From Prevotella sp. (GTDB taxonomy: Bacteria; Bacteroidota; Bacteroidia; Bacteroidales; Bacteroidaceae): 64,000 nt of DNA. Each line of letters opens with the position of its first letter. Position 1 is the stretch's first letter. The notes beneath the pieces were generated by a model. It had not been told where the DNA came from, searched no databases, and worked only from the letters and a program-made list of their open reading frames with translations. Positions 1-64,000 of the stretch are shown here, piece by piece. Both the position numbers and the translations under genes were made by a program. Location of the stretch: assembly GCA_017458005.1 (NCBI GenBank), contig JAFTGH010000017.1, positions 180,516 through 244,515 on the forward strand, given 5' to 3'.

Positions 1-118
1 CCTTGATCATCGTTTCCTGCACTACATCCTCAGCCTCCGCAGGATTCAGCGTGATGCGGAGAGCAAGTCTGAAGAGTTTGTCTTTCAGTGGGAGGATATC
101 GTGCTGGAAACTGATCAT
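1..118 (-). CDS. ECF-type RNA polymerase sigma factor, N-terminal part (gene runs off the window)
   Basis: Thirty-nine codons are visible before the window edge. They start with MISFQHDILPLKDKLFRLAL and continue into ITLNPAEAEDVVQET, which is the helix and loop of sigma-70 region 2 found in small extracytoplasmic-function sigma factors. The ATG overlaps the argB stop codon by an ATGA, so it is translationally coupled to argB and is the last visible gene of the topA-aroK-speA-argB operon. Region 4 and any neighbouring anti-sigma factor lie outside the window, so its signal cannot be guessed. The family call rests on a short stretch but the motif is clear. Confidence 0.75.
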   Translation of the reverse strand, partial: MISFQHDILPLKDKLFRLALRITLNPAEAEDVVQETMIK

Positions 119-888
119 TGTATAATCGTTCCATGTTTACCATCTATAGCCGTAGCGAGGGTGATGATGACTTTTGAGACACCTGCCTCTACTGCTTGCA
201 GGGCATTCTCTATCTTAGGGAGCATACCACCAGAGATGGTGCCATCAGCCTTGTATCTCTCAAAATCCTCGCGGGTAATGACAGGAATGACAGACTCGTC
301 ATCGTCAGGGTTGCTGAGTACTCCTTTCTTCTCAAACGAGAAGATCAGAGTCACGTCATAGTCCTTTGCTAAAGCCTTTGCCGTCTCTGAGGCAATAGTA
401 TCGGCATTGGTGTTGAGGATATGTCCCTCACCATCGTGTGTCAAGGGTGCCATCACAGGGGTGATGCCTGCCTCAATCAGATGACCCAGTGTTTGGTGTG
501 CGACGCTATCAACATCGCCTACGAAGCCATAGTCAACCCCATCTTTGAGGGGGCGTTTATGACTACGAATCACGTCAGCGTCGGCACCAGTCAGTCCGAG
601 GGCGTTGACACCGTTTGCCTGCAACTGTGCTACCAGATTCTTGTTCACCAGTCCACCATAGACCATCGTGACAACCTCCAGCATCGCGGCATCCGTGATA
701 CGCCTGCCATTCACCATCTGCGTCTCAATGCCCAGTTTACTTGCCACTTGTGTGGCTCTGCGACCTCCGCCATGAACAAGCACTTTACGTCCCTCAATGG
801 CACAGAAGTCCTTCAATAGTTGGGAGAGTTGCTGCTCGTCTTCAACGACAGCCCCTCCTACTTTTATGATTGTGATTTTTTCTTTCAT
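115..888 (-). CDS. argB: Acetylglutamate (or succinylglutamate) kinase
   Basis: This 257-residue amino acid kinase phosphorylates the gamma-carboxyl of N-acylglutamate, the second step of arginine synthesis in the cytoplasm. The N-terminal KVGGAVVED phosphate loop, the VHGGGRRATQVASKLGI segment and the ISGGMLPKIENALQAVEAG nucleotide-binding region all fit ArgB, and the length is usual. Bacteroidetes are known to use succinylated rather than acetylated intermediates, so the natural substrate may be N-succinylglutamate; the sequence alone does not settle this. It follows speA with a 39-nt gap that carries four CGATATnn octamers and ends in an A-tract just before the ATG. Its stop overlaps the sigma factor start. 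ArgB and SpeA sit together at the arginine/polyamine branch. Confidence 0.92.
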   Translation of the reverse strand: MKEKITIIKVGGAVVEDEQQLSQLLKDFCAIEGRKVLVHGGGRRATQVASKLGIETQMVNGRRITDAAMLEVVTMVYGGLVNKNLVAQLQANGVNALGLTGADADVIRSHKRPLKDGVDYGFVGDVDSVAHQTLGHLIEAGITPVMAPLTHDGEGHILNTNADTIASETAKALAKDYDVTLIFSFEKKGVLSNPDDDESVIPVITREDFERYKADGTISGGMLPKIENALQAVEAGVSKVIITLATAIDGKHGTIIQ

Positions 889-893
889 TTTTT

Positions 894-925
894 CGATATT
901 TCGATATATCGATATAACGATATAC
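894..925. repeat. Four tandem CGATATnn octamers between speA and argB
   Basis: The units CGATATTT, CGATATAT, CGATATAA and CGATATAC follow each other without spacing and fill most of the 39-nt speA-argB gap. They stop directly beside the A-tract that precedes the argB ATG. The same octamer array, again beside a homopolymer tract, fills the susC-susD gap at 34180-34211. Confidence 0.85.
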
Positions 926-927
926 CG

Positions 928-2820
928 TTACTCCAAATAAGTGTATCCATAGAGTCCTGAGCGGTAGTTGCTAAGGAACTCTTTACCTTCTTCTAAGGAA
1001 ATCTTACCCTGCTTGACACTTTTTGCCACCCATATCTCCAGTTGGCGGACGAGTTTCTTGGGCTGGTACTGTACGTACTCCAACACCTCTGCCACCGTCT
1101 CACCGTCGATAATCTGGTCGATGTGGTAACTGCCGTCTTTCACAGAGATATGTACCGCAGTGGTATCGCCAAACAGGTTATGCATATCTCCAAGAATCTC
1201 CTGATAGGCACCTACGAGGAAGACACCCAGGTAATAGGTCTCGTTCTTCTTTAAAGCATGTACGGGCAGTGAGTGCGTATTATGGAGATTGGTCGTGAAA
1301 TTGGCGATCTTACCGTCACTGTCGCAGGTGATGTCCTGAATGGTGGCATTACGGGTGGGACGCTCATCAAGACGCTGGATAGGCATGATGGGGAACACCT
1401 GATCGATAGCCCAAGAGTCGCTGAGGCTCTGGAACAGCGAGAAGTTGCAGAAATACTTGTCTGCAAGGAGTTTGTCAATCTTCATCAGTTCCTCAGGGAT
1501 ATGCTTCAGGCTCTTGGCGAGCGCATGGATCTCATGGCATACGCTCCAGTACATTGCCTCAATCTCGGCACGAGTCTTCAGGTCGACAATACCATGTGAG
1601 AAGAGGTCGAGCACCTCCTCACGGATTTGCTCCGCATCGTGCCAGTCCTCCAGTACATTGCGAGGAGAGAGGTTGTCCCATATCTCATAGAGGTCTTTTA
1701 CCAATTGGTGGCTGTTCTCATCAGGCTCGAACTCCTCGGGCATCTCTGGCAGTGAGGCGGTTTCCAGCACATCCATCACCAAGATAGAATGGTGAGCGGC
1801 AAGGGAGCGTCCGCTTTCCGTGATGATATTGGGGTGGGGCAGTTCGTTCTTGTTGGCGGCATCCACGAAGGTGTAGATACAGTCGTTGACATACTCCTGA
1901 ATCGAGTAGTTGACAGAACTCTCGCTGGATGGGGAGCGTGTACCGTCATAGTCGACACCCAGTCCGCCACCGCAGTCTACGAAGTCTACGTTATAGCCCA
2001 TCTTATGCAGTTGGATATAGAACTGGGAAGCCTCGCGCAGTGCTGTCTGAATACGGCGGATTTTGGTAATCTGGCTACCGATATGGAAATGGATGAGGCG
2101 CAGGCAGTCGCGCATATCCTTCTTGTCCAGAAGTTCCAGTGCCTCCAGGAGTTCTGCACTCGTTAGTCCGAACTTCGAGGCATCGCCGCCACTCTCCTCC
2201 CATTTGCCACTACCGCTGGAGGCGAGTTTGATGCGGATTCCGATATTGGGGCGCACGTTCAGTTTCTTAGCCTCACGGGCGATGATCTCCAACTCGTTCA
2301 TCTTCTCCACGACGATAAAGATTTGCTTGCCCATCTTCTGTGCCAGTAGGGCAAGTTCAATATAACTCTCGTCCTTATAGCCATTACAGATGATGATGGA
2401 ATCGCTTTGGCACTGCATGGCGATGACGGCATGCAACTCTGGTTTGGAGCCAGCCTCCAGACCCAGGTTGAATTTACGTCCGTGGGAGATAATCTCCTCG
2501 ACGACAGGCTGCATCTGGTTGACCTTGATAGGATACACCACGTAGTTCTCACCTTTGTAGTCGTATTCCTTCGCCGCCTTCTTGAAGCAACTCCATGTCT
2601 TCTCGATACGGTTGTCGAGGATGTCAGGGAAACGAAGTAATACGGGAGACTGGACATCACGCAGCGACAGTTCATCCATCACCTCGCGGATATCAATTTG
2701 GGTACCATCCTTGCAAGGAGTCACATAGACATTACCCTTGTCGTTGATACCAAAATAACTGGTTCCCCAGCCGTTGATGTTGTAGAGTTCCTTGGAATCC
2801 TCAATCGTCCATTTCTTCAT
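928..2820 (-). CDS. speA: Biosynthetic arginine decarboxylase
   Basis: This 630-residue PLP enzyme of alanine-racemase fold type III decarboxylates arginine to agmatine, the entry to putrescine and spermidine. The Schiff-base lysine is Lys99 in VVYPIKVNQMQPVVEE. HFHIGSQI, the glycine-rich VDCGGGLGVDYDG and ITESGRSLAAHHS follow in the usual order, and the length matches SpeA rather than the shorter ornithine/diaminopimelate decarboxylases. It lies 10 nt downstream of aroK and is followed by argB, consistent with one operon driven from the topA promoter. No riboswitch or attenuator was seen. Identification is secure. Confidence 0.95.
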   Translation of the reverse strand: MKKWTIEDSKELYNINGWGTSYFGINDKGNVYVTPCKDGTQIDIREVMDELSLRDVQSPVLLRFPDILDNRIEKTWSCFKKAAKEYDYKGENYVVYPIKVNQMQPVVEEIISHGRKFNLGLEAGSKPELHAVIAMQCQSDSIIICNGYKDESYIELALLAQKMGKQIFIVVEKMNELEIIAREAKKLNVRPNIGIRIKLASSGSGKWEESGGDASKFGLTSAELLEALELLDKKDMRDCLRLIHFHIGSQITKIRRIQTALREASQFYIQLHKMGYNVDFVDCGGGLGVDYDGTRSPSSESSVNYSIQEYVNDCIYTFVDAANKNELPHPNIITESGRSLAAHHSILVMDVLETASLPEMPEEFEPDENSHQLVKDLYEIWDNLSPRNVLEDWHDAEQIREEVLDLFSHGIVDLKTRAEIEAMYWSVCHEIHALAKSLKHIPEELMKIDKLLADKYFCNFSLFQSLSDSWAIDQVFPIMPIQRLDERPTRNATIQDITCDSDGKIANFTTNLHNTHSLPVHALKKNETYYLGVFLVGAYQEILGDMHNLFGDTTAVHISVKDGSYHIDQIIDGETVAEVLEYVQYQPKKLVRQLEIWVAKSVKQGKISLEEGKEFLSNYRSGLYGYTYLE

Positions 2821-2830
2821 CTTTGTGGGT

Positions 2831-3358
2831 TTATAGGTTTAATAGTTTGCGTAGTGCCTCTACGCTAATCTGGATTTTCTCGTAGTTGTCCATCAGACTG
2901 ACATCAAGGGTATAGCGTGCCTTGTTATAGAACTCCTCGCGCTTGGTGACCTGTTCCGTGATATAGGTAATCAGTTCCTCTGGACTCTTGTCTTTAATCA
3001 ACGGACGTTCCACCTTCCCCATCAGCAAGTGGCGATAAAGCACTTCTGGATCGGCTTTCAGATAGCACACATCGCCCTGTTCGTTCAGATAGTCTATATT
3101 ATCGAAGAAACAGGGGGTGCCGCCTCCGCAACTGATGATGACATCCTCAAACTCTGCCACCTCATGCAGCATGTTATACTCTATCTTTCGAAATCCCTCT
3201 TCTCCACACTCGGCGAAAATCTGCGCCACACTCTTGCGCATCCGGCTCTCGATATACCAGTCGAGGTCATAGAACATCATGCCAGTCTCCTTGGAGAGTG
3301 CCTTGCCCACGGTGGTCTTACCGGAGCCCATATAGCCTATGAGGATGATGCGTCTCAT
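2831..3358 (-). CDS. aroK: Shikimate kinase
   Basis: This protein of about 175 residues phosphorylates shikimate at C3 in the chorismate pathway. The Walker A motif GYMGSGKTTVGKAL is near the N terminus, DLDWYIESR carries the shikimate-binding Asp, and CGGGTPCF is the conserved Gly-rich segment. I chose the internal start MRRIILIGYM at 3358 because it forms an ATGA overlap with the topA stop and gives the usual length; the open frame extends 12 codons further upstream into topA with no family similarity. It sits between topA and speA in one operon. Confidence 0.93.
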   Translation of the reverse strand: MRRIILIGYMGSGKTTVGKALSKETGMMFYDLDWYIESRMRKSVAQIFAECGEEGFRKIEYNMLHEVAEFEDVIISCGGGTPCFFDNIDYLNEQGDVCYLKADPEVLYRHLLMGKVERPLIKDKSPEELITYITEQVTKREEFYNKARYTLDVSLMDNYEKIQISVEALRKLLNL

Positions 3359-5679
3359 TTCTTCTTGCCTGGGGCTTTGACGATACTCATGCATTCCTCG
3401 TAAGAGAGTTCCTTGGCACGTGGATGCATATTCTTGGGTATGCGGAAGTTCTTGCCGTCGTAAGCGATATAGGGGCCATAGCGTCCGTCGATAACCTCTA
3501 ATTTACTGTCTTCCGTGAAAGTCTTCAGATGGCGCTTCTCCTCCTGCTGGCGTTTCTCGTTAATCAGGCTTACAGCCTCATCCAGAGTGATCGCCATTGG
3601 GTCAGAGCCCTTAGGCAGGGAGGTGTATTTCTTCTGATGCAGGATATAGGGACCAAAGCGACCAGTACCAATGATAACCTTGTCGCCATCATACTCTCCT
3701 ACGGTGCGTGGCAACTTAAAGAGTTCCAGAGCCTCTTCCAGTGTCAGGGTCTCCAGACTCAGTTCACTGGGCAGTTGGGCAAACTGGGGTTTCTCATTGT
3801 CGTCGGCGGTACCAATCTGGATGACAGGTCCGAAACGACCAATCTTGGCGAAGACAGGACGACCGCTCTTGGGGTCGACACCCAGTTGACGCTCACCAGC
3901 CTTATGCTCCTGACGGGCGTTAATGGTTTTCTCGACGGTAGGCTCAAAGTTCTTGTAGAAACTCTTCATCATACTTGTCCATTTCTCTTTGCCTTCTGCG
4001 ATCTTATCGAAGTCACGCTCTACTTTTGCCGTGAAGTTATAGTCCATGATATCCTTGAAATGATCCATTAGGAAGTCGTTGACAACGATGCCAATATCGG
4101 TGGGCAACAGTTTTCCTTTGTCAGAGCCAGCCATCTCCTTACGGACCGACTGTTTGACTTGTTTGCCTTTCAGCGTGTCGATGGTGTAGGTGCGCTCCTC
4201 GCCCTTCTTGTCACCTTTGTGTACGTAGTCACGCTGTTGGATGGTGGAGATGGTGGGCGCATAGGTGGAAGGACGACCAATGCCCAGTTCCTCCAACTTA
4301 TGTACCAACGAGGCCTCTGTATAGCGGACGGGACCTTGGCTGAAACGCTCCGTTGCCTGTATCTCACGACGAGTGAGTTCTTGTCCTTTCTTCAGTGGGG
4401 GCAGGATATGTCCAAACTCATCCTCCTGCAACTCCTCGTCATCAATAGACTCACGGTAGACCTTGATGAAGCCATCGAATTTCACAACCTCACCTTGGGC
4501 GATAAATTTTGCCGTTAGCAATTCGCCATTAGCCGTTAGCCCTATCTCTGCGACCGTCTTCTCAATCTCTGCGTCAGCCATCTGACTGGCGGCAGTACGC
4601 TTCCAGATAAGTTCATAGAGTTTCTTCTCCTGTGCCGTACCCTCTATCTCCGTCTGGTTCATATAGGTGGGACGGATAGCCTCGTGAGCCTCTTGTGCGC
4701 CTTTGGAACTGGTATGATATTGGCGGGGCTTGCTGTATTCCTCACCATAGAGACTCTTAATCTCCTCTTTGCTCGCGTTGATACAAAGGCCAGAGAGGTT
4801 GACAGAGTCAGTACGCATATAAGTGATACGTCCGTTCTCATACAAGTGCTGGGCAACCATCATCGTCTGGCTAACAGTGAATCCCAGTTTGCGGGCAGCC
4901 TCCTGTTGGAGGGTAGAGGTAGTGAAAGGAGGAGCAGGGGTGCGCTTCAGCGGTTTCTTGCTGACACTGTCAACGACAAAGGTAGCCTCTTTGCATTTCT
5001 CCAAGAACTGCTCTACCTCCTCGTGGGTCTTGAAGCGAGTACCCAGCAGGGCTCTTACCTCTGTCTGTGAGCCGTCAGGATTTGTAATAGCGAAAATGCC
5101 GTTCACACTATAGAAAGGCTCACTCTTGAAATTCTGTATCTCACGCTCACGCTCTACAATCAGACGGACGGCAACGCTCTGTACACGTCCTGCTGAGAGA
5201 GCAGGCTTGACTTTACGCCAAAGGACGGGTGAGAGTTTGAAACCCACCAGACGGTCGAGGACACGGCGAGCCTGTTGGGCATTCACCAGATTCATATCCA
5301 GATGACGCGGATGCTCGATAGCCTCTAAGATGGCAGGCTTAGTAATCTCGTGGAAAACAATGCGGTTGGTCTTTTCCTCATCAAGTCCTAAGACCTCGCA
5401 AAGATGCCATGAGATGGCTTCTCCCTCACGGTCCTCATCGGATGCGAGCCAGACTTTCTCTGCTTTCTTGGCGTTGGACTTCAGTTCTTTGACCAGTTTC
5501 TCTTTCTCTTCTGGAATCTCATATTCAGGTTCGAGTGTCTTGGTGTCGATACTCATCTCCTTTTTCTTTAAGTCACGGATGTGTCCGTAACTAGACATCA
5601 CTTTGAAGTCGTTACCCAGAAATTTCTCGATTGTCTTTGCCTTGGCAGGCGACTCTACAATCACTAAATTCTTTTGCAT
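3355..5679 (-). CDS. topA: DNA topoisomerase I
   Basis: This 774-residue type IA topoisomerase relaxes negative supercoils. The N-terminal Toprim domain shows LVIVESPAKAKTIEKFLG and the metal-binding DEDREGEAISWHL. The catalytic tyrosine is in RITYMRTDSVNLSG. The C terminus has three glycine-rich repeats (around AKIGRFGPVIQIG, GTGRFGPYILHQKKY and DGRYGPYIAYDGKNF) in place of the enterobacterial zinc ribbons, as is common in Bacteroidetes. A run of five GCCnTTA-like heptamers (4511-4545) is embedded in the coding sequence and codes for the LTANGELLTAKF stretch. It is the first gene of the operon and has a TACTTTTG -7 element 28 nt upstream. Confidence 0.96.
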   Translation of the reverse strand: MQKNLVIVESPAKAKTIEKFLGNDFKVMSSYGHIRDLKKKEMSIDTKTLEPEYEIPEEKEKLVKELKSNAKKAEKVWLASDEDREGEAISWHLCEVLGLDEEKTNRIVFHEITKPAILEAIEHPRHLDMNLVNAQQARRVLDRLVGFKLSPVLWRKVKPALSAGRVQSVAVRLIVEREREIQNFKSEPFYSVNGIFAITNPDGSQTEVRALLGTRFKTHEEVEQFLEKCKEATFVVDSVSKKPLKRTPAPPFTTSTLQQEAARKLGFTVSQTMMVAQHLYENGRITYMRTDSVNLSGLCINASKEEIKSLYGEEYSKPRQYHTSSKGAQEAHEAIRPTYMNQTEIEGTAQEKKLYELIWKRTAASQMADAEIEKTVAEIGLTANGELLTAKFIAQGEVVKFDGFIKVYRESIDDEELQEDEFGHILPPLKKGQELTRREIQATERFSQGPVRYTEASLVHKLEELGIGRPSTYAPTISTIQQRDYVHKGDKKGEERTYTIDTLKGKQVKQSVRKEMAGSDKGKLLPTDIGIVVNDFLMDHFKDIMDYNFTAKVERDFDKIAEGKEKWTSMMKSFYKNFEPTVEKTINARQEHKAGERQLGVDPKSGRPVFAKIGRFGPVIQIGTADDNEKPQFAQLPSELSLETLTLEEALELFKLPRTVGEYDGDKVIIGTGRFGPYILHQKKYTSLPKGSDPMAITLDEAVSLINEKRQQEEKRHLKTFTEDSKLEVIDGRYGPYIAYDGKNFRIPKNMHPRAKELSYEECMSIVKAPGKKK
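4511..4545. repeat. Heptamer tandem repeat inside topA
   Basis: Five contiguous heptamers GCCGTTA, GCAATTC, GCCATTA, GCCGTTA, GCCCTAT lie inside the topA reading frame. Three heptamers make seven codons, so expansion in threes would keep the frame. Related heptamer runs occur at seven other places in this window. Confidence 0.7.
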
Positions 5680-5707
5680 ATACTCGATTATATTAAGTTT
5701 CGGGCTG

Positions 5708-5715
5708 CAAAAGTA
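5708..5715 (-). promoter_or_regulatory. -7 promoter element of topA operon
   Basis: Reads TACTTTTG on the minus strand and ends 28 nt before the topA ATG. It fits the Bacteroidetes TAnnTTTG consensus; no clear -33 TTTG was located. Confidence 0.6.
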
Positions 5716-5764
5716 GAGAAAAGTTTTGGTTACACCTTATATATATAGTAGTTTTTTGCTTTTC

Positions 5765-6289
5765 TTAACGATTGAGTGCTAAGAATTTTTCTACAGCATG
5801 ACGGATACTGAGCAGTCCGAACTCCTCGGGATGGAGGTCGGTGATGGGAATCCATAAGCATGCTTCCGCATCGTCATCAGCCTTGACGGAGACATCGGCG
5901 GAGACATGAGCCAGGTAGTCCATGTCAAGGGTATGGACACCTAGTCCACTATACAGATAGACATTCGGACTGGAGAAAAGATATTCTATCTTGTCAATAT
6001 CTAAACCAGTTTCTTCTTTAATCTCACGGCGCATACCTTCCTCAGCCGTCTCATACATATCCACAAAACCTCCGGGAAGGTCGAGCGTTCCTTTTGCCGG
6101 CTCTTTTGCTCGACGTACCACCAGTATCTCCTGACGGTCGTTGACGATAAAGGCGGCAGTAGCGGCACAAGGGTTGGCATAATAGACAAAGCCGCAGTCC
6201 TCGCACTTCTTGCTCTTGAAGTTATGAATCATAAAATACTTACTGCCACAAATCGGGCAGTAAGCAAATTTCTCTAAAGGATGCTCCAT
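5765..6289 (-). CDS. Nudix hydrolase with N-terminal zinc ribbon
   Basis: This 174-residue protein has two CxxC pairs at the N terminus (CPICGS and CEDCGF), forming a zinc ribbon like that of NudC-type proteins. A complete Nudix box follows: GGFVDMYETAEEGMRREIKE with the EETGLDI end, which binds the metal for pyrophosphate hydrolysis of nucleoside diphosphate derivatives. The actual substrate cannot be read from the sequence. The start codon overlaps the stop of the upstream acetylesterase by one base (TAATG), so the two genes are coupled, although no metabolic link between them is evident. Confidence 0.85.
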   Translation of the reverse strand: MEHPLEKFAYCPICGSKYFMIHNFKSKKCEDCGFVYYANPCAATAAFIVNDRQEILVVRRAKEPAKGTLDLPGGFVDMYETAEEGMRREIKEETGLDIDKIEYLFSSPNVYLYSGLGVHTLDMDYLAHVSADVSVKADDDAEACLWIPITDLHPEEFGLLSIRHAVEKFLALNR

Positions 6290-7746
6290 TACCAGTTGTC
6301 TGTTCTAAAGGGGAACAATGGCAGGTTGCCACCGTTCTTGACATTACCCAGTTGGAAGTTCTTAAAGCAATAGCGAACAGCGACAGGAGCAGGTACCTGG
6401 GGTGCGGAGACCTTGATGGCCTCGTCCCAATATCCGCCACCAGATTGCCAGAAATGTTTAGCCTCGGCAGGATAGAACACGCGATCCTCACCAGCAATCT
6501 CAAAGCCAACCATCTCCTCGAAGGGAGCATCACACCAATAGTTGTCCTGAGTATGGATGAGGATGGCACCGTCCTTGACAATCATGTCCTTATAGGATGA
6601 ACTCTTATACTGGACGGTCTCATAACCGTAGTCACGATTCAGTGCCGTAAAAGCAAGACGTTCTCCTACTTCTTGTTTCTGAGTAGGATGTATCTGGGTG
6701 GTCTCATAAGGATAGGCGAGGTCGTTAGTAGATACCAACGAACTGTTAGGGATTATCTGACTTGCCTTGTATTGTTGCTCACGTAGGAGGGCGCCATCAA
6801 TGCCGTTGACATTATCCTCATAGCCGTATGGGGCAATCTCGACGAAGTAGAACGGAATCTCGCCCAGTCCGAACTGTGAGCGCCATTGCTCCACGAGTAG
6901 TTTCATGCGCTGGGAATACTGGTCTCCCGGGTCTCCTACGTTTGAGCATCCCTGATAGTAGAGGATGCCTTTTACCGTTGCCTTCAGGATAGGGTTGAAA
7001 GTACCGTTACCCCATAGCAGTGAGCGATGGTAGTCCCATTGCGCCCATTTCTTGCAGATGGCAACAGAGTCGGTAGGGCCGTTGGTATATTTCTCCAGAT
7101 TCTCCTTGGTGAGCCAACTCTCCACACGGGAGCCGCCTTTGTTAGCCTCGATGATACCTACGGGGATATCGAGGGTGCGACTCAGCAGACGGGCGAAGAA
7201 ATAGCCAGTGGCAGAGAACTCGCTTACGGTCTTAGGACTGCATACACGCCACTCACACTGGGCGTCGTTGAGGGGTTTTGCCGACATCACACTGGGAATC
7301 TTGATACTGCGTACCCCTTTCGAGTTGGCGGCATCCAGGACGTGGTGGTTATAGTCTTTCACAGGACACATGCCGAAACCCTTGACAGGCATCTCCATGT
7401 TCGATTGTCCCGCACAAACCCATACCTCGCCCGCGAGTACATTATTAATAGTGACTGCTCCCTCACCGTCATTGAAAGTGATGCTCAATGGGCTGTAGGA
7501 GGCTTTGGGCGATTTCACTGTCAAAAGGAACTGACCGTCCTTTCCCGCTTTCACCTCACTCTTGTCCTGACTCCATGAGGTGGTTGCCGTGACGGTGCTG
7601 TTGGGCTTAGCCCACCCCCATAGACGTACGTCAGTTTGTTGTTGAATGACCATATTGTCGCCCACGAGGTGTGACAACTTGACTTTCGCCTGTGTTCCCC
7701 AGGCAAGGGTAGCAAGAACTGCTAATGATAGGATTCTTTTATACAT
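6289..7746 (-). CDS. Secreted sialate O-acetylesterase-like SGNH esterase
   Basis: This 485-residue protein has a cleavable signal peptide (LAVLATLAWGTQA). Its SGNH/sialate O-acetylesterase features are the nucleophile block GQSNMEMPVKGFG around residue 115, the ANKGGSRVESW segment and a late HPTQKQEVGERLAF segment holding the catalytic His. It should remove acetyl groups from sugars (sialic acids or acetylated plant polysaccharides) in the periplasm or outside the cell; the exact substrate is not decidable. It starts the Nudix pair, and its promoter region is shared with the divergent esterase at 7825. Confidence 0.82.
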   Translation of the reverse strand: MYKRILSLAVLATLAWGTQAKVKLSHLVGDNMVIQQQTDVRLWGWAKPNSTVTATTSWSQDKSEVKAGKDGQFLLTVKSPKASYSPLSITFNDGEGAVTINNVLAGEVWVCAGQSNMEMPVKGFGMCPVKDYNHHVLDAANSKGVRSIKIPSVMSAKPLNDAQCEWRVCSPKTVSEFSATGYFFARLLSRTLDIPVGIIEANKGGSRVESWLTKENLEKYTNGPTDSVAICKKWAQWDYHRSLLWGNGTFNPILKATVKGILYYQGCSNVGDPGDQYSQRMKLLVEQWRSQFGLGEIPFYFVEIAPYGYEDNVNGIDGALLREQQYKASQIIPNSSLVSTNDLAYPYETTQIHPTQKQEVGERLAFTALNRDYGYETVQYKSSSYKDMIVKDGAILIHTQDNYWCDAPFEEMVGFEIAGEDRVFYPAEAKHFWQSGGGYWDEAIKVSAPQVPAPVAVRYCFKNFQLGNVKNGGNLPLFPFRTDNW

Positions 7747-7775
7747 TGTTTCATGTTTTTAGTCGAAATACGTTG

Positions 7776-7783
7776 CAAAGATA
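7776..7783 (-). promoter_or_regulatory. -7 element of the acetylesterase-Nudix unit
   Basis: TATCTTTG on the minus strand, ending 29 nt before the ATG at 7746. It lies 11 bp from the divergent -7 box at 7795-7802, so the two promoters are nearly superimposed and probably compete for or share regulation. Confidence 0.65.
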
Positions 7784-7794
7784 ATGATTTTTTG

Positions 7795-7802
7795 TATCTT
7801 TG
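7795..7802 (+). promoter_or_regulatory. -7 element of the divergent alpha/beta hydrolase
   Basis: TATCTTTG ending 22 nt before the ATG at 7825. It fits the phylum consensus. Confidence 0.65.
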
Positions 7803-7824
7803 CAAGCAAGAAAGGTAAGAAATT

Positions 7825-8649
7825 ATGAAAATGCTTAAGACTCTAATCGCTAGTTCTATGTTATTAATGTCTGCTATGGCTCATGCACAGCAAGGGACGG
7901 AGATGGATTTGTGGCCCTCTGCTCCTAACACGTCGAATGGGGATCCTAACGACTTGGCAAAGGTGACGGTATTCCTGCCCAAAAAGGATGTTGCCACAGG
8001 TCGTGCTATTGTGATCTGTCCTGGAGGCGGATATACGCATCTTGCTTTCGAGAAGGAGGGGATCTCGTGGGCTCCCTTTTTCAACGCACAGGGTATCGCC
8101 GTCGTTGTATTGAAATACCGTATGCCTCATGGAGTGGCGCAAGTGCCTATTGAGGATGCCGAGGAGGCGATGCGACTGGTGCGGAGGATGTCAGTCGCCT
8201 GGAATATCAACACAGAGGATGTGGGTATCATGGGATTCTCCGCAGGAGGTCATCTCGCCTCTACGATAGCGACGCATTCCAAGGGTGATGCACGTCCTAA
8301 TTTCCAGATATTGTTCTATCCTGTGATTACGATGGAGCAGGGTGTGACCCATCAGGGCTCCCGTGATAACCTGCTGGGCAAGAAGCCGAAACGGAAGCAG
8401 TTGAATGAATACTGTAATGAGCAGCATGTCAGCGGCTCCACTCCTCGTGCTTTCATCGCTCTTGCCCATGACGACAAGGCGGTGTCGCCTATCAATAGCA
8501 TCAGTTATTATGAGGAACTCTGTCAGTGTAAGGTGCCTGCCACTTTGCATATCTATCCTACGGGTGGACATGGTTTCGGCAGTTTGCAGTCATTCCCCTA
8601 TCATTATGAGATGATGTTGGAGTTGCGTGCGTGGCTGAGGAGTTTTTAA
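7825..8649 (+). CDS. Secreted alpha/beta hydrolase, acetylxylan-esterase-like
   Basis: This 274-residue esterase has a signal peptide ending near MAHAQ. The oxyanion region is VICPGGGYTHLAFEKEG, the nucleophile elbow is GFSAGGHLAST (Ser in GxSxG-like context), the acid lies in ALAHDDKAVSP and the catalytic His in PTGGHGFG. This order is that of BD-FAE/acetylxylan esterase-like enzymes, which deacetylate or deferuloylate plant polysaccharides. It is transcribed alone and converges on capA: the two stop codons share the palindrome TTAA, so there is no room for a terminator between them. Confidence 0.85.
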   Translation: MKMLKTLIASSMLLMSAMAHAQQGTEMDLWPSAPNTSNGDPNDLAKVTVFLPKKDVATGRAIVICPGGGYTHLAFEKEGISWAPFFNAQGIAVVVLKYRMPHGVAQVPIEDAEEAMRLVRRMSVAWNINTEDVGIMGFSAGGHLASTIATHSKGDARPNFQILFYPVITMEQGVTHQGSRDNLLGKKPKRKQLNEYCNEQHVSGSTPRAFIALAHDDKAVSPINSISYYEELCQCKVPATLHIYPTGGHGFGSLQSFPYHYEMMLELRAWLRSF

Positions 8650-9530
8650 GGTCTCCCAGGCACACATTTGCGAATCATAATCGGAATCGTCTCCACGTGA
8701 GACGATTCTTTTGTTATGGTGACCTTCACCATGCATGCCTTGCTGTTGAGGGGCTTGCTTTGATCGAAGATAAAGTTGCCGATGCTATAATAGATGGGCT
8801 TCCCCTTATATTGCTCGATGGTTTGTAGCGTATGGGTATGATGACAAATCAGGGCATCGACACCTGCGTCTATCAACTGATGTGCCTGTTGGCGTTGTTG
8901 GGGAACGGGTTTTAGGGTGTGCTCGCCTCCCCAGTGCAAGGAGACGATGACGTAACACTGCGGGTCTGCGTCTTTCAGTCGTTGTACCCTTGCCGTCAAA
9001 GAGTCAAGGTCCTCATGGCTGACGGATGTCTTCTCTGGCAGATAGGAAAAATTCTCCAACGGCATCTGCAAGGAGGTCAGCAGGTAGACCTTTCTAGGTG
9101 TGGAGGCTAACAGGACTGGTTGTGCGGCTTCTTGCATGTTCTCTCCTGCTCCTACAGGAGTCATCCCCGCCTCCTCGATATTCCTCTTCGTGTCGGCAAG
9201 TCCTACTCTTCCTTGGTCGACACTATGGTTGTTGGCGAGGTTTAGATGGGTGATACCATGCGCTTTGAGCGCCTGCAACCACTCTGGCTCCGCCCGGAAG
9301 ATATATTGTTTATAAGCAGGCTGCTTGATATTCGTGGCTGGACATTCCAGATTGGCGACAACAAGGTCGCTGCTCTGAAAGACGGAGTCGACGAAAGGAG
9401 AGAACACATAGTCGATACCGCGATGCTCGACGTATTGCCGAACACCGCGGTCGAGTAGTATGTCGCCAGTAAAGGTGATGGATAGTGTGTCACTTGCCAT
9501 CAGCATGGCGAAGAGCAGACTGCTTAACAT
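8646..9530 (-). CDS. CapA-family (PGA_cap) metallophosphatase-like protein
   Basis: This 294-residue protein shows the CapA series: FTGDILLDRGV, ANLECPATN, LNLANNHSVDQG, LHWGGEHT, ICHHTHTLQ and YYSIGNFIFDQ. All are metal-ligand blocks of the calcineurin-like fold seen in poly-gamma-glutamate capsule proteins. The hydrophobic first 14 residues may be a short signal peptide. No capB or capC neighbour is present, so a role in poly-glutamate synthesis is doubtful; a stand-alone periplasmic phosphoesterase is equally possible. The start overlaps the end of the DUF3160 gene by 7 nt, making it the last gene of that operon. Confidence 0.82.
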   Translation of the reverse strand: MLSSLLFAMLMASDTLSITFTGDILLDRGVRQYVEHRGIDYVFSPFVDSVFQSSDLVVANLECPATNIKQPAYKQYIFRAEPEWLQALKAHGITHLNLANNHSVDQGRVGLADTKRNIEEAGMTPVGAGENMQEAAQPVLLASTPRKVYLLTSLQMPLENFSYLPEKTSVSHEDLDSLTARVQRLKDADPQCYVIVSLHWGGEHTLKPVPQQRQQAHQLIDAGVDALICHHTHTLQTIEQYKGKPIYYSIGNFIFDQSKPLNSKACMVKVTITKESSHVETIPIMIRKCVPGRP

Positions 9531-11917
9531 CCCGAACTATAGAAGACATGCTCGTTGTCGAGACTCTTACCGTCCAGTGGTACGATAATCTCCTTCATCC
9601 AGTTGGGAATGCCCAACTCAGGCTGTGTCTCCAGGTTCTGCTGCCATTCCTCATCTGTCAGACGAGGTGTGTCGAGCGCCTCCTGGAACTCACGATAGGA
9701 GAAAACGGCGCCACGGGTCAGATAGAGATAACCATCCATCTCCACAACCACATAGATCTCGTGGACAGGACCTACTGCCTCATAGAGGACGGATTTTTCG
9801 GGGTTGTTGTAGGCATTAGCGGTATAGACATCGGCTACCACGGCAATCTTCTTGTCGGCACCATTCACGTCACTCCACCCCATCAGATACTGGTCGGGTT
9901 CTTTGATGAGGTTCATGGTGATGTTCTCGAAGGTAGAGCCGATAGCCTCTATCTGGCGGTACTCCTGTTCTGACAGGTTCTTGCCAGCAAGTTCTTTCTT
10001 ACTGCAGTTCAACAGGAACTCAGCCTGCTCACGCAGGTCGGTGGCTGCTGTCGTGCCTTTCTCCGTCACGAGGTTGAATTTCTCCAATACCTTCATCGTG
10101 GCATCGATGAGTTCGATAGCCTTCGTCCAGTAAGCGATATTCGGCTCTACATAACCCTTGCTATAAGGCTCGGGGGGACCGCCGCCACCACACTCGGCGC
10201 CCATGGGTTGCTTGGCATAGAGGATGGCGTCATGTTTCAGTTCTGCCCACGAGGCAAGGGCGGTGTTCAGGTTCTTCTTGTCCCATAGTGGTGTCTGCAT
10301 GAACTTCGGATATTGGGCGTTCTTGCTGTTGACATCCTTTAGCGACGCGATCCACTTATTGGAGACGGTCTGGTTCCAGTCAATGGCTCCCATCCGGCTC
10401 TTCATACGGTCGAGGTTACTGGTGAACTTATTCCAGTTCTCCTGTTCCTTGAGTTCCTGGATAAGGATACGCTCAGCCGAAGAGATACCGATAGAGGCAA
10501 GTACATCAAGTCCCTTGGGGACCCCACGCATCGTTGGCTCGTTCTCGTAGTCGACCATCTCCTGCAGCACCTCACCGTCAGGCATATACCGCTGGGGCAT
10601 CAGACAGATCTTATAAGCACTGGAGGCCTGGAACTTCGGTTTGATGATAGACTGTTTCTTAGACAGTTCCTCTAATGCCTTGCGGATAGCCTCAAACTTT
10701 TTCTTGTCAAGGATGAGTTCCCCTAGCGTACTGCCACTCTTCTGCATCTCGGCGTACACCTGCAGGATGCTGACATCATCAGGGGTACCCATCAGGTAGG
10801 TGATAGGTTCTGTCAGGTCTTGATACTGTTTCGTCAGTGACGAGTTGCTGCCAATCGCCTGAGCCAGCAATAATGCCTGCTGCAACTGGTCTTCCTTGTC
10901 AGTGCCGAAGGGTACGTTCTGCAGCCACATCATCGCACGGAAATAGCGTTTCAGCGTCTCGTTACGGGTATAGTGACCACGGGGGCGGTAGATGTTATAG
11001 GTAAACTTCGGCATGTTTTTCTCAGGGACATATCCCAAGAACTCAGAATAGTTGGTCTCGGCAGCATCGACATTGGCAATCTCCTGCTGTACCAAGGCAG
11101 TATATTCTGGGGAAACAGAAAGTATGTCTCCCGTATTCAGCGCATAGGCAATGGCATAGTAGGCGGCGTTATGCGCTGCGGCAGCCTTGATGGTCTTGTC
11201 AGTACTCGTAGAAGCCACCTGCATCATCAGGTCGTAGTTCTGTTTCACAAAACGGGTCACCATCGGGGAGAACTTCTGCTCCTCCGTCTCTTTCAACAGG
11301 CAGTCGAAGAACATATGGAACGCCTGCAGGTAGAGGTCGGTCGTCACGAAACTGGGGAACTGATGGTAGTCATTACGCTCATAGACATGGAAGAGTTGGT
11401 CTTCCTTACCAGGAACGATGGCAAAGCCGTTCTTACCGATGGCGTTGTAGAGCCGTTGGTCGAAGGTCTCCAACTGGAACGGGTTGATGATATTCTCCAT
11501 ATTCACCATCATGCCAGCAGGTGCCACGTTATTCTTGGTCTTCAGGAAATCCTCACGTTTCTTGAGTTTCTGGATGAAAGCCTGTTCGGCAGCAGAGTAT
11601 TTGATAGGGGTTGCATTGCCGCTCTCCTCTTTCCAGAAGCGGTCCTCCATCTTTTGAGTGTACCATGAGGTGGCTCCGAAGATACCGCGCAGGTCACCAT
11701 TCATAAAACAGTAGCCCTGTCGTGCCGATACGGCATTGCGCAGGATGCGTACCTCAGAGATGGAGAGGCTGTTGACATCAATATTGAGGGGCAGTTTCTT
11801 GTTGAGTTGCTCCACGTCAATATGTGCCTTACCAGGAATGATGACTGGATGTGACTCCTGTGCGCCTGCGTTCCAAGCAAGGGCAAGTGTCATCATCGTT
11901 AATAGTAATTTCTTCAT
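9524..11917 (-). CDS. Secreted DUF3160 protein
   Basis: This protein of about 797 residues is recognised by the DUF3160 core FPSFVTTDLYLQAFHMFFD near residue 190 and the long helical remainder. A signal peptide (LLLTMMTLALAWNAGA) indicates export. Near the C-terminal half a glycine/proline stretch (GAECGGGGPPEPYSKG) and the VHEIYVVVEMDGYLYLTRG strand are visible. I start at the ATG at 11917 rather than the upstream TTG. The function of DUF3160 is unknown. It lies between the 171-residue exported protein and capA in one minus-strand operon. Confidence 0.8.
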   Translation of the reverse strand: MKKLLLTMMTLALAWNAGAQESHPVIIPGKAHIDVEQLNKKLPLNIDVNSLSISEVRILRNAVSARQGYCFMNGDLRGIFGATSWYTQKMEDRFWKEESGNATPIKYSAAEQAFIQKLKKREDFLKTKNNVAPAGMMVNMENIINPFQLETFDQRLYNAIGKNGFAIVPGKEDQLFHVYERNDYHQFPSFVTTDLYLQAFHMFFDCLLKETEEQKFSPMVTRFVKQNYDLMMQVASTSTDKTIKAAAAHNAAYYAIAYALNTGDILSVSPEYTALVQQEIANVDAAETNYSEFLGYVPEKNMPKFTYNIYRPRGHYTRNETLKRYFRAMMWLQNVPFGTDKEDQLQQALLLAQAIGSNSSLTKQYQDLTEPITYLMGTPDDVSILQVYAEMQKSGSTLGELILDKKKFEAIRKALEELSKKQSIIKPKFQASSAYKICLMPQRYMPDGEVLQEMVDYENEPTMRGVPKGLDVLASIGISSAERILIQELKEQENWNKFTSNLDRMKSRMGAIDWNQTVSNKWIASLKDVNSKNAQYPKFMQTPLWDKKNLNTALASWAELKHDAILYAKQPMGAECGGGGPPEPYSKGYVEPNIAYWTKAIELIDATMKVLEKFNLVTEKGTTAATDLREQAEFLLNCSKKELAGKNLSEQEYRQIEAIGSTFENITMNLIKEPDQYLMGWSDVNGADKKIAVVADVYTANAYNNPEKSVLYEAVGPVHEIYVVVEMDGYLYLTRGAVFSYREFQEALDTPRLTDEEWQQNLETQPELGIPNWMKEIIVPLDGKSLDNEHVFYSSGC

Positions 11918-11932
11918 AGGCAAAATGGTTTA

Positions 11933-12448
11933 TTAGTCTTGATTGAACATGTTCATTGCTTCTTCTTTCCCGACATTCTTGACAAGAAATCGCTCAAAGC
12001 CCATCCCAAAATGTGCCCAGCGATATTCTGCCACGACATATTTCCCGTCGGTGGTGCGCTCCAGACTCCGTATCTTTCCGTCTGTGAAACGGAAGTCCTC
12101 CAGAATGCCACCTAGTTTGGAGCCCATCCAGAGAGGACGTACCAGTCCATGGTAGTTCTTGAAGATAAAGAGCCTCCGCCCTTTCTCCTGATAGTAACGG
12201 GTACCCTTCACCACGCCCACTATCGCATCGATACTCCCGTCGCTGTCCACGTCACCTGTGCAAAAGCGATAGACAGGGTAGGGCAACATCCATTGGTCAT
12301 TGGTGGAGTCGGTCTGCAGGGTCAACGCATACAATGAGTCGTTTCGCTGTATCAATGAAAAACCTCCGTTCTTCATCTCTTGGCTGGCAGCAGGTGTACT
12401 TGACAATAGCCAACAGCCAAAGACCAACAGCCAAAAATCACCCTTCAC
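11933..12448 (-). CDS. Small exported protein of unknown function with FG-GAP-like Asp motif
   Basis: This 171-residue protein starts at a GTG two bases after the stop of the DUF4369 gene. Its hydrophobic signal sequence FWLLVFGCWLLSS is encoded by a heptamer repeat (12403-12437), and a very similar signal coded by the same repeat occurs at 26576. The motif DVDSDGSIDAIVG resembles the calcium-binding loop of FG-GAP repeats. I do not recognise the family; orthologues probably travel with the DUF3160 gene that follows 15 nt later. Confidence 0.65.
   Translation of the reverse strand: MKGDFWLLVFGCWLLSSTPAASQEMKNGGFSLIQRNDSLYALTLQTDSTNDQWMLPYPVYRFCTGDVDSDGSIDAIVGVVKGTRYYQEKGRRLFIFKNYHGLVRPLWMGSKLGGILEDFRFTDGKIRSLERTTDGKYVVAEYRWAHFGMGFERFLVKNVGKEEAMNMFNQD
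12403..12437. repeat. Heptamer tandem repeat coding a signal peptide
   Basis: The contiguous heptamers ACAATAG, CCAACAG, CCAAAGA, CCAACAG, CCAAAAA (plus strand) code on the minus strand for the hydrophobic core of the small exported protein. A near-identical array lies at 26531-26565. Confidence 0.75.
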
Positions 12449-12450
12449 TC

Positions 12451-13593
12451 TTACAGCAGACTTCTAAGTTCTGCCTCCAGATCCTTTACCTGCATACTCC
12501 TCTTGTAGAGGGCGTTGTCACGAGTGATCAGGAAGTAGTCAGGCAGCCCTTGTATATTATAGGTAATCAGCAACTGTGAGTCGACACCCTCTGGGTCACG
12601 TACATTGATCCAGGGCAGTGCCGCAGTCTGCTGCTTCCAGAAATGCTCGTCGGTATCGAGTGACACCTGATAGATCTCCAAACCTTGCGCATGGTACTTA
12701 TTATATAACTCTCTCAGGAGCAGGATACGCTCTGGCGATTTCTCCAGTCCGAAGAGGTGGAAGTCAAGGAGTACGACCTTACCTTTCAGTTCTGACAGGC
12801 GGCGTTGCTGTCCTTTGTTGTCGGTGAGGGCAATATCTATCAGACCTGTTGCGCCTATCTGGTTGACATCGATAGCCTTTGCCGCATTAGCCTCAGAGAT
12901 ACGGATGTTATTCATGCCCTCTATGGCGATATTATGCAGGTTGGCGCCACGCTCTGAGCCAGGATAGTAGGTGTCCCAACTGGTGGCAACGGCAGCAAAC
13001 ACCTTGATGTCGTCCTTATCTGAGCGGGGATTGAAGATAAGCATATTTCCAAGTGCTTGGAAGAGAGCGAAATAGGAGTACGAGCGGTTGGGCTCTTTCA
13101 GGATGTAGTTCATCTTCACCTCCTGCTTGTAGTCCTGAATCATCTTCAGAATACTGTCGTTCGACTCATCGACACTGAGGTTGTCGTTCTGTTGTACAGC
13201 CATCGCACGTTGTGTCAGGTCTATCTGCTTGAGTGTCAACTCCTTGATCTTCGAGCAGTTGTCAGAACCGCTCACCTCATATTGGGTTGCCATCTGTGGA
13301 TATTGTGCCTTGATGGTCACCGTCTCCGTAGAGTCGATGCTCACATTGATGATCTGGTCACTGATACGCAGACGGTAGAACTCGGGTGCCTCAGTCTGTT
13401 TCTCCGCAAAGGCGAAGGCACCATCCTCATCTAGTTTCACAGAGTCGAGCACGGCAATCTCCTCCAGTCCTACGTTCTCGAAATAGAGCACAGAGTCCTT
13501 GGCATTAGTGATATTGCCTTCCACATGAAACTTTTTCTCGCTACATGAGACCATAGCAAGAACGGCTACAGCCGCAATGATATACTTCTTCAT
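12451..13593 (-). CDS. DUF4369 lipoprotein with thioredoxin-like domain lacking CxxC
   Basis: This protein of about 380 residues starts with the lipobox AVLAMVSC. An N-terminal DUF4369-type beta domain (FHVEGNITNAKDSVLYFENV) is followed by a helical middle and a C-terminal TlpA/thioredoxin-like fold (ALTDNKGQQRRLSELKGKVV onward). Where a redox-active member would have WCxxC, this one reads LLDFHLFGLEKSPERILLL, with no cysteine. It therefore cannot act as an ordinary thiol oxidoreductase and may be a binding or scaffold protein. I use the ATG at 13593, since the -7 box lies at 13621-13628. It heads the four-gene operon ending with capA. Confidence 0.78.
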   Translation of the reverse strand: MKKYIIAAVAVLAMVSCSEKKFHVEGNITNAKDSVLYFENVGLEEIAVLDSVKLDEDGAFAFAEKQTEAPEFYRLRISDQIINVSIDSTETVTIKAQYPQMATQYEVSGSDNCSKIKELTLKQIDLTQRAMAVQQNDNLSVDESNDSILKMIQDYKQEVKMNYILKEPNRSYSYFALFQALGNMLIFNPRSDKDDIKVFAAVATSWDTYYPGSERGANLHNIAIEGMNNIRISEANAAKAIDVNQIGATGLIDIALTDNKGQQRRLSELKGKVVLLDFHLFGLEKSPERILLLRELYNKYHAQGLEIYQVSLDTDEHFWKQQTAALPWINVRDPEGVDSQLLITYNIQGLPDYFLITRDNALYKRSMQVKDLEAELRSLL

Positions 13594-13620
13594 TTCTAAT
13601 AAACGTTTACTATTTGGCTG

Positions 13621-13628
13621 CAAAATTA
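13621..13628 (-). promoter_or_regulatory. -7 element of the DUF4369-to-capA operon, with a -33 TTTG
   Basis: TAATTTTG on the minus strand. A TTTG lies 20 nt further upstream (13649-13652), which is normal Bacteroidetes promoter spacing. The leader is about 20 nt. Confidence 0.65.
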
Positions 13629-13701
13629 TTAATAATTCATCGAATTGCCAAATTTATTTCTTATTTTCAATGATTGATAATGGTCTATGGAAAAAAATAG
13701 T

Positions 13702-13709
13702 TATCTTTG
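13702..13709 (+). promoter_or_regulatory. -7 element of the C1 peptidase gene, nearly leaderless
   Basis: TATCTTTG ending only 7 nt before the ATG at 13717. A transcript starting at the usual distance would have almost no 5' leader. It also decides the start codon, because the upstream ATG at 13687 lies before the promoter element. Confidence 0.65.
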
Positions 13710-13716
13710 CAGGTCG

Positions 13717-14541
13717 ATGAAGAGACTTGTCTATTTTCTTCTTGTCTTTTGCCTCGTCGCCTGCCAAAAGCGTCCGAAAGTGGAATTTACGGATGAGGTG
13801 CGTTTGCCCATGACTCCTGTTAAGGACCAAGGGCATACGGAGTTCTGTTGGGCTTATGCCATGCTTGCCACTATCGAGACGGAGCATATCGCACGAGGTG
13901 ACTCTGTGCACCTGTCTCCTGTCTATATTGAAAGGGTTGTGAGGAGGAAGCACTTGCGTGGGATGGGTTCTACATTGCTGAACGTGATCGGGAAGCATGG
14001 TATCGTCAGTTATGACGCTTATCCCGATACCTCCTATCACAAACTGCCTCGTCCAAAGTGGGTTTTTATGCTTGGGGCACGCTATACGCCATTGGAGTTT
14101 GCCCATAGTGTTTGTGCTCCAGACGAGTATATCGCTGTGACGAGCAACGAGAAATATCCCTATTATAAAGAGGTGGTGCTTGACTTGCCAGACAACTGGG
14201 AGCATAACCGTTTCCTGAATATCCCCAAAGACTCACTGCTTGCCCATGTAGAGCGAGCCATCCGCAACCGCCATGCCGTATGCTGGGAAGGAGATACGGA
14301 CGAGTATGGCTTCTCTTTCGAGGAGGGTATTGCCGACAGTCATTACTGTACCTCTCCGACTGACAATCACTGCATGGCGATTATCGGACTGGCTCGTGAC
14401 CCTCACGATCGGTTGTTCTTTACGATGAAGAACTCATGGGGTACTGCTAATCCCTATCATGGTCTAATGTATATGTCGGCAGAGTACCTGAGGGATAAGA
14501 CAGTAGCCGTCTATATGACACGAGAGGCTTATGGAGAATAG
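13717..14541 (+). CDS. Papain-like (C1) cysteine peptidase lipoprotein
   Basis: This protein of about 274 residues has a lipobox (LLVFCLVAC) in the first 17 residues, so it should be anchored in a periplasmic or outer-membrane leaflet. The active-site residues are all present: Gln and Cys in VKDQGHTEFCWAYAML, His in TDNHCMAIIGLARD and Asn in FTMKNSWGTANPY. The family context suggests the bleomycin hydrolase/C1B branch or a small papain, but it is shorter than PepC. It is transcribed alone and converges on cysS over a shared bidirectional terminator. Substrate unknown. Confidence 0.88.
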   Translation: MKRLVYFLLVFCLVACQKRPKVEFTDEVRLPMTPVKDQGHTEFCWAYAMLATIETEHIARGDSVHLSPVYIERVVRRKHLRGMGSTLLNVIGKHGIVSYDAYPDTSYHKLPRPKWVFMLGARYTPLEFAHSVCAPDEYIAVTSNEKYPYYKEVVLDLPDNWEHNRFLNIPKDSLLAHVERAIRNRHAVCWEGDTDEYGFSFEEGIADSHYCTSPTDNHCMAIIGLARDPHDRLFFTMKNSWGTANPYHGLMYMSAEYLRDKTVAVYMTREAYGE

Positions 14542-14573
14542 AAAAGCCGAGGCAACAAAACCTCGGCTTTTCT
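14540..14573. terminator. Bidirectional terminator between C1 peptidase and cysS
   Basis: A perfect 13-bp stem AGAAAAGCCGAGG/CCTCGGCTTTTCT with an 8-nt loop fills the 33-nt gap between the convergent stop codons. A/T-rich ends on both sides let it serve both strands. Confidence 0.85.
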
Positions 14574-14574
14574 G

Positions 14575-16065
14575 TTATTTATTCAGTCGCCATGTCACTC
14601 CGTCTTTGGTGTCCTTGACCTCAAAGCCGGCAGCAGCAAGTTCATCACGGATCTTGTCAGAGGTAGCCCAGTCCTTATCCGCTTTCGCCTTGGCACGTAG
14701 GTCGAGCACCATATCCACCACCTTACCGAAAGCCTCCTCACGGGCATCACTGCTATCACCTTTCTCCTCTCTGAGTCCGAGTATGTCGAAAGCGAAGAGG
14801 CGCATGGTCTCTGTGAGTTCTTTCAGGCAATCAGCACAGATAGTAGCCTTGTGGTCGACGAGTTTGTTGACCACGGTGCATGCCTCGAAGAGATGGCTGA
14901 TGACCTGTGGGGTGGCAAAGTCGTCATTCATCGCATCATAGCATTTCTGGCGCAATGCTTTCACGATCTTCTCAGTCTCTGCGTCACATTTGTCGCTAGC
15001 CTGTACCCTGTCTAAGTCGCTGATGCCCTGCAACAGTTTCTGCAATCCCTTCTCAGCAGCCTGCAGCGCCTCGTTGGAGAAGTCGACCGTTCCGCGATAG
15101 TGGGCGGAGAGCACGAAGAAGCGGATGGTCATCGCTGTATATGCCTTCTCCAGCAGCGGATGGTTACCCGTAAAGAACTGCTCCAAGGTGATGAAGTTAT
15201 TATACGACTTACCCATCTTCTGTCCATTGATAGTCAGCATGTTGTTGTGCATCCAGTACTTGACTGCTGGATGCCCCATCGATGCGGTAGCCTGTGCGAT
15301 CTCGCACTCATGATGGGGGAAGACAAGGTCCATACCGCCACCATGAATATCAAAGGTCTCTCCTAAATATTTACGACCCATTGCCGTACACTCGCAGTGC
15401 CAGCCAGGGAAGCCGTCAGACCAAGGAGAGGGCCAGCGCATGATATGCTCGGGTTGTGCCTTCTTCCAAAGGGCGAAGTCAGCCTGGTTGTGTTTCTCAC
15501 CCACACCAGCGAGTTCACGGCTCTCGTCCTTGATGTTCTCCAAAGAGCGACCGCTTAGGATTCCATATTTATATTTCTTGTTATATGCCTCGATATCGAA
15601 ATAGATAGAACCGTTCGACTCATAGGCGAAACCATTGTCCAGGATCTGCTGTACCAGTTGCTGCTGCTCGATGATATGTCCTGTGGCATGGGGCTCGATA
15701 GAGGGGGGCAGCACGTTCAGTGCATCCATCGCCTGATGGTAGCGGTTGGTATAGTACTGGGCGATCTCCATTGGCTCCAACTGCTCCAGTCGTGCCTTCT
15801 TGGCTATCTTGTCCTCTCCCTCGTCAGCGTCATGCTCCAAGTGGCCCACATCCGTGATGTTACGGACATAGCGCACCTTATAGCCTAAGTGCTTCAAGTA
15901 GCGGAACACCAAGTCGAAGGTGATGGCGGGACGGGCATGCCCCAGATGTGGATCACCATAGACGGTAGGACCGCAGACATACATGCCCACATGAGGGGCG
16001 CTGATCGGCTCGAAACGCTCTTTCTGGCGTGTCAGCGTATTGTAGATAACCAGTTTTGATTCCAT
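14575..16065 (-). CDS. cysS: Cysteinyl-tRNA synthetase
   Basis: This protein of about 496 residues charges tRNA-Cys. The zinc ligand region begins at [10 protein letters not shown], the HIGH signature is GDPHLGHAR, the [18 protein letters not shown] block is intact and the KMSKS loop reads KMGKSYNN. I start at the second Met (MESKLVIYN), which aligns with the usual family start; an ATG two codons upstream is also possible. A TAAATTTG -7 box lies 22 nt upstream. It is monocistronic, ending at the bidirectional terminator. Confidence 0.96.
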
Positions 16066-16087
16066 ACACATAAATTTATTTTGGCTG

Positions 16088-16095
16088 CAAATTTA
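16088..16095 (-). promoter_or_regulatory. -7 element of cysS
   Basis: TAAATTTG on the minus strand, 22 nt before the cysS ATG. It is divergent from the CoA-transferase promoter. Confidence 0.55.
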
Positions 16096-16105
16096 CGAAA
16101 AAATA

Positions 16106-16133
16106 TGCATTATGAACTATGAATTATGAATTA
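16106..16133. repeat. Heptamer tandem repeat in the cysS/CoA-transferase promoter region
   Basis: TGCATTA, TGAACTA, TGAATTA and TGAATTA stand in tandem directly upstream of the TACCTTTG box at 16139, where a -33 element would be expected. Copy-number change would alter promoter spacing. Confidence 0.7.
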
Positions 16134-16138
16134 TTTTG

Positions 16139-16146
16139 TACCTTTG
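16139..16146 (+). promoter_or_regulatory. -7 element of the CoA-transferase gene
   Basis: TACCTTTG ending 29 nt before the ATG at 16176. Confidence 0.65.
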
Positions 16147-16175
16147 CAACCAAAATCATAAAATATTAATAAGGT

Positions 16176-17681
16176 ATGGCTTATACACGTATGACGGCTG
16201 CCGAGGCTGCAGCACTGATTAAGAATGGCGATAATCTCGCTATGAGTGGCTTCACACCTGCTGGTGTGGCAAAGGCTACAACCAAGGAACTGGCAAAGAT
16301 TGCTGTAGCGGAGCATGAGGCTGGACGTGAGTTTAAGGTGGGTATCTTCACAGGTGCCTCTACAGGACAGTCTACTGATGGTGACCTTGCCGCTGCCGGT
16401 GCCATCAAGTATCGTGCTCCTTATACGACCAACCCTGACTTCCGCAAGCATGTGAACATGGGTGAGATTCCCTATAACGACCTGCATCTGAGCCACATGG
16501 CACAGGAGTTGCGCTATGGTTTCTACGGACAGGTCGACTGGGCGATTCTGGAGGTCTGCGACATCGAGGAGGTGGGTAACGACTATCATGTCTATCTGAC
16601 TGCCGCTGGTGGTATCTCTCCCACGGCTGCTCGTCTTGCCAAGCACGTCATCCTGGAACTTAACTCGTTCCATAACCCCAATGCGAAGTATATCCACGAC
16701 GTGTATGAGCCGTTGGATCCTCCTTACCGCAAGCCCATCCCCATCGTGAATGTCAGCGACCGTATCGGTCAGCCCTATGTCTCTATCCCCAAGGATAAGG
16801 TGGTAGGTGTCGTAGAGTGTAACATCCCCGATGAGGCTCGTGCCTTCAAGGACAGCGATCCTGTGACGGATAAGATTGGCTATCTCACCGCAGAGTTCCT
16901 GGTGGAGGAGATGCACAAGGGTCGTATCCCAAAGGAGTTCCTGCCTTTGCAGAGTGGTGTGGGCTCAACGGCTAACGCTATCCTTGGTGCCCTCGGACAG
17001 GATAAACACGTGCCCGACTTCAATATCTATACAGAGGTGTTGCAGGACGCTGTGGTAGAGATGATGCTGAACGGTCGTGTGAAGGATGCATCGGCTTGTT
17101 CTCTGACGGTCTCTAACGACTGTCTGATGCAGGTATATGATAACATGGACCACTTCAAGAATCATCTGACCCTCCGTCAGAGCGAGATTTCCAACAGTCC
17201 AGAGGTCATCCGCCGACTGGGTGTCATCGCTATCAATACCGCTATCGAGTGTGACATCTATGGTAATGCCAACTCCACCCATATCAGTGGTGTGAAGATG
17301 ATGAATGGTATCGGAGGCTCTGGCGACTTCATCCGCAACGCCTACCTGAGCATCTTCACTTGTCCTTCTACAGCGAAGGGTGGGGTCATCTCCAGCATCG
17401 TTCCTTTCGTCAGCCATCAGGATAGTTCTGAGCATGACGTGAACATCATCGTCACAGAACAGGGTATCGCTGACCTGCGTGGTAAGAGTCCCGCCCAGCG
17501 TGCCGAGATTATCATCGAGAACTGTGCGCATCCTGACTACAAGCAGTTGTTGTGGGATTACCTGAAGATTGCGAAGATGGGGCAGACACGCCATAATCTG
17601 CCTGCCGCCTTCGCCATGCATGACACCTTGGCTCGCAAGGGTGACATGCACCTGACAGATTTTGCAGAATATGTAAAATAA
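16176..17681 (+). CDS. Acetyl-CoA hydrolase/transferase (succinyl-CoA:acetate/propionate type)
   Basis: This 501-residue class I CoA-transferase-fold enzyme moves CoA between short acids through a glutamyl-CoA intermediate; the likely catalytic Glu is Glu287 in FNIYTEVLQDAVVEM. GVGSTANAILGALG just before it and the SGVKMMNGIGGSGDF and EQGIADLRGKSP blocks are hallmarks of the AarC/Cat1/ScpC family. In succinate- and propionate-forming Bacteroidales this step links acetate and propionate production. It is monocistronic, with its own promoter and a strong terminator. The CoA donor and acceptor are inferred from the family. Confidence 0.9.
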   Translation: MAYTRMTAAEAAALIKNGDNLAMSGFTPAGVAKATTKELAKIAVAEHEAGREFKVGIFTGASTGQSTDGDLAAAGAIKYRAPYTTNPDFRKHVNMGEIPYNDLHLSHMAQELRYGFYGQVDWAILEVCDIEEVGNDYHVYLTAAGGISPTAARLAKHVILELNSFHNPNAKYIHDVYEPLDPPYRKPIPIVNVSDRIGQPYVSIPKDKVVGVVECNIPDEARAFKDSDPVTDKIGYLTAEFLVEEMHKGRIPKEFLPLQSGVGSTANAILGALGQDKHVPDFNIYTEVLQDAVVEMMLNGRVKDASACSLTVSNDCLMQVYDNMDHFKNHLTLRQSEISNSPEVIRRLGVIAINTAIECDIYGNANSTHISGVKMMNGIGGSGDFIRNAYLSIFTCPSTAKGGVISSIVPFVSHQDSSEHDVNIIVTEQGIADLRGKSPAQRAEIIIENCAHPDYKQLLWDYLKIAKMGQTRHNLPAAFAMHDTLARKGDMHLTDFAEYVK

Positions 17682-17700
17682 ACACCTACGCAATATTGTC

Positions 17701-17735
17701 TGAGGAGGATGAGGCTATCATCCTCCTCATTTTTT
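17701..17735 (+). terminator. Rho-independent terminator of the CoA-transferase gene
   Basis: A perfect 12-bp stem TGAGGAGGATGA/TCATCCTCCTCA with a GGCTA loop, followed by six T residues, starting 19 nt after the stop codon. Confidence 0.9.
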
Positions 17736-17763
17736 GATGTCTCGCCAAATCAAATGAAGCGTT

Positions 17764-17825
17764 CAAACGGGTCGAATGTAAGCCACAAACGACCCGTTTG
17801 TAAGTCACAAGCACATCGCTTTCAG
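17764..17825. repeat. Intergenic inverted repeat with overlapping direct repeat
   Basis: CAAACGGGTCG (17764-17774) and CGACCCGTTTG (17790-17800) form a perfect 11-bp dyad with a 15-nt spacer. GTAAGCCACAA inside the spacer is repeated as GTAAGTCACAA immediately after the second arm. It lies past the terminator and before the SPFH gene end, so it is not needed as a terminator for the CoA-transferase gene. Confidence 0.75.
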
Positions 17826-17847
17826 CATTGATTTGAAGGAATTGACT

Positions 17848-18726
17848 CTATTTGCCCACAATCTTTGAGATGTCGAGCATCATGCCGTTACCTCCAACAA
17901 TCTGGGGCATCTTGCCATCCCACTTCTCTATCATGTCCTCCTGCACTATCATCGGCGAGAGTGAGGCGGCAATGGTGCGGTTATAGTAAGCCTCCGCATC
18001 AGCCTTAATCTTCATGGCACGGGCATTACCCTCGGCTTTAGCCACAGCAATCTTGGCATTAGCCTCAGCCTCCTTCACCTCGTTCTCAGCCTTTAAAGCA
18101 CTCTGTATCGCAGTGTTCTTCGCATCAATCATCGAGAGAAGCGATTTAGGTGGTGTTATCTTGCTGGTGAACTCCTCTACGAGGAAGCCCTCAGACATCA
18201 GCGATTTCTCCAAACGGTTGCGTACGTCACGCTCAAAATTGGCACGATTCGACATCAACGAGTCGGACGTATACTGGTTGGCGCAAGTACGATATGCCTC
18301 GTAAATACATGTGCGGATATAGCCTTCCTCCAGTTCTTTCACCCCTACACGATACTTTGTGAAGATGTCACATGCCTTGTCGGGATTAATACGGTAGGCG
18401 ATGGTAGGATCCATCTCGAAAAGTGAGGCATCCTTGGCATTCACAGAGAATGTCTCATACTGCTTTCGTTGAGTGAATGTAGGATAGGTAAATACGTTTG
18501 TCGTAACGGGGTTATAGAACACCCATCCCTTACAAGTGCCCTCCACACCGCCGTAGTCTTGCTCAGAGAGCGACCATTTATGGAAGCGGATGCCCACTTC
18601 TCCAGAGTCGACTACCGTACAGCAGGTAGCGAAAAAGATTAAGACCAACAACACACATCCGCCAGCAATGGCGAGACGGCGTATTACAGGATTCTCGAAA
18701 AGTTTTGTGCTATTATTCTTTGCCAT
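17848..18726 (-). CDS. SPFH/Band 7 (prohibitin-like) membrane protein
   Basis: This 292-residue protein has one N-terminal transmembrane segment (RLAIAGGCVLLVLIFFATCC). The prohibitin-type core follows (VDSGEVGIRFHKWS, FTYPTFTQRKQYETFSVNAKD), then a long charged helix rich in Ala, Glu and Lys (AENEVKEAEANAKIAVAKAEG). Such proteins form ring-like scaffolds on the membrane facing the periplasm and often control proteases; no protease neighbour is visible. It is monocistronic with a TATATTTG box 35 nt upstream. Confidence 0.88.
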   Translation of the reverse strand: MAKNNSTKLFENPVIRRLAIAGGCVLLVLIFFATCCTVVDSGEVGIRFHKWSLSEQDYGGVEGTCKGWVFYNPVTTNVFTYPTFTQRKQYETFSVNAKDASLFEMDPTIAYRINPDKACDIFTKYRVGVKELEEGYIRTCIYEAYRTCANQYTSDSLMSNRANFERDVRNRLEKSLMSEGFLVEEFTSKITPPKSLLSMIDAKNTAIQSALKAENEVKEAEANAKIAVAKAEGNARAMKIKADAEAYYNRTIAASLSPMIVQEDMIEKWDGKMPQIVGGNGMMLDISKIVGK

Positions 18727-18761
18727 CTTCTATTATTGAAATATAAATGTTTTACCAATTG

Positions 18762-18769
18762 CAAATATA
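18762..18769 (-). promoter_or_regulatory. -7 element of the SPFH gene
   Basis: TATATTTG on the minus strand, ending 35 nt before the ATG at 18726. Confidence 0.5.
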
Positions 18770-18809
18770 CAAAAGTTTTTGGAAAAAGAGTTCATAGAAC
18801 CAGAAAAAC

Positions 18810-19460
18810 TTAGAGATACTCCATCAACACATCCCAGACAGCGATGATATGGCAGATGCTGCCTGCGAGGACGAAGAAATGAAAGACACTGTGCATGTAC
18901 CGTTTCTTATGAAAAGTGTAGAAGGCGGCACCTGTGATATAGCACACACCCTCGGCGATGATCCAAATGACGGCGGCGGTGGATACGGAGTCAATCAGAG
19001 GCTTGAAGGCTACCAACACACTCAGCCCCATGCCGATAAAACAGAACGTCTCGATGTTGGAATGCTCCTTGAGTTTGATGAAACTGACGATAGTTCCTGC
19101 GATGGCACAAGCCCAGACGAAGATAAACAGACTCCAGCCCCAATAGCCTTGTGTCCTCAACGCTACCAGAGTCAGTGGAGAATAGGATCCTGCGATATGC
19201 CAGTAGATGGCGGCATGGTCCCATCGGCGCAGCCGCTCCTTCCATTTCGAGCGACGAGGGAGGGTGTGGTAGATGGTGGAGGCGGCATAAGAGCCGAGCA
19301 TGCCAAAGAGATAGAGGCATACACCCAGTCGTGCCCAAGGGTTGTCGCCCTTGAATGCCATCACCAGAAACACGATGCCAAAGGCGACACCCATTACAAT
19401 ACCGCCCGCATGGCTCCATGCGTTCCACAACTCCTCCTTATGTGTATACTTGATTGCCAT
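18810..19460 (-). CDS. Hemolysin III family (PAQR-like) seven-helix membrane protein
   Basis: This protein of about 216 residues is made of seven hydrophobic segments. It carries the family motifs EELWNAWSHAGGIVMGVAFG, YAASTIYHTLPRRSKWKERLRRWDHA (here only partly quoted: DHAAIYWHIAGSYSP) and HSVFHFFVLAGSICH, which bear the conserved Ser, His and Asp metal ligands of the PAQR fold. Despite the name, haemolytic activity is not established for most members. The start at 19460 is fixed by the -7 box, which ends 6 nt upstream. Confidence 0.88.
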   Translation of the reverse strand: MAIKYTHKEELWNAWSHAGGIVMGVAFGIVFLVMAFKGDNPWARLGVCLYLFGMLGSYAASTIYHTLPRRSKWKERLRRWDHAAIYWHIAGSYSPLTLVALRTQGYWGWSLFIFVWACAIAGTIVSFIKLKEHSNIETFCFIGMGLSVLVAFKPLIDSVSTAAVIWIIAEGVCYITGAAFYTFHKKRYMHSVFHFFVLAGSICHIIAVWDVLMEYL

Positions 19461-19466
19461 TGCTTG

Positions 19467-19474
19467 CAAAGGTA
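19467..19474 (-). promoter_or_regulatory. -7 element of the hemolysin III gene, nearly leaderless
   Basis: TACCTTTG on the minus strand with 6 nt between its last G and the ATG. The expected transcript has essentially no leader. Confidence 0.65.
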
Positions 19475-19490
19475 CAACTTATTCTTGATA

Positions 19491-22400
19491 TTACACCACG
19501 ATTCGATATCTTTTCATCAGTTCTGCGAACAGTGGGTTGGTGGATAGTACCTGCTCGTTGCCCGTCATCAGTAATTGTTTACGGGCACGAGTCATGGCGA
19601 CATTCAGTTTACGGTCGATGGTATGCCCATGGTCCTCAAAACAGTTTGCTGTCAGGAAGTCGAGTTGGTAAGGTTGCTGGATGGTGAAACTATAGATGAT
19701 GACATCACGCTGGCTGCCTTGGTAACGCTCTACCGTGTCAATAGAGATATCCATCAGAGCAGGAATCTTCAGTCGCTCTATCTCCCTGCGTATCATGGCT
19801 ATCTGGTTACGATAAGGTACGATGACACCTACCGTATGGGCTGCATCGAAACGGTCGGCACTATATTGGCGGTAGATACGGCGTAGCAGGTCGGCGACGA
19901 TCCTTGCCTCACTGGCATTCACCTTATCGCTCACCCCAATACTATGACAGGACTCGGAGGGGAAGAAGGCGACACGATGTTGTTTGAGCAGGTCGTCAAG
20001 AGCATCCTCTGAGGGAAGGGGATAGTCCAGTTGTCGCTCCTCCTGATGAGGGCAAGGTACAGGTTGTAACTGCTCTTGGGCATAGAACATCTCATTGGGG
20101 AAGGCGGCAATATCCGGATGCATGCGTCCTTGTCGTTGCAGGATAGCGGTAAAGGCTGTACGACCAGACTCCTGCTCAATGCGTAGCAGACGCTCAAACA
20201 ACGACAGCCTGCAAGCAGCGAGGGCAGGGATGTCGTCAGGCTGTTGCACCACGGCAGGCAGTTGCTTATGGTCGCCAATCAGGATGAAACGGTCTACCTG
20301 TGACACACTTAGCAGTCCTATCACGTTGGGCTCCAGAATCTGTGACGCCTCGTCGACGATACATAAGGAGAAATGTTTCAGTTGGAAGAGATAGGGACGA
20401 GCCTGCATGGTAGAGGTTGTGCTGACGAAGACTTGTGTATCGATGATACGCTGGCGGATATCCTCCAAACGGGGACGGTCGCCAAAATTCCTGTCTAACA
20501 GGCGGCAGACATAGCGGGGGTCGCATGAAGTCTCACTACCCAGTCGCAGATAATGGATGCCAGCGTCCTCCAGCATCCCACAAATCTCGTCCACAGCACG
20601 ATTGGTATAGGACATCAGGAGAATATTGGCTTTTGCCTCTTGGCTTTTGGCGGTCAACAATTCCTCCTCTACCAAGAAGCGGAGTGCCATAGAGGTCTTC
20701 CCCGTGCCAGGAGGACCCTGCAGGAGAAAGTAGTCACGAGCCTGTTTTGCCTTCAGCAGGATATCGTCATAGAAAGGATGATAACTATGAGAGAGTAGTA
20801 GTGAGGTGTTCTGTTGAGGCTCCCGCTCTCCTAAGAGCAGGGCGCGACGTTCTGGTGAGGCGGCACAGAAAGCATGGAGCGAGCGGATGGCGGAGGTAGT
20901 GCTGCGGTCCGTGAAGGAGGGTTCGATGGCATAAGTCGTATCACCAAAGACCTCAGGATTCTGTTGCCCGTCATTCAGGCGCACCACCACTTCTCTGTCG
21001 GACAACTGCTCTATCACACCTTTATATAATATAGCGGCACGTACATCTGGCTCTCCCTCGTAGGCGTAGAGGCACACCATATCGTTACGGCGGAAGTTAG
21101 GCAGGAAATCGTCACCCATATCTGGTATCGAGAGTGTCAGGCGGTCGTAACCGCTATAGTCGCTCGACAGTTCTTTGTGCAGCATGCGAAGTCCATAGAA
21201 GATACAGCCAGTATCGCGTTTCTCTGTCAACGGCATGTTCCACAGGTTTGCCACGGCTCCGCCTTGTCCCTCCTGGGTACCAATCTTCTGGGCAAGTTGC
21301 TCTCTATAAACAAAGGTAAGCATGCGTTCCACATAGTTATATGCTGTCTCAGAGAGTTGTTTTAACGGTGCCAGAATATGTTCTGTCTGTGGACGGACGA
21401 AACGCTCAAAGAGGTTTGACTGCACCTTTCGCTCATTCAGGATGTCAGCATTCAGTTGAGACGCAATACTATCGAAGCCTTTCTTTGCCATCTGTATCTC
21501 CTGTGCCACAATCTGGTTGCGCAATCGGATAGCGTCATAAAACAGGGTCTGGTAGTAGTTGACGATGAGCAGGCCTTGTTTGGCAGGATAGCGTGAGTAA
21601 AGCAAACGGATATCCACTTTATCGGTGGAGAGATGGAAGTTATAGCGCAGGATGCCATAGTAAAGCAGGAGTTGGACATAATGAGACTCAGAGTAGAGAT
21701 GAGAGGCAAGGGGCGTGGGACATGACGCGGCATGTTCCAGGCTCCAGTTCTTACCTGATTTCTGCTCCACCAACAAACGCTTATCACTCGTCATGAGGTC
21801 GACGCGCCCCTGTAGTCCTAACTGTTCGCAGACGAAGGAAGGCTCTAAAAGAGGTAAGAAGTGAGATGTTTGAGGTAAGAGTTGTGTTGCCGCCTCCTTG
21901 ATATGCTCCACTTGCAGGAAGGCATCTTCCTTGAACTTCTGGGGATTGAACTCCGCACAGGTACAGAACTGCAATGCCTGTTCACGGAAGGAGTTGCGGA
22001 TGGTGTCGTGTGGATGATAGTCAGTCTGGTTGATGATATCATCCAGGGCGGCACTGGCGAAGTTTCCCAAGAGGATGGGCTGCGTGTTGGCAGAGGGCTT
22101 CAGTCGTCCTAACGTATAGGCTATCGGATGGTGCCCATAGTCGGAGAAGCAGGCTGCCAGCGACGAGATATCCAATAGGAAGTCGGGCTCTACCACGATG
22201 AGTTTAGGGTGAATCGTCTGCCCCTCACGATGGCAGTCCAGTAGGTTGAGTTGCGTGCCCTCTGTCAACAAGGGTCGCAGTGTCTCATCATCTGTCTGGA
22301 TGCATACACTCCCCTCATCAGTCGTCGCATAGATATACTCGTCGTCCCAGTAGGACACCACACAACGGATATAACGCTGATTGATCCGCATCGTGAGATT

Positions 22401-22766
22401 GGTGGGGCGACCTATCGTGGGGATGCGTGTCACCAACTCATGGGGGATATCCTCTGCGAAGACAGAGGAGATAAACAGGGCAAGGGCTCGTACATCATAG
22501 CGTAGGTCCTCGCGAGAGAGTGTGTGGTCTTTTCTGTTAGAATGGTGGCGCATGGTCTGAATGGCGATGCGGTCGGCGACACCAATACCAGCCTGTTTAC
22601 AGAGATAATCCGTCTGTGCCATCAGACTGCCGAATCCCAGACCGCTGCCTCTCAATGCCTCCGCACAGGCAAGCACCAGTGTCTCATGCATATAGCGCAG
22701 TACAGCAGGAGAAGGCTCTTCCTTCACGATTTCCACACAGCGGTCAAAGAGTTCGGAGGTTTTCAT
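19491..22766 (-). CDS. Dna2-like nuclease-helicase (superfamily 1B)
   Basis: This protein has about 1,091 residues. Its N-terminal half contains a PD-(D/E)xK-type nuclease signature (GRVDLMTSDKRLLVEQKSGK) with Cys residues spaced around it. The C-terminal half is an SF1 helicase of Upf1/Dna2 type: Walker A LLQGPPGTGKTS, MSYTNRAVDEI, the DEAS-box CIVDEASQILEP, GDHKQLPAVVQQ, ERYQGSQRDVIIYS and NVAMTRARKQLLMTG. It should resect or unwind flapped DNA in replication or repair. Two low-complexity insertions, LLTAKSQEAKAN between motifs I and Ia and LLPQTSHFLPLL in the nuclease half, are coded by heptamer repeats. The start at 22766 is set by the promoter. It is monocistronic. Confidence 0.87.
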   Translation of the reverse strand: MKTSELFDRCVEIVKEEPSPAVLRYMHETLVLACAEALRGSGLGFGSLMAQTDYLCKQAGIGVADRIAIQTMRHHSNRKDHTLSREDLRYDVRALALFISSVFAEDIPHELVTRIPTIGRPTNLTMRINQRYIRCVVSYWDDEYIYATTDEGSVCIQTDDETLRPLLTEGTQLNLLDCHREGQTIHPKLIVVEPDFLLDISSLAACFSDYGHHPIAYTLGRLKPSANTQPILLGNFASAALDDIINQTDYHPHDTIRNSFREQALQFCTCAEFNPQKFKEDAFLQVEHIKEAATQLLPQTSHFLPLLEPSFVCEQLGLQGRVDLMTSDKRLLVEQKSGKNWSLEHAASCPTPLASHLYSESHYVQLLLYYGILRYNFHLSTDKVDIRLLYSRYPAKQGLLIVNYYQTLFYDAIRLRNQIVAQEIQMAKKGFDSIASQLNADILNERKVQSNLFERFVRPQTEHILAPLKQLSETAYNYVERMLTFVYREQLAQKIGTQEGQGGAVANLWNMPLTEKRDTGCIFYGLRMLHKELSSDYSGYDRLTLSIPDMGDDFLPNFRRNDMVCLYAYEGEPDVRAAILYKGVIEQLSDREVVVRLNDGQQNPEVFGDTTYAIEPSFTDRSTTSAIRSLHAFCAASPERRALLLGEREPQQNTSLLLSHSYHPFYDDILLKAKQARDYFLLQGPPGTGKTSMALRFLVEEELLTAKSQEAKANILLMSYTNRAVDEICGMLEDAGIHYLRLGSETSCDPRYVCRLLDRNFGDRPRLEDIRQRIIDTQVFVSTTSTMQARPYLFQLKHFSLCIVDEASQILEPNVIGLLSVSQVDRFILIGDHKQLPAVVQQPDDIPALAACRLSLFERLLRIEQESGRTAFTAILQRQGRMHPDIAAFPNEMFYAQEQLQPVPCPHQEERQLDYPLPSEDALDDLLKQHRVAFFPSESCHSIGVSDKVNASEARIVADLLRRIYRQYSADRFDAAHTVGVIVPYRNQIAMIRREIERLKIPALMDISIDTVERYQGSQRDVIIYSFTIQQPYQLDFLTANCFEDHGHTIDRKLNVAMTRARKQLLMTGNEQVLSTNPLFAELMKRYRIVV
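20626..20660. repeat. Heptamer tandem repeat inside the helicase gene
   Basis: TTGGCTT, TTGCCTC, TTGGCTT, TTGGCGG and TCAACAA code on the minus strand for TAKSQEAKAN, an insertion between helicase motifs I and Ia. Confidence 0.7.
21852..21886. repeat. Second heptamer repeat inside the helicase gene
   Basis: AGGTAAG, AAGTGAG, ATGTTTG, AGGTAAG and AGTTGTG lie in frame within the nuclease half of the helicase. Confidence 0.6.
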
Positions 22767-22772
22767 TGCATG

Positions 22773-22780
22773 CAAAGGTA
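22773..22780 (-). promoter_or_regulatory. -7 element of the helicase gene, nearly leaderless
   Basis: TACCTTTG on the minus strand, 6 nt before the ATG at 22766. The open frame continues upstream through the promoter, which is why the longer frame start is rejected. Confidence 0.65.
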
Positions 22781-22812
22781 CAAAAATTAGTGGGAAATAC
22801 AAAAATATTTAG

Positions 22813-22820
22813 TATCTTTG
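22813..22820 (+). promoter_or_regulatory. -7 element of the aldo/keto reductase gene
   Basis: TATCTTTG ending 21 nt before the ATG at 22842, divergent from the helicase promoter 33 bp away. Confidence 0.65.
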
Positions 22821-22841
22821 TACCCGAACCAAAAACGAACG

Positions 22842-23807
22842 ATGATGGAGCATTATTTAGCCGACGCAAGTCGTTATGAGAACGGAATGCAATATGAGCG
22901 TTGTGGACGCTCTGGAGTGTTGTTGCCAAAAGTGTCGCTGGGTATGTGGCATAACTTCGGCAGTGTGGACCCTTATGAGCGCAGCCGTGCCATTGTGCGC
23001 TATGCCTTTGACCATGGTATCACGCATCTTGACCTTGCCAACAACTACGGTCCTGCCTATGGTTCTGCCGAGGAGACATTAGGGCGTATCATGGATGACG
23101 ACCTGCGTCCGTATCGGGATGAACTCTTCATCTCGACGAAGGCGGGCTACGACATGTGGGCGGGACCTTATGGCAACTGGGGCTCTCGCAAATACCTGAT
23201 AGCATCCCTTGACCAGAGTCTCCAACGGATGCACTTAGATTATGTGGATTTGTTCTATAGTCACCGCTATGATTCCAATACTCCTCTGGAGGAGACTTTA
23301 CAGGCAATGGTGGATATCGTACGTGCAGGAAAGGCACTCTATGTCGGTATCTCCAACTGGCCCTTGGAGCCGCTGCGCTTTGCTATCAACTATCTGCGAG
23401 AGCATGACACTCCCCTTCTGATTTATCAGGGCAAACTGAACATGCTGCATCAAGCGCCTATCACTGAGGGTATCCTAAACCTGTGTCATGAGTCGGGAGT
23501 GGGCTTTATCGCTTTCTCACCCTTGGCACAAGGGATGCTGACCGACCGTTACCTGAACGGTATTCCCCAGGACTCACGCATGGCAAAAGGAAAATTCCTT
23601 AGAGAGGAGATGCTGACACCAGAACTCCTGCAGCAACTGCGACAGTGGAATGACGAGGCACAAAAGAAAGGCGAGAGCCTCGCAGAGATGGCACTCGCCT
23701 GGATCTTAAAACAGCAAGGCGTGACTTCTGTCTTGGTGGGGGCTAGTTCTACGGAGCAACTGGCACGTAACCTGCGTTGCGTCAACGCTCAGGCTCCCGA
23801 CCTCTGA
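22842..23807 (+). CDS. Aldo/keto reductase, YghZ/glyceraldehyde 3-phosphate reductase type
   Basis: This protein of about 321 residues is an NADPH-dependent TIM-barrel reductase. The catalytic tetrad is visible: Asp in THLDLANNYG with the Tyr four residues on (NNYGPAYGSAEE), Lys in LFISTKAGYDMW and His in DLFYSHRYDSNTP. The cofactor-binding end is VLVGASSTEQLARNL. The order and length resemble YghZ, which reduces glyceraldehyde 3-phosphate and methylglyoxal; the physiological substrate here is unproven. An in-frame TTG 24 nt upstream overlaps the -7 box and was rejected as the start. The stop abuts the DUF3108 stop. Confidence 0.88.
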   Translation: MMEHYLADASRYENGMQYERCGRSGVLLPKVSLGMWHNFGSVDPYERSRAIVRYAFDHGITHLDLANNYGPAYGSAEETLGRIMDDDLRPYRDELFISTKAGYDMWAGPYGNWGSRKYLIASLDQSLQRMHLDYVDLFYSHRYDSNTPLEETLQAMVDIVRAGKALYVGISNWPLEPLRFAINYLREHDTPLLIYQGKLNMLHQAPITEGILNLCHESGVGFIAFSPLAQGMLTDRYLNGIPQDSRMAKGKFLREEMLTPELLQQLRQWNDEAQKKGESLAEMALAWILKQQGVTSVLVGASSTEQLARNLRCVNAQAPDL

Positions 23808-24617
23808 TTACTCCACTCTTGATGTCATCTCGTTGCGCAAGCCCTTCATACCCGTCAGGTAGCATTTGGCAGAGCCAAAGGATAGGAAAAGGTCAAGGCG
23901 TACAGGCAGATGGTTCTTGTCGTCTGTGATAAAGAAACGAATCAGTTCGTGGTTCTTACCATCCTCACGCTCAACGAATGAAAAGGTGAGACAGCGGTAT
24001 TTCTGGTTGCTGTTCTTCATCTTCAGGGTGGTCTTACCCGTATATTTCAACCATGAATTGGAGAGATGGCGCGCGTCGCTGATAGGCATGGGAATATTCT
24101 CGCCGACTTTCAACTTAGAGGCATCGAAATTGCGGGCACGAAGGAAGATACTCATCATGTCGTAGATACAATCCTTGTATTCCGCATCTTTCCAATGCAC
24201 CTCCCCGTCATGGTCGATACGATGCATCTTCAGGTGGCAATTACCTCTAGGGTAGGTATACCATAACTCGTCAACGTAGTAGCGCTTTCCCTCACGGGCT
24301 CCCTTGCGGAAATAGAGGGGAGACAAGTCCATATCGGTATAGCATAGCAAGGTGTCACGCATCACAAAATAACTGTCAAGTTTATTGTTGCCACGTGTGA
24401 TCAGACTACTTCGATAGGCAGGTTTGCCATTACGTGTCGACTGGACGGTAGACATGGATGCTGTACCGACCTTCATCCACACAAACTTCCAATTGAAATA
24501 GAGGTCATAGGAGAGATATTCTCCTGACTTAAACGCTGTATTCTCGATGCCACACTGGGCATGAGCAGCCATCATACTGCATGACGCAATGATTGTAAAC
24601 AACAGTCGTCTCATCAT
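23808..24617 (-). CDS. Exported DUF3108 protein
   Basis: This 269-residue protein has a signal peptide (FTIIASCSMMAAHA) and a DUF3108 beta-barrel-like fold, seen in FKSGEYLSYDLYFNWKFVW at the start and the YRSSLITRGNNKLDSYFVMRD block. DUF3108 proteins are periplasmic and related in fold to LptD/LolB-type lipid handlers, but their activity is unknown. It lies 6 nt after the Ig-like lipoprotein gene and is the last gene of the GH3/Ig-like/DUF3108 operon, a conserved trio in Bacteroidetes as far as I know. Confidence 0.8.
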   Translation of the reverse strand: MMRRLLFTIIASCSMMAAHAQCGIENTAFKSGEYLSYDLYFNWKFVWMKVGTASMSTVQSTRNGKPAYRSSLITRGNNKLDSYFVMRDTLLCYTDMDLSPLYFRKGAREGKRYYVDELWYTYPRGNCHLKMHRIDHDGEVHWKDAEYKDCIYDMMSIFLRARNFDASKLKVGENIPMPISDARHLSNSWLKYTGKTTLKMKNSNQKYRCLTFSFVEREDGKNHELIRFFITDDKNHLPVRLDLFLSFGSAKCYLTGMKGLRNEMTSRVE

Positions 24618-24623
24618 TCTTTC

Positions 24624-26576
24624 CTATTTTACGATTGAACTTTTCTTGATATATTCTATACCCAACTGACGGGCTCGCTCCGCATTACGGTTACGAAGTT
24701 TCTGTTGCTCTTTGTCGGGCTTCTGTTTCGTGATCTCACTGGGCTTCTGGCGGACAAGCGGGGTACCCGTCAGATTCCAGGGCAAGGTGACATCGAATTT
24801 CGCCTTACACTCGATACTTCTGGGATAGTAGTATACCTCTTCCGCCTGTATGTCCTTGTCATAATCGCCTGTGTCCCATTTGCCATTGCCGTTCCTATCG
24901 ACGAAGGCGCGTAGATAGTAAGTGCCAGGGGTAAGATAGAAGAACTCCGCATTGCCATTCTCCACTCTTACCTGTTTCAGGGCTTTATCGCTCTTGTCAA
25001 GCAGTTGTACGATGACAGTAGTATCATTGATACCACTCAGTTGCATCAACAGGGTAGCATACTCGTCCATCGAGCGGACTTTGATACCTTGTTTATAGGT
25101 TTCTGAGGCAAGTCCGTAGATATCCACAAAGGCGGCGGAGTCAATCTCCAGACTATATTCCGTATCAGGTTGCCATTCGGCTATAAACTCATAGGTACGT
25201 AGCATGGATTCCTTTTGGTGGAAATCGAAAGGCGTATTATACCATAGGGTATCTATCTTTGTGTAGAGGTGGATAGCCGAAGTGTCGCATGATGCCAACG
25301 GGGAGGGCATCTCAAAGGTAGCGAGGTAGTCGGGATCCATCTGTTGCTTGACATTATATTTCACCCTGAGCGGGTCAGGAGGCATAATACTGTCGTATGC
25401 CTCCCCGCGCTTCTTGAGTTTCTCCTGTTTCTTCTCCCAGTCTTCTATTTTCTTGCGGAGTTCTTTTTGTCGTTTCTCGTAGGGGGTCTTTGCCAGCACC
25501 TCCATGGTGTCCACCTGAGTATAGAGCACCCCTGCGGTATCAGTCATGAGATAACTCAACTCCATCTTGAGCGTGTCCTGGTTGACGAGGGTGGTGTCAC
25601 GCAGCCAGTAGGTCAGCGTGTCTTTCTGCTCATTTGCCTCCAGCAGGAAAGCATGGTCCTCAGAGAAATTCAGTCCCTTGATGACGGGCAGTTCTGGATG
25701 CCCGTAACTGAAATAGAGTGTAAACCTGTCGGCATTTGTACGCTCAGGCTGTTTCAACAGGTAGCGATCCGTCTGTATCTCTTGGAAGGCGAGCAATGTG
25801 ACATCATCGGGATAGAAATGGGTATAAGGTACCTGTATGATATTGTCGATATGTAGTGTATCTTTCCAGATGGTGTCCTGTCGGATATCGGGCTTTGCCG
25901 ATGGCTGGTAAGTCTGATGTGAGTAGGCTATCATCTCGCTCTTCTGGTTGAAGACATAGTTACCATCGGCATCTTGCAGTGCGTAAACACGATACTCGCC
26001 GGGGGCAACACCCTTGATGACGAAGCGTCCTCGTCCGTCTGTTCTTGACACACGCAACAGGGGTTTTGTCTTGAAGACGGAGTCACTGAGGTCGTCATAT
26101 AGTCCTACGAGGATTCCCTTGACAGGTTCAAGGTTGGAAGCATCCAGCACATTACCTGCCACCTCAAAAGTGTCTATCTGCTCACCCGTGGAGAACGTGA
26201 AAGTATAGTTGCCCATAGGGTTCCCCTCGTTATTATCACTGATAGCGTCGCTGAAGTCTACCGTATAGGTCATGTTCGGTTTCAAAGAGTCTTTCAACTC
26301 CACCACGATACGCTTACCTGCCGCCTTGATCTCAGGCATCTCCAGTTGTGGGGGAGAGATGATGACTTTCTGAGTCGCATCGGCAAGTTTGATATACTCG
26401 TCAAACTGAATGGTGATCTTTTGTGAAGTAACTCCTGTTGCTCCCTCTTCTGGTGTAGAGCCGAGGATGCGAGGCGGATCGTCGTCATACCATCCGCCGT
26501 CTGGTTGTCCCATGCGGGCACACCCCATCGCCAACAGCCAACAGCCAATAGTCAACAGCCAAAAATACTTCCTCAT
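24624..26576 (-). CDS. Ig-like domain lipoprotein (Big_5/SbsA-type N terminus)
   Basis: This 650-residue lipoprotein has lipobox LLAMGC. Residues about 35-130 form a bacterial Ig-like Big_5 domain (PPRILGSTPEEGATGVTSQ and FDEYIKLADATQKVIISPP). Further on are a carboxypeptidase-regulatory-like segment (VAGNVLDASNLEPVKGILVG), a coiled-coil-like Lys/Glu-rich stretch (RQKELRKKIEDWEKKQEKL) and a second beta repeat near the end. Its signal peptide FWLLTIGCWLLAMG is coded by a heptamer repeat. Probably an outer-membrane-anchored structural protein; no catalytic site was seen. It overlaps the GH3 gene end by 4 nt. Confidence 0.78.
   Translation of the reverse strand: MRKYFWLLTIGCWLLAMGCARMGQPDGGWYDDDPPRILGSTPEEGATGVTSQKITIQFDEYIKLADATQKVIISPPQLEMPEIKAAGKRIVVELKDSLKPNMTYTVDFSDAISDNNEGNPMGNYTFTFSTGEQIDTFEVAGNVLDASNLEPVKGILVGLYDDLSDSVFKTKPLLRVSRTDGRGRFVIKGVAPGEYRVYALQDADGNYVFNQKSEMIAYSHQTYQPSAKPDIRQDTIWKDTLHIDNIIQVPYTHFYPDDVTLLAFQEIQTDRYLLKQPERTNADRFTLYFSYGHPELPVIKGLNFSEDHAFLLEANEQKDTLTYWLRDTTLVNQDTLKMELSYLMTDTAGVLYTQVDTMEVLAKTPYEKRQKELRKKIEDWEKKQEKLKKRGEAYDSIMPPDPLRVKYNVKQQMDPDYLATFEMPSPLASCDTSAIHLYTKIDTLWYNTPFDFHQKESMLRTYEFIAEWQPDTEYSLEIDSAAFVDIYGLASETYKQGIKVRSMDEYATLLMQLSGINDTTVIVQLLDKSDKALKQVRVENGNAEFFYLTPGTYYLRAFVDRNGNGKWDTGDYDKDIQAEEVYYYPRSIECKAKFDVTLPWNLTGTPLVRQKPSEITKQKPDKEQQKLRNRNAERARQLGIEYIKKSSIVK
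26531..26565. repeat. Heptamer tandem repeat coding a signal peptide
   Basis: CCAACAG, CCAACAG, CCAATAG, TCAACAG and CCAAAAA in tandem encode the hydrophobic core of the Ig-like lipoprotein signal. Nearly the same array codes the signal at 12403-12437. Confidence 0.75.
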
Positions 26577-28072
26577 GCGTTCAGTTTCAATAATTGTTCA
26601 ATATGGTCACGAGCATTACTCAGACGGGGAACCTTATGCTGTCCGCCCAGTTTGCCACGCAGTTTCAACCAGTCGTTAAAGAGTCCTGTACGGGCTTGAA
26701 TCAACTCCAGGGGCTGTAGCGTGATATCCTTATAGCGTTTAGCCTCATAGTCACTGTTGACCTCTTGCAACTTCTGGTCGAGTAATGAGGCAAACTGTTG
26801 TAAGTCCTGTGGTGGTTTCGAGAACTCGATAAGCCATTGATGGCGACATTTCGCATGCGCATCCATAAACACGGGAGCCGCCGTATATTCCAGTACCTCT
26901 GCCCCCGTCTGCTGACAGGCATAACTGAGTCCCTGCTCGGCATTGTCCACGATAAGTTCCTCGCCAAAGGCATTGATAAAACTCTTCGTGCGACCTGTAA
27001 TCACAAACTTATAGGGGTTGGTTGACGTGAAACGTATCGTATCACCTATCTTATAACGCCAGAGTCCACAGGAGGTGGAGATCAGCATGGCATAGTTCTT
27101 GTCTTTCTCTACTTCCCAAAGGGGAACGATGCTATTGGAGCCACCAGATAAATCCTCGAACTCGTAGAATACTCCATAGTCCAGCATCAGCAGCATCGCC
27201 TTATCCGTAGGGTCATCCTGCAGACCGAAAAAGCCCTCAGAGGCGTTATACGTATCCATATAGTGCATGTTGGGCGAGGTAATCAGTTGCTCGTATTGTT
27301 TACGATAGGGGGTGAAGGCGACACCACCGTGGAAGAACACCTCCAGATTAGGCCATACATCCTCCAAATGAGTCTTTCCTGTTATTTCCATCATGCAGTT
27401 CAGCACCGACAACATCCATGAGGGCACTCCCGAGATATTCGTCACGTTCTTTGTCATGGCCTCTCGGGCAATGCGCTCCCGCTTTACTTCAAAGTCCTGC
27501 AACAAGGCAGTCTGTTTCTTGGGCACTCTAACGAGATTCGCCAAAGGGTTGATGTTCTCAATCAGGATAGCACTGAGATCACCAACTAAAGAGTCTTTGA
27601 TATTATAGTTGGACGCATGGCTTCCCCCCAGAATAAGAGCCCTTCCGTCAAACAGACGACTCTTGGGGTTGTTGCGCAGATAGATTGCTACCGAGTCGAA
27701 CCCGCCAGCATAATGGGTCTTCTGCAATCCCTCAGGACTGACAGGGATAAATTTCGACTTGTCATTGGTAGTGCCACTTGACTTGGCATACCATCTCACC
27801 CGACCTTTCCACAAGATATCTGCCTCACCATGGCGCATACGGTCGATTTGCTCCTTCAGTTCCTCATAGGTATTCACTGGGGAATGCTTTGCGAAATCGT
27901 CATATCCCTTCATGGCGGCAAATGCGTATTTCCGCCCGTATTCTGTGTCCTTTGCTGTCTGAATCAGATGGTTCAAGACCTTCCGTTGCAGCATCTCACC
28001 TTGTGTCTGGTGCTTCTCCAAAGCCCGCATGCGGGGCTCGAAGATATATCTTACAAAATTTGTAATGCTCAT
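26573..28072 (-). CDS. GH3-family acyl-adenylate-forming enzyme (auxin-responsive GH3-like)
   Basis: This protein of about 499 residues is related to plant GH3 amido synthetases. Visible marks are the ATP-binding loop WYAKSSGTTNDKSKFIPVS near residue 95, YNASEGFFGLQDD and the hinge/adenylate segment RYKIGDTIRFTS with VITGRTKSFINAFGEEL. Plant members join amino acids to acyl acids; bacterial substrates are not known. I use the ATG at 28072 (MSITNFVRYIF), since the -7 box at 28095-28102 lies within the longer open frame. It is the first gene of an operon with the Ig-like lipoprotein and DUF3108 protein. Confidence 0.85.
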   Translation of the reverse strand: MSITNFVRYIFEPRMRALEKHQTQGEMLQRKVLNHLIQTAKDTEYGRKYAFAAMKGYDDFAKHSPVNTYEELKEQIDRMRHGEADILWKGRVRWYAKSSGTTNDKSKFIPVSPEGLQKTHYAGGFDSVAIYLRNNPKSRLFDGRALILGGSHASNYNIKDSLVGDLSAILIENINPLANLVRVPKKQTALLQDFEVKRERIAREAMTKNVTNISGVPSWMLSVLNCMMEITGKTHLEDVWPNLEVFFHGGVAFTPYRKQYEQLITSPNMHYMDTYNASEGFFGLQDDPTDKAMLLMLDYGVFYEFEDLSGGSNSIVPLWEVEKDKNYAMLISTSCGLWRYKIGDTIRFTSTNPYKFVITGRTKSFINAFGEELIVDNAEQGLSYACQQTGAEVLEYTAAPVFMDAHAKCRHQWLIEFSKPPQDLQQFASLLDQKLQEVNSDYEAKRYKDITLQPLELIQARTGLFNDWLKLRGKLGGQHKVPRLSNARDHIEQLLKLNA

Positions 28073-28092
28073 CCTTGTATGTTTATACAAGG
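28073..28092 (-). promoter_or_regulatory. Perfect hairpin filling the GH3 mRNA leader, abutting the start codon
   Basis: CCTTGTAT and ATACAAGG form an 8-bp stem around a 4-nt loop. The 3' arm ends directly before the ATG and contains AAGG, the only Shine-Dalgarno-like sequence. With the -7 box ending at 28095, nearly the whole leader is this hairpin, so it could hide the initiation site. Confidence 0.6.
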
Positions 28093-28094
28093 TG

Positions 28095-28102
28095 CAAAAA
28101 TA
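28095..28102 (-). promoter_or_regulatory. -7 element of the GH3 operon
   Basis: TATTTTTG on the minus strand, ending 22 nt before the ATG at 28072. Confidence 0.5.
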
Positions 28103-28130
28103 ATGCAAATAGCGTGAACCACCAAATAAT

Positions 28131-29330
28131 TTAATTATTTTTATTCAAGTCATGGTCTGTCATCGCACAGACGCAGGAGTCGCTCCATACGTTGACAGCA
28201 GTCTCCACCATATCTATAATGGTATAGATGGGGAGGATGATGCCGAGGACGGCGATAGGGGCATTGATGCCAGACATCAGGGAGAGGGTGAGGAAGTAGC
28301 ACCCCATGGGAACACCAGCATTGCCGATGGCAGAGACAACGGAGATAAGAACCCATGTGAGCATGGTGGTCCAGGTGAGTTCGATACCCCCCTGCTGCAT
28401 CACGAAGAGTGAGGTGACCAGAATAAAGGCTGCGCAACCGTTCATGTTAATCGTCGTACAGATGGGTAGTACGAAACGGGATATCTGCGATTTAACGCCC
28501 AGTCGTTCCTCGGCAGTTTGCATCGTGACAGGAAGGGTCGCTGCACTGCTCTTTGTGAAGAGTGCCATCATAATGGCAGGTGTCATCTTCGTCATGACAC
28601 GGACGGGATTCAGTCCTCTGGACAACAGGAAGATGGGCAGCACCACGAAGAACTGCAACAGGTTACCTCCCAATACCACGGCGACGTATTTCCCAAGGGA
28701 GTCGGCAATGACACCAGCGCTCAGCTGAGAACTTAGTTGGGCGGCAAAGGCGACGATACCTACGGGCAAAGCCCATATCAATCCGCGTATCAGCATAAAC
28801 AGTACCTCTTGTATACCTAAAAGGAAGTTGACCACCGTCTTCTTGTGGGGCGTGTCTGTCATCTGCGACAGGGCGATGCCCACAGCAGCGGCAAGGAGCA
28901 ACAGCGAGAGCACATTGCCTTCAAGGAATGGTTTCACGATGTTGTTGGGGATGATGCTCAGCAAGTGGTCTGTATAACTCAGCTGAGTGTTGACCGCTGA
29001 GAGTTGAGAGTCTGTCTCTGCGGCACTTATGTCCATATTGCCAGGAGCAATAATGACATAGAGAAACAAACCGACCAGAGCAGCCACGAGAGTGGTGAGC
29101 AGTGTGTACATGATGGTGTGCCGGAAGATGCGTCCGGCATCTGGTCCACTGCCCAGTGTCGCCAGTGTGGTGGTGACAGCTAATACGATGGTCGGTACGG
29201 CAAGCAACTGGAACAGTCGCACATAGATGGCGGCGATGAAATTGGCAGTGTTATCAATGCCGCTGTTTTGTAATAAACCAAGGATGGCGCCCACTATCAG
29301 GGCGCCTATCCATACTAACATTTGCTTCAT
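28131..29330 (-). CDS. DAACS-family sodium-coupled dicarboxylate/amino-acid symporter
   Basis: This 399-residue inner-membrane protein has eight or so hydrophobic helices. The hairpin motif SSAATLPVTMQ and the transport core CTTINMNGCAAFILVTSLF correspond to the Ser-rich HP1 and NMDGT motifs of the glutamate/aspartate/succinate/cystine symporter family; the usual NMDGT is NMNGC here. Substrate cannot be read from sequence; the family includes the cystine carrier TcyP. It is 31 nt after the third URO-D-like gene, so it probably belongs to the leader-peptide/SusCD operon. A short insertion SQLSAVNTQLSY in an external loop is coded by a heptamer repeat. Confidence 0.85.
   Translation of the reverse strand: MKQMLVWIGALIVGAILGLLQNSGIDNTANFIAAIYVRLFQLLAVPTIVLAVTTTLATLGSGPDAGRIFRHTIMYTLLTTLVAALVGLFLYVIIAPGNMDISAAETDSQLSAVNTQLSYTDHLLSIIPNNIVKPFLEGNVLSLLLLAAAVGIALSQMTDTPHKKTVVNFLLGIQEVLFMLIRGLIWALPVGIVAFAAQLSSQLSAGVIADSLGKYVAVVLGGNLLQFFVVLPIFLLSRGLNPVRVMTKMTPAIMMALFTKSSAATLPVTMQTAEERLGVKSQISRFVLPICTTINMNGCAAFILVTSLFVMQQGGIELTWTTMLTWVLISVVSAIGNAGVPMGCYFLTLSLMSGINAPIAVLGIILPIYTIIDMVETAVNVWSDSCVCAMTDHDLNKNN
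28976..29010. repeat. Heptamer repeat inside the DAACS gene
   Basis: AACTCAG, CTGAGTG, TTGACCG, CTGAGAG and TTGAGAG encode the SQLSAVNTQLS loop on the minus strand. Confidence 0.6.
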
Positions 29331-29361
29331 TTAGCTATTTAACGGAAAAAATGGCTGTTTA

Positions 29362-30375
29362 TTATTTCTTATGTGTCTGGCGCCATGAGTGAACATAATC
29401 CACCACAGCACGGAGACGATCACTGGCTGTAGAGTCAGGTACTGTGCAGTTGGCTCCGAGAATCAGATTCTGCGGACCATTGGACAACACCTTATCCACC
29501 TGGGCATATACCTCCTCAAGGGTTCCATTAATGAGAACTCCACGATGGTCAAGTCCACCAAAGATAGGACGTTTGAAAACCTCCTGTGCATGGTGCAATT
29601 TCTCAACATCGAATTCTGGTAGGTTGATGATGGTGCCAGGGTAGTCTGCCCATGCGTCTAGGTTCTCATATTGACCGCCACAAATGTGCAGAATGTTGAG
29701 AGGGGCTACCGAGTCTGCCACTTCCGAGATATACTTATCCCATTTGCGCAGATACTTAGTCCACACCTCTGAGTCCTGACCAAAAAACTCGATGTTACCA
29801 CCATGTGATGACACATAGAAACCATCGGCACCCCGTTCGCGGGCAGCACGGATATAATTCTCAATGCTTTTTGCCAACTTCTCGAAGGCAGGTTCTGCGG
29901 CAGCGGGATTCTTCTTGATGACCTCGTCCACCCCCACGCCTGCGGCTTGGTGTAAAATGAGCAACGGGGAATAGACTGTTGGAATTATCAAGGCAGAGTC
30001 TTTCAACTGCGTTGCCAATTCCTCTATCACTTGTAACTGCGGCTCAAAATATTCTGCAGGTAGTTCCTGTACCTTCTCAAAATCTTTTGCAGTCTTGATT
30101 TCCCATTTTGGGGGTAGTGTTTCATACTGGACCTTCAAGATGTCATTTCCTGTCTCATGGAAAAAGGCTATGTGTTCTTCTACTGCCTTCGGACCAAATT
30201 TGTCGGGGAAATGATGAAAGAATGCTGCAGGAATAATATCTGGTGCTTTTGTCTGGTCAAGCACACGCTCAATCAGTTCTCGTTTGTTGGATACCAGTTC
30301 CTCCTGCTGTTGTGTGGAGCAAGCCGTCAGCGTAATCACTGAGAACAGCACTAACTTGATGACATTTTTATCCAT
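29362..30375 (-). CDS. Exported URO-D/MtaA-fold lipoprotein, paralogue 3 (complete HxC...C motif)
   Basis: This 337-residue protein has lipobox LTAC (Cys19) and a TIM-barrel similar to uroporphyrinogen decarboxylase and the cobamide-dependent thiol methyltransferases MtaA/MtbA/CmuA. His230 and Cys232 in NILHICGGQ and Cys310 in LILGANCTVP reproduce the His-x-Cys...Cys zinc site that activates a thiol in those methyltransferases. True HemE lacks a signal peptide, so haem synthesis is unlikely. It is the third of three tandem paralogues (23-nt gap) and ends in the shared tail VDYVHSWRQTHKK. The thiol and methyl donors are unknown; no corrinoid protein is encoded nearby. Confidence 0.8.
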   Translation of the reverse strand: MDKNVIKLVLFSVITLTACSTQQQEELVSNKRELIERVLDQTKAPDIIPAAFFHHFPDKFGPKAVEEHIAFFHETGNDILKVQYETLPPKWEIKTAKDFEKVQELPAEYFEPQLQVIEELATQLKDSALIIPTVYSPLLILHQAAGVGVDEVIKKNPAAAEPAFEKLAKSIENYIRAARERGADGFYVSSHGGNIEFFGQDSEVWTKYLRKWDKYISEVADSVAPLNILHICGGQYENLDAWADYPGTIINLPEFDVEKLHHAQEVFKRPIFGGLDHRGVLINGTLEEVYAQVDKVLSNGPQNLILGANCTVPDSTASDRLRAVVDYVHSWRQTHKK

Positions 30376-30398
30376 ATTACACCATTGTTTAAATGTTG

Positions 30399-31466
30399 TT
30401 ATTTATGTGTCTGACGCCATGAGTGAACATAATCCACTAGGGCACGCAATTTCTCAGGGTCAGAGTCATTGGGTACGGAGTCATCAGCACCAAGGATGAA
30501 GTTCTGGGGGGCATTCCTCAGGATTTCATCTACCTCTGCCTTTGCCTCCTCTATGGTACCAGTATAAATCTTACTCTGACGACGCAAGCCACCCAGTACA
30601 GGGCGTTTGAACAATGCTGCAACTTGTTTGGTGGTCAGGGATGGACCCTGGAACTCATGGTAAGGTACGTTTACAACACTGCCGGGATAGTCGGTATAGT
30701 CATTAAACGATGATGCTGTAAAATGACCACCACCCTCGCAGATATGCAGGATATTGAAAGGAGCCACCTCATTAGCGGCATCAGAGACCTGCTTGTCATA
30801 AGGCTTTATCAAGTCCAAGAACAATTTTCCTCCAAACGACTCGACATCATCACCCTGACTGGAGATATAGAAGCCGTCGGCACCAGCCTTACGGGCCTCG
30901 CGGATGTAATAGACCAGACTTTTGGTCACTGCTTCCAATGCTGGTTTCACAGCCTCTGGATCTTTCTTGATAAGTGCGATGAACTTCTTGCCTGCATCAG
31001 GGTCGGCAGAGCCCCACACGCCTGTTGCCTGACGGAGCAGGGCAAGAGGAGAATAGACAGTAGGGATGATGAATGCCTCATTTTTTAACTCACGGGCGAG
31101 TTCTTTCACCACTAGCACCTGATCGGTCCACTCGCCTGCAGGGAACTCCTTAAACTTCTTCCAATCAGCAGGAGTTTTCACTTCTACATGCTGTGGCACA
31201 TACTCATATTTCACATTCACAAAGTCAACATGCGTTGTACGGAACCAGTTGATGTGTGACTGTACCGCCTTCCATCCGAACTTGTCGGGGAAGTGAATAT
31301 TGAAAAACACGGGAACATAGTCGTTGGGGCGGCTTTGGTCCAATACTTGCAACAGCAACTCACGCTTGTTATAGTTATCGTAAGTCTGTGCGAAAATGGT
31401 CTGGTTAAAAGCAGAGACTGCTACAAAAAGTAGCAGACCTCTGCGGAAAATATGGCTAAAATTCAT
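30399..31466 (-). CDS. Exported URO-D/MtaA-fold protein, paralogue 2 (third zinc ligand changed)
   Basis: This 355-residue protein has a signal peptide (LLLFVAVSAFNQTIFAQ). It shares the family blocks VLDQSRPNDYVPVFFNIHFP, IPTVYSPLALL and GADGFYISSQGDD with its neighbours. His241 and Cys243 in NILHICEGG are kept, but the position of the third ligand reads GADDSVP, so Asp329 replaces Cys. It may bind metal differently, or serve as an inactive or binding partner. It lies 22 nt after paralogue 1 and 23 nt before paralogue 3, and the three are clearly tandem duplicates that have diverged. Confidence 0.8.
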   Translation of the reverse strand: MNFSHIFRRGLLLFVAVSAFNQTIFAQTYDNYNKRELLLQVLDQSRPNDYVPVFFNIHFPDKFGWKAVQSHINWFRTTHVDFVNVKYEYVPQHVEVKTPADWKKFKEFPAGEWTDQVLVVKELARELKNEAFIIPTVYSPLALLRQATGVWGSADPDAGKKFIALIKKDPEAVKPALEAVTKSLVYYIREARKAGADGFYISSQGDDVESFGGKLFLDLIKPYDKQVSDAANEVAPFNILHICEGGGHFTASSFNDYTDYPGSVVNVPYHEFQGPSLTTKQVAALFKRPVLGGLRRQSKIYTGTIEEAKAEVDEILRNAPQNFILGADDSVPNDSDPEKLRALVDYVHSWRQTHK

Positions 31467-31488
31467 ATGGGGTCGTTATTATAAAGTA

Positions 31489-32535
31489 TTATTTCTTATG
31501 AGTCAGACGCCAAGAGTGCGCATAGTCGATGACAGCACGCAGTTTCTCCCAGTCGGTATCACCAGGCACGGTGCAGTCGGCACCTAGGATGAAGTTCTGG
31601 GGAGCGTTCTCCAGCACCTTGTCAACAGCAGCCTTAGCCTCCTCCACACTACCTGTGGCTATGACACCCAGACGCTCTAAGCCTCCGAAGATAGGACGGC
31701 CGAAACGCTTCTGCGCCTCTTTCAAGTCGAGTACGGAGCCATCAGAGAAGTTTAGAGGCACATTGATGATGCTGGCGGGATAGTCAGTGAAAGCATAGAG
31801 TGCCTCAGCATTCTTAAAAGGTGCACCGTAGTCGCAGATATGCAGGATATTGATCTCACCAATCTCGTTTGCCACCTCAGAGACATGCTTGTCCCACTGG
31901 CGCACCTGCTCGTTCCAGATCTTAGCAGACAGCAGGTTGCCGTCGCCACCCTGGCTCGACACATAGAAGCCGTCGGCACCGTGCTTACGGGCAGCACGCA
32001 GGTAGTTCTCAATAGAGAGAGAGAGGTTCTTAATGGCGTGACCGAAAGCAACGGGATCCTGCTCAGCGAACTTCTTCAGGTCCTCACCCCTCTTACCTAA
32101 TGTCTGGGCAGCAAGTGCCAGTGGAGAATATACGGTAGGCAGGATGAATGCCTCACTACCATACTCACGGGCAAGATCCTCGATGACGGCAACCTGTGGA
32201 GCGAAGAAGTCCTCACCATAGACGGGCACTTTCTCCCAGTCCTTTCCGCTCTTGATGTCAATCTGAGGAACGACAATCTCGTAGAACACTTTCACAAAGT
32301 CCATGTTGGTTGCCTTATAGAAAGCCTTGTGGTCCTCTACAGCCTTACGCCCCAACTTATTCTCAAAATGGAGGAAGAAGCCGGCAGGCACATACTCGTT
32401 AGGACGGCTCTGGTCGAGTACTTGCAGGATGCGCTCACGACGATTGTTTGCTACTTGCTGCTGGGCAGCGACTTGTTGGATGCCTGTGGTTGCAAGCAGA
32501 GCCACGGCGATTGTTCTAAATAAATTCTTTTTCAT
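31489..32535 (-). CDS. Exported URO-D/MtaA-fold protein, paralogue 1 (complete HxC...C motif)
   Basis: This 348-residue protein has a cleavable signal peptide ending near QQVAAQ, so it is periplasmic. It has the same barrel as the next two genes, with His232 and Cys234 in NILHICDYG and Cys321 in FILGADCTVP forming the zinc-thiol motif of MtaA/MtbA-type methyltransferases and, by fold, MetE. It follows susD by 36 nt. The export of such an enzyme is odd, because the known relatives use cytoplasmic corrinoid proteins. A zinc-dependent thiol or thioether chemistry in the periplasm is my inference. Confidence 0.8.
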   Translation of the reverse strand: MKKNLFRTIAVALLATTGIQQVAAQQQVANNRRERILQVLDQSRPNEYVPAGFFLHFENKLGRKAVEDHKAFYKATNMDFVKVFYEIVVPQIDIKSGKDWEKVPVYGEDFFAPQVAVIEDLAREYGSEAFILPTVYSPLALAAQTLGKRGEDLKKFAEQDPVAFGHAIKNLSLSIENYLRAARKHGADGFYVSSQGGDGNLLSAKIWNEQVRQWDKHVSEVANEIGEINILHICDYGAPFKNAEALYAFTDYPASIINVPLNFSDGSVLDLKEAQKRFGRPIFGGLERLGVIATGSVEEAKAAVDKVLENAPQNFILGADCTVPGDTDWEKLRAVIDYAHSWRLTHKK

Positions 32536-32571
32536 TTGTCTATAACGTTTTAATGATTCAATTTTTCAATC

Positions 32572-34161
32572 CTACTCAAACTCCGCTCCATAAGGACCAT
32601 CGCCCGTCTCACCGCTATAGCCCCAGTTCTGTTCCAGGTTCGGGTTTAGGATAATCTGCTCCTGAGGCAGTGGCAACAGGTAGTTCTTTTTCGACACGTT
32701 CTGTATCTTGGTGGTCTTGGTACCGAGGGTCTCCGCATCGGTCGGTGTGTTTGCCTTTACATACTTTACTAAAATATGCCAGCGGATGAGGTCAAACCAA
32801 CGTTGCCCCTCCAGGACGAACTCCAAGCGGCGCTCCTCACGCAGTTTCTCACGGAACTGTTCCTTTGTCAACCCAGAGAGGTTGAGGTCTGAACCGTCAG
32901 AGGGGGTGAACTGGGTGTTCTCATAAGGGCTCCAGTAGGCACGACGGCGCACTTGGTTGATTGCCTCGTAAGCGGCAGTCGTAGGACCATTCAACTCATT
33001 CTCTGCCTCTGCCTTGATGAGCAGCACCTCGGCATAGCGGATGATAACGGTGTTGGTCGACTGTCCTGCTACATTACCTGTTGAGGCAGGATTGGCGAAG
33101 TTCAGCGAGTCGATGTACTTGCGGAAGCGAGGGATGGTGAACACATAGTCCTCGCCCGTATTGGGGTTGTAGATACGCTTTGCCCAGGATCCGTCACGAC
33201 GCTGGTCACGGGGGTCAGTCTGCTCATAATACTTGTCGCTCGTGGCAAGCAGCACAGGCTCTGCGTCATCCCAGTTGGTGGCAAAGGTGCAGTGTCCAGA
33301 CACGTTGGCATTAATGGTACGATCGTGTTCTATAGAGAAGATATGCTCTGCGCCATGTTTCTTGTCTACCGACCAGTTGTCAATGAACTTATTAAGCAGG
33401 CTATACTTCCCGGAGTTGATGACCTTATTGGCATAGTCGACAGCCTTCTGGTAATACTCACGCTGGTTAGCCTTACCCTCGTCGCTGGATGTCTGCGCCC
33501 ATACCAAGTAGACCTTGGAGAGCAGGGCAGAGGCGGCTAAACTATTAGCCTTGCTGTCGAGGGTAGTGTAATTGGCAGGCAGTTGCTCACCAGCGGTGAG
33601 ATCCTCTACAATCTGGTGATATACCTCATCGACACTATTGCGCGGAGCCCCTTCGCCCTCACCGTCATGGAGTACGATGGGTACACCACCGAAATAGCGC
33701 ACGAGGTTGAAGTATACAAAACCACGCAAGAAACGAGCCTCATTGATATAGTTCTGTTTTGACTGCTCGTCGAGGAAAGAGGCATCCGTCACCTTGTCGA
33801 TGACCACATTGGCACGGTTAATTGCCGTATAATGCTCCTCCCACGCATAGTTGACGAAGAGGTTGGTGGGCTGCACGGCGAAGTTCGACAACTCACGGAT
33901 ATGGGCGGAGTTGGTCTGTGCACCAGCCTTCACATAGTCGGTCTGCAAGTCGTTGATGTAGACACTCTGGTTGTTGAACATGCCATAGAAGCCGTCCACA
34001 GTAAACTCTTGGTAGACACCGTTGATTGCAGTCTCGATATCCTCCTTGCTGCCATAGAAGTTCTCCTTGTCGATAGAACTAATGGAACTCTGTTCCAGGT
34101 CTGCGCAACTGCTCAGTGTCAGTGCGGCAGCGAATATATAATTAAAATAATTCTTTCTCAT
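32572..34161 (-). CDS. SusD/RagB-family outer-membrane lipoprotein (sulfur-type locus)
   Basis: This protein of about 529 residues has lipobox LTLSSC. The SusD tetratricopeptide-like helical core is seen in YINEARFLRGFVYFNLVRYF, the typical IIRYAEVLLIKAEAENEL near residue 390 and the C-terminal RRLEFVLEGQRWFDLIRW. It forms the lid of the SusC channel and binds substrate at the cell surface. I use the ATG at 34161, because the longer frame begins inside susC. The 52-nt gap to susC contains CGATATnn octamers and a T-tract. Substrate class cannot be told; neighbours suggest it need not be a glycan. Confidence 0.9.
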   Translation of the reverse strand: MRKNYFNYIFAAALTLSSCADLEQSSISSIDKENFYGSKEDIETAINGVYQEFTVDGFYGMFNNQSVYINDLQTDYVKAGAQTNSAHIRELSNFAVQPTNLFVNYAWEEHYTAINRANVVIDKVTDASFLDEQSKQNYINEARFLRGFVYFNLVRYFGGVPIVLHDGEGEGAPRNSVDEVYHQIVEDLTAGEQLPANYTTLDSKANSLAASALLSKVYLVWAQTSSDEGKANQREYYQKAVDYANKVINSGKYSLLNKFIDNWSVDKKHGAEHIFSIEHDRTINANVSGHCTFATNWDDAEPVLLATSDKYYEQTDPRDQRRDGSWAKRIYNPNTGEDYVFTIPRFRKYIDSLNFANPASTGNVAGQSTNTVIIRYAEVLLIKAEAENELNGPTTAAYEAINQVRRRAYWSPYENTQFTPSDGSDLNLSGLTKEQFREKLREERRLEFVLEGQRWFDLIRWHILVKYVKANTPTDAETLGTKTTKIQNVSKKNYLLPLPQEQIILNPNLEQNWGYSGETGDGPYGAEFE

Positions 34162-34179
34162 AATGTTTTCTTTTTTTTT

Positions 34180-34211
34180 CGATATCCCGATATTTCGATA
34201 TATCAATATCT
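34180..34211. repeat. Tandem CGATATnn octamers in the susC-susD gap
   Basis: CGATATCC, CGATATTT, CGATATAT and CAATATCT fill the gap beside a nine-T tract, repeating the arrangement seen between speA and argB (894-925). Confidence 0.8.
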
Positions 34212-34213
34212 TG

Positions 34214-37200
34214 TTATAAAGTGATATTAAAACCAACTAATACCGTCTTGGCGGCAGGATAGGCACCATAGTCCACTCCCTGATACAAGGCACTGGTCTC
34301 ATCGATACCGTTACGGTTTGCCTCTGGGTCATAACCACTGTAATTAGTGATGGTGAAGAAGTTCTGCAGTGAGACATACAGACGGAGTTTGGCATCCTTC
34401 GTGATCTGTGGAACAGGCAGGGTGTAGCCTAACTGGATGTTACGGAACTTCAGGTAACTGGCATTCTCCACGAAGCGGTCGTCCGCATAGATAGAGGTGG
34501 CACTGGTCGCCTTCTGGATGGTATTGCTGGGATTGGTGACCGTCCAACGGTCGGCGACCTCGGCGAGCGGGTTATAGTAGTAGCCGTTACCACGATCCAG
34601 ACGGCAGGCAAGGGCGTTGAAGAGTTTGTTGCCATAACTACCGCTGATGCTGACGAAGAGATCCCAGTTCTTATAGGCTACCTTCGTATTGAAGCCATAG
34701 GTGAATTTCGGCTGGATATTTCCCAGAACTACACGGTCTTGCTCGTTGACCACACCATCACCATTCACATCCTCGAACTTCGGATTACCAGGCTCTACGG
34801 TGGAGATGGTCTGTGCAGGCAGTTGACTGAGGTCCTCGTCCGACTGGATGATACCCTTGAACCTATAGCCGTAGAAAGTGCCGAGAGGCTCACCCACCTT
34901 CACGATCAGGGGGTTAATATACTGTAGGGTACCTACTGATGCGAAGTCTGGCAGGAAATACTCGGAGTTGCCCAGACTAGTCACCTCGTTCTTGTTGTGG
35001 GCGATATTCGCATTGACATTCCACTTCCAGTTCTTGTTGTCAAGCAGCACACCACCGATTTCCAACTCCACACCCTTGTTAGTCACAGAGCCGACATTAC
35101 GCAGCACAGTGGAGAAACCAGTCACCTGCTCTACAGGTACGTCCAGCAACAGATCACTGGTCTTCTTATAATAGGCGTCGAGGGTCACCGTCAGACGGTT
35201 TTGGAAGAAACCAGTGCTTAGTCCCACGTTATAAGAGGTAGTGGTCTCCCACTTCAAATCCTCGTTCGACTTGTTCTCGATGATATAACTTGTAGCCTGC
35301 TGGTTATTGATAATCACCGTGCGAGGAACCACATTGGCGGCAAACTGGTAGTCACCGATCTCCTGGTTACCGACGGTACCGACAGAGGCACGCAGTTGAA
35401 TGAAGTCCACGTTCTTGCCCAGACGGAGCCATTTCTCACGGTCGATGTTCCACGACAGACCCAGTGAGGGGAACCATCCCCAACGGTGGTCCTTGGCGAA
35501 ACGGCTGGAGCCATCGGCACGGAGGGTAAGAGAGGCATTATAACGGGAGTCGTAACTGTAGTTCACACGACCAATCCACGACTGGAGGGTAGAGATATAA
35601 TGACCACTAACGGAAGGCAAGGTGGTAGCGGCTGCACTTAAATTATCATAGCCAGTAGCGTCGTTGCTGAAACCGTAGGCAGTTGTAGCGACACTGCTGC
35701 GGTCGGTTTGCTGGGCAGTATAGCCCAACAGTGCCGTCAGCGAGTGTACACGCTTGAAGATATTGCTGTAGGTTGCCGTGTATTCTGTCTGCCATGTCGT
35801 GGTCTTTGTCTGACCTACAGAGGCATAGCCACTATTGGCAATACCACCTGTGGTGTAGGAGGGAGCATAGTAACTCTGGCGGGTATTCGAGATATCAGCA
35901 CCCAGGCTCGCCTTCAACTTCAACTGCGGGATAATCGTCCACTCGGCGAAACCAGTACCTATCACACGGGTGTTCTCCGTCTCAGCCTTGGTATTCTCCA
36001 AGTCGCTGATGGGGTTGCCCACTTTGCCATTGTAGATATCCACGCTGGTAGGAGTGGCATCGTAGTTATACGAGCCGTCAGCATTATAGATAGAGGTATA
36101 TGGTGTGTGCGAGATAGCAGCGAACCAAGGACTTGGCTGGAACATGTTACCACTGTTGTCGGCGACACCTAATACCTTGTTATAGGCAGCATTGGCATTG
36201 ACACCCACCAGCAGGTTCTTGAAGATGTTACGCTCGTAGTTGATACGTCCTGCATAGCGGGTCAGTCCCGTACCCTTCACAATACCGTCTTGGCTCTTGT
36301 AACTGCCACTGATGCTGTAGCGTGAGATCTCATCGCCGCCTACGGCAGACAGTTGGTGCTCCTGCGAGAAACCTGTGCGCAAGGCTGCGTCCTGCCAGTC
36401 GTAACTCTGGGTGGGGTTGTCAAGGTCATAGCCCAGTTCACCGTTCTGGTAGAGTTCGTGCCAGATGTCCACCCACTGCTGGGCGTTGAGGAAATCCAGT
36501 TTCTTACCGATGGTGCTCCATCCGAAAGAGGCGTTATAGGTGATGTTGTTACGACCGTGTGAGCCTTTCTTGGTGGTGATGATAATCACACCATTGGCAC
36601 CACGGGTACCATAGATAGCAGTAGCGCTTACATCTTTCAGCACCTCAATGCTCTCGATGTCGGCAGGATTCAAGAAGGACAGCGGGTCCAGCGTAGCATC
36701 ACTCGTCTTGGCACCCGTACGTGTGGAGGCGGGATCGTTATAGACTATAAAACCGTCAATCACATAAAGGGGCTCATTACCACCCGTGATGGAGTTACCA
36801 CCACGAATACGGATGATACTAGCCGCACCCGGCTGACCTGATGTCTGAGTCACGTTAAGACCTGCGACGGCACCTTGCAGCGCACTCTCCACGGAGTTGT
36901 TCTGCTGGCGCAGCACCTCATTGCCTACACTGGAGATGGCACTGGTCAGTTCGAGACGCTTCTGCTCGCCATAACCAATGACAACCACCTCGTTCAAGCG
37001 ACTGCTGTTATCTTGCAACTGGATATCCACCGACTCGGAGGCATCATACACATCCACCTCCTGAGGGCGATAGCCTACATACTGTACACTGAGGGTAAGG
37101 GGCAACTCGACGTTGGTCACCAGTTTGAAGTTTCCGTCTACATCCGTGACGGCACCTAACTCCTTACTTGACTTGGGAACTACGGAGGCACCTATCAGCG

Positions 37201-37309
37201 CCTCACCAGTACGGGCGTCAACGATACGACCCGTGATGGTGGTCTGAGCCAGTGCGTTCAGCACTGACACCAGACACAATAATAAAACTACTAATGACTT
37301 CTTTTTCAT
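34214..37309 (-). CDS. SusC/RagA-family TonB-dependent transporter (sulfur-type locus)
   Basis: This protein of about 1,031 residues has a signal peptide (LVVLLLCLVSVLNALAQ). A carboxypeptidase-regulatory-like domain (TITGRIVDARTGEALIGASV) precedes the TonB-dependent plug (VVIGYGEQKRLELTSAIS, RIRGGNSITGGNEPLYVIDG and the family mark ATAIYGTRGANGVIIITTKK), followed by the 22-strand barrel. It imports a ligand across the outer membrane with SusD. The start is the ATG at 37309; upstream codons of the open frame overlap a strong hairpin (37328-37361). The gene lies 117 nt after the binding-protein gene and probably shares its transcript. Confidence 0.93.
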   Translation of the reverse strand: MKKKSLVVLLLCLVSVLNALAQTTITGRIVDARTGEALIGASVVPKSSKELGAVTDVDGNFKLVTNVELPLTLSVQYVGYRPQEVDVYDASESVDIQLQDNSSRLNEVVVIGYGEQKRLELTSAISSVGNEVLRQQNNSVESALQGAVAGLNVTQTSGQPGAASIIRIRGGNSITGGNEPLYVIDGFIVYNDPASTRTGAKTSDATLDPLSFLNPADIESIEVLKDVSATAIYGTRGANGVIIITTKKGSHGRNNITYNASFGWSTIGKKLDFLNAQQWVDIWHELYQNGELGYDLDNPTQSYDWQDAALRTGFSQEHQLSAVGGDEISRYSISGSYKSQDGIVKGTGLTRYAGRINYERNIFKNLLVGVNANAAYNKVLGVADNSGNMFQPSPWFAAISHTPYTSIYNADGSYNYDATPTSVDIYNGKVGNPISDLENTKAETENTRVIGTGFAEWTIIPQLKLKASLGADISNTRQSYYAPSYTTGGIANSGYASVGQTKTTTWQTEYTATYSNIFKRVHSLTALLGYTAQQTDRSSVATTAYGFSNDATGYDNLSAAATTLPSVSGHYISTLQSWIGRVNYSYDSRYNASLTLRADGSSRFAKDHRWGWFPSLGLSWNIDREKWLRLGKNVDFIQLRASVGTVGNQEIGDYQFAANVVPRTVIINNQQATSYIIENKSNEDLKWETTTSYNVGLSTGFFQNRLTVTLDAYYKKTSDLLLDVPVEQVTGFSTVLRNVGSVTNKGVELEIGGVLLDNKNWKWNVNANIAHNKNEVTSLGNSEYFLPDFASVGTLQYINPLIVKVGEPLGTFYGYRFKGIIQSDEDLSQLPAQTISTVEPGNPKFEDVNGDGVVNEQDRVVLGNIQPKFTYGFNTKVAYKNWDLFVSISGSYGNKLFNALACRLDRGNGYYYNPLAEVADRWTVTNPSNTIQKATSATSIYADDRFVENASYLKFRNIQLGYTLPVPQITKDAKLRLYVSLQNFFTITNYSGYDPEANRNGIDETSALYQGVDYGAYPAAKTVLVGFNITL

Positions 37310-37327
37310 AACACATGTCTCCCTTAG

Positions 37328-37361
37328 GATTGCCCGTGGAGCCTCGGCTCCACAAGCAATC
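37328..37361 (-). promoter_or_regulatory. 15-bp intercistronic hairpin just upstream of susC
   Basis: On the mRNA, GAUUGCUUGUGGAGC pairs with GCUCCACGGGCAAUC over a CGAG tetraloop, using two adjacent G-U pairs and no mismatch. There is no U-tract after it, so it is not a terminator of the usual kind. It ends 18 nt before the susC start and could be a processing/stability element or a translation control hairpin. Confidence 0.75.
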
Positions 37362-37426
37362 ATCCATTAATAAAACAAACTAACCTGATTAATTAATACA
37401 AATACTTAAGTGTATACCTATTGAAT

Positions 37427-38320
37427 CTATTTTTGAGCCAATTCTTTCTGTTCGGTACGATGCAACTGTGCCGTCAACTCCTTCTGGGGAAGTTGTAACA
37501 GCCCGTACTCATGAATATATTTATTGCCGTCGGTCAATATCCAGCGAACGAAGGCGTTCTGACTGCTATTGTGATGGTCGTACTGCAATCCTAACTTGCC
37601 AACGGGGATCTCCGCGAACTGCTGCTGCTCCAGCAAGAGGATGATGTCATCCAGGCGAGCCTCGTCCAACACCTGCTCCCCATGCTTGTCAATGTCCAGG
37701 GGTACCAGCGCAAGGTCATTGCGCAGATGGCGGCTCTGCAAGTCGAAGATATTGGAGAGGGAATTGATGGCGATACCTAATGGATCACGGCTCAAGGCAA
37801 CATTCAGAAAACTGTCATCACCAGAAATCTTCTTACCTTTATAATTACTAATCTCCTCCTTGAAAGAGGCGGCATAAGTGCGGGATGCCGACTGCTGACT
37901 ATTACCTGTGTAGATATGAAGCGCTTTCTCTGCCTTCGTCTCCTTCGTGTCGTCGTCAAACTCATCTTTCACGAAGAAAAGACTCTTCAGTTTCTTGGCG
38001 TTCAGACGCTTGTTGCCTAAAACTTGCTCAGCCTCCGACGACTTGTTGACGACCGGCAGGACGGCATAGCGTGCGATGAAAATGGCATCGTCAGCCTGTT
38101 CTGTCACAAATGAAATACTGTTTTCGTTATCCTGTGCCTTCCCTGTTGCAATCTGGAAAGCGACATTGTTGTTGGTCTTGCTATACTCGGCAACCCACTT
38201 CTCAACCAACGGACGTACAGAATTCTGTACGCGAAGGGTTACCTTCTCGTTCTGCGCGGTGGCTGTCAGACTAACTTGCAGCCCTAAAAGCAATGCTATC
38301 GTAAAAACTGATCTTCTCAT
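37427..38320 (-). CDS. Periplasmic PBP-like (PstS/sulfate-binding-type) solute-binding protein, orphan
   Basis: This 297-residue protein has a signal peptide (IALLLGLQVSLTATAQ). Its layout is that of a type II periplasmic binding protein of PstS/Sbp kind: LRVQNSVRPLVEKWVAEYSK and FQIATGKAQDN at the first lobe, then SRTYAASFKEEI and SGDDSFLNVALSRDPLGIAIN at the anion site, and FVRWILTDGNKYIHEYGL at the end. No ABC permease or ATPase gene accompanies it; instead susC and susD follow. The ligand may be sulfate, phosphate or an organic anion. Its start codon lies inside the overlapping leader ORF, in another frame, so leader translation could control it. Confidence 0.7.
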   Translation of the reverse strand: MRRSVFTIALLLGLQVSLTATAQNEKVTLRVQNSVRPLVEKWVAEYSKTNNNVAFQIATGKAQDNENSISFVTEQADDAIFIARYAVLPVVNKSSEAEQVLGNKRLNAKKLKSLFFVKDEFDDDTKETKAEKALHIYTGNSQQSASRTYAASFKEEISNYKGKKISGDDSFLNVALSRDPLGIAINSLSNIFDLQSRHLRNDLALVPLDIDKHGEQVLDEARLDDIILLLEQQQFAEIPVGKLGLQYDHHNSSQNAFVRWILTDGNKYIHEYGLLQLPQKELTAQLHRTEQKELAQK

Positions 38321-38447
38321 AATGTTGTCGTTCTATATATATATTAATAATGTGTTGGTCTCTCTTCTCCTTATCATTATGCATCATCTGCTTGCTGCTA
38401 CAACAACAGCAACACATTTGCATCTGTCTCATACTCATTGTCTTCAT
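38271..38447 (-). CDS. Cys/Met-rich leader peptide ORF (candidate cysteine/methionine attenuator)
   Basis: A 58-codon ORF starts about 45 nt downstream of the probable transcription start. Its first 22 residues are rich in sulfur amino acids: Met at 1, 4, 6, 9, 11, 21 and 22, and Cys at 12-16 (codons TGT TGC TGT TGT TGT, 38400-38414). The ORF runs 50 nt into the binding-protein gene in a different frame, covering that gene's start codon. Ribosomes stalled on the Cys run for want of Cys-tRNA would stop some 80 nt short of that start, while freely moving ribosomes would cross it. Poly-Cys leader ORFs acting as cysteine attenuators are known in mycobacteria; use here is inference. The peptide itself shows no domain. 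Confidence 0.7.
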   Translation of the reverse strand: MKTMSMRQMQMCCCCCSSKQMMHNDKEKRDQHIINIYIERQHYEKISFYDSIAFRAAS

Positions 38448-38496
38448 AACTTTAGTCAAATTTAATTTAATTTCTAAAATGATTTTAATCACGCTG

Positions 38497-38504
38497 CAAA
38501 GGTA
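38497..38504 (-). promoter_or_regulatory. -7 element of the leader-peptide operon
   Basis: TACCTTTG on the minus strand, ending 49 nt before the leader ATG at 38447. No other consensus promoter was seen down to the DAACS gene, so it probably drives leader, binding protein, susC, susD, the three URO-D-like genes and the symporter. Confidence 0.65.
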
Positions 38505-38616
38505 CGGCGGAATTTTGACTCCCACAATACCCTTTAAATGGCATTTTTTAATAACATAAGTTTGGTATGATGCATGAAATGATAGGGAGGAATGATGGAT
38601 TCTTGAAAAGATTTCG

Positions 38617-38624
38617 TATCTTTG
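38617..38624 (+). promoter_or_regulatory. -7 element of ridA
   Basis: TATCTTTG ending 17 nt before the ridA ATG; divergent from the leader promoter about 112 bp away. Confidence 0.65.
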
Positions 38625-38641
38625 CCGAAAATTAGTGAGAT

Positions 38642-39016
38642 ATGAAAGCAATCAACACAAAAAAGGCGCCTGCCGCTATCGGACCGTATAGCCAGGCTAT
38701 CCAAGTAGGGAATCTCATCTATACCTCAGGGCAGATTCCCATCGACCCGAGCACGGGGAGTTTCGTGGAGGGAGGTATCCAGGAGCAGACCCGTCAGTCG
38801 CTCAATAATGTCAAGGCAATACTGGAGGAGGCAGGCACTGACATGAGCCACGTCGTCAAGACAACGGTATTCCTTTCGGATATGGCGGACTTCGCAGCGA
38901 TGAACGATGTTTATGCGGAGTTCTTCACGCAGCCCTATCCCGCCCGTTCCGCCGTTGCCGTAAAGACACTGCCGAAAGGCGCCATGGTAGAGATAGAGGT
39001 CATTGCGGAACTGTGA
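38642..39016 (+). CDS. ridA: RidA-family enamine/imine deaminase
   Basis: This 124-residue protein removes reactive 2-aminoacrylate and related enamines made by PLP enzymes, including those that break down serine and cysteine. [20 protein letters not shown] is the family opening. Arg102 in [17 protein letters not shown] is the carboxylate-binding arginine and Glu118 in EIEVIAEL completes the site; the length is standard. It is divergent from the Cys/Met-leader operon, and its role would fit sulfur amino acid turnover, but it is a common housekeeping gene, so the link is only suggestive. Confidence 0.93.
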
Positions 39017-39030
39017 TACTCAAGAAACTA

Positions 39031-39121
39031 CCTGCTGACTTAGAGTCGGCAGGTCTGTTGACTTAGAGTCAGCAAGCCTGTCGACTGGAGTCAGCAAGCC
39101 TGTCGACTGGAGTCGACAACC
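39031..39121. repeat. Four tandem imperfect palindromes, about 23 bp each, after ridA
   Basis: Units at 39031, 39053, 39077 and 39099 share the core CTGTCGACTnnAGTCnnCAAG. Each is itself a dyad; the last has the perfect arms TGTCGACT and AGTCGACA. The array starts 13 nt past the ridA stop. Confidence 0.75.
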
Positions 39122-39152
39122 GATCAGGATGCTTGTAACGATTGATTACCAC

Positions 39153-39213
39153 GGCACTTCACATTGGGAACATAGGCACTTCACAACGGTTACAATGGCA
39201 TTTTACAATGGCA
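39153..39213. repeat. Paired short direct repeats downstream of the palindrome array
   Basis: GGCACTTCACA occurs at 39153 and 39175, and TTACAATGGCA at 39190 and 39203. They look like degenerate tandem copies and code for nothing recognisable. Confidence 0.6.
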
Positions 39214-39218
39214 ACAAC

Positions 39219-39256
39219 GAAAATCGGGCGGAGTAGGGATGACCTGTCCGCCCGAT
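39219..39256 (-). terminator. Terminator after the GH13 lipoprotein gene
   Basis: A perfect 10-bp stem ATCGGGCGGA/TCCGCCCGAT with a 14-nt loop, 22 nt past the GH13 stop. It is followed on the minus strand by TTTTCG. Confidence 0.65.
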
Positions 39257-39278
39257 AATGGCTTATTGTTTAAGGGAA

Positions 39279-40607
39279 TTAAACTTTCAATATAGTATAT
39301 TGGAAAGGCTGAAGTTCAATGGTGTTGCCGAGTTGTATTTCTCCAGAACTCATCATATCTGTAGCCTTCTTTCCTATTAATGCCTGTGGAATATCAGCAA
39401 TCTTTTTTTCATTGCGCACATTCACTAACACCAAGAAGTGCTCTGCAGCATCTGTCTTCTCAAATACGAGTACATCATCTGCTGGATAAATGGTCAATGT
39501 CCCTTTACGCAAAGCAGGATGCTCGTTGTATTGTGCAATCAGAGATTTATATTCCCCATAAATCTCTGGCTTTGCCGTCCAGTCTATAGGAACATATTTA
39601 AAGAAGTTAATTGGTTCAGGATATCCCACTTCCTGCGAGCCATAGATAAGGGCTCCTCCATGAGGAAAGACTGAGGCAACATAGGCAGCCATCGCTCCAC
39701 GGTCGTTAGTAAATTGCACGCAAGGTTCTACTTCTGTGGCATGATCGTGGTTGGTGGTAAAACGCAGTTTCACCTTATTATTTGGAAGACTATCATACTC
39801 TGCCTTATCTGCCTTGAAGAGATCAGAGGCAGGAGCACCTTCAAACACCTTCACCAATTCGTCTTTATAGTCCCATCCATAGTTCATATCGAAACCGCCG
39901 ACAGTGAAATTATCAGAACGCTTTCCCTCTGCAAGCATCACGATCTTACGACTACCTGCAGCACTTCGCAACTGATCAATAGCGTCTTTCCAGAAATCTG
40001 CGGGGACACCGTCAGCCACATCACAACGGAATCCATCAATGCCTACCTCCACTATCCAGAATTTCATCGCATCAATCATTGCGTTGCGCATATCCTTATT
40101 ATCATAATTCAGGTCAGCGACATCAAACCAGTCCCATGGGCGTGGATGAATAATCGTATCGGTTTTCTCGTCGTGGGTATACCAATCGGGGTGGTCTTTC
40201 ACCCAAGGATGATCCCATGCGGTATGATTCGCCACCCAGTCGAGAATGATACCCATGCCATGCTCATGGCATACCTGCACCAGATGTTTGAAATCATCAA
40301 TTGTACCAAATTCTGGGGCTATTGCCTTATAGTCACGAATACAATATGGTGAATTCTTGCCTTTCTCTATACCTATAGGATAAATAGGCATAACCCACAT
40401 CACATTAACTCCCAAAGCACGAATGGAGTCGATGCGGTCAGCCACAGCATTCAGTGAGTTCTGAGGAGCAAACACACGAGGATTCACTTGATATATTGCA
40501 ATATCCTCGATTGCTGGTAGTTGGAAATCTGTTGGCTTTTCCTGCTGTGCAGGGCGACACCCAGCGAAGACAACAAGTATACCTATAAATAATAATAGTC
40601 TTTTCAT
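39279..40607 (-). CDS. GH13 alpha-amylase-family lipoprotein (SusG-like role)
   Basis: This 442-residue glycoside hydrolase has lipobox VVFAGC (Cys17). The GH13 regions are clear: LDWVANHT (region I), GIDGFRCDVADG with the nucleophile Asp (II), MLAEGKRSD with the acid/base Glu (III) and FTTNHDHATEV with the third Asp (IV). It cuts alpha-1,4-glucans such as starch, probably at the surface or in the periplasm. It is smaller than Bacteroides SusG and shows no inserted carbohydrate-binding module. It is the last gene of the minus-strand starch operon; a hairpin terminator lies just upstream, so it may receive read-through only. Confidence 0.88.
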   Translation of the reverse strand: MKRLLLFIGILVVFAGCRPAQQEKPTDFQLPAIEDIAIYQVNPRVFAPQNSLNAVADRIDSIRALGVNVMWVMPIYPIGIEKGKNSPYCIRDYKAIAPEFGTIDDFKHLVQVCHEHGMGIILDWVANHTAWDHPWVKDHPDWYTHDEKTDTIIHPRPWDWFDVADLNYDNKDMRNAMIDAMKFWIVEVGIDGFRCDVADGVPADFWKDAIDQLRSAAGSRKIVMLAEGKRSDNFTVGGFDMNYGWDYKDELVKVFEGAPASDLFKADKAEYDSLPNNKVKLRFTTNHDHATEVEPCVQFTNDRGAMAAYVASVFPHGGALIYGSQEVGYPEPINFFKYVPIDWTAKPEIYGEYKSLIAQYNEHPALRKGTLTIYPADDVLVFEKTDAAEHFLVLVNVRNEKKIADIPQALIGKKATDMMSSGEIQLGNTIELQPFQYTILKV

Positions 40608-40642
40608 TTTCTTTTAATTATAGTCATTGGAAAGAGGTTGAA

Positions 40643-40680
40643 GAAAAAACGGGCGAACATGGGTCAACATGTTCGCCCGT
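40643..40680 (-). terminator. Terminator between the second SusE/F-like gene and the GH13 gene
   Basis: A perfect 12-bp stem ACGGGCGAACAT/ATGTTCGCCCGT with an 8-nt loop, followed on the minus strand by six T residues. It lies inside the starch operon, so it probably lowers expression of the last gene relative to susCDEF. Confidence 0.85.
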
Positions 40681-40701
40681 AGTATCTAAAAGGTCAGATG
40701 T

Positions 40702-42186
40702 TTACTTCTTAACGAAGATCATAGAACTGGTGATATCGTTGAGGTATACATCATAGGTGCCTGCTGGAACATAGATATTTCCGCCACCATTGGTTCCAAT
40801 CTTATTGATACCCTCAGTAACATTCCAGTCACCATCGTTGCCAAAGCCCCAGTTGGTTCCCCAATCATGGTTAGCACGATACTTCAGCATACCAGCATTC
40901 TCCTGAGTAAACTCACCATACCAGTTGTGAGGAGCCACTTGATCAAGATCGAAGTCTCCACCCCAGCCATTAAACTCACCTATCAGAGAGATGTTCTCAT
41001 ACTCTGTAGGAGCCTGGTTGTCCAGTTTTGTCCAAGTATAGGACATGGTTCCAAAGTCAATCGTGATAGTATAGTAGGCATCACCCTCAGGACAAACAAT
41101 AGCACCAGAGCCACTGTTAGTCAATGAGCCAGACTCCGAGGCATCACCATCAGTCAAAGCACCATAGCACTTATCCCAATTACCAAAGTCATCTAAAGCC
41201 CATATCTTCAGGTTATGGTCACCCTCCCACTTGGTGGTGTAACTGATAACCGTCTTTGACTCTGGAGTAAACATACAGGTCATTGCGCTGGTACTCCATC
41301 CTTGAATTGCGCCAACAATATAATACTGGACACCAAGGGTGATAGGAGTGATGGTGTAAGTCTGATCCAACATATTCAGAGTAATCTTATAGAAGTCACC
41401 AGGTGTCTCACTCTCCTTGATGCACCATGAGTTAGCACCACTGCCTTCTTTGTCATCACCATTGTTGCTGACAATGAACTTACCCTCAAGAGCAGATGTT
41501 CCATTAGTATATACACCAACAACAGAAGGACTGTCCCAAATGCTGCCCAAAGAGAAGGCGGACTCTGGCATGATCTTAAACCAACTGTCACCACCTACTG
41601 CAGGAATCGTAACGGTGAATACAGGGTCCTCATAGACATCACCACCACCGTTCACCAACTTATAAGACTGTCCACCCCAGCCATTGACACCACCTACAAG
41701 ATAGTAAGCGTCCTCGATGACGGGTGCCTCTGGAATCGCCTTGATGGTAAAAGGATCAGAGACAGTGACGATATTCTGTCCATCTACCGTATAGTAGCAG
41801 CGGACGACACCAGTCACCTCACGCTCAACAGGGCGTTTGCCATATAGACCCTCAATAAGTTCTGCGATGTCTGCTTTGGCAACCTCACCATTCTCGCTCA
41901 ACTCAATTACTGTTTCACCAACGGTCAATGTATAGCCTGCCAAGGTAGCATTAGCATCTGACACTGTAGGAGCAACTATCGAGCACACTTTCACGACATC
42001 ACCTGTCACATCAGCAAGATTGATAGTCCCAACTGGAGTCACGGCACCATTGCCAAAGGCAACTGTCTGAGGCTCCTCCTCTGGAGATGTCATAGGAGGC
42101 ATCAAGCCCTCTGTGTAGTCTTTGTCGCACGATGTGAGTGCGAACAAAGACATAAGAGCGAACGTTGCAAAAAATATCTTTTTCAT
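40702..42186 (-). CDS. SusE/SusF-like surface starch-binding lipoprotein
   Basis: This 494-residue lipoprotein has lipobox LFALTSC. After an N-terminal Ig-like SusE domain come three similar beta modules opening with YYLVGGVNGWGGQSYKLV, YYIVGAIQGWSTSAMTCMF and ENISLIGEFNGWGGDFDLD; the xGxxNGW pattern is that of starch-binding SusE/F modules. The C terminus ends in the strand MIFVKK, like its neighbour. It helps hold starch at the surface for SusCD. It follows the other SusE-like gene by 27 nt and precedes a terminator. Confidence 0.85.
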   Translation of the reverse strand: MKKIFFATFALMSLFALTSCDKDYTEGLMPPMTSPEEEPQTVAFGNGAVTPVGTINLADVTGDVVKVCSIVAPTVSDANATLAGYTLTVGETVIELSENGEVAKADIAELIEGLYGKRPVEREVTGVVRCYYTVDGQNIVTVSDPFTIKAIPEAPVIEDAYYLVGGVNGWGGQSYKLVNGGGDVYEDPVFTVTIPAVGGDSWFKIMPESAFSLGSIWDSPSVVGVYTNGTSALEGKFIVSNNGDDKEGSGANSWCIKESETPGDFYKITLNMLDQTYTITPITLGVQYYIVGAIQGWSTSAMTCMFTPESKTVISYTTKWEGDHNLKIWALDDFGNWDKCYGALTDGDASESGSLTNSGSGAIVCPEGDAYYTITIDFGTMSYTWTKLDNQAPTEYENISLIGEFNGWGGDFDLDQVAPHNWYGEFTQENAGMLKYRANHDWGTNWGFGNDGDWNVTEGINKIGTNGGGNIYVPAGTYDVYLNDITSSMIFVKK

Positions 42187-42213
42187 ATTCTTTCCTTAAT
42201 TAATGTACAAAAA

Positions 42214-43347
42214 TTATTTCTTAGTCACTACAACCTTATTGTTGCCCTCGTAACTGAGGAAGAGTTGTATGAAGTAAGTACCATCAGCATCGAGGTCCAA
42301 GTCCTTACCACTGTTATAAGTCAGATTGTCAAGAGCCTTAGGATCGTCGTTAGCACCACCCCAACTCCAAGTCCAATCGTGGTTTACACGGAACTTCATG
42401 GCTCCTGCTGTCAGATCGGCTGTTACCTCCCATGCACCAGTCTCCTCGTTGTATTCCATGTCGGTATCGTTGTCCCAAGAACCATTAACAGTACCAATAA
42501 TACTGATTACATCAATCTTCAGTAACTCATAAGTGAGATCTGCCATATTCACATTGACCTTATAGAAGCCTGGTTCGGTGATCTTAATATTGTCTGCACC
42601 TTCTGACAAAGAGCCTTCCTCTTCTCCGACACCCCAGTTAGTGCCAATGTTCCAGTCGTCCTTGTCCTCACGGAACTTGAACTCACTCTTAAGATACATC
42701 AGACCTGCATACTCACCAGTGAAGAGACCGTTCTCATCTGCGTCACTACGCAATGCATTAGAGGTTGCCCATTCTGTGTCATCACCAATCTCATAGATAA
42801 ACTCTGCATATTCTGTCACAGGAGGCATAGGAACAACTTTCAACTTCACAGAGTTAGAGTAAACGGCAGGAACACTCAGGTCTGCTAAAACAGCCTTACA
42901 GCGAACATAGATGTCAATGTTTGCAGGAATCTCACTATCGGGATCCCATCCCTTCACTTTAGCAATACCATTATTCAGTGCCTTACCTGCTACACCGCCA
43001 CTAACAGTAGTGAAACTACCAGTGACATCAGCATAAGTAGCAGGGGTAATCTCATTACCCTCAGCATCCAAAACAGCATCAACCCATGTGTCATCTACAG
43101 AAACCTGGAAAGAATAAGTTACAGGTACAGCAAATCCATAGTTAGGCTGATTCCATGTGAAATTCACCGTATTACTGGAAGCCAAGTCAATCAACTGAGT
43201 AGCATAAGCCGGTGTATTCAGTTTAAACTCGGTGGTCATGTTGTCTGTGTTTACAGTGGGATTGTCATCACGATCACTGTCACATGAGGCAAACAGCAAA
43301 GCGGCGACAGCCAAAAACAGACCACTCTTAAAATATTTTGTTTTCAT
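42214..43347 (-). CDS. SusE-like surface starch-binding lipoprotein
   Basis: This protein of about 377 residues has lipobox LLFASC; the start at 43347 is chosen because the longer frame adds nine residues in front of a normal signal peptide. The N-terminal Ig-like SusE domain (TEFKLNTPAYATQLIDLASS, VTYSFQVSVDDTW) is followed by two modules, the second with SIIGTVNGSWDNDTDMEYN. It ends in strands like those of the next gene. It belongs with susC and susD in the outer-membrane starch complex; overall shorter than the following paralogue by about one module. Confidence 0.85.
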   Translation of the reverse strand: MKTKYFKSGLFLAVAALLFASCDSDRDDNPTVNTDNMTTEFKLNTPAYATQLIDLASSNTVNFTWNQPNYGFAVPVTYSFQVSVDDTWVDAVLDAEGNEITPATYADVTGSFTTVSGGVAGKALNNGIAKVKGWDPDSEIPANIDIYVRCKAVLADLSVPAVYSNSVKLKVVPMPPVTEYAEFIYEIGDDTEWATSNALRSDADENGLFTGEYAGLMYLKSEFKFREDKDDWNIGTNWGVGEEEGSLSEGADNIKITEPGFYKVNVNMADLTYELLKIDVISIIGTVNGSWDNDTDMEYNEETGAWEVTADLTAGAMKFRVNHDWTWSWGGANDDPKALDNLTYNSGKDLDLDADGTYFIQLFLSYEGNNKVVVTKK

Positions 43348-43380
43348 ACTCAAATTTTTTATTGAATTCAACACATGCTT

Positions 43381-44976
43381 TTAATAACCGGCATTCTGCT
43401 CCAGATTGGAGTTCGACATGATGTCGCTTGACGGTATAGGATAGAGGTTGAAATGAGCGTCTACAGCATGAGCCGTACCAACATTACTATTCATACCTTT
43501 ATAAGCCCAGATATAACTGTCAGAGGTAAGTAAATTGAAACGTACCAAGTCTGAACGACGATGGCACTCCCATGCCAACTCACGACCACGCTCGTCAATG
43601 ATATCATTAGAAGTAGCAGATGCCAGAGAGTTCAAACCTGCGCGGGTACGAATCTGGTTGAGATACCACAAGCCATCATGACCATTCACATTGACACTAG
43701 CGCCACCAACTACCTGACACTCTGCAAGCATTAGGTAAACGTCACCCAAACGGAAGACGGGGAAGTCGGTATCTGTGAAGGAATTGGCATCCTCCAAGAT
43801 TGAGCCATCAGCCTTCAAATTGGTAAACTTTAAGAAGGAATAACCACCCTGCTCAAACTCACCAAGATCAAGGATAGCCTTACCGCCACCAGCCTTCACC
43901 TCATAGAAAACAGCACGCTGGTCGTTATCTGAGAACTTATTGACGAACTCTGGAGTCAGACGGAAGCCTGCCCATCCTGAACCACCCAGTCCGAAGTCTG
44001 CGGCATAGTCTGCCTGTCCACCACATGCGGCATTGATGATATAGGTAGTACCACCATAAGCCTTGGTGTTCAGGTGATCCTGATAGACACTGAAAATCAA
44101 TTCATGCCCAACACCTAACATTTGGTCATTATCTGCACAGAACATCTTGTAATAATCACTGGCTGACTCAAGAGTGTAACCAAGATCGATAATCTTCTTG
44201 CAATACTCTGCACACTTGTCATACTGAGCAGTACCAGTGTATACTTTTGCATTCAGATAAAGTTTTGCCAACAGCATATAAGCCAAACCTTTTCCTGCAC
44301 GATACTTCTCTGGATTGGCAGGAAGCACCTCTGCTGCACTTTCCAAATCAGTTACCATCCAATCAAACAGATCTGCGCGAGCAATACGCTCAGGATTAGC
44401 ACCACCTACAGAAGAATTCTCGTCTACAAAAGGTACATTACCAAAGAGGTCGATGACGTGGTAGTAACTCAAGCCACGAAGGGCACATGCCTCTGCACGG
44501 TACTGCTGCATAATAGCATCACTGGCGTTGCTGGCTGCGTCAATACGACGAATCACCTCATTACACAAAGATATCTGATAGAACATACGGGCATAGGCAG
44601 CAGTCACAAACACATCGTTTGTACTCCAGCACAATCCGTGCAAATCCTTAATCGTCTGGTCGTTCCAGTTCATTACCACCTCATCGGTAGGCAACTCCTG
44701 CAAGTTAACCAATGCACGAAGATACTGTCCGAAACCTCCATCAATAGTCTTAATGTCAGGATCACCGCTATCACCGTCAGGAGAACTAACAGACAGAGCA
44801 GAATAACACTTGGCAAGCAATTGATTATAGGTCTCTGTACTCGTCAGCACATTCTCTGGGGTGTCGAGGTTCGGATCAATAGGTGTCACGTCCAAGTCTC
44901 CCGTACATGCCGTGAACGACATGGCAGAGGCAATGGCAATCGTGAATATTCCGTTTTTTAATATATTTGTTTTCAT
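43381..44976 (-). CDS. susD: SusD starch-binding outer-membrane lipoprotein
   Basis: This 531-residue protein has lipobox MSFTAC. SusD features are AEACALRGLSYYHVIDLFGN, the FPVFRLGDVYLMLAECQVV block and the late RGRELAWECHRRSDLVRF. It lies 14 nt after susC and before two SusE/F-like genes, the standard order of starch loci. It binds maltooligosaccharide helices and caps SusC. The gene name follows the locus context; the binding residues themselves were not matched one by one. Confidence 0.92.
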   Translation of the reverse strand: MKTNILKNGIFTIAIASAMSFTACTGDLDVTPIDPNLDTPENVLTSTETYNQLLAKCYSALSVSSPDGDSGDPDIKTIDGGFGQYLRALVNLQELPTDEVVMNWNDQTIKDLHGLCWSTNDVFVTAAYARMFYQISLCNEVIRRIDAASNASDAIMQQYRAEACALRGLSYYHVIDLFGNVPFVDENSSVGGANPERIARADLFDWMVTDLESAAEVLPANPEKYRAGKGLAYMLLAKLYLNAKVYTGTAQYDKCAEYCKKIIDLGYTLESASDYYKMFCADNDQMLGVGHELIFSVYQDHLNTKAYGGTTYIINAACGGQADYAADFGLGGSGWAGFRLTPEFVNKFSDNDQRAVFYEVKAGGGKAILDLGEFEQGGYSFLKFTNLKADGSILEDANSFTDTDFPVFRLGDVYLMLAECQVVGGASVNVNGHDGLWYLNQIRTRAGLNSLASATSNDIIDERGRELAWECHRRSDLVRFNLLTSDSYIWAYKGMNSNVGTAHAVDAHFNLYPIPSSDIMSNSNLEQNAGY

Positions 44977-44990
44977 AATTCTTCTACTAA

Positions 44991-47975
44991 TTAAAAGTTG
45001 AGACTAACACCGAACAAGAACGTACGAGGACGTGGATACATATTATTGTCAATACCACCAGAAACCTCAGGATCAAGACCATCATAATTAGTGATGGTGA
45101 ATACGTTCTGAGCCGTAAAGTGAACGCGAATCCAGTCAGCAATCTCATAGGCAAGAGTAACCTTGTCGAGTTTGAAGAATGTGGCGTTACGCACATAGTA
45201 GTCACTAATGTAGCGGGCTGTGCTGAAATTAGAGAATGGAGCAGATGCTACACGGTTGGAGATAAAGTTATTAGTCCAAAGGTCAGCAATCATCTCACCA
45301 TCAGATGCTACATTATTATATACGTAGTTGTTGAAATTAGCACGAGCAGATGCAGACAAGGTCCACTTCTTGTAATTAACCTCTGTATTGAAGCCTAAAG
45401 TAACATCTGGATCGGGTTTGGTATAAACGTAACGGTCATAGTCATTAATGGCTCCGTCTGCGTTACGGTCTACAAAGACACCATCGAGAGGCCTTCCATT
45501 CTGATCATATACCTGCTGGTACACCCAGAAAGAGTTGATGGGATTGCCCACACTCTGCAATTGTACTACATTATCCACACCGCCGGAGATACCGCCTGTG
45601 CGAACACCAATATAAGAGGGATCATCATAAGCGGTCAACTTGGTGATTTCATTCTTGTTATATGCGAAATTCAATCCTACTTCCCAACGCCAGTCTTTTG
45701 TCTGAACAGGAACGGCATTGATGGCAACTTCGAAACCTGTGTTCTCCAAATCACCAACATTCATCAACAACATATCAGTCAAGTTAGTACCTGTTGTCAC
45801 AGGAATCGTGTTCAACAAGTCTGCGGTCTTACGCTTATAGATATCAATACTACCATTGATTCGGTTCTTCATAAAGCCAAAGTCAATACCTAAGTTATAG
45901 GTTGTTGTCTCCTCCCACTTCAACTGAGCAGCATATCCCATTGGTGAGATAGGAACGATTGTCTGGTTACCAAACATATAGTATGAGCCAGCCTGGTTCG
46001 TATGATAAGTTGGAATAGATGGATAATCACCCTGTCCGATATTCTGCTGACCAGTGATACCCCAACCTAAACGAAGTTTCAAGTTTGACAGCCAACTGAG
46101 ATTCTTGAGGAAGTTCTCCTCGTTAACGCGCCATGCAAGAGCAACAGCAGGGAACACACCCCACTTGTTGTTCTGGAAGCGAGATGTTCCATCACGACGA
46201 ATAGTAGCGGTCAACAAATAACGATCCATAAACGTGTAATTCAAACGACCAAAGAATGATACCAAGAAACTCTCTGTCTTGAAGAGAGGAGTAGTAGCAT
46301 ACTCTGTATTATTACCGTCATTTGACTGTTTAAAATCTGTCGTCTTGTTATAGAAATGCTGCCAAGAATAACCAGCCATCACATCGAAACGACTCATGAT
46401 AGAAGGCAACTCTTTCGCATAGGCAAGATAGAACTCTAAAGTCTGGTCACGACGCAACTGAGTATATTTCTCATAGAGACCAGCGCCATTCTGTGTCTTG
46501 TCATGATAAGAGATCTCACTCTGATAGTCACTATAGTTATAACCATTAGAGGTGGAAATATCAAGACCAAGGTTCAAGTTTGCACGCAAACCAGGAACAT
46601 ACTTAAACTTATAGTCAAATTGAGCATTACCTACGAAACGGCGAACATAAGAAGTCTTATCCTGCTGGTTCAACTGAGCCACAGGGTTCAGGACAGACAT
46701 CGTGTTAACAGAACCGTTGTTCTCCCAACGAGTGTAATTGCCATTCTCATCATAGACAGTCTTGGTAGGAATATACTTGACTGCGGCACCAATAGCACCT
46801 TCATCAGCAAAGTTGTTCTTAGTAAACACACCCTTAGCATTCAAATTAATGGTCAGACGATCATCAAGCAATGTTGGAGTCAGGTTCAAGCCAACAGTTC
46901 CACGATTCATGGATGAGGTCTTCAAGATACCATTGTTATCTAACCATCCTACAGAAACGCGATAAGGCATCTTAAAACTCTTGCTCTTATTCTGATAGCC
47001 ACCAGTTACACTAGCATTAGTCTCATAAGAGAATGATGTACGATAAATCTCATCCTGCCAATTCGTGTTCGGACCAATGATATTGCCGTCTGCGTCCATC
47101 GTTGCTCCAAGGGCTGCCATACCATTCTCACTGTCGCCATAATTAGCAACAAAGAAGTTATAGAGACCTTTACTATCCAGTACATCCACCTTCTTAGCAA
47201 TGGTCTGTACAGTAGCATTCATATCAACGGTGATTTTGGGCTTGCCAGAAGTACCTTTCTTTGTGGTAATCACAATCACACCATTAGAAGCACGGCTACC
47301 ATAAATGGCAGTAGCAGAAGCATCCTTCAAAATAGAGAAACTCTCGATGTCGTTGGGGTTGATTGTTGAAAGCACGTCTGCAGAACCAGAAATACCTGTT
47401 GAACTGATGGGCAGACCGTCAATAACAATCAGAGGGTCATTGCTAGCAGACAAAGAAGAACCACCACGGATACGGATTGTAGAACCTGCACCTGGGGCAC
47501 CACCATTAGTCGTAATTGTCACACCAGCAGACTTTCCTTGCAAGAGGTCAGCAGGAGAGGTCGCAAAACCTTTACCTAACTGATCTGCCTCAATAGACTG
47601 TACTGAACCCGTAGCATCACTCTTACGTACGGTACCATAACCGATGACAACCACATTGTCCAAAATGTTGGCATCCTCCTGAAGAGTAATGTCAAGATTA
47701 GCGGCTGCTTTCACGGTCTGGGTCTGATAACCCACATACGACACGCTAATGTCAGCACCTTGATTAGCCTTCAAGACGAAGTTACCGTCGAAATCGGATA
47801 CGGTAGCGGTCTGAGTACCAACCACACGTACCGTAGCGCCGATAATCGGTTCGCCCTGAGCATCTTTAACATGGCCTTTGACATCAATCTGCGCAAAGGC
47901 TCCCACCGAAAGAAAGAGTCCTAACAAGAGGACAAGCATCCTTAACGGAGTTTGAATGTTTACCTGCTTCATCAT
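44991..47975 (-). CDS. susC: SusC TonB-dependent maltooligosaccharide transporter
   Basis: This 994-residue outer-membrane protein has a signal peptide (LVLLLGLFLSVGAFAQ). A carboxypeptidase-regulatory-like domain (IDVKGHVKDAQGEPIIGATV) is followed by the plug (VVIGYGTVRKSDATGSVQS, IRIRGGSSLSASNDPLIVID) with the SusC mark ATAIYGSRASNGVIVITTKK, and then the barrel, ending in YPRPRTFLFGVSLNF. It imports maltooligosaccharides with SusD. Two adjacent ATGs (47975 and 47972) are both plausible. The promoter (48056-48063) leaves an 80-nt leader, with a LacI-type operator 54 bp upstream of the -7 box. Confidence 0.95.
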   Translation of the reverse strand: MMKQVNIQTPLRMLVLLLGLFLSVGAFAQIDVKGHVKDAQGEPIIGATVRVVGTQTATVSDFDGNFVLKANQGADISVSYVGYQTQTVKAAANLDITLQEDANILDNVVVIGYGTVRKSDATGSVQSIEADQLGKGFATSPADLLQGKSAGVTITTNGGAPGAGSTIRIRGGSSLSASNDPLIVIDGLPISSTGISGSADVLSTINPNDIESFSILKDASATAIYGSRASNGVIVITTKKGTSGKPKITVDMNATVQTIAKKVDVLDSKGLYNFFVANYGDSENGMAALGATMDADGNIIGPNTNWQDEIYRTSFSYETNASVTGGYQNKSKSFKMPYRVSVGWLDNNGILKTSSMNRGTVGLNLTPTLLDDRLTINLNAKGVFTKNNFADEGAIGAAVKYIPTKTVYDENGNYTRWENNGSVNTMSVLNPVAQLNQQDKTSYVRRFVGNAQFDYKFKYVPGLRANLNLGLDISTSNGYNYSDYQSEISYHDKTQNGAGLYEKYTQLRRDQTLEFYLAYAKELPSIMSRFDVMAGYSWQHFYNKTTDFKQSNDGNNTEYATTPLFKTESFLVSFFGRLNYTFMDRYLLTATIRRDGTSRFQNNKWGVFPAVALAWRVNEENFLKNLSWLSNLKLRLGWGITGQQNIGQGDYPSIPTYHTNQAGSYYMFGNQTIVPISPMGYAAQLKWEETTTYNLGIDFGFMKNRINGSIDIYKRKTADLLNTIPVTTGTNLTDMLLMNVGDLENTGFEVAINAVPVQTKDWRWEVGLNFAYNKNEITKLTAYDDPSYIGVRTGGISGGVDNVVQLQSVGNPINSFWVYQQVYDQNGRPLDGVFVDRNADGAINDYDRYVYTKPDPDVTLGFNTEVNYKKWTLSASARANFNNYVYNNVASDGEMIADLWTNNFISNRVASAPFSNFSTARYISDYYVRNATFFKLDKVTLAYEIADWIRVHFTAQNVFTITNYDGLDPEVSGGIDNNMYPRPRTFLFGVSLNF

Positions 47976-48055
47976 TTCATTTTTAAAGATTAGTAATATG
48001 TTTTTAGTTCACTTATCGTCAGAATCCTTGATATGCATTATCTGCATTCTCGTTG

Positions 48056-48063
48056 CAAAGGTA
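48056..48063 (-). promoter_or_regulatory. -7 element of the starch susC operon
   Basis: TACCTTTG on the minus strand. The edge of the LacI-type palindrome (48118) lies exactly 54 bp upstream. Confidence 0.7.
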
Positions 48064-48117
48064 AGATTTGTTCTCATTCGTTAATACTTTTTTTGAGTTA
48101 AAAGCGTATTTCTATAA

Positions 48118-48133
48118 ATGCAAACGTTTGCAT
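48118..48133. promoter_or_regulatory. LacI-type operator between susC and lacI
   Basis: ATGCAAACGTTTGCAT is a perfect 16-bp palindrome with the central CG typical of LacI/GalR operators. It stands midway in the divergent promoter region, 54 bp from each -7 box. An identical copy lies at 50616-50631. Confidence 0.85.
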
Positions 48134-48187
48134 GTTGCGGTATCTTAAAATAAATAAGGTATAAGAACTACCCAATGGATTTTTTTG

Positions 48188-48195
48188 TAATTTTG
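48188..48195 (+). promoter_or_regulatory. -7 element of the lacI-MFS unit
   Basis: TAATTTTG, ending 25 nt before the regulator ATG. It lies in the sequence GGATTTTTTTGTAATTTTG, which is repeated almost exactly at the malQ promoter. Confidence 0.6.
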
Positions 48196-48220
48196 TACCC
48201 AGAAACTAAAAGCCGACAAG

Positions 48221-49246
48221 ATGGAAGAGCATACTCCCCTGACGATGAAGGATATTGCCCGTGAGTTTGGCATCAGTGTTGCCACAGTCTCCCGTGCGTT
48301 GAAAGACTCGCCCCGTATCTCTGCGGAGCGTCGTGCCGCTATCCAGCAGTATGCCAGGGAGCATAACTTCACCCCTAACGTCATCGCTGAGTCGTTGCGC
48401 CATTCCAAGGTGCAGCCTATGAAGATTATCGGGGTTATCATTCCTGACTTCGTACATTACTATTTCGCCTCCGTGCTGAGTGGTATTGAGGAGGAGGCTG
48501 CCGCCCATGGCTACCGGCTGATGGTTGCCACCAGTCAGGAGAGTTACGAGCGGGAGGTGCGCATCTGCCAGTCGTTCTATGAGAACAAGGTGTGTGGCAT
48601 CATCGTCTCACAGGCAAAGGACACGCAGAAATACGACCATTTCCAACGGCTGATGGATGCTGGTGTACCACTGGTGTTCTACGACCGTATCTGTACGGGA
48701 GTGAACGCCAGTCGTGTGGTGGTGGACGACTATATGGGCGCCTTCAATGCCGTGACTCACCTCATCGAGACAGGATGCACCCGCATTGCCTTCTATGGCT
48801 CCGCTATGACGTTGGAGATCTCCAAGAACAGATATAACGGCTATAAGGATGCCTTGTTGAAACACGGCATCCAACCCGACCCAGAACTGATGCGCGTCTG
48901 CGACAACCGCACGGATGCTGAGGCGATAACTCCGGAGATACTCCAAAGTCCTACCCCCCCCAATGGCTTCTTTGCCGTCAATGATGATACGGCGATCGGT
49001 ATCCTCTATACCGCCAAGCGCATGGGGTTCAAGGTGCCTGACGACATCTCCATCTGCGGATTCACCAACGGCTACCGTGCCATCGCCTGCGATCCCATGC
49101 TGACAACGGTGGAGCAACGGGGAAAACTGGTGGGCGAGGAGGCTGCGAATATCCTCATCGGACACGTGGAGCGAACCATCCCACTCGACAAGGCGGAACG
49201 CAGAATCGTAAGAACTCGTCTGGTTATCAGAGGGACGACGAGATAG
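48221..49246 (+). CDS. LacI/GalR-family transcriptional regulator of the starch locus
   Basis: This 341-residue regulator has an N-terminal helix-turn-helix (TMKDIAREFGISVATVSRAL, residues 6-25) and hinge helix region (VIAESLRHSKV), then a periplasmic-binding-protein-like effector domain (IIGVIIPDFVHYYFASVLSG, GFFAVNDDTAIGILYTAK, ISICGFTNGYRAIACDPMLT). It should bind the two identical palindromes in this window and sense a maltodextrin or sugar. Bacteroides sus loci use SusR instead, so this locus has a different control. Constant operator-promoter distance suggests activation rather than simple blocking. Confidence 0.9.
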   Translation: MEEHTPLTMKDIAREFGISVATVSRALKDSPRISAERRAAIQQYAREHNFTPNVIAESLRHSKVQPMKIIGVIIPDFVHYYFASVLSGIEEEAAAHGYRLMVATSQESYEREVRICQSFYENKVCGIIVSQAKDTQKYDHFQRLMDAGVPLVFYDRICTGVNASRVVVDDYMGAFNAVTHLIETGCTRIAFYGSAMTLEISKNRYNGYKDALLKHGIQPDPELMRVCDNRTDAEAITPEILQSPTPPNGFFAVNDDTAIGILYTAKRMGFKVPDDISICGFTNGYRAIACDPMLTTVEQRGKLVGEEAANILIGHVERTIPLDKAERRIVRTRLVIRGTTR

Positions 49247-49291
49247 CATAGGAGTCCTAGGAACACTAGAAATACTAGATAATGTAAAAAT

Positions 49292-50614
49292 ATGAAACAG
49301 AAACCGAATTTACCCTTTTGGGGATTATGGAACCTCAGTTTTGGATTCTTTGGCGTACAGATAGCCTATGCACTCCAAAGTGCGAACATCTCCCGTATCT
49401 TCGCAACACTAGGCGCTGACCCCCATAACCTGAGTTATTTCTGGATACTCCCTCCATTGATGGGTATCCTCGTACAACCAATTGTTGGAACGTTAAGCGA
49501 TAAGACATGGACCCGCTTCGGTCGCCGTATACCTTATTTATTTATAGGAGCCGCTGTTGCCGTCCTCGTGATGTGTCTATTGCCCAACGCAGGCTCCCTA
49601 GGACTGACTGTTAGTGCGGCGATGATGTTCGGACTGATAGCCCTGATGTTCCTCGATACCAGCATCAATATGGCGATGCAGCCTTTTAAGATGTTGGTGG
49701 GCGATATGGTAAATGAGGAGCAGAAAGCGAAAGCCTACTCTATCCAGTCGTTCCTGTGTAACGCTGGTTCCGTGGTGGGTTTCCTCTTCCCTTTCATCTT
49801 CACATGGATTGGTATTAGCAATGTGGCACAAAAGGGTGTTGTACCCGATAGTGTCATCTGGTCGTTCTATGTCGGTGCCGCCATCCTGATTCTCTGCGTT
49901 CTCTATACCACATTGAAGGTCAAGGAGTGGAATCCACAGGAATATGCGGAGTATAATGGAGTTAGTGAGACTGATGAGGCTAACAAGAAGGAGGACGAAG
50001 GCTCTGCCAACTGGCTGACACTGTTGCGGAAAGCACCCTCCACTTTCTGGAAGGTAGGACTCGTCCAGTTCTTCTGCTGGGCCGCTTTCCTCTATATGTG
50101 GAACTATACCACTGGCGCTATCGCCGAGACGGTATGGAACACCACCGATCCTGCCAGTGAGGACTTCCAGGCAGCAGGCAACTGGGTGGGTGTGCTCTTT
50201 GCCGTACAGGCTATCGGCTCTGTCGTCTGGGCAACCGTCCTGCCACAGTTCAAGAACACAAAACTTGCCTATGCCATCAGCCTTATTATCGGTGGCATCG
50301 GCTTTGTCCTGGTGCCCTTTATCCATGACGCATACTTGCAGTTCATCCCCTTCTTGCTGATTGGTTGCGCATGGGCTGCGATGCTTGCTATGCCTTTCAC
50401 CTTTGTGACCAATGCCCTGCAAGGCTATGGACACATGGGCGCCTACCTTGGACTATTTAACGGTACCATCTGCATCCCACAGATTATCGCTGCCTTGTGT
50501 GGAGGTCTTGTCCTCACACTGGTAGGCAGTCACCAGTCCACCATGATGATAGTCGCAGGTGTTCTGCTCGTCATTGGCGCAGCCTGCGTCACCGTCATCC
50601 GCGGGAAGCGGTAG
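49292..50614 (+). CDS. MFS transporter, SLC45/maltose-type
   Basis: This 440-residue inner-membrane protein has about 12 hydrophobic segments. FWGLWNLSFGFFGVQIAYAL at the start, the cytoplasmic loop motif GTLSDKTWTRFGRRIPY and PFKMLVGDMVNEEQKAKAYS are the marks of the SLC45/sucrose-maltose branch. It probably brings maltose and maltodextrins from the periplasm to the cytoplasm for MalQ; exact sugar range is inferred from the neighbours. It follows lacI by 45 nt, and a second LacI operator lies directly after its stop codon. Confidence 0.87.
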   Translation: MKQKPNLPFWGLWNLSFGFFGVQIAYALQSANISRIFATLGADPHNLSYFWILPPLMGILVQPIVGTLSDKTWTRFGRRIPYLFIGAAVAVLVMCLLPNAGSLGLTVSAAMMFGLIALMFLDTSINMAMQPFKMLVGDMVNEEQKAKAYSIQSFLCNAGSVVGFLFPFIFTWIGISNVAQKGVVPDSVIWSFYVGAAILILCVLYTTLKVKEWNPQEYAEYNGVSETDEANKKEDEGSANWLTLLRKAPSTFWKVGLVQFFCWAAFLYMWNYTTGAIAETVWNTTDPASEDFQAAGNWVGVLFAVQAIGSVVWATVLPQFKNTKLAYAISLIIGGIGFVLVPFIHDAYLQFIPFLLIGCAWAAMLAMPFTFVTNALQGYGHMGAYLGLFNGTICIPQIIAALCGGLVLTLVGSHQSTMMIVAGVLLVIGAACVTVIRGKR

Positions 50615-50615
50615 G

Positions 50616-50631
50616 ATGCAAACGTTTGCAT
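50616..50631. promoter_or_regulatory. Second LacI-type operator, upstream of malQ
   Basis: ATGCAAACGTTTGCAT, identical to 48118-48133. It starts one base after the MFS stop and ends 53 bp before the malQ -7 box. Confidence 0.85.
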
Positions 50632-50684
50632 TATTTAACTTGTAAAACATGTCCCATAGGGTAAAGCCTTATGGGATTTTTTTG

Positions 50685-50692
50685 TACTTTTG
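50685..50692 (+). promoter_or_regulatory. -7 element of the malQ operon
   Basis: TACTTTTG within GGATTTTTTTGTACTTTTG, one base different from the lacI promoter sequence. It ends 26 nt before the malQ ATG and probably drives malQ, susB, pullulanase and neopullulanase genes. Confidence 0.7.
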
Positions 50693-50718
50693 GCGGCAGA
50701 AACTATAAATATACGCTT

Positions 50719-53161
50719 ATGAAACTGCTATTTAACGTAGAATATCAGACTACTTTCGGCGAGGACCTTGTATTGAACATCCTGCCAGAAGAGGGAGCCG
50801 ACAAGACGGCAAGACACAAGATGAGCACCTTGGACGGACTACATTGGTTCTATGAACTGACCAAGGCAGCAAAGCCTGGTGGTCACATGGATTATTACTA
50901 TAGTGTAACCAAAGGGGATGAGGAGGCACGCCATGAGTGGCTCGTTGAGCCTCACCGACTGGAGTTCGCCGCTCAGAGAGCGAACCGCTATACGGTCTAT
51001 GACCACTGGCTGGACATCCCTGAGGATGCCTATATGTACTCCTCTGCTTTCACGGAATGCGTGGCAGCACGCCAACGTGAACTGAGCACGAAAACAGAGT
51101 TCTCGAAAACCGTCCGACTGAAGGTACGTGCCCCACAGTTGCGCTTAGGTGAACGTCTTGCCATCGTCGGTGAGCCAGAGACTTTAGGGGCATGGGACCC
51201 CAAGAAAGCCATAGCGATGGCGGAGCATGAATACCATGAGTGGGTGGTCAGCCTTGATGCCGACGAACTTCCCCAGAACCGTTTTGAGTTTAAGTTCATC
51301 ATCCTCAACGACAAGCAGGAGATTGCCCCCGTCTGGGAACAGGCTATGAACCGTTCTATTGAGTTGGTACCACTCAAAGCAAATGAAGTGGTGGTATACG
51401 AATTGGCACAGGCATACTTCCCCATCTATCCATGGAAAGGTGCCGGTACGGTCATCCCTATCTTCTCCCTCCGCAGTGAGGGCAGTTTCGGTGTTGGTGA
51501 CTTTGGCGACTTGAAGATGATGGTCGACTGGGCTGACAAGACCAATCAGCGTATCATCCAAGTGCTGCCCATCAACGACACCAACATGACACACACTTGG
51601 CAGGACAGTTATCCCTATAACAGTATCAGCATCTATGCCCTGCATCCACAATATACGGACTTCCGCCAGTTGCCTGAGATTAAAGACGAAACATTAAAGA
51701 TTAAATTTCAGGAACTTCAAAAGGAACTGAACGCCCTGCCACAGATTGACTACGAGCGGATGTTCTCCGCAAAACTGGACTATCTGCATGAGTTGTTCAA
51801 GCAGGAATGGGCGACCATCAAGCGTCGTGCCTCCTATAAGGAGTTCTTCGAGCAGAACAAGGAGTGGCTTGTACCTTATGCCGCCTTCTGCTACTACCGT
51901 GACAAATACGGTACCGCCGTCTTCTCCGAGTGGCCCAAGGAGGCAACCGCTACTAGTAAAGAACTAAAGGCAAACAGCCAGGTAGAGTTCTGGTATTTCG
52001 TACAATACAACCTCGACCAGCAGATGCATGCCGCCCATGAGTATGCCCGCAAGCACCGTGTCATCCTAAAAGGTGATATCCCCATCGGCATCTCCCGCGA
52101 TGGTGTGGAGGCATGGGTAGAGCCCAAATACTTCAACCTCAACGGACAGGCTGGTGCGCCACCCGATCCTTTCTCCGCAGACGGACAGAACTGGGGATTC
52201 CCCACCTATAACTGGGATGAGATGCTGAAAGACGGCTGTGCCTGGTGGGTACGTCGTTTCCGTAAGATGGCACAGTATTTCGATGCCTACCGTATCGACC
52301 ACGTCTTAGGTTTCTTCCGTATCTGGGAGATTCCTGTTCCTGAGAAGTCAGGACTGATGGGACAGTTCGCCCCAGCCCTCGGACTCAGCCGTGAGGAGAT
52401 AGAGGGCTATGGTATCTATGGCCACGATGAACTGTTTTTGGTCGACCATAAGCGCAATGACCGCTGGCATCCCCGCATCGGCATCCAGTTCAACGAGGCA
52501 TATACGAACCTCAACGATACGGAGAAATATAACTTCAACCGTCTGTACAACGACTATTTCTATCGCCGCAATAACCACTTCTGGTATCAGGAGGCGATGA
52601 AGAAACTGCCCCGAATGACACAGGCAACACGAATGCTGGTGTGTGCCGAGGACCTTGGTATGGTACCCGACTGCGTGCCCTGGGTAATGAACGAGTTGCG
52701 CATTCTCAGTCTGGAGATTCAGTCGATGCCAAAAGACGACAAGGTGCGTTTCGGACACCTGTCACGCAACCCCTACCGCTCTGTATGCACCATCTCCACC
52801 CATGACATGGCAACACTCCGCCAGTGGTGGGACGAGGACGAGGAGCGCACACAGGACTACTTCAACTCGATGCTCTATCGAGGTGGAGCAGCACCTCACC
52901 CCCTGCCCGGCTGGCTTGCCAAGGATATCGTAAGTCGCCATCTCACCTCGCCTTCTATGCTCTGTCTGCTGTCGTTGCAGGACTGGCTCTCTATTGACGA
53001 GAAACTGCGTCTGCCCGACCAGAATGCCGAGCGCATCAACATCCCAGCCAACCCACGCCACTACTGGCGTTACCGCATGCACATGACTATTGAGCAACTC
53101 ATGCAGGCTGATGATTTCAATGAGACGATCAAGACATTAATCACACAAAGTGGACGAAAAT

Positions 53162-53163
<2 letters not shown>
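50719..53163 (+). CDS. malQ: 4-alpha-glucanotransferase (GH77) with two N-terminal CBM20-like domains
   Basis: This protein has about 814 residues. Two starch-binding CBM20-like modules lie at the N terminus (MKLLFNVEYQTTFGEDLVLN; then LGERLAIVGEPETLGAWDP). The GH77 core follows: FDAYRIDHVLGFFRIWEIP with the nucleophile Asp, MLVCAEDLGMVPDCVP with the acid/base Glu, and CTISTHDMATLRQWWDED. It rearranges maltodextrins in the cytoplasm; no signal peptide is present. The start at 50719 lies after the promoter, whereas the longer frame begins upstream of it. The last codons carry the sequence that pairs with the susB signal region. ATTAAAG-type heptamers lie at 51679-51706. Confidence 0.93.
51679..51706. 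repeat. Heptamer repeat inside malQ
   Basis: ATTAAAG, ACGAAAC, ATTAAAG and ATTAAAT code for KDETLKIKF in the linker before the catalytic domain. Confidence 0.6.
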
Positions 53164-57364
<4,201 letters not shown>

Positions 57365-57375
57365 ACAAGATAGAT

Positions 57376-59247
57376 ATGACTATGAGACGAACAATAATTC
57401 TATGTTTTCTTTCGTTGCAAATAATAGTGATGAACGCCGCAGTGAAAATAGACAGGATAGACCCCACCGACTGGTTTGTGGGCATGAAGAACCCTCAGGT
57501 ACAACTGATGGTCTATGGCAAGAATATCACCGCTGTCAAGGAGGTGACCACCGACTATCCAGGTGTCCGCATCGATAGTGTGGTACGCCTCGACTCTCCT
57601 AACTACCTGTTAGTGTATCTCAACCTGCAAGGAGCACAACCAGGAACCATGACCTTGAGATTCGACAAGACGAAGGTGACTTACCAACTCAAGGCAAGAG
57701 AGAAGGCTGGTAAGGAGCGAATAGGTTTCACCAATGCCGATGTGCTCTATATGCTCATGCCCGACCGTTTCGCACAAGGTGCCGGGCATAACCCTCAGGT
57801 AAAGGGAATGCGCACCTATAAGGAGGACCGTACCAAACCCAGTCTGCGACATGGGGGCGACCTGAATGGTATCCGTGAGCATTTGGACTATTTCTGCGAA
57901 CTGGGCGTGACGGCATTGTGGCTGACACCCGTACTGGAGAACGACTCCCCTGACACGGAGAATGGTTTCTCCACCTATCATGGCTATGCTACCACCGACT
58001 ATTATAAGGTGGACCCGCGTTTCGGTACGAACGAGGATTATCGACGCTTGTGCGACGAGGCTCATGCCAAGGGGCTGAAGGTGGTGATGGATATGATTTT
58101 CAACCACTCTGGTTTTGAGCACCCATGGACAAAGGACATGCCCTCGAAAGACTGGCTGAACACGCCTGAGTGGCTGAACGAGCAACAGAAAAGCCAATAT
58201 CTGCAGACCAGTTACAAACTGACTCCCGTAAAGGATCCTTACGCCTCCAAGATAGACTTGAAGGAGACGACCGAAGGATGGTTTGTGCCCTCAATGCCTG
58301 ACCTCAATCAGCATAACCCGCACCTGATGCGCTATCTTATCCAGAACAGTATCTGGTGGATAGAGACCGTGGGTATTGACGGCATCCGCATGGACACCTA
58401 TCCCTATGCTTACGCTGATGCGATGGCACAGTGGATGAAAGAACTCGACGAGGAGTATCCGAACTTCAACACCGTGGGTGAGACATGGGTCACGGAGCCT
58501 GCCTATACCGCCGCATGGCAGAAAGACAGTAAACTGTCGAAAGAGAACAGTTACCTGAAGACGGTCATGGACTTCTCTTTCTTCGACAAACTGAATCAGG
58601 CGAAGAACGAGGAGACGGATGCTTGGTGGGAGGGACTCAACCGCCTATATGGCTCTTTCGTCTACGACTACCTATATCCTAACCCCTCATCTGTCATGGC
58701 ATTCATTGACAACCATGACACTGATCGCTTCCTGGGCAACGGACGTGACACACTCGCCCTCAAACAGGCACTCACCCTGTTGCTGACCGTAAAGCGTATT
58801 CCTCAATTATATTATGGTACGGAGATCCTCATGAACGGAACCAAGGAGGTGACCGACGGTAATGTGCGCAAGGACTTCCCAGGTGGATTCCCTGGCGATC
58901 AGCATAACGCCTTCACCCAGGAGGGACGCACCAAGGCAGAGCAGGACATGTTCCGATGGACGAGCCGACTGCTACATTGGCGACAGGGTAACAATGTGAT
59001 CATCAAAGGCAGTCAGACGCAGTTCATTCCCTATCAGGGCATCTACGTCATCGCCCGCCAGTATCAGGGAAAGACTGCGCTCACCATCCTCAACGGTACG
59101 AGCAAGTCCGCTACCATGGATGTGAAGCGCTACGCTGAGGTCATTGGCGACACCCAACGAGCCAAGGACGTACTGACAGGACGCTATTACGACCTGTCGA
59201 AAGACCTGCAGTTACGTCCCCGCCAATCGCTGATTTTAGAATTTTAA
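57376..59247 (+). CDS. susA: Periplasmic neopullulanase/cyclomaltodextrinase-like GH13 (SusA-like)
   Basis: This 623-residue enzyme has a signal peptide (ILCFLSLQIIVMNAA) and an N-terminal cyclomaltodextrinase-type beta domain (IDRIDPTDWFVGMKNPQVQL). The GH13 regions are MDMIFNHSG, GIDGIRMDTYPYAYADA (nucleophile), NTVGETWVTEP (acid/base) and AFIDNHDTDRFLGNG. It cuts periplasmic maltooligosaccharides, pullulan and cyclodextrins, as SusA does. It is the last gene of the plus-strand operon; an A/T-rich 8-bp dyad (59242-59249/59259-59266) overlaps the stop codon but has no T-tract. Confidence 0.9.
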   Translation: MTMRRTIILCFLSLQIIVMNAAVKIDRIDPTDWFVGMKNPQVQLMVYGKNITAVKEVTTDYPGVRIDSVVRLDSPNYLLVYLNLQGAQPGTMTLRFDKTKVTYQLKAREKAGKERIGFTNADVLYMLMPDRFAQGAGHNPQVKGMRTYKEDRTKPSLRHGGDLNGIREHLDYFCELGVTALWLTPVLENDSPDTENGFSTYHGYATTDYYKVDPRFGTNEDYRRLCDEAHAKGLKVVMDMIFNHSGFEHPWTKDMPSKDWLNTPEWLNEQQKSQYLQTSYKLTPVKDPYASKIDLKETTEGWFVPSMPDLNQHNPHLMRYLIQNSIWWIETVGIDGIRMDTYPYAYADAMAQWMKELDEEYPNFNTVGETWVTEPAYTAAWQKDSKLSKENSYLKTVMDFSFFDKLNQAKNEETDAWWEGLNRLYGSFVYDYLYPNPSSVMAFIDNHDTDRFLGNGRDTLALKQALTLLLTVKRIPQLYYGTEILMNGTKEVTDGNVRKDFPGGFPGDQHNAFTQEGRTKAEQDMFRWTSRLLHWRQGNNVIIKGSQTQFIPYQGIYVIARQYQGKTALTILNGTSKSATMDVKRYAEVIGDTQRAKDVLTGRYYDLSKDLQLRPRQSLILEF

Positions 59248-59302
59248 GTATTAATCAAACTTAAAACGTATGATAAAAAGGTAGCAGTTACAAAAAAATT
59301 GC

Positions 59303-59310
59303 TACCTTTG
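59303..59310 (+). promoter_or_regulatory. -7 element of the KduD-like gene
   Basis: TACCTTTG ending 34 nt before the ATG at 59345, so the gene is separate from the starch operon. Confidence 0.65.
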
Positions 59311-59344
59311 CATTTAATATCATTTTACTTAAAAATAAACTAGT

Positions 59345-60145
59345 ATGGCAAATCTATTTTCATTAGAAGGCAAGAATGCCTGGATTACAGGTGCTTCCTA
59401 TGGTATCGGCTTCAACATTGCCAAGGCTTTTGTTGCAGCAGGTATCAAGAACATCATCTTTAACGACATCAACGAGGCTGCCCTGGAGCGTGGTCTCAAC
59501 AACTACAAAGAGGCTGGCATCACCAACGTTCATGGCTATGTCTGCGACGTGACGAAAGAGGACGACGTGAAGGCTCTCGTGGAGAAGATCCACGCAGAGG
59601 TAGGACAGATTGACATCCTCGTCAACAATGCAGGTATCATCAAGCGTATCCCGATGCACGAGATGAAGCGCGCCGAGTTCCAGCAGGTCATCGATGTTGA
59701 CCTCGTGGCTCCTTATATTGTGTCATCTGCCGTCATCCCTGAGATGATGGAGCGTCGTGAGGGTAAGATCATCAATATCTGCTCCATGATGTCAGAGTTA
59801 GGTCGCGAGACTGTCAGTGCCTATGCCGCCGCCAAGGGTGGTCTGAAGATGCTGACCCGTAACATCTGCTCTGAGTATGGTGAGTATAACATCCAGTGTA
59901 ACGGTATCGGTCCGGGCTATATCGCTACTCCGCAGACCGCTCCTCTTCGTGAGCGTCAGCCAGACGGCAGCCGTCACCCGTTCGACTCCTTCATCTGTGC
60001 CAAGACTCCCGCAGGTCGCTGGCTGGAGCCCGAGGAACTGGGTGGTCCCGCCGTGTTCCTTGCCTCTCATGCCTCTGACGCCGTCAATGGTCACGTATTG
60101 TATGTGGATGGCGGTATCCTCGCATATATTGGCAAACAGCCCTGA
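59345..60145 (+). CDS. Short-chain dehydrogenase, gluconate 5-dehydrogenase/KduD type
   Basis: This 266-residue NAD(P)-dependent SDR enzyme has a classical core: ITGASYGIGFNIAKAF (TGxxxGxG), LVNNAGIIKRIPMHEMK (NNAG with the KduD-like KRIP), catalytic Ser in NICSMMSELG and Tyr-x3-Lys in AYAAAKGGLKML. In Bacteroidetes close relatives are named gluconate 5-dehydrogenase or 2-deoxy-D-gluconate 3-dehydrogenase in uronate breakdown. No kduI or uronate genes lie within the window, so the substrate is inferred. It has its own promoter and terminator. Confidence 0.85.
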   Translation: MANLFSLEGKNAWITGASYGIGFNIAKAFVAAGIKNIIFNDINEAALERGLNNYKEAGITNVHGYVCDVTKEDDVKALVEKIHAEVGQIDILVNNAGIIKRIPMHEMKRAEFQQVIDVDLVAPYIVSSAVIPEMMERREGKIINICSMMSELGRETVSAYAAAKGGLKMLTRNICSEYGEYNIQCNGIGPGYIATPQTAPLRERQPDGSRHPFDSFICAKTPAGRWLEPEELGGPAVFLASHASDAVNGHVLYVDGGILAYIGKQP

Positions 60146-60170
60146 TCTTTCAAGACAAGTTATCATCATA

Positions 60171-60200
60171 AGAGGCTTCCCCAAAAGGAAGCCTCTCTTT
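60171..60200 (+). terminator. Terminator of the KduD-like gene
   Basis: A perfect 10-bp stem AGAGGCTTCC/GGAAGCCTCT with a CCAAAA loop, followed by CTTTG, 25 nt past the stop. Confidence 0.75.
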
Positions 60201-60509
60201 GTAACCCTATGCTTTAACGTGAGTTCGATGAATATTGTTTTCATGTGTCAAGACGTTTTCCGTCACTAAAGCCTCCAATAGTAAAGACAAAGGTCTCCCA
60301 TCCTTGACACGAGAGCCTCCCATCAGCCATCGGAGATGGTCCGTTCCTCTATCGGAGGCATGATAATCTTGTGATGGAGGCTTACTAACATGTGATGGAA
60401 GACATCAAAAACAAAGAACGATGATGTTCTGAACACGATGCAAAGGTATACAAAAGACTTTTTCTATGCAAGGGGGTAGCGACTCCATCTTCCTAAAAAC
60501 CGCATTCTA
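60201..60509. other. Intergenic region with degenerate GCCTCC-type repeats
   Basis: Between about 60262 and 60410 the elements GCCTCCAAT, GTCTCCCAT, GCCTCCCAT and, inverted, GATGGAGGC and GATGGAAGAC recur at roughly 20-40 nt intervals. The region then holds a minus-strand TACCTTTG box (CAAAGGTA near 60442-60449) with no gene behind it. I see no RNA gene or ORF here. Confidence 0.5.
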
Positions 60510-60650
60510 ATGTCTCCCATCATTACAAATTTAACAAAAATTAGCCAAAAATGCCATAACATTCGTGTTGGTCTTTCTGAACAGGCTCAGATGGTAAGTG
60601 ACAAGATACTTGCCGCCAAGAATGCAAAGAAAAAGAAGGTTGACAAGTAG
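60510..60650 (+). CDS. Possible small Lys-rich protein (46 residues) or gene remnant
   Basis: An uninterrupted frame from an ATG runs through HNIRVGLSEQAQMVSDKILA and ends in a lysine-rich tail (AKNAKKKKVDK). The composition (amphipathic helix plus basic tail) looks coding rather than random, but there is no promoter box directly upstream and I do not recognise the family. It could be the C-terminal remnant of a longer gene lost from this site. Confidence 0.35.
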   Translation: MSPIITNLTKISQKCHNIRVGLSEQAQMVSDKILAAKNAKKKKVDK

Positions 60651-60774
60651 AAATTCGTTAAGGCGATTTCAACTTTCAACCAGTCAAATAATAAAAACAT
60701 GCACGAAAAACAACTTTTTCCACGTAAAAACGCAAGAAAAAGTTGGATTTCGTGCGGTTTTTGAAAATTAGTTG

Positions 60775-60782
60775 TACCTTTG
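60775..60782 (+). promoter_or_regulatory. -7 element of the DUF234-type ATPase gene
   Basis: TACCTTTG ending 25 nt before the ATG at 60808. Confidence 0.65.
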
Positions 60783-60807
60783 CACCAATTATAAGTGATG
60801 ATTACTT

Positions 60808-62289
60808 ATGGAAAGTCGCAAGATTATAGGTAGAGATAGTGAAATGGCAGAGTTACAACGATGCTTGGACTCCGATCGTTCAGAACTTGTCATTGTTTAT
60901 GGAAGACGACGTGTTGGTAAAACGTTCCTGATAGACCAATTCTTCAATGAGACGTATGACTTCACCTTCGTCGGTGGTCACAAACTATCACAGCGCATCC
61001 AACTTCGAAATTTTGCCAAGGCATTGAAGAAGGCAATGAAGGAGCGAACCATGCGTAAGTTCGACGACTGGTTTGATGCATTTGACACACTGGAGGAATA
61101 TCTAGAATCTTTATCATCAGCGAGGAAGAAAGTGGTGTTTATCGATGAAATGCCTTGGATAGACTCACTGCGTTCCAACTTCACAGAAGCATTTGAAAAC
61201 TTCTGGAATGGGTGGGCGGCACGTCGTACAGACATTATGTTCATTGCCAGCGGCTCAGCCACGTCATGGATGATTGACAATCTTGTGGAGAATCAGGGAG
61301 GACTTCATGCCCGTATAACCAGCCAGATATACCTTCGCCCATTTACTTTGAATGAGACCGAGCAGTATCTACAAGGACGTGGATGCTTGTGGGACAGATT
61401 CCAAATAGCACAATGCTATATGTTTTTTGGCGGAGTCCCTTTCTACTTGAGTCTTTTGGACACTAAAGACAGTCTTGCACAGAATGTTGACAGACTCTGC
61501 TTTGCACGTGGTGGAGCACTTAGACTGGAGTTCGATGAACTATACAATGCTTTGTTCACCAATGCCGATAAGTACGTAGATATTGTACGCTTGTTAGCAG
61601 AGCGACGTAGCGGCATGACAAGTAGTGAGATTGCGAAAACGACCTCAATAGACGGGAAGCGACTTGCAAAGATGCTCAATAATCTTGAGCGTTGCGACTT
61701 CATCATGAAGTTCAGATACTATGGAAAGAAAAGCAAAGATGTCATTTATAAACTGACGGACTTCTATACTTTATTTTATATCAAGTACATTGAGATATAT
61801 AAAGATTCATACGATGAACAGTGGTGGCAACATCATCTGGCTTCTCATAGTGTGGAGTCGTGGCAGGGATTGACATTTGAGCTTTTGTGCCTCATGCATA
61901 TTCGCCAAATTCGTCAGGCACTTAACATTGGTGGTGTTGCCACAGAGGTTTCTGCATGGTTCGATAAGTCGGATAAGGGAGGGACCTACGATGTTGATAA
62001 CATCGTGGGAGGGCACCAGAAAGCAGTTCGAGGCTCGCAGATAGACCTCATTATAGAGCGGGCTGACAGAATAATCCATCTTTGTGAAATGAAATTTAGC
62101 CAAGGAGAATACAGGATTACGGCCGATTATGAGGAGAAACTTCGTAACAGAATGGCACTATTTAAAGAAAAGACTAAGAATAAGCAGACGTTAGTACATA
62201 CCTTCGTTACAACCTTTGGTGTGGCTAATGGAAAACATTCGAGCCTGGTTCATAGCGAAGTTACTTTGGATGGGCTATTTATCGTATAA
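60808..62289 (+). CDS. AAA+ ATPase with C-terminal DUF234 nuclease-like domain
   Basis: This 493-residue protein belongs to the archaeal-type ATPase group found in many Bacteroidetes. Walker A is IVYGRRRVGKTFLIDQFF near residue 30, Walker B is KKVVFIDEMPWID, and sensor-type IMFIASGSATSWM follows. A winged-helix stretch (SSEIAKTTSIDGKRLAKMLN) leads to a C-terminal DUF234 domain with the PD-(D/E)xK-like GSQIDLIIERADRIIHLCEMK. Such proteins occur in mobile and defence-rich regions; their action is unknown. The next gene starts only two bases after its stop. Confidence 0.87.
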   Translation: MESRKIIGRDSEMAELQRCLDSDRSELVIVYGRRRVGKTFLIDQFFNETYDFTFVGGHKLSQRIQLRNFAKALKKAMKERTMRKFDDWFDAFDTLEEYLESLSSARKKVVFIDEMPWIDSLRSNFTEAFENFWNGWAARRTDIMFIASGSATSWMIDNLVENQGGLHARITSQIYLRPFTLNETEQYLQGRGCLWDRFQIAQCYMFFGGVPFYLSLLDTKDSLAQNVDRLCFARGGALRLEFDELYNALFTNADKYVDIVRLLAERRSGMTSSEIAKTTSIDGKRLAKMLNNLERCDFIMKFRYYGKKSKDVIYKLTDFYTLFYIKYIEIYKDSYDEQWWQHHLASHSVESWQGLTFELLCLMHIRQIRQALNIGGVATEVSAWFDKSDKGGTYDVDNIVGGHQKAVRGSQIDLIIERADRIIHLCEMKFSQGEYRITADYEEKLRNRMALFKEKTKNKQTLVHTFVTTFGVANGKHSSLVHSEVTLDGLFIV

Positions 62290-62291
62290 GA

Positions 62292-62570
62292 ATGGATCTG
62301 CAGAATTATCACGACTGGATAGTTGAGCGTCAACGACTTCTTGAGCGTATCAAGGAGTTGGAAACCGAGAATGTCGAACTAAAGAGACGGCTTGGCAAAG
62401 ATGTCACGCCTGTAGCACTGGAACCAACTGCTATGCAAACTCTTTCGCTTCAAGAAAAAGTGGACTTGTTTCGAAGTCTATTCAAGGGGCGCAAGAATGT
62501 GTTTGCCAGGAGATGGTATAGCAAAGCGAGCGGAAAGGGTGGTTATCAGCCTGTATGTCAGAACGAATGA
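62292..62570 (+). pseudogene. N-terminal fragment of a TOTE-type archaeo-eukaryotic primase protein
   Basis: These 92 residues begin with a coiled coil (RQRLLERIKELETENVELKR) and continue into LSLQEKVDLFRSLFKGRKNV and FARRWYSKASGKGGYQP, the opening of the primase domain of TOTE conflict-system proteins, which are normally many hundred residues long and carry a helicase. The frame stops right after VCQNE, where family members continue with Trp. Sequence then becomes ThiF-like, so a deletion or recombination has fused two genes here. The domain name rests on my memory of the family. Confidence 0.6.
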
Positions 62571-63253
62571 GAGGAAAGAAAGTGGCCATTGTCGGAGTTG
62601 GTGGAACAGGTTCGTATCTGCTTGATCACCTCGCCAAGACATGTGTCGACCAAATCCATCTATACGATGATGATGATTTCAACACACATAATGCCTATCG
62701 TGCTCCAGGAGTACCAACAAGGGAAGAATTGAATGAGCTAATGAGTAAAGTGGACTATTATTATCGTCGCTATTCGGGTTTCCACAAAGGTATTGTTCCT
62801 CACAAAGTCAGAGTTAAACCAGATAATTTCTCTGAATTGGATGATATGGACATGGTATTCATCTGTGTTGACAGCGTTAGTGCAAGAAATCAGATTGCCG
62901 GATACTTGATGGAAAAGGGGAAGCCGTTTATTGATTCTGGAATGGGACTCGAAAAAGCCAATGATTAACTTGTTGGACAAGTAAGGGTAACCACGGGATT
63001 GCTTAGTCACTATCTTCACATTAAAGAGGCATTTGGGGATTCTACAATAGATGACGATATCTACGCAAGCAACATACAGTTATCTGAATTGAACTGTCTT
63101 GCCGCAAACCTCATGCTCATTAAATGGAAAAGATTGATAGGCATATATATCGACCAAGCCGAGCACGATTTCAATAGCGTTTACTCCATTGGAAGTAACA
63201 AGGTACTTCAGACACAATATGAGGACGACACAATTCCAACCGACCTTCGTTAA
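62555..63253 (+). pseudogene. ThiF/E1-like adenylyltransferase, N-truncated and interrupted by a stop codon
   Basis: From 62570 the frame reads GKKVAIVGVGGTGSYLLDHL, a ThiF/E1 nucleotide loop, then IHLYDDDDFNTHNAYRAPG and MVFICVDSVSARNQIAGYL with FIDSGMG, as in E1 proteins of bacterial ubiquitin-like operons. An in-frame TAA at 62966-62968 interrupts it; the same frame resumes directly with LVGQVRVTTGLLSHYLHIKE and continues to ALNSL-like helical end and 63253. A single nonsense change is the simplest cause. The N-terminal E2-like (DUF6791-type) half usual in relatives is missing, replaced by the primase fragment. Confidence 0.7.
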
Positions 63254-63557
63254 GTACATTCCTGAAAAACTGGAAAAGGGTAAACTCTATATTTCTATGG
63301 AGTATGCAACGGCATCACACCTCTGCGCCTGCGGATGTGGAGAGAAAGTTGTTACACCCATTTCTCCAGATTTCTGGCAATTGTATTACAACGGCAAGGA
63401 AATTTCGCTTACCCCATCAATTGGGAACTACGAAATCCCCTGCCAGTCACACTATTTCATAAGAAGCAATAGGGTTGAATGGTGCTTGCCTTTTCATTCC
63501 AAAAAGAAAAGGAAAAAGAAGAAATGGCAGAACCTGTGTTTTTGGAAATTACTTTGA
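63219..63557 (+). CDS. DUF6527-family protein, small Cys-rich partner of ThiF operons
   Basis: About 112 residues with FVKYIPEKLEKGKLYISMEY at the start, the metal-binding-like HLCACGCGEKVVTPISPDFW, and SIGNYEIPCQSHYFIRSNRV with VEW. These are the blocks of DUF6527, which I know as a companion of E2/E1 (ThiF) genes in bacterial ubiquitin-like systems; its activity is not known. I use the ATG at 63219; it overlaps the ThiF frame by 35 nt. The Lys/Arg-rich tail (KKKRKKKKW) ends just before a terminator. The gene itself looks intact, though its partner is broken. Confidence 0.65.
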   Translation: MRTTQFQPTFVKYIPEKLEKGKLYISMEYATASHLCACGCGEKVVTPISPDFWQLYYNGKEISLTPSIGNYEIPCQSHYFIRSNRVEWCLPFHSKKKRKKKKWQNLCFWKLL

Positions 63558-63563
63558 TTTTTG

Positions 63564-63607
63564 GTTTGAGGCAGGATATATACCTTCTGCCTCAAACTAT
63601 TTTTTTA
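63564..63607 (+). terminator. Terminator after the DUF6527 gene
   Basis: An 11-bp perfect stem GTTTGAGGCAG/CTGCCTCAAAC with a 12-nt loop, followed by TATTTTTTT, just after the DUF6527 stop. Confidence 0.9.
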
Positions 63608-63798
63608 AAGGGCATGCAAATACAATGTTGCCCGTTGAAATCCCATAGATGTTTTCAACTTGTCAACGTTAGAATTTGACAACGGACATTTTTCTATTCT
63701 TTGCAGAATTATAGGGGCAGGATTCTGCAAGAGAGTGGCTACAATATAAATGAGACGAAAGAATTGGCTACAAATTTGAAATGTGTATTAAAACAAAG
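63608..63798. other. Intergenic stretch without recognisable gene
   Basis: No ORF with coding character, no -7 consensus box and no RNA gene were recognised. TGGCTACAA occurs twice about 38 nt apart (near 63736 and 63771), which may be debris of a mobile element, but nothing more can be supported. Confidence 0.3.
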
Positions 63799-63825
63799 AA
63801 GGAGTTAGATAAAATCTAACTCCTT
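63799..63825 (-). terminator. Perfect hairpin, probable minus-strand terminator
   Basis: AAGGAGTTAGAT and ATCTAACTCCTT form a 12-bp perfect stem with a three-base loop. On the minus strand it is followed by CTTTGTTTTAAT, and it lies 13 nt after the stop codon of the minus-strand gene tail at 63839-63940. Confidence 0.6.
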
Positions 63826-63838
63826 GCTCCTCAATTGT

Positions 63839-63940
63839 TTACTGATACTTGTCAGATTTGCGCTTCAGGATGGGCTTGAACGTGAGAGGTTGAAATCTTT
63901 GGAAATCGAATGAAATTATTAGTAATTGATAATCAGTATG
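63839..63940 (-). pseudogene. Possible 3' remnant of a minus-strand gene
   Basis: An open minus-strand frame of 33 codons without start codon ends in FKPILKRKSDKYQ followed by TAA and a terminator-like hairpin. It is closed upstream by a TAA. The position of the hairpin and the basic tail make it look like the end of a lost gene; I cannot name the family. Confidence 0.3.
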
Positions 63941-64000
63941 TTATATTGTTGTATTTAAAAGCGTGCGTTTGTTAAAATTTCAAAGTCTGAAATAAATTGG

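Follow-up and report, generated by a model that had tools for sequence, protein, structure and literature searches.

Organization of the operon

The window, that is, the whole 64,000 nt stretch of contig JAFTGH010000017.1 analysed here, comes from a rumen-type Prevotella sp. It contains a single minus-strand operon that runs from 38504 to 28131 behind one clear Bacteroidetes-type promoter and encodes, in this order, a Cys/Met-rich leader open reading frame (ORF), a PstS-like protein, SusC, SusD, three exported URO-D-fold proteins and a DAACS symporter. Reading of the ORFs and domain searches bore out this run of genes, which had been proposed in a sequence-only reading. The -7 box of the promoter, TACCTTTG, is located at 38497..38504 (minus strand), and the promoter block CGCCGTACCTTTGCA is found again in relatives. 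The sequence-only reading had recognized no other clear promoter. Two further TAnnTTTG strings are in fact present on the minus strand, at 38464 in the 5' UTR and at 29566 within the third URO-D gene, but neither is preceded by the block conserved at the main promoter. The downstream GH3/OlsH-like gene has its own box at 28102, and hence the operon probably ends with the symporter. The intergenic gaps are 22–117 nt, as had been claimed, provided that SusC begins at the ATG at 37309 (the gap before SusC is 99 nt if the start is set at 37327). The leader and the PstS-like gene, however, are not separated by a gap: 50 nt are common to both and are read in different frames. On the other side of the promoter, a divergent RidA-family gene (38642..39016, plus strand; TIGR00004, 191 bits) has its regulatory region in common with the operon. 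Starch-type genes are among the neighbors in the window, and the sulfur cluster of this genome is found on a different contig.

The PstS-like protein and the SusCD pair

The first gene after the leader (37427..38320, minus strand) encodes an exported PstS/sulfate-type binding-protein homologue of 297 aa. The homology to PstS-type binding proteins suggested earlier was confirmed by profile comparison, although the protein has no direct match in Pfam or NCBIfam: hhalign gave a probability of 99.1 over 263 columns, and among the members of the target family is the binding protein from a cysG-pst-cysD-cysN-cysH operon. A PDB profile search with the PstS-like family returned no significant match.

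It is followed by a SusC-type TonB-dependent transporter (34214..37309, minus strand; TIGR04056, 869 bits with a cut-off of 368) and a SusD-type lipoprotein (32572..34161, minus strand; PF07980 and PF14322). Both starts were chosen by eye, as the ORFs are open from 37363 and 34236, respectively. A SusC/RagA-type TonB receptor thus adjoins a SusD-type lipoprotein (TIGR04056/TIGR04057, PF07980), and the adjacency of the two genes is the same as in the SusCD/RagAB systems of Bacteroidota. Unlike these systems, the locus has a sulfur-type operator, a Cys/Met leader and a PstS-like first gene. Polysaccharide utilization loci (PULs) usually contain glycoside hydrolase and regulator genes, whereas the Prevotella operon contains neither.

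URO-D-fold proteins and the symporter

The three URO-D-fold proteins (PF01208, all on the minus strand) are an exported protein 1 (31489..32535), an exported protein 2 (30399..31466) and a lipoprotein-like protein 3 (29362..30375). The His-x-Cys ... Cys motif, which provides the zinc ligands of MtaA, had been ascribed to all three. It is present in proteins 1 and 3, whose relatives keep it in 21 of 21 and 4 of 4 cases, but protein 2 carries Asp at the last position, as do all 15 of its relatives. Similarly, the description of these proteins as demethylating zinc-thiol enzymes held in part. Two of the three retain all three candidate ligands, so that, like MtaA, MtbA and CmuA, they combine the PF01208 fold with His-x-Cys and the last Cys. 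On the other hand, none of the three reaches the MtaA/CmuA cut-offs (41–53 bits with TIGR01463, namely 40.6, 43.2 and 53.4, against a cut-off of 235), domain searches of the operon genes revealed no corrinoid protein, and each protein has a signal peptide or lipobox as judged by eye. These export signals argue against the classical CoM/corrinoid reaction. We also considered whether exported URO-D proteins form a broad Bacteroidota family and found no support for this, as among 247 sampled genomes of the class only the genome of the window had them at E 1e-20.

The last gene encodes the DAACS symporter (28131..29330, minus strand; PF00375, 313 bits). In the aspartate transporters of this family, an Arg in TM8 binds the acidic side chain. 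At this place the window symporter has Glu, as do 38 of 39 relatives (the remaining one has no match to the motif), and it therefore does not have the Arg expected of an acidic amino acid carrier.

The Cys/Met-rich leader

The leader ORF was delineated by ORF reading and by comparison with relatives. It spans 38271..38447 (minus strand), is 58 aa long and contains seven Met and five consecutive Cys codons (38400..38414, minus strand). It is preceded by a 5' UTR of tens of nucleotides and is not leaderless. Its composition exceeds chance expectation: at least 11 Cys plus Met were found in two of the 1263 ATG-started 24-codon open stretches of the window, both of which are nested starts of the leader, and in none of 13,070 stretches from 20 single-base shuffles of the window.

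The expectation that orthologous loci would carry poly-Cys leaders in the corresponding place proved correct for the majority. A leader lies between the promoter and the PstS-like gene in 56 of the 79 named loci with upstream DNA and is absent from 23 (80 loci were named, and L126, which has no upstream DNA, was excluded from this count). A strict rule identified 54 of the leaders, to which the short leaders of L106 and L109 were added by eye; a looser rule reached the same total of 56 by counting L113 and L122, judged to be false, instead of these two. Some named loci are on the same contigs as loci of the genome set (e.g. L085 and L041), so the two sets were counted apart and are not independent. 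In the 23 loci without a leader, no tract of three or more Cys codons is found in the 260 nt upstream (93 nt only in L104). One of them, L145, has a URO-D/symporter cargo identical in kind to that of the window, which makes the leader a common but not an obligatory component. Two cultured relatives, Prevotella sp. tf2-5 (L091) and khp7 (L146), have the leader together with URO-D cargo. A profile search of 399 genomes of the family returned two strong matches, one in the genome of the window and one in G511, both ahead of a PstS-like gene, and the leader is therefore confined to some lineages. Seven other matches (E 0.002–0.045) were judged to be due to chance after their sequences had been read. 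With one strong match in its own genome, the leader is also not a genome-wide element of cysteine genes.

The leader evolves as a coding sequence. In 51 distinct leaders, the first 34 or fewer codons comprise 222 Cys and 383 Met codons. The in-frame pN/pS ratio is 0.39, compared with 1.02 and 0.63 for the two alternative frames, insertions preserve the frame, and Cys is retained although its codon varies freely (153 TGT and 69 TGC). The length of the Cys run varies from about 2 to 8 codons, and Met-x-Met, CC and repeated CGAAUG motifs are seen. The Arg preceding Met is encoded by CGA in 78 of 82 cases, whereas the SusC/D, binding-protein, symporter and URO-D genes of the same loci use CGA for 5.4% of their Arg codons. 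Hence, part of the constraint on the leader acts at the nucleotide level.

Judging by its anatomy, the leader is probably a translational attenuator. Transcription attenuation by an intrinsic terminator was rejected, as no terminator-like site is present between the leader and the PstS-like gene in the window and none appeared in the folds. The consensus folds contain a weak hairpin, in which the Cys codons pair with the stretch that follows them, and show little covariation. As they offer neither a terminator-like hairpin nor much covariation, it is the anatomy on which the attenuation mechanism rests. Control of the overlap type would need no terminator or start-sequestering structure.

A shared operator upstream of sulfur genes

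An operator-like palindrome, TACCAAACTTATGTTA, is located at 38552..38567 (minus strand), at a distance of 66 bp from the promoter's CTTTGCA. Sequence comparison with relatives gives the consensus TACCA-N6-TGGTA, from which the window site departs by one mismatch. Among 78 relatives, 61 have such a site no more than 330 bp ahead of the PstS-like gene, and many leaderless loci retain it. In 124 of 346 site-strand scans it starts 64–66 bp before a -7 box, with a peak at 65, whereas control patterns at the same spacing gave 0/140, 1/96 and 0/40. The combination of palindrome and promoter precedes PstS-like, MoeB/ThiF-like, cysK and regulator-metB genes, and in L061, L065 and L070 a similar palindrome is followed by ridA and then by a NirA/sulfite-reductase-like gene.

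In the genome of the window, the strict operator-promoter pattern occurs in three places, metY-cysK, regulator-metB-patB and cysK, and its backward control in one; the strict pattern misses the window's own site because of the 66 bp spacing and the mismatch. Over four whole genomes the counts were 14 and 4, respectively. The palindrome at its spacing from the -7 box is thus specific, though less so in whole genomes. TACCAT-N4-ATGGTA alone was discarded as a marker, since in several genomes its backward control was just as common. The best candidate for a putative activator is the NarL/LuxR-type regulator whose gene accompanies metB and patB.

Could the operator alone place the locus in a sulfur regulon, with the leader being an inert or structural RNA element, such as a CGAAUG repeat, rather than an amino acid sensor? 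The CGA preference with its nucleotide-level component, the pairing of the Cys codons in the folds and the many leaderless loci that retain the operator would all fit. We nevertheless regard this as unlikely, as Cys is retained through the TGT/TGC switches, and both the in-frame pN/pS and the frame-preserving insertions count against it.

Sulfur genes in the neighborhood and in the host

Cys/Met, sulfate or sulfur-carrier genes (at least 50% identity) are found nearby in 58 of the 80 named loci, and 51 have two or more. The families comprise CysK, PatB, CysD/N/H and CysS, which score above the cut-off, and also MoeB-like and MetB-like enzymes. Sulfatases, an alkyl sulfatase and CysK are found among the cargo of relatives, with peptidases in several loci and an OsmC-like protein in some. 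Of the 80 loci, 33 have a YtkA-like lipoprotein and 28 have a second TonB-type protein. The genome of the window has two CysK and no match to CysD or to the NirA/sulfite-reductase-like protein; the host thus appears to lack sulfate reduction, an absence that is provisional as the genome is 92% complete.

The YtkA-like/TonB pairs of many relatives could concern a metal, and the Met-x-Met and CC motifs of the leader look like metal ligands. It is conceivable, then, that the nascent leader chain senses copper, zinc or thiol stress and that SusCD imports a metal complex, in which case the sulfur neighbors would reflect thiol defence; the OsmC-like cargo of some loci would also fit. We find this quite improbable. 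YtkA is commoner where there is no leader (18 of the 24 loci not scored as having one, L126 included, compared to 15 of 56 with a leader), whereas all 14 CysK neighbors belong to leader loci and none to leaderless loci. Furthermore, the operator matches in the genome of the window are Cys/Met genes, and a Cys run of variable length is easier to explain by the counting of codons than by a metal site. As SusCD pairs mostly import glycans or peptides, and starch-type genes and, in several relatives, peptidases accompany the locus, an ordinary glycan or peptide utilization locus near sulfur genes by chance might also be envisaged, but this is very hard to reconcile with the operator statistics, with the sulfatases, alkyl sulfatase and CysK of the cargo, and with the lack of glycoside hydrolases among 20 cargo proteins of relatives scanned with Pfam.

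Proposed mechanism

The Cys/Met leader and the DNA control site in common with sulfur amino acid genes point to sulfur scavenging. We therefore consider it likely that this SusCD operon serves sulfur acquisition and is turned on by a shortage of reduced sulfur, with the full scheme of operator, leader and import. Control by sulfur, as the sequence-only reading had supposed, is backed by the conservation of the leader, the sulfur neighbors, the common operator and a host that seems to lack sulfate reduction. In our reading the control is dual. A DNA-binding activator, putatively the NarL/LuxR-type regulator, would bind the TACCA-N6-TGGTA site, some 65 bp ahead of the -7 box, and co-regulate the operon with cysK, metY/metB, patB and sulfur-carrier genes, before which the same operator is found. 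The transcript would start with the Cys/Met-rich leader, which is constrained as a coding sequence and whose translation is proposed to respond to these amino acids. When charged Cys- and Met-tRNA are plentiful, ribosomes would traverse the leader, including the start codon of the binding-protein gene that lies within it, and depress initiation there. When they are scarce, ribosomes would stall on the Met, CGA and Cys codons, leaving the downstream start free, and the operon would be expressed. Going by the protein families, SusCD may import an organosulfur compound or peptide, on which the exported URO-D-fold zinc-type enzymes would act in the periplasm; the PstS-like protein may bind the product or an oxyanion, and the symporter could take up the released amino acid or thiol.

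A wider proposal, plausible but offered tentatively, is that of an undescribed sulfur-starvation regulon of rumen Bacteroidales. Here, the NarL/LuxR-type activator, with an operator situated some 65 bp ahead of the -7 box, and the Cys/Met-codon translational attenuator would control interchangeable SusCD cassettes that scavenge organic sulfur, and the cassette in the window would feed a novel class of zinc enzymes with the URO-D fold, which would cleave carbon-sulfur bonds in the periplasm.

Relation to known systems

In mycobacteria, polycysteine leader ORFs are described as cysteine-responsive attenuators in the available text of PMC4633059 and by Canestrari 2020 as cited in PMC13236596. As in those accounts, the Prevotella ORF is short, has a Cys run, comes first before sulfur genes and is conserved in position and sequence (PMC4633059, PMC13236596). 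It differs in belonging to another phylum, in joining Met and CGA codons to the Cys run, in having a 5' UTR and overlapping the next start codon, and in preceding an outer-membrane import system. Within Bacteroidota, the available portion of a report on Flavobacterium psychrophilum gives indications that amino acid operons are attenuated through leader peptides (PMC9723704), a likeness to the present case. Unlike the Prevotella operon, those are biosynthetic operons with structured 5' regions, and neither a cysteine leader nor a SusCD operon under attenuation is named in that portion (PMC9723704). The accessible part of PMC9386245 contains nothing on Cys leaders. No sulfur-regulated SusCD locus or Cys leader in Bacteroidota appeared among the literature matches listed, each represented by part of its text, which is weak evidence of absence.

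In summary, a SusCD family appears here to serve sulfur nutrition, often with a built-in Cys/Met leader and with an operator common to Cys/Met genes. The operon is a candidate case of poly-Cys leader control beyond mycobacteria, yields a candidate sulfur regulator for Prevotella and places exported URO-D-fold enzymes in a physiological context. It also offers a testable sulfur route for gut bacteria that seemingly lack sulfate reduction.

Leader ORF and its relatives

The operon runs on the minus strand as a single unit from the -7 box TACCTTTG (38504-38497) to the end of the DAACS symporter gene (PF00375) at 28131, in the order leader ORF, PstS-like exported protein, SusC, SusD, three URO-D-fold proteins (PF01208; U1, U2 and U3) and symporter. 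Its upstream neighbours are starch-type genes, and the next gene downstream, GH3/OlsH-like, has a separate -7 box at 28102. The leader (38447-38271, minus) starts with MKTMSMRQMQMCCCCCSSKQMMHND and overlaps the PstS-like gene (38320-37427, minus) by 50 nt in a different frame. Its Cys+Met content is unmatched among the other ATG-started 24-codon stretches of the whole window.

A search of 150 same-genus genomes with the PstS-like protein gave matches in 35 (E < 1e-20 in 27), and Cys/Met-rich leaders were found repeatedly upstream of its gene. For the main comparison, the best 80 of 255 confirmed relatives from a scan of named genomes were used as loci (L-numbers). Most of these come from Prevotella and some from Salinivirgaceae or other Bacteroidales; those titles that name a source point to ruminants or rumen compartments. 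The sequence-only reading had proposed, as a check, to ask whether poly-Cys leaders stand at this position in orthologous loci. They do in 56/79 loci with upstream DNA (54 by a strict rule, with short versions in L106 and L109) and do not in the 23/79 that are leaderless; these counts, like those of operator and cargo, were taken on related contigs and are not independent events. No upstream tract of at least three Cys codons was found in the 23 leaderless loci. The distance from the promoter TTTGCA to the PstS-like start has a median of 185 nt in leader loci (150-289; 55 loci) and is 46 nt in leaderless ones (26-111; 21 loci). Strong matches to the leader profile occurred in only 2/399 family genomes, which counts against breadth.

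Among 51 distinct leaders the Cys codons vary (TGT 153, TGC 69), and pN/pS is 0.39 in frame, compared to 1.02 and 0.63 when the frame is shifted. In the same leaders (L085-L164), Arg preceding Met is encoded by CGA in 78/82 cases, a codon that makes up 5.4% of Arg codons in the operon genes of these loci. This bias towards a rare codon is a nucleotide-level constraint that the peptide does not explain, so an additional role of slow codons or of an RNA motif is possible. Frame-keeping insertions were seen in the leaders of L151, L152, L155, L163 and L164 (about 12 codons around CLGKRHIVSSGC, self-complementary as DNA) and of L090 (11 codons).

A palindromic operator

In 61/78 loci the palindrome TACCA-N6-TGGTA (at most one mismatch) is present in the 330 bp that precede the PstS-like gene, at a density of 2.37 per kb versus 0.083 per kb elsewhere. 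It starts 64-66 bp ahead of the promoter [CTA]TTTGC in 124/346 site-strand scans; three control patterns gave 0/140, 1/96 and 0/40 at this spacing. In the window (38552-38567) the palindrome deviates at one position and its spacing is 66. Counting the window, 135 cases have a spacing of 63-67 bp. The gene that follows is PstS-like in 56, MoeB or other ThiF-like in 31, CysK in 11, a YtkA-lipoprotein in 9, and each of four further types once; most of the 24 unlabelled genes encode a DsrE-like protein; four of them encode LuxR-type regulators and one a MetB-like protein. The symporters of L134, L142, L152, L155 and L163 have an operator site of their own at a spacing of 42 bp, closer by about two turns of the helix.

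With a strict operator-promoter pattern of 50-base gap and up to one mismatch, which misses the site in the window itself, the source genome (GCA_017458005.1) gave three matches, ahead of metY-cysK, regulator-metB-patB and cysK; the backward control of this pattern matched once. Across four genomes there were 14 matches versus 4 for the control. For ten of these 14 the gene that follows is PstS-like, a Cys/Met gene, MoeB or DsrE-like; for one it is ThiF-like, and the remaining three appear fortuitous. In the regulator of the metB-patB cluster a LuxR-type DNA-binding domain (GerE) was recognised, together with a receiver domain that scores under the curated cut-off. The 7-2-7 form of the operator, TACCATA-N2-TATGGTA, is reminiscent of NarL-type sites.

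Proposed mode of control

The comparison shows where the leader lies, its composition and coding constraint, the operator and the gene co-occurrence; from these we infer that the leader would respond to Cys/Met tRNA charging. Transcription attenuation is the less favoured route: in consensus folds of the leader region the Cys codons pair only weakly, in a hairpin with the sequence following them, and no terminator appears. Hence, we favour translational control via the overlapping start. Short leaders that end ahead of the next gene must use a different route; in the Salinivirgaceae group the leader has about 16-35 codons and stops directly after the Cys run. Past the short-leader stop, L103, L116-L119, L127 and L130 show two overlapping stems (GCGGY/RCCGC and NATGGC/GCCATN) and an A-rich stretch, in an arrangement like that of a small H-type pseudoknot or of alternative hairpins. 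A few compensatory changes were seen by eye, and RNAalifold recovered the first stem without covariation. The polycysteine uORFs of mycobacteria (PMC4633059, PMC13236596) are the nearest precedent.

Gene company and encoded proteins

In the 80 loci the constant parts are the PstS-like gene (80, the selection criterion), SusC (77) and SusD (67). The cargo varies: U1 in 23, U2 in 16, U3 in 4, a symporter in 42, a YtkA-like lipoprotein in 33, a second TonB-type protein in 28, an M20 peptidase in 9, CysK nearby in 14, and sulfatases and others. In the available flanks, at most 10 kb on each side, 58/80 loci have one or more sulfur genes (MetB/C-like, PatB, CysK, MoeB, JAMM, CysD/N/H, CysS or sulfatase, at ≥50% identity) and 51/80 have at least two; two 20-kb pieces of the window served as controls, of which one had CysS and the other nothing. 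That cysteine-tRNA ligase homologue lies within 1-20000, over 8 kb away from the operon. Such a gene also stands upstream of the PstS-like gene in L143 (2695-4185), with a CysS match upstream in L161. In the close relative L086, metB-like, patB, cysK, moeB, JAMM and then ridA immediately precede the operon. Among the L088 cargo, one protein (17793-18650) contains the ATC hydrolase domain PF14196 and stands ahead of an M20 peptidase, which suggests thiazoline-to-cysteine chemistry in this one relative. By eye, L070 (1035-1358) carries an apparent URO-D C-terminal fragment beside a symporter start, facing the palindrome shared with ridA.

The PstS-like family aligned (probability 99.1, 263 columns) with a family to which the binding protein encoded in a cysG-pstSCAB-cysD-cysN-cysH operon belongs. 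In L051 (2-7279), cysG, a pst-type ABC transporter, cysD, cysN and cysH form a single run, and the transporter is probably a sulfate importer.

URO-D proteins 1 and 2 carry Sec-type signals and protein 3 a lipobox, as judged by eye. His-x-Cys is retained in 40/40 relatives examined; at the last ligand position 21/21 U1 and 4/4 U3 have Cys, and 15/15 U2 have Asp. The window proteins are not assigned to MtaA/CmuA because their TIGR01463 scores (41-53 bits) fall under the cut-off of 235. Unlike aspartate transporters, whose TM8 Arg serves the acidic substrate, the symporter has Glu at this position in the window and in 38/39 relatives, so an acidic amino acid is, by this residue, an unlikely substrate.

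Sulfur genes of the host

The source genome has a sulfur cluster away from the window, on contig C17 (L186, 189-9360), in the order regulator, metB-like, patB, cysK, dsrE, tusA, encapsulin shell, cysteine desulfurase, moeB-like and JAMM. The shell is of family 2B, the desulfurase is encapsulin-cargo-like, and these compartment genes sit downstream of two operator copies.

This genome (92% complete) has two CysK copies and gave no match to CysD or to a NirA/sulfite-reductase-like protein of its own genus. Among 42 same-genus genomes, several of them incomplete, 5 had a CysD match (a fragment in one of them), and 5 had a match to the NirA/sulfite-reductase-like protein, a query that scores under all NCBIfam cut-offs; all matches fall within the 25 genomes bearing the PstS-like gene. 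Given this scarcity, it seems that the majority of these bacteria require sulfur in reduced or organic form.
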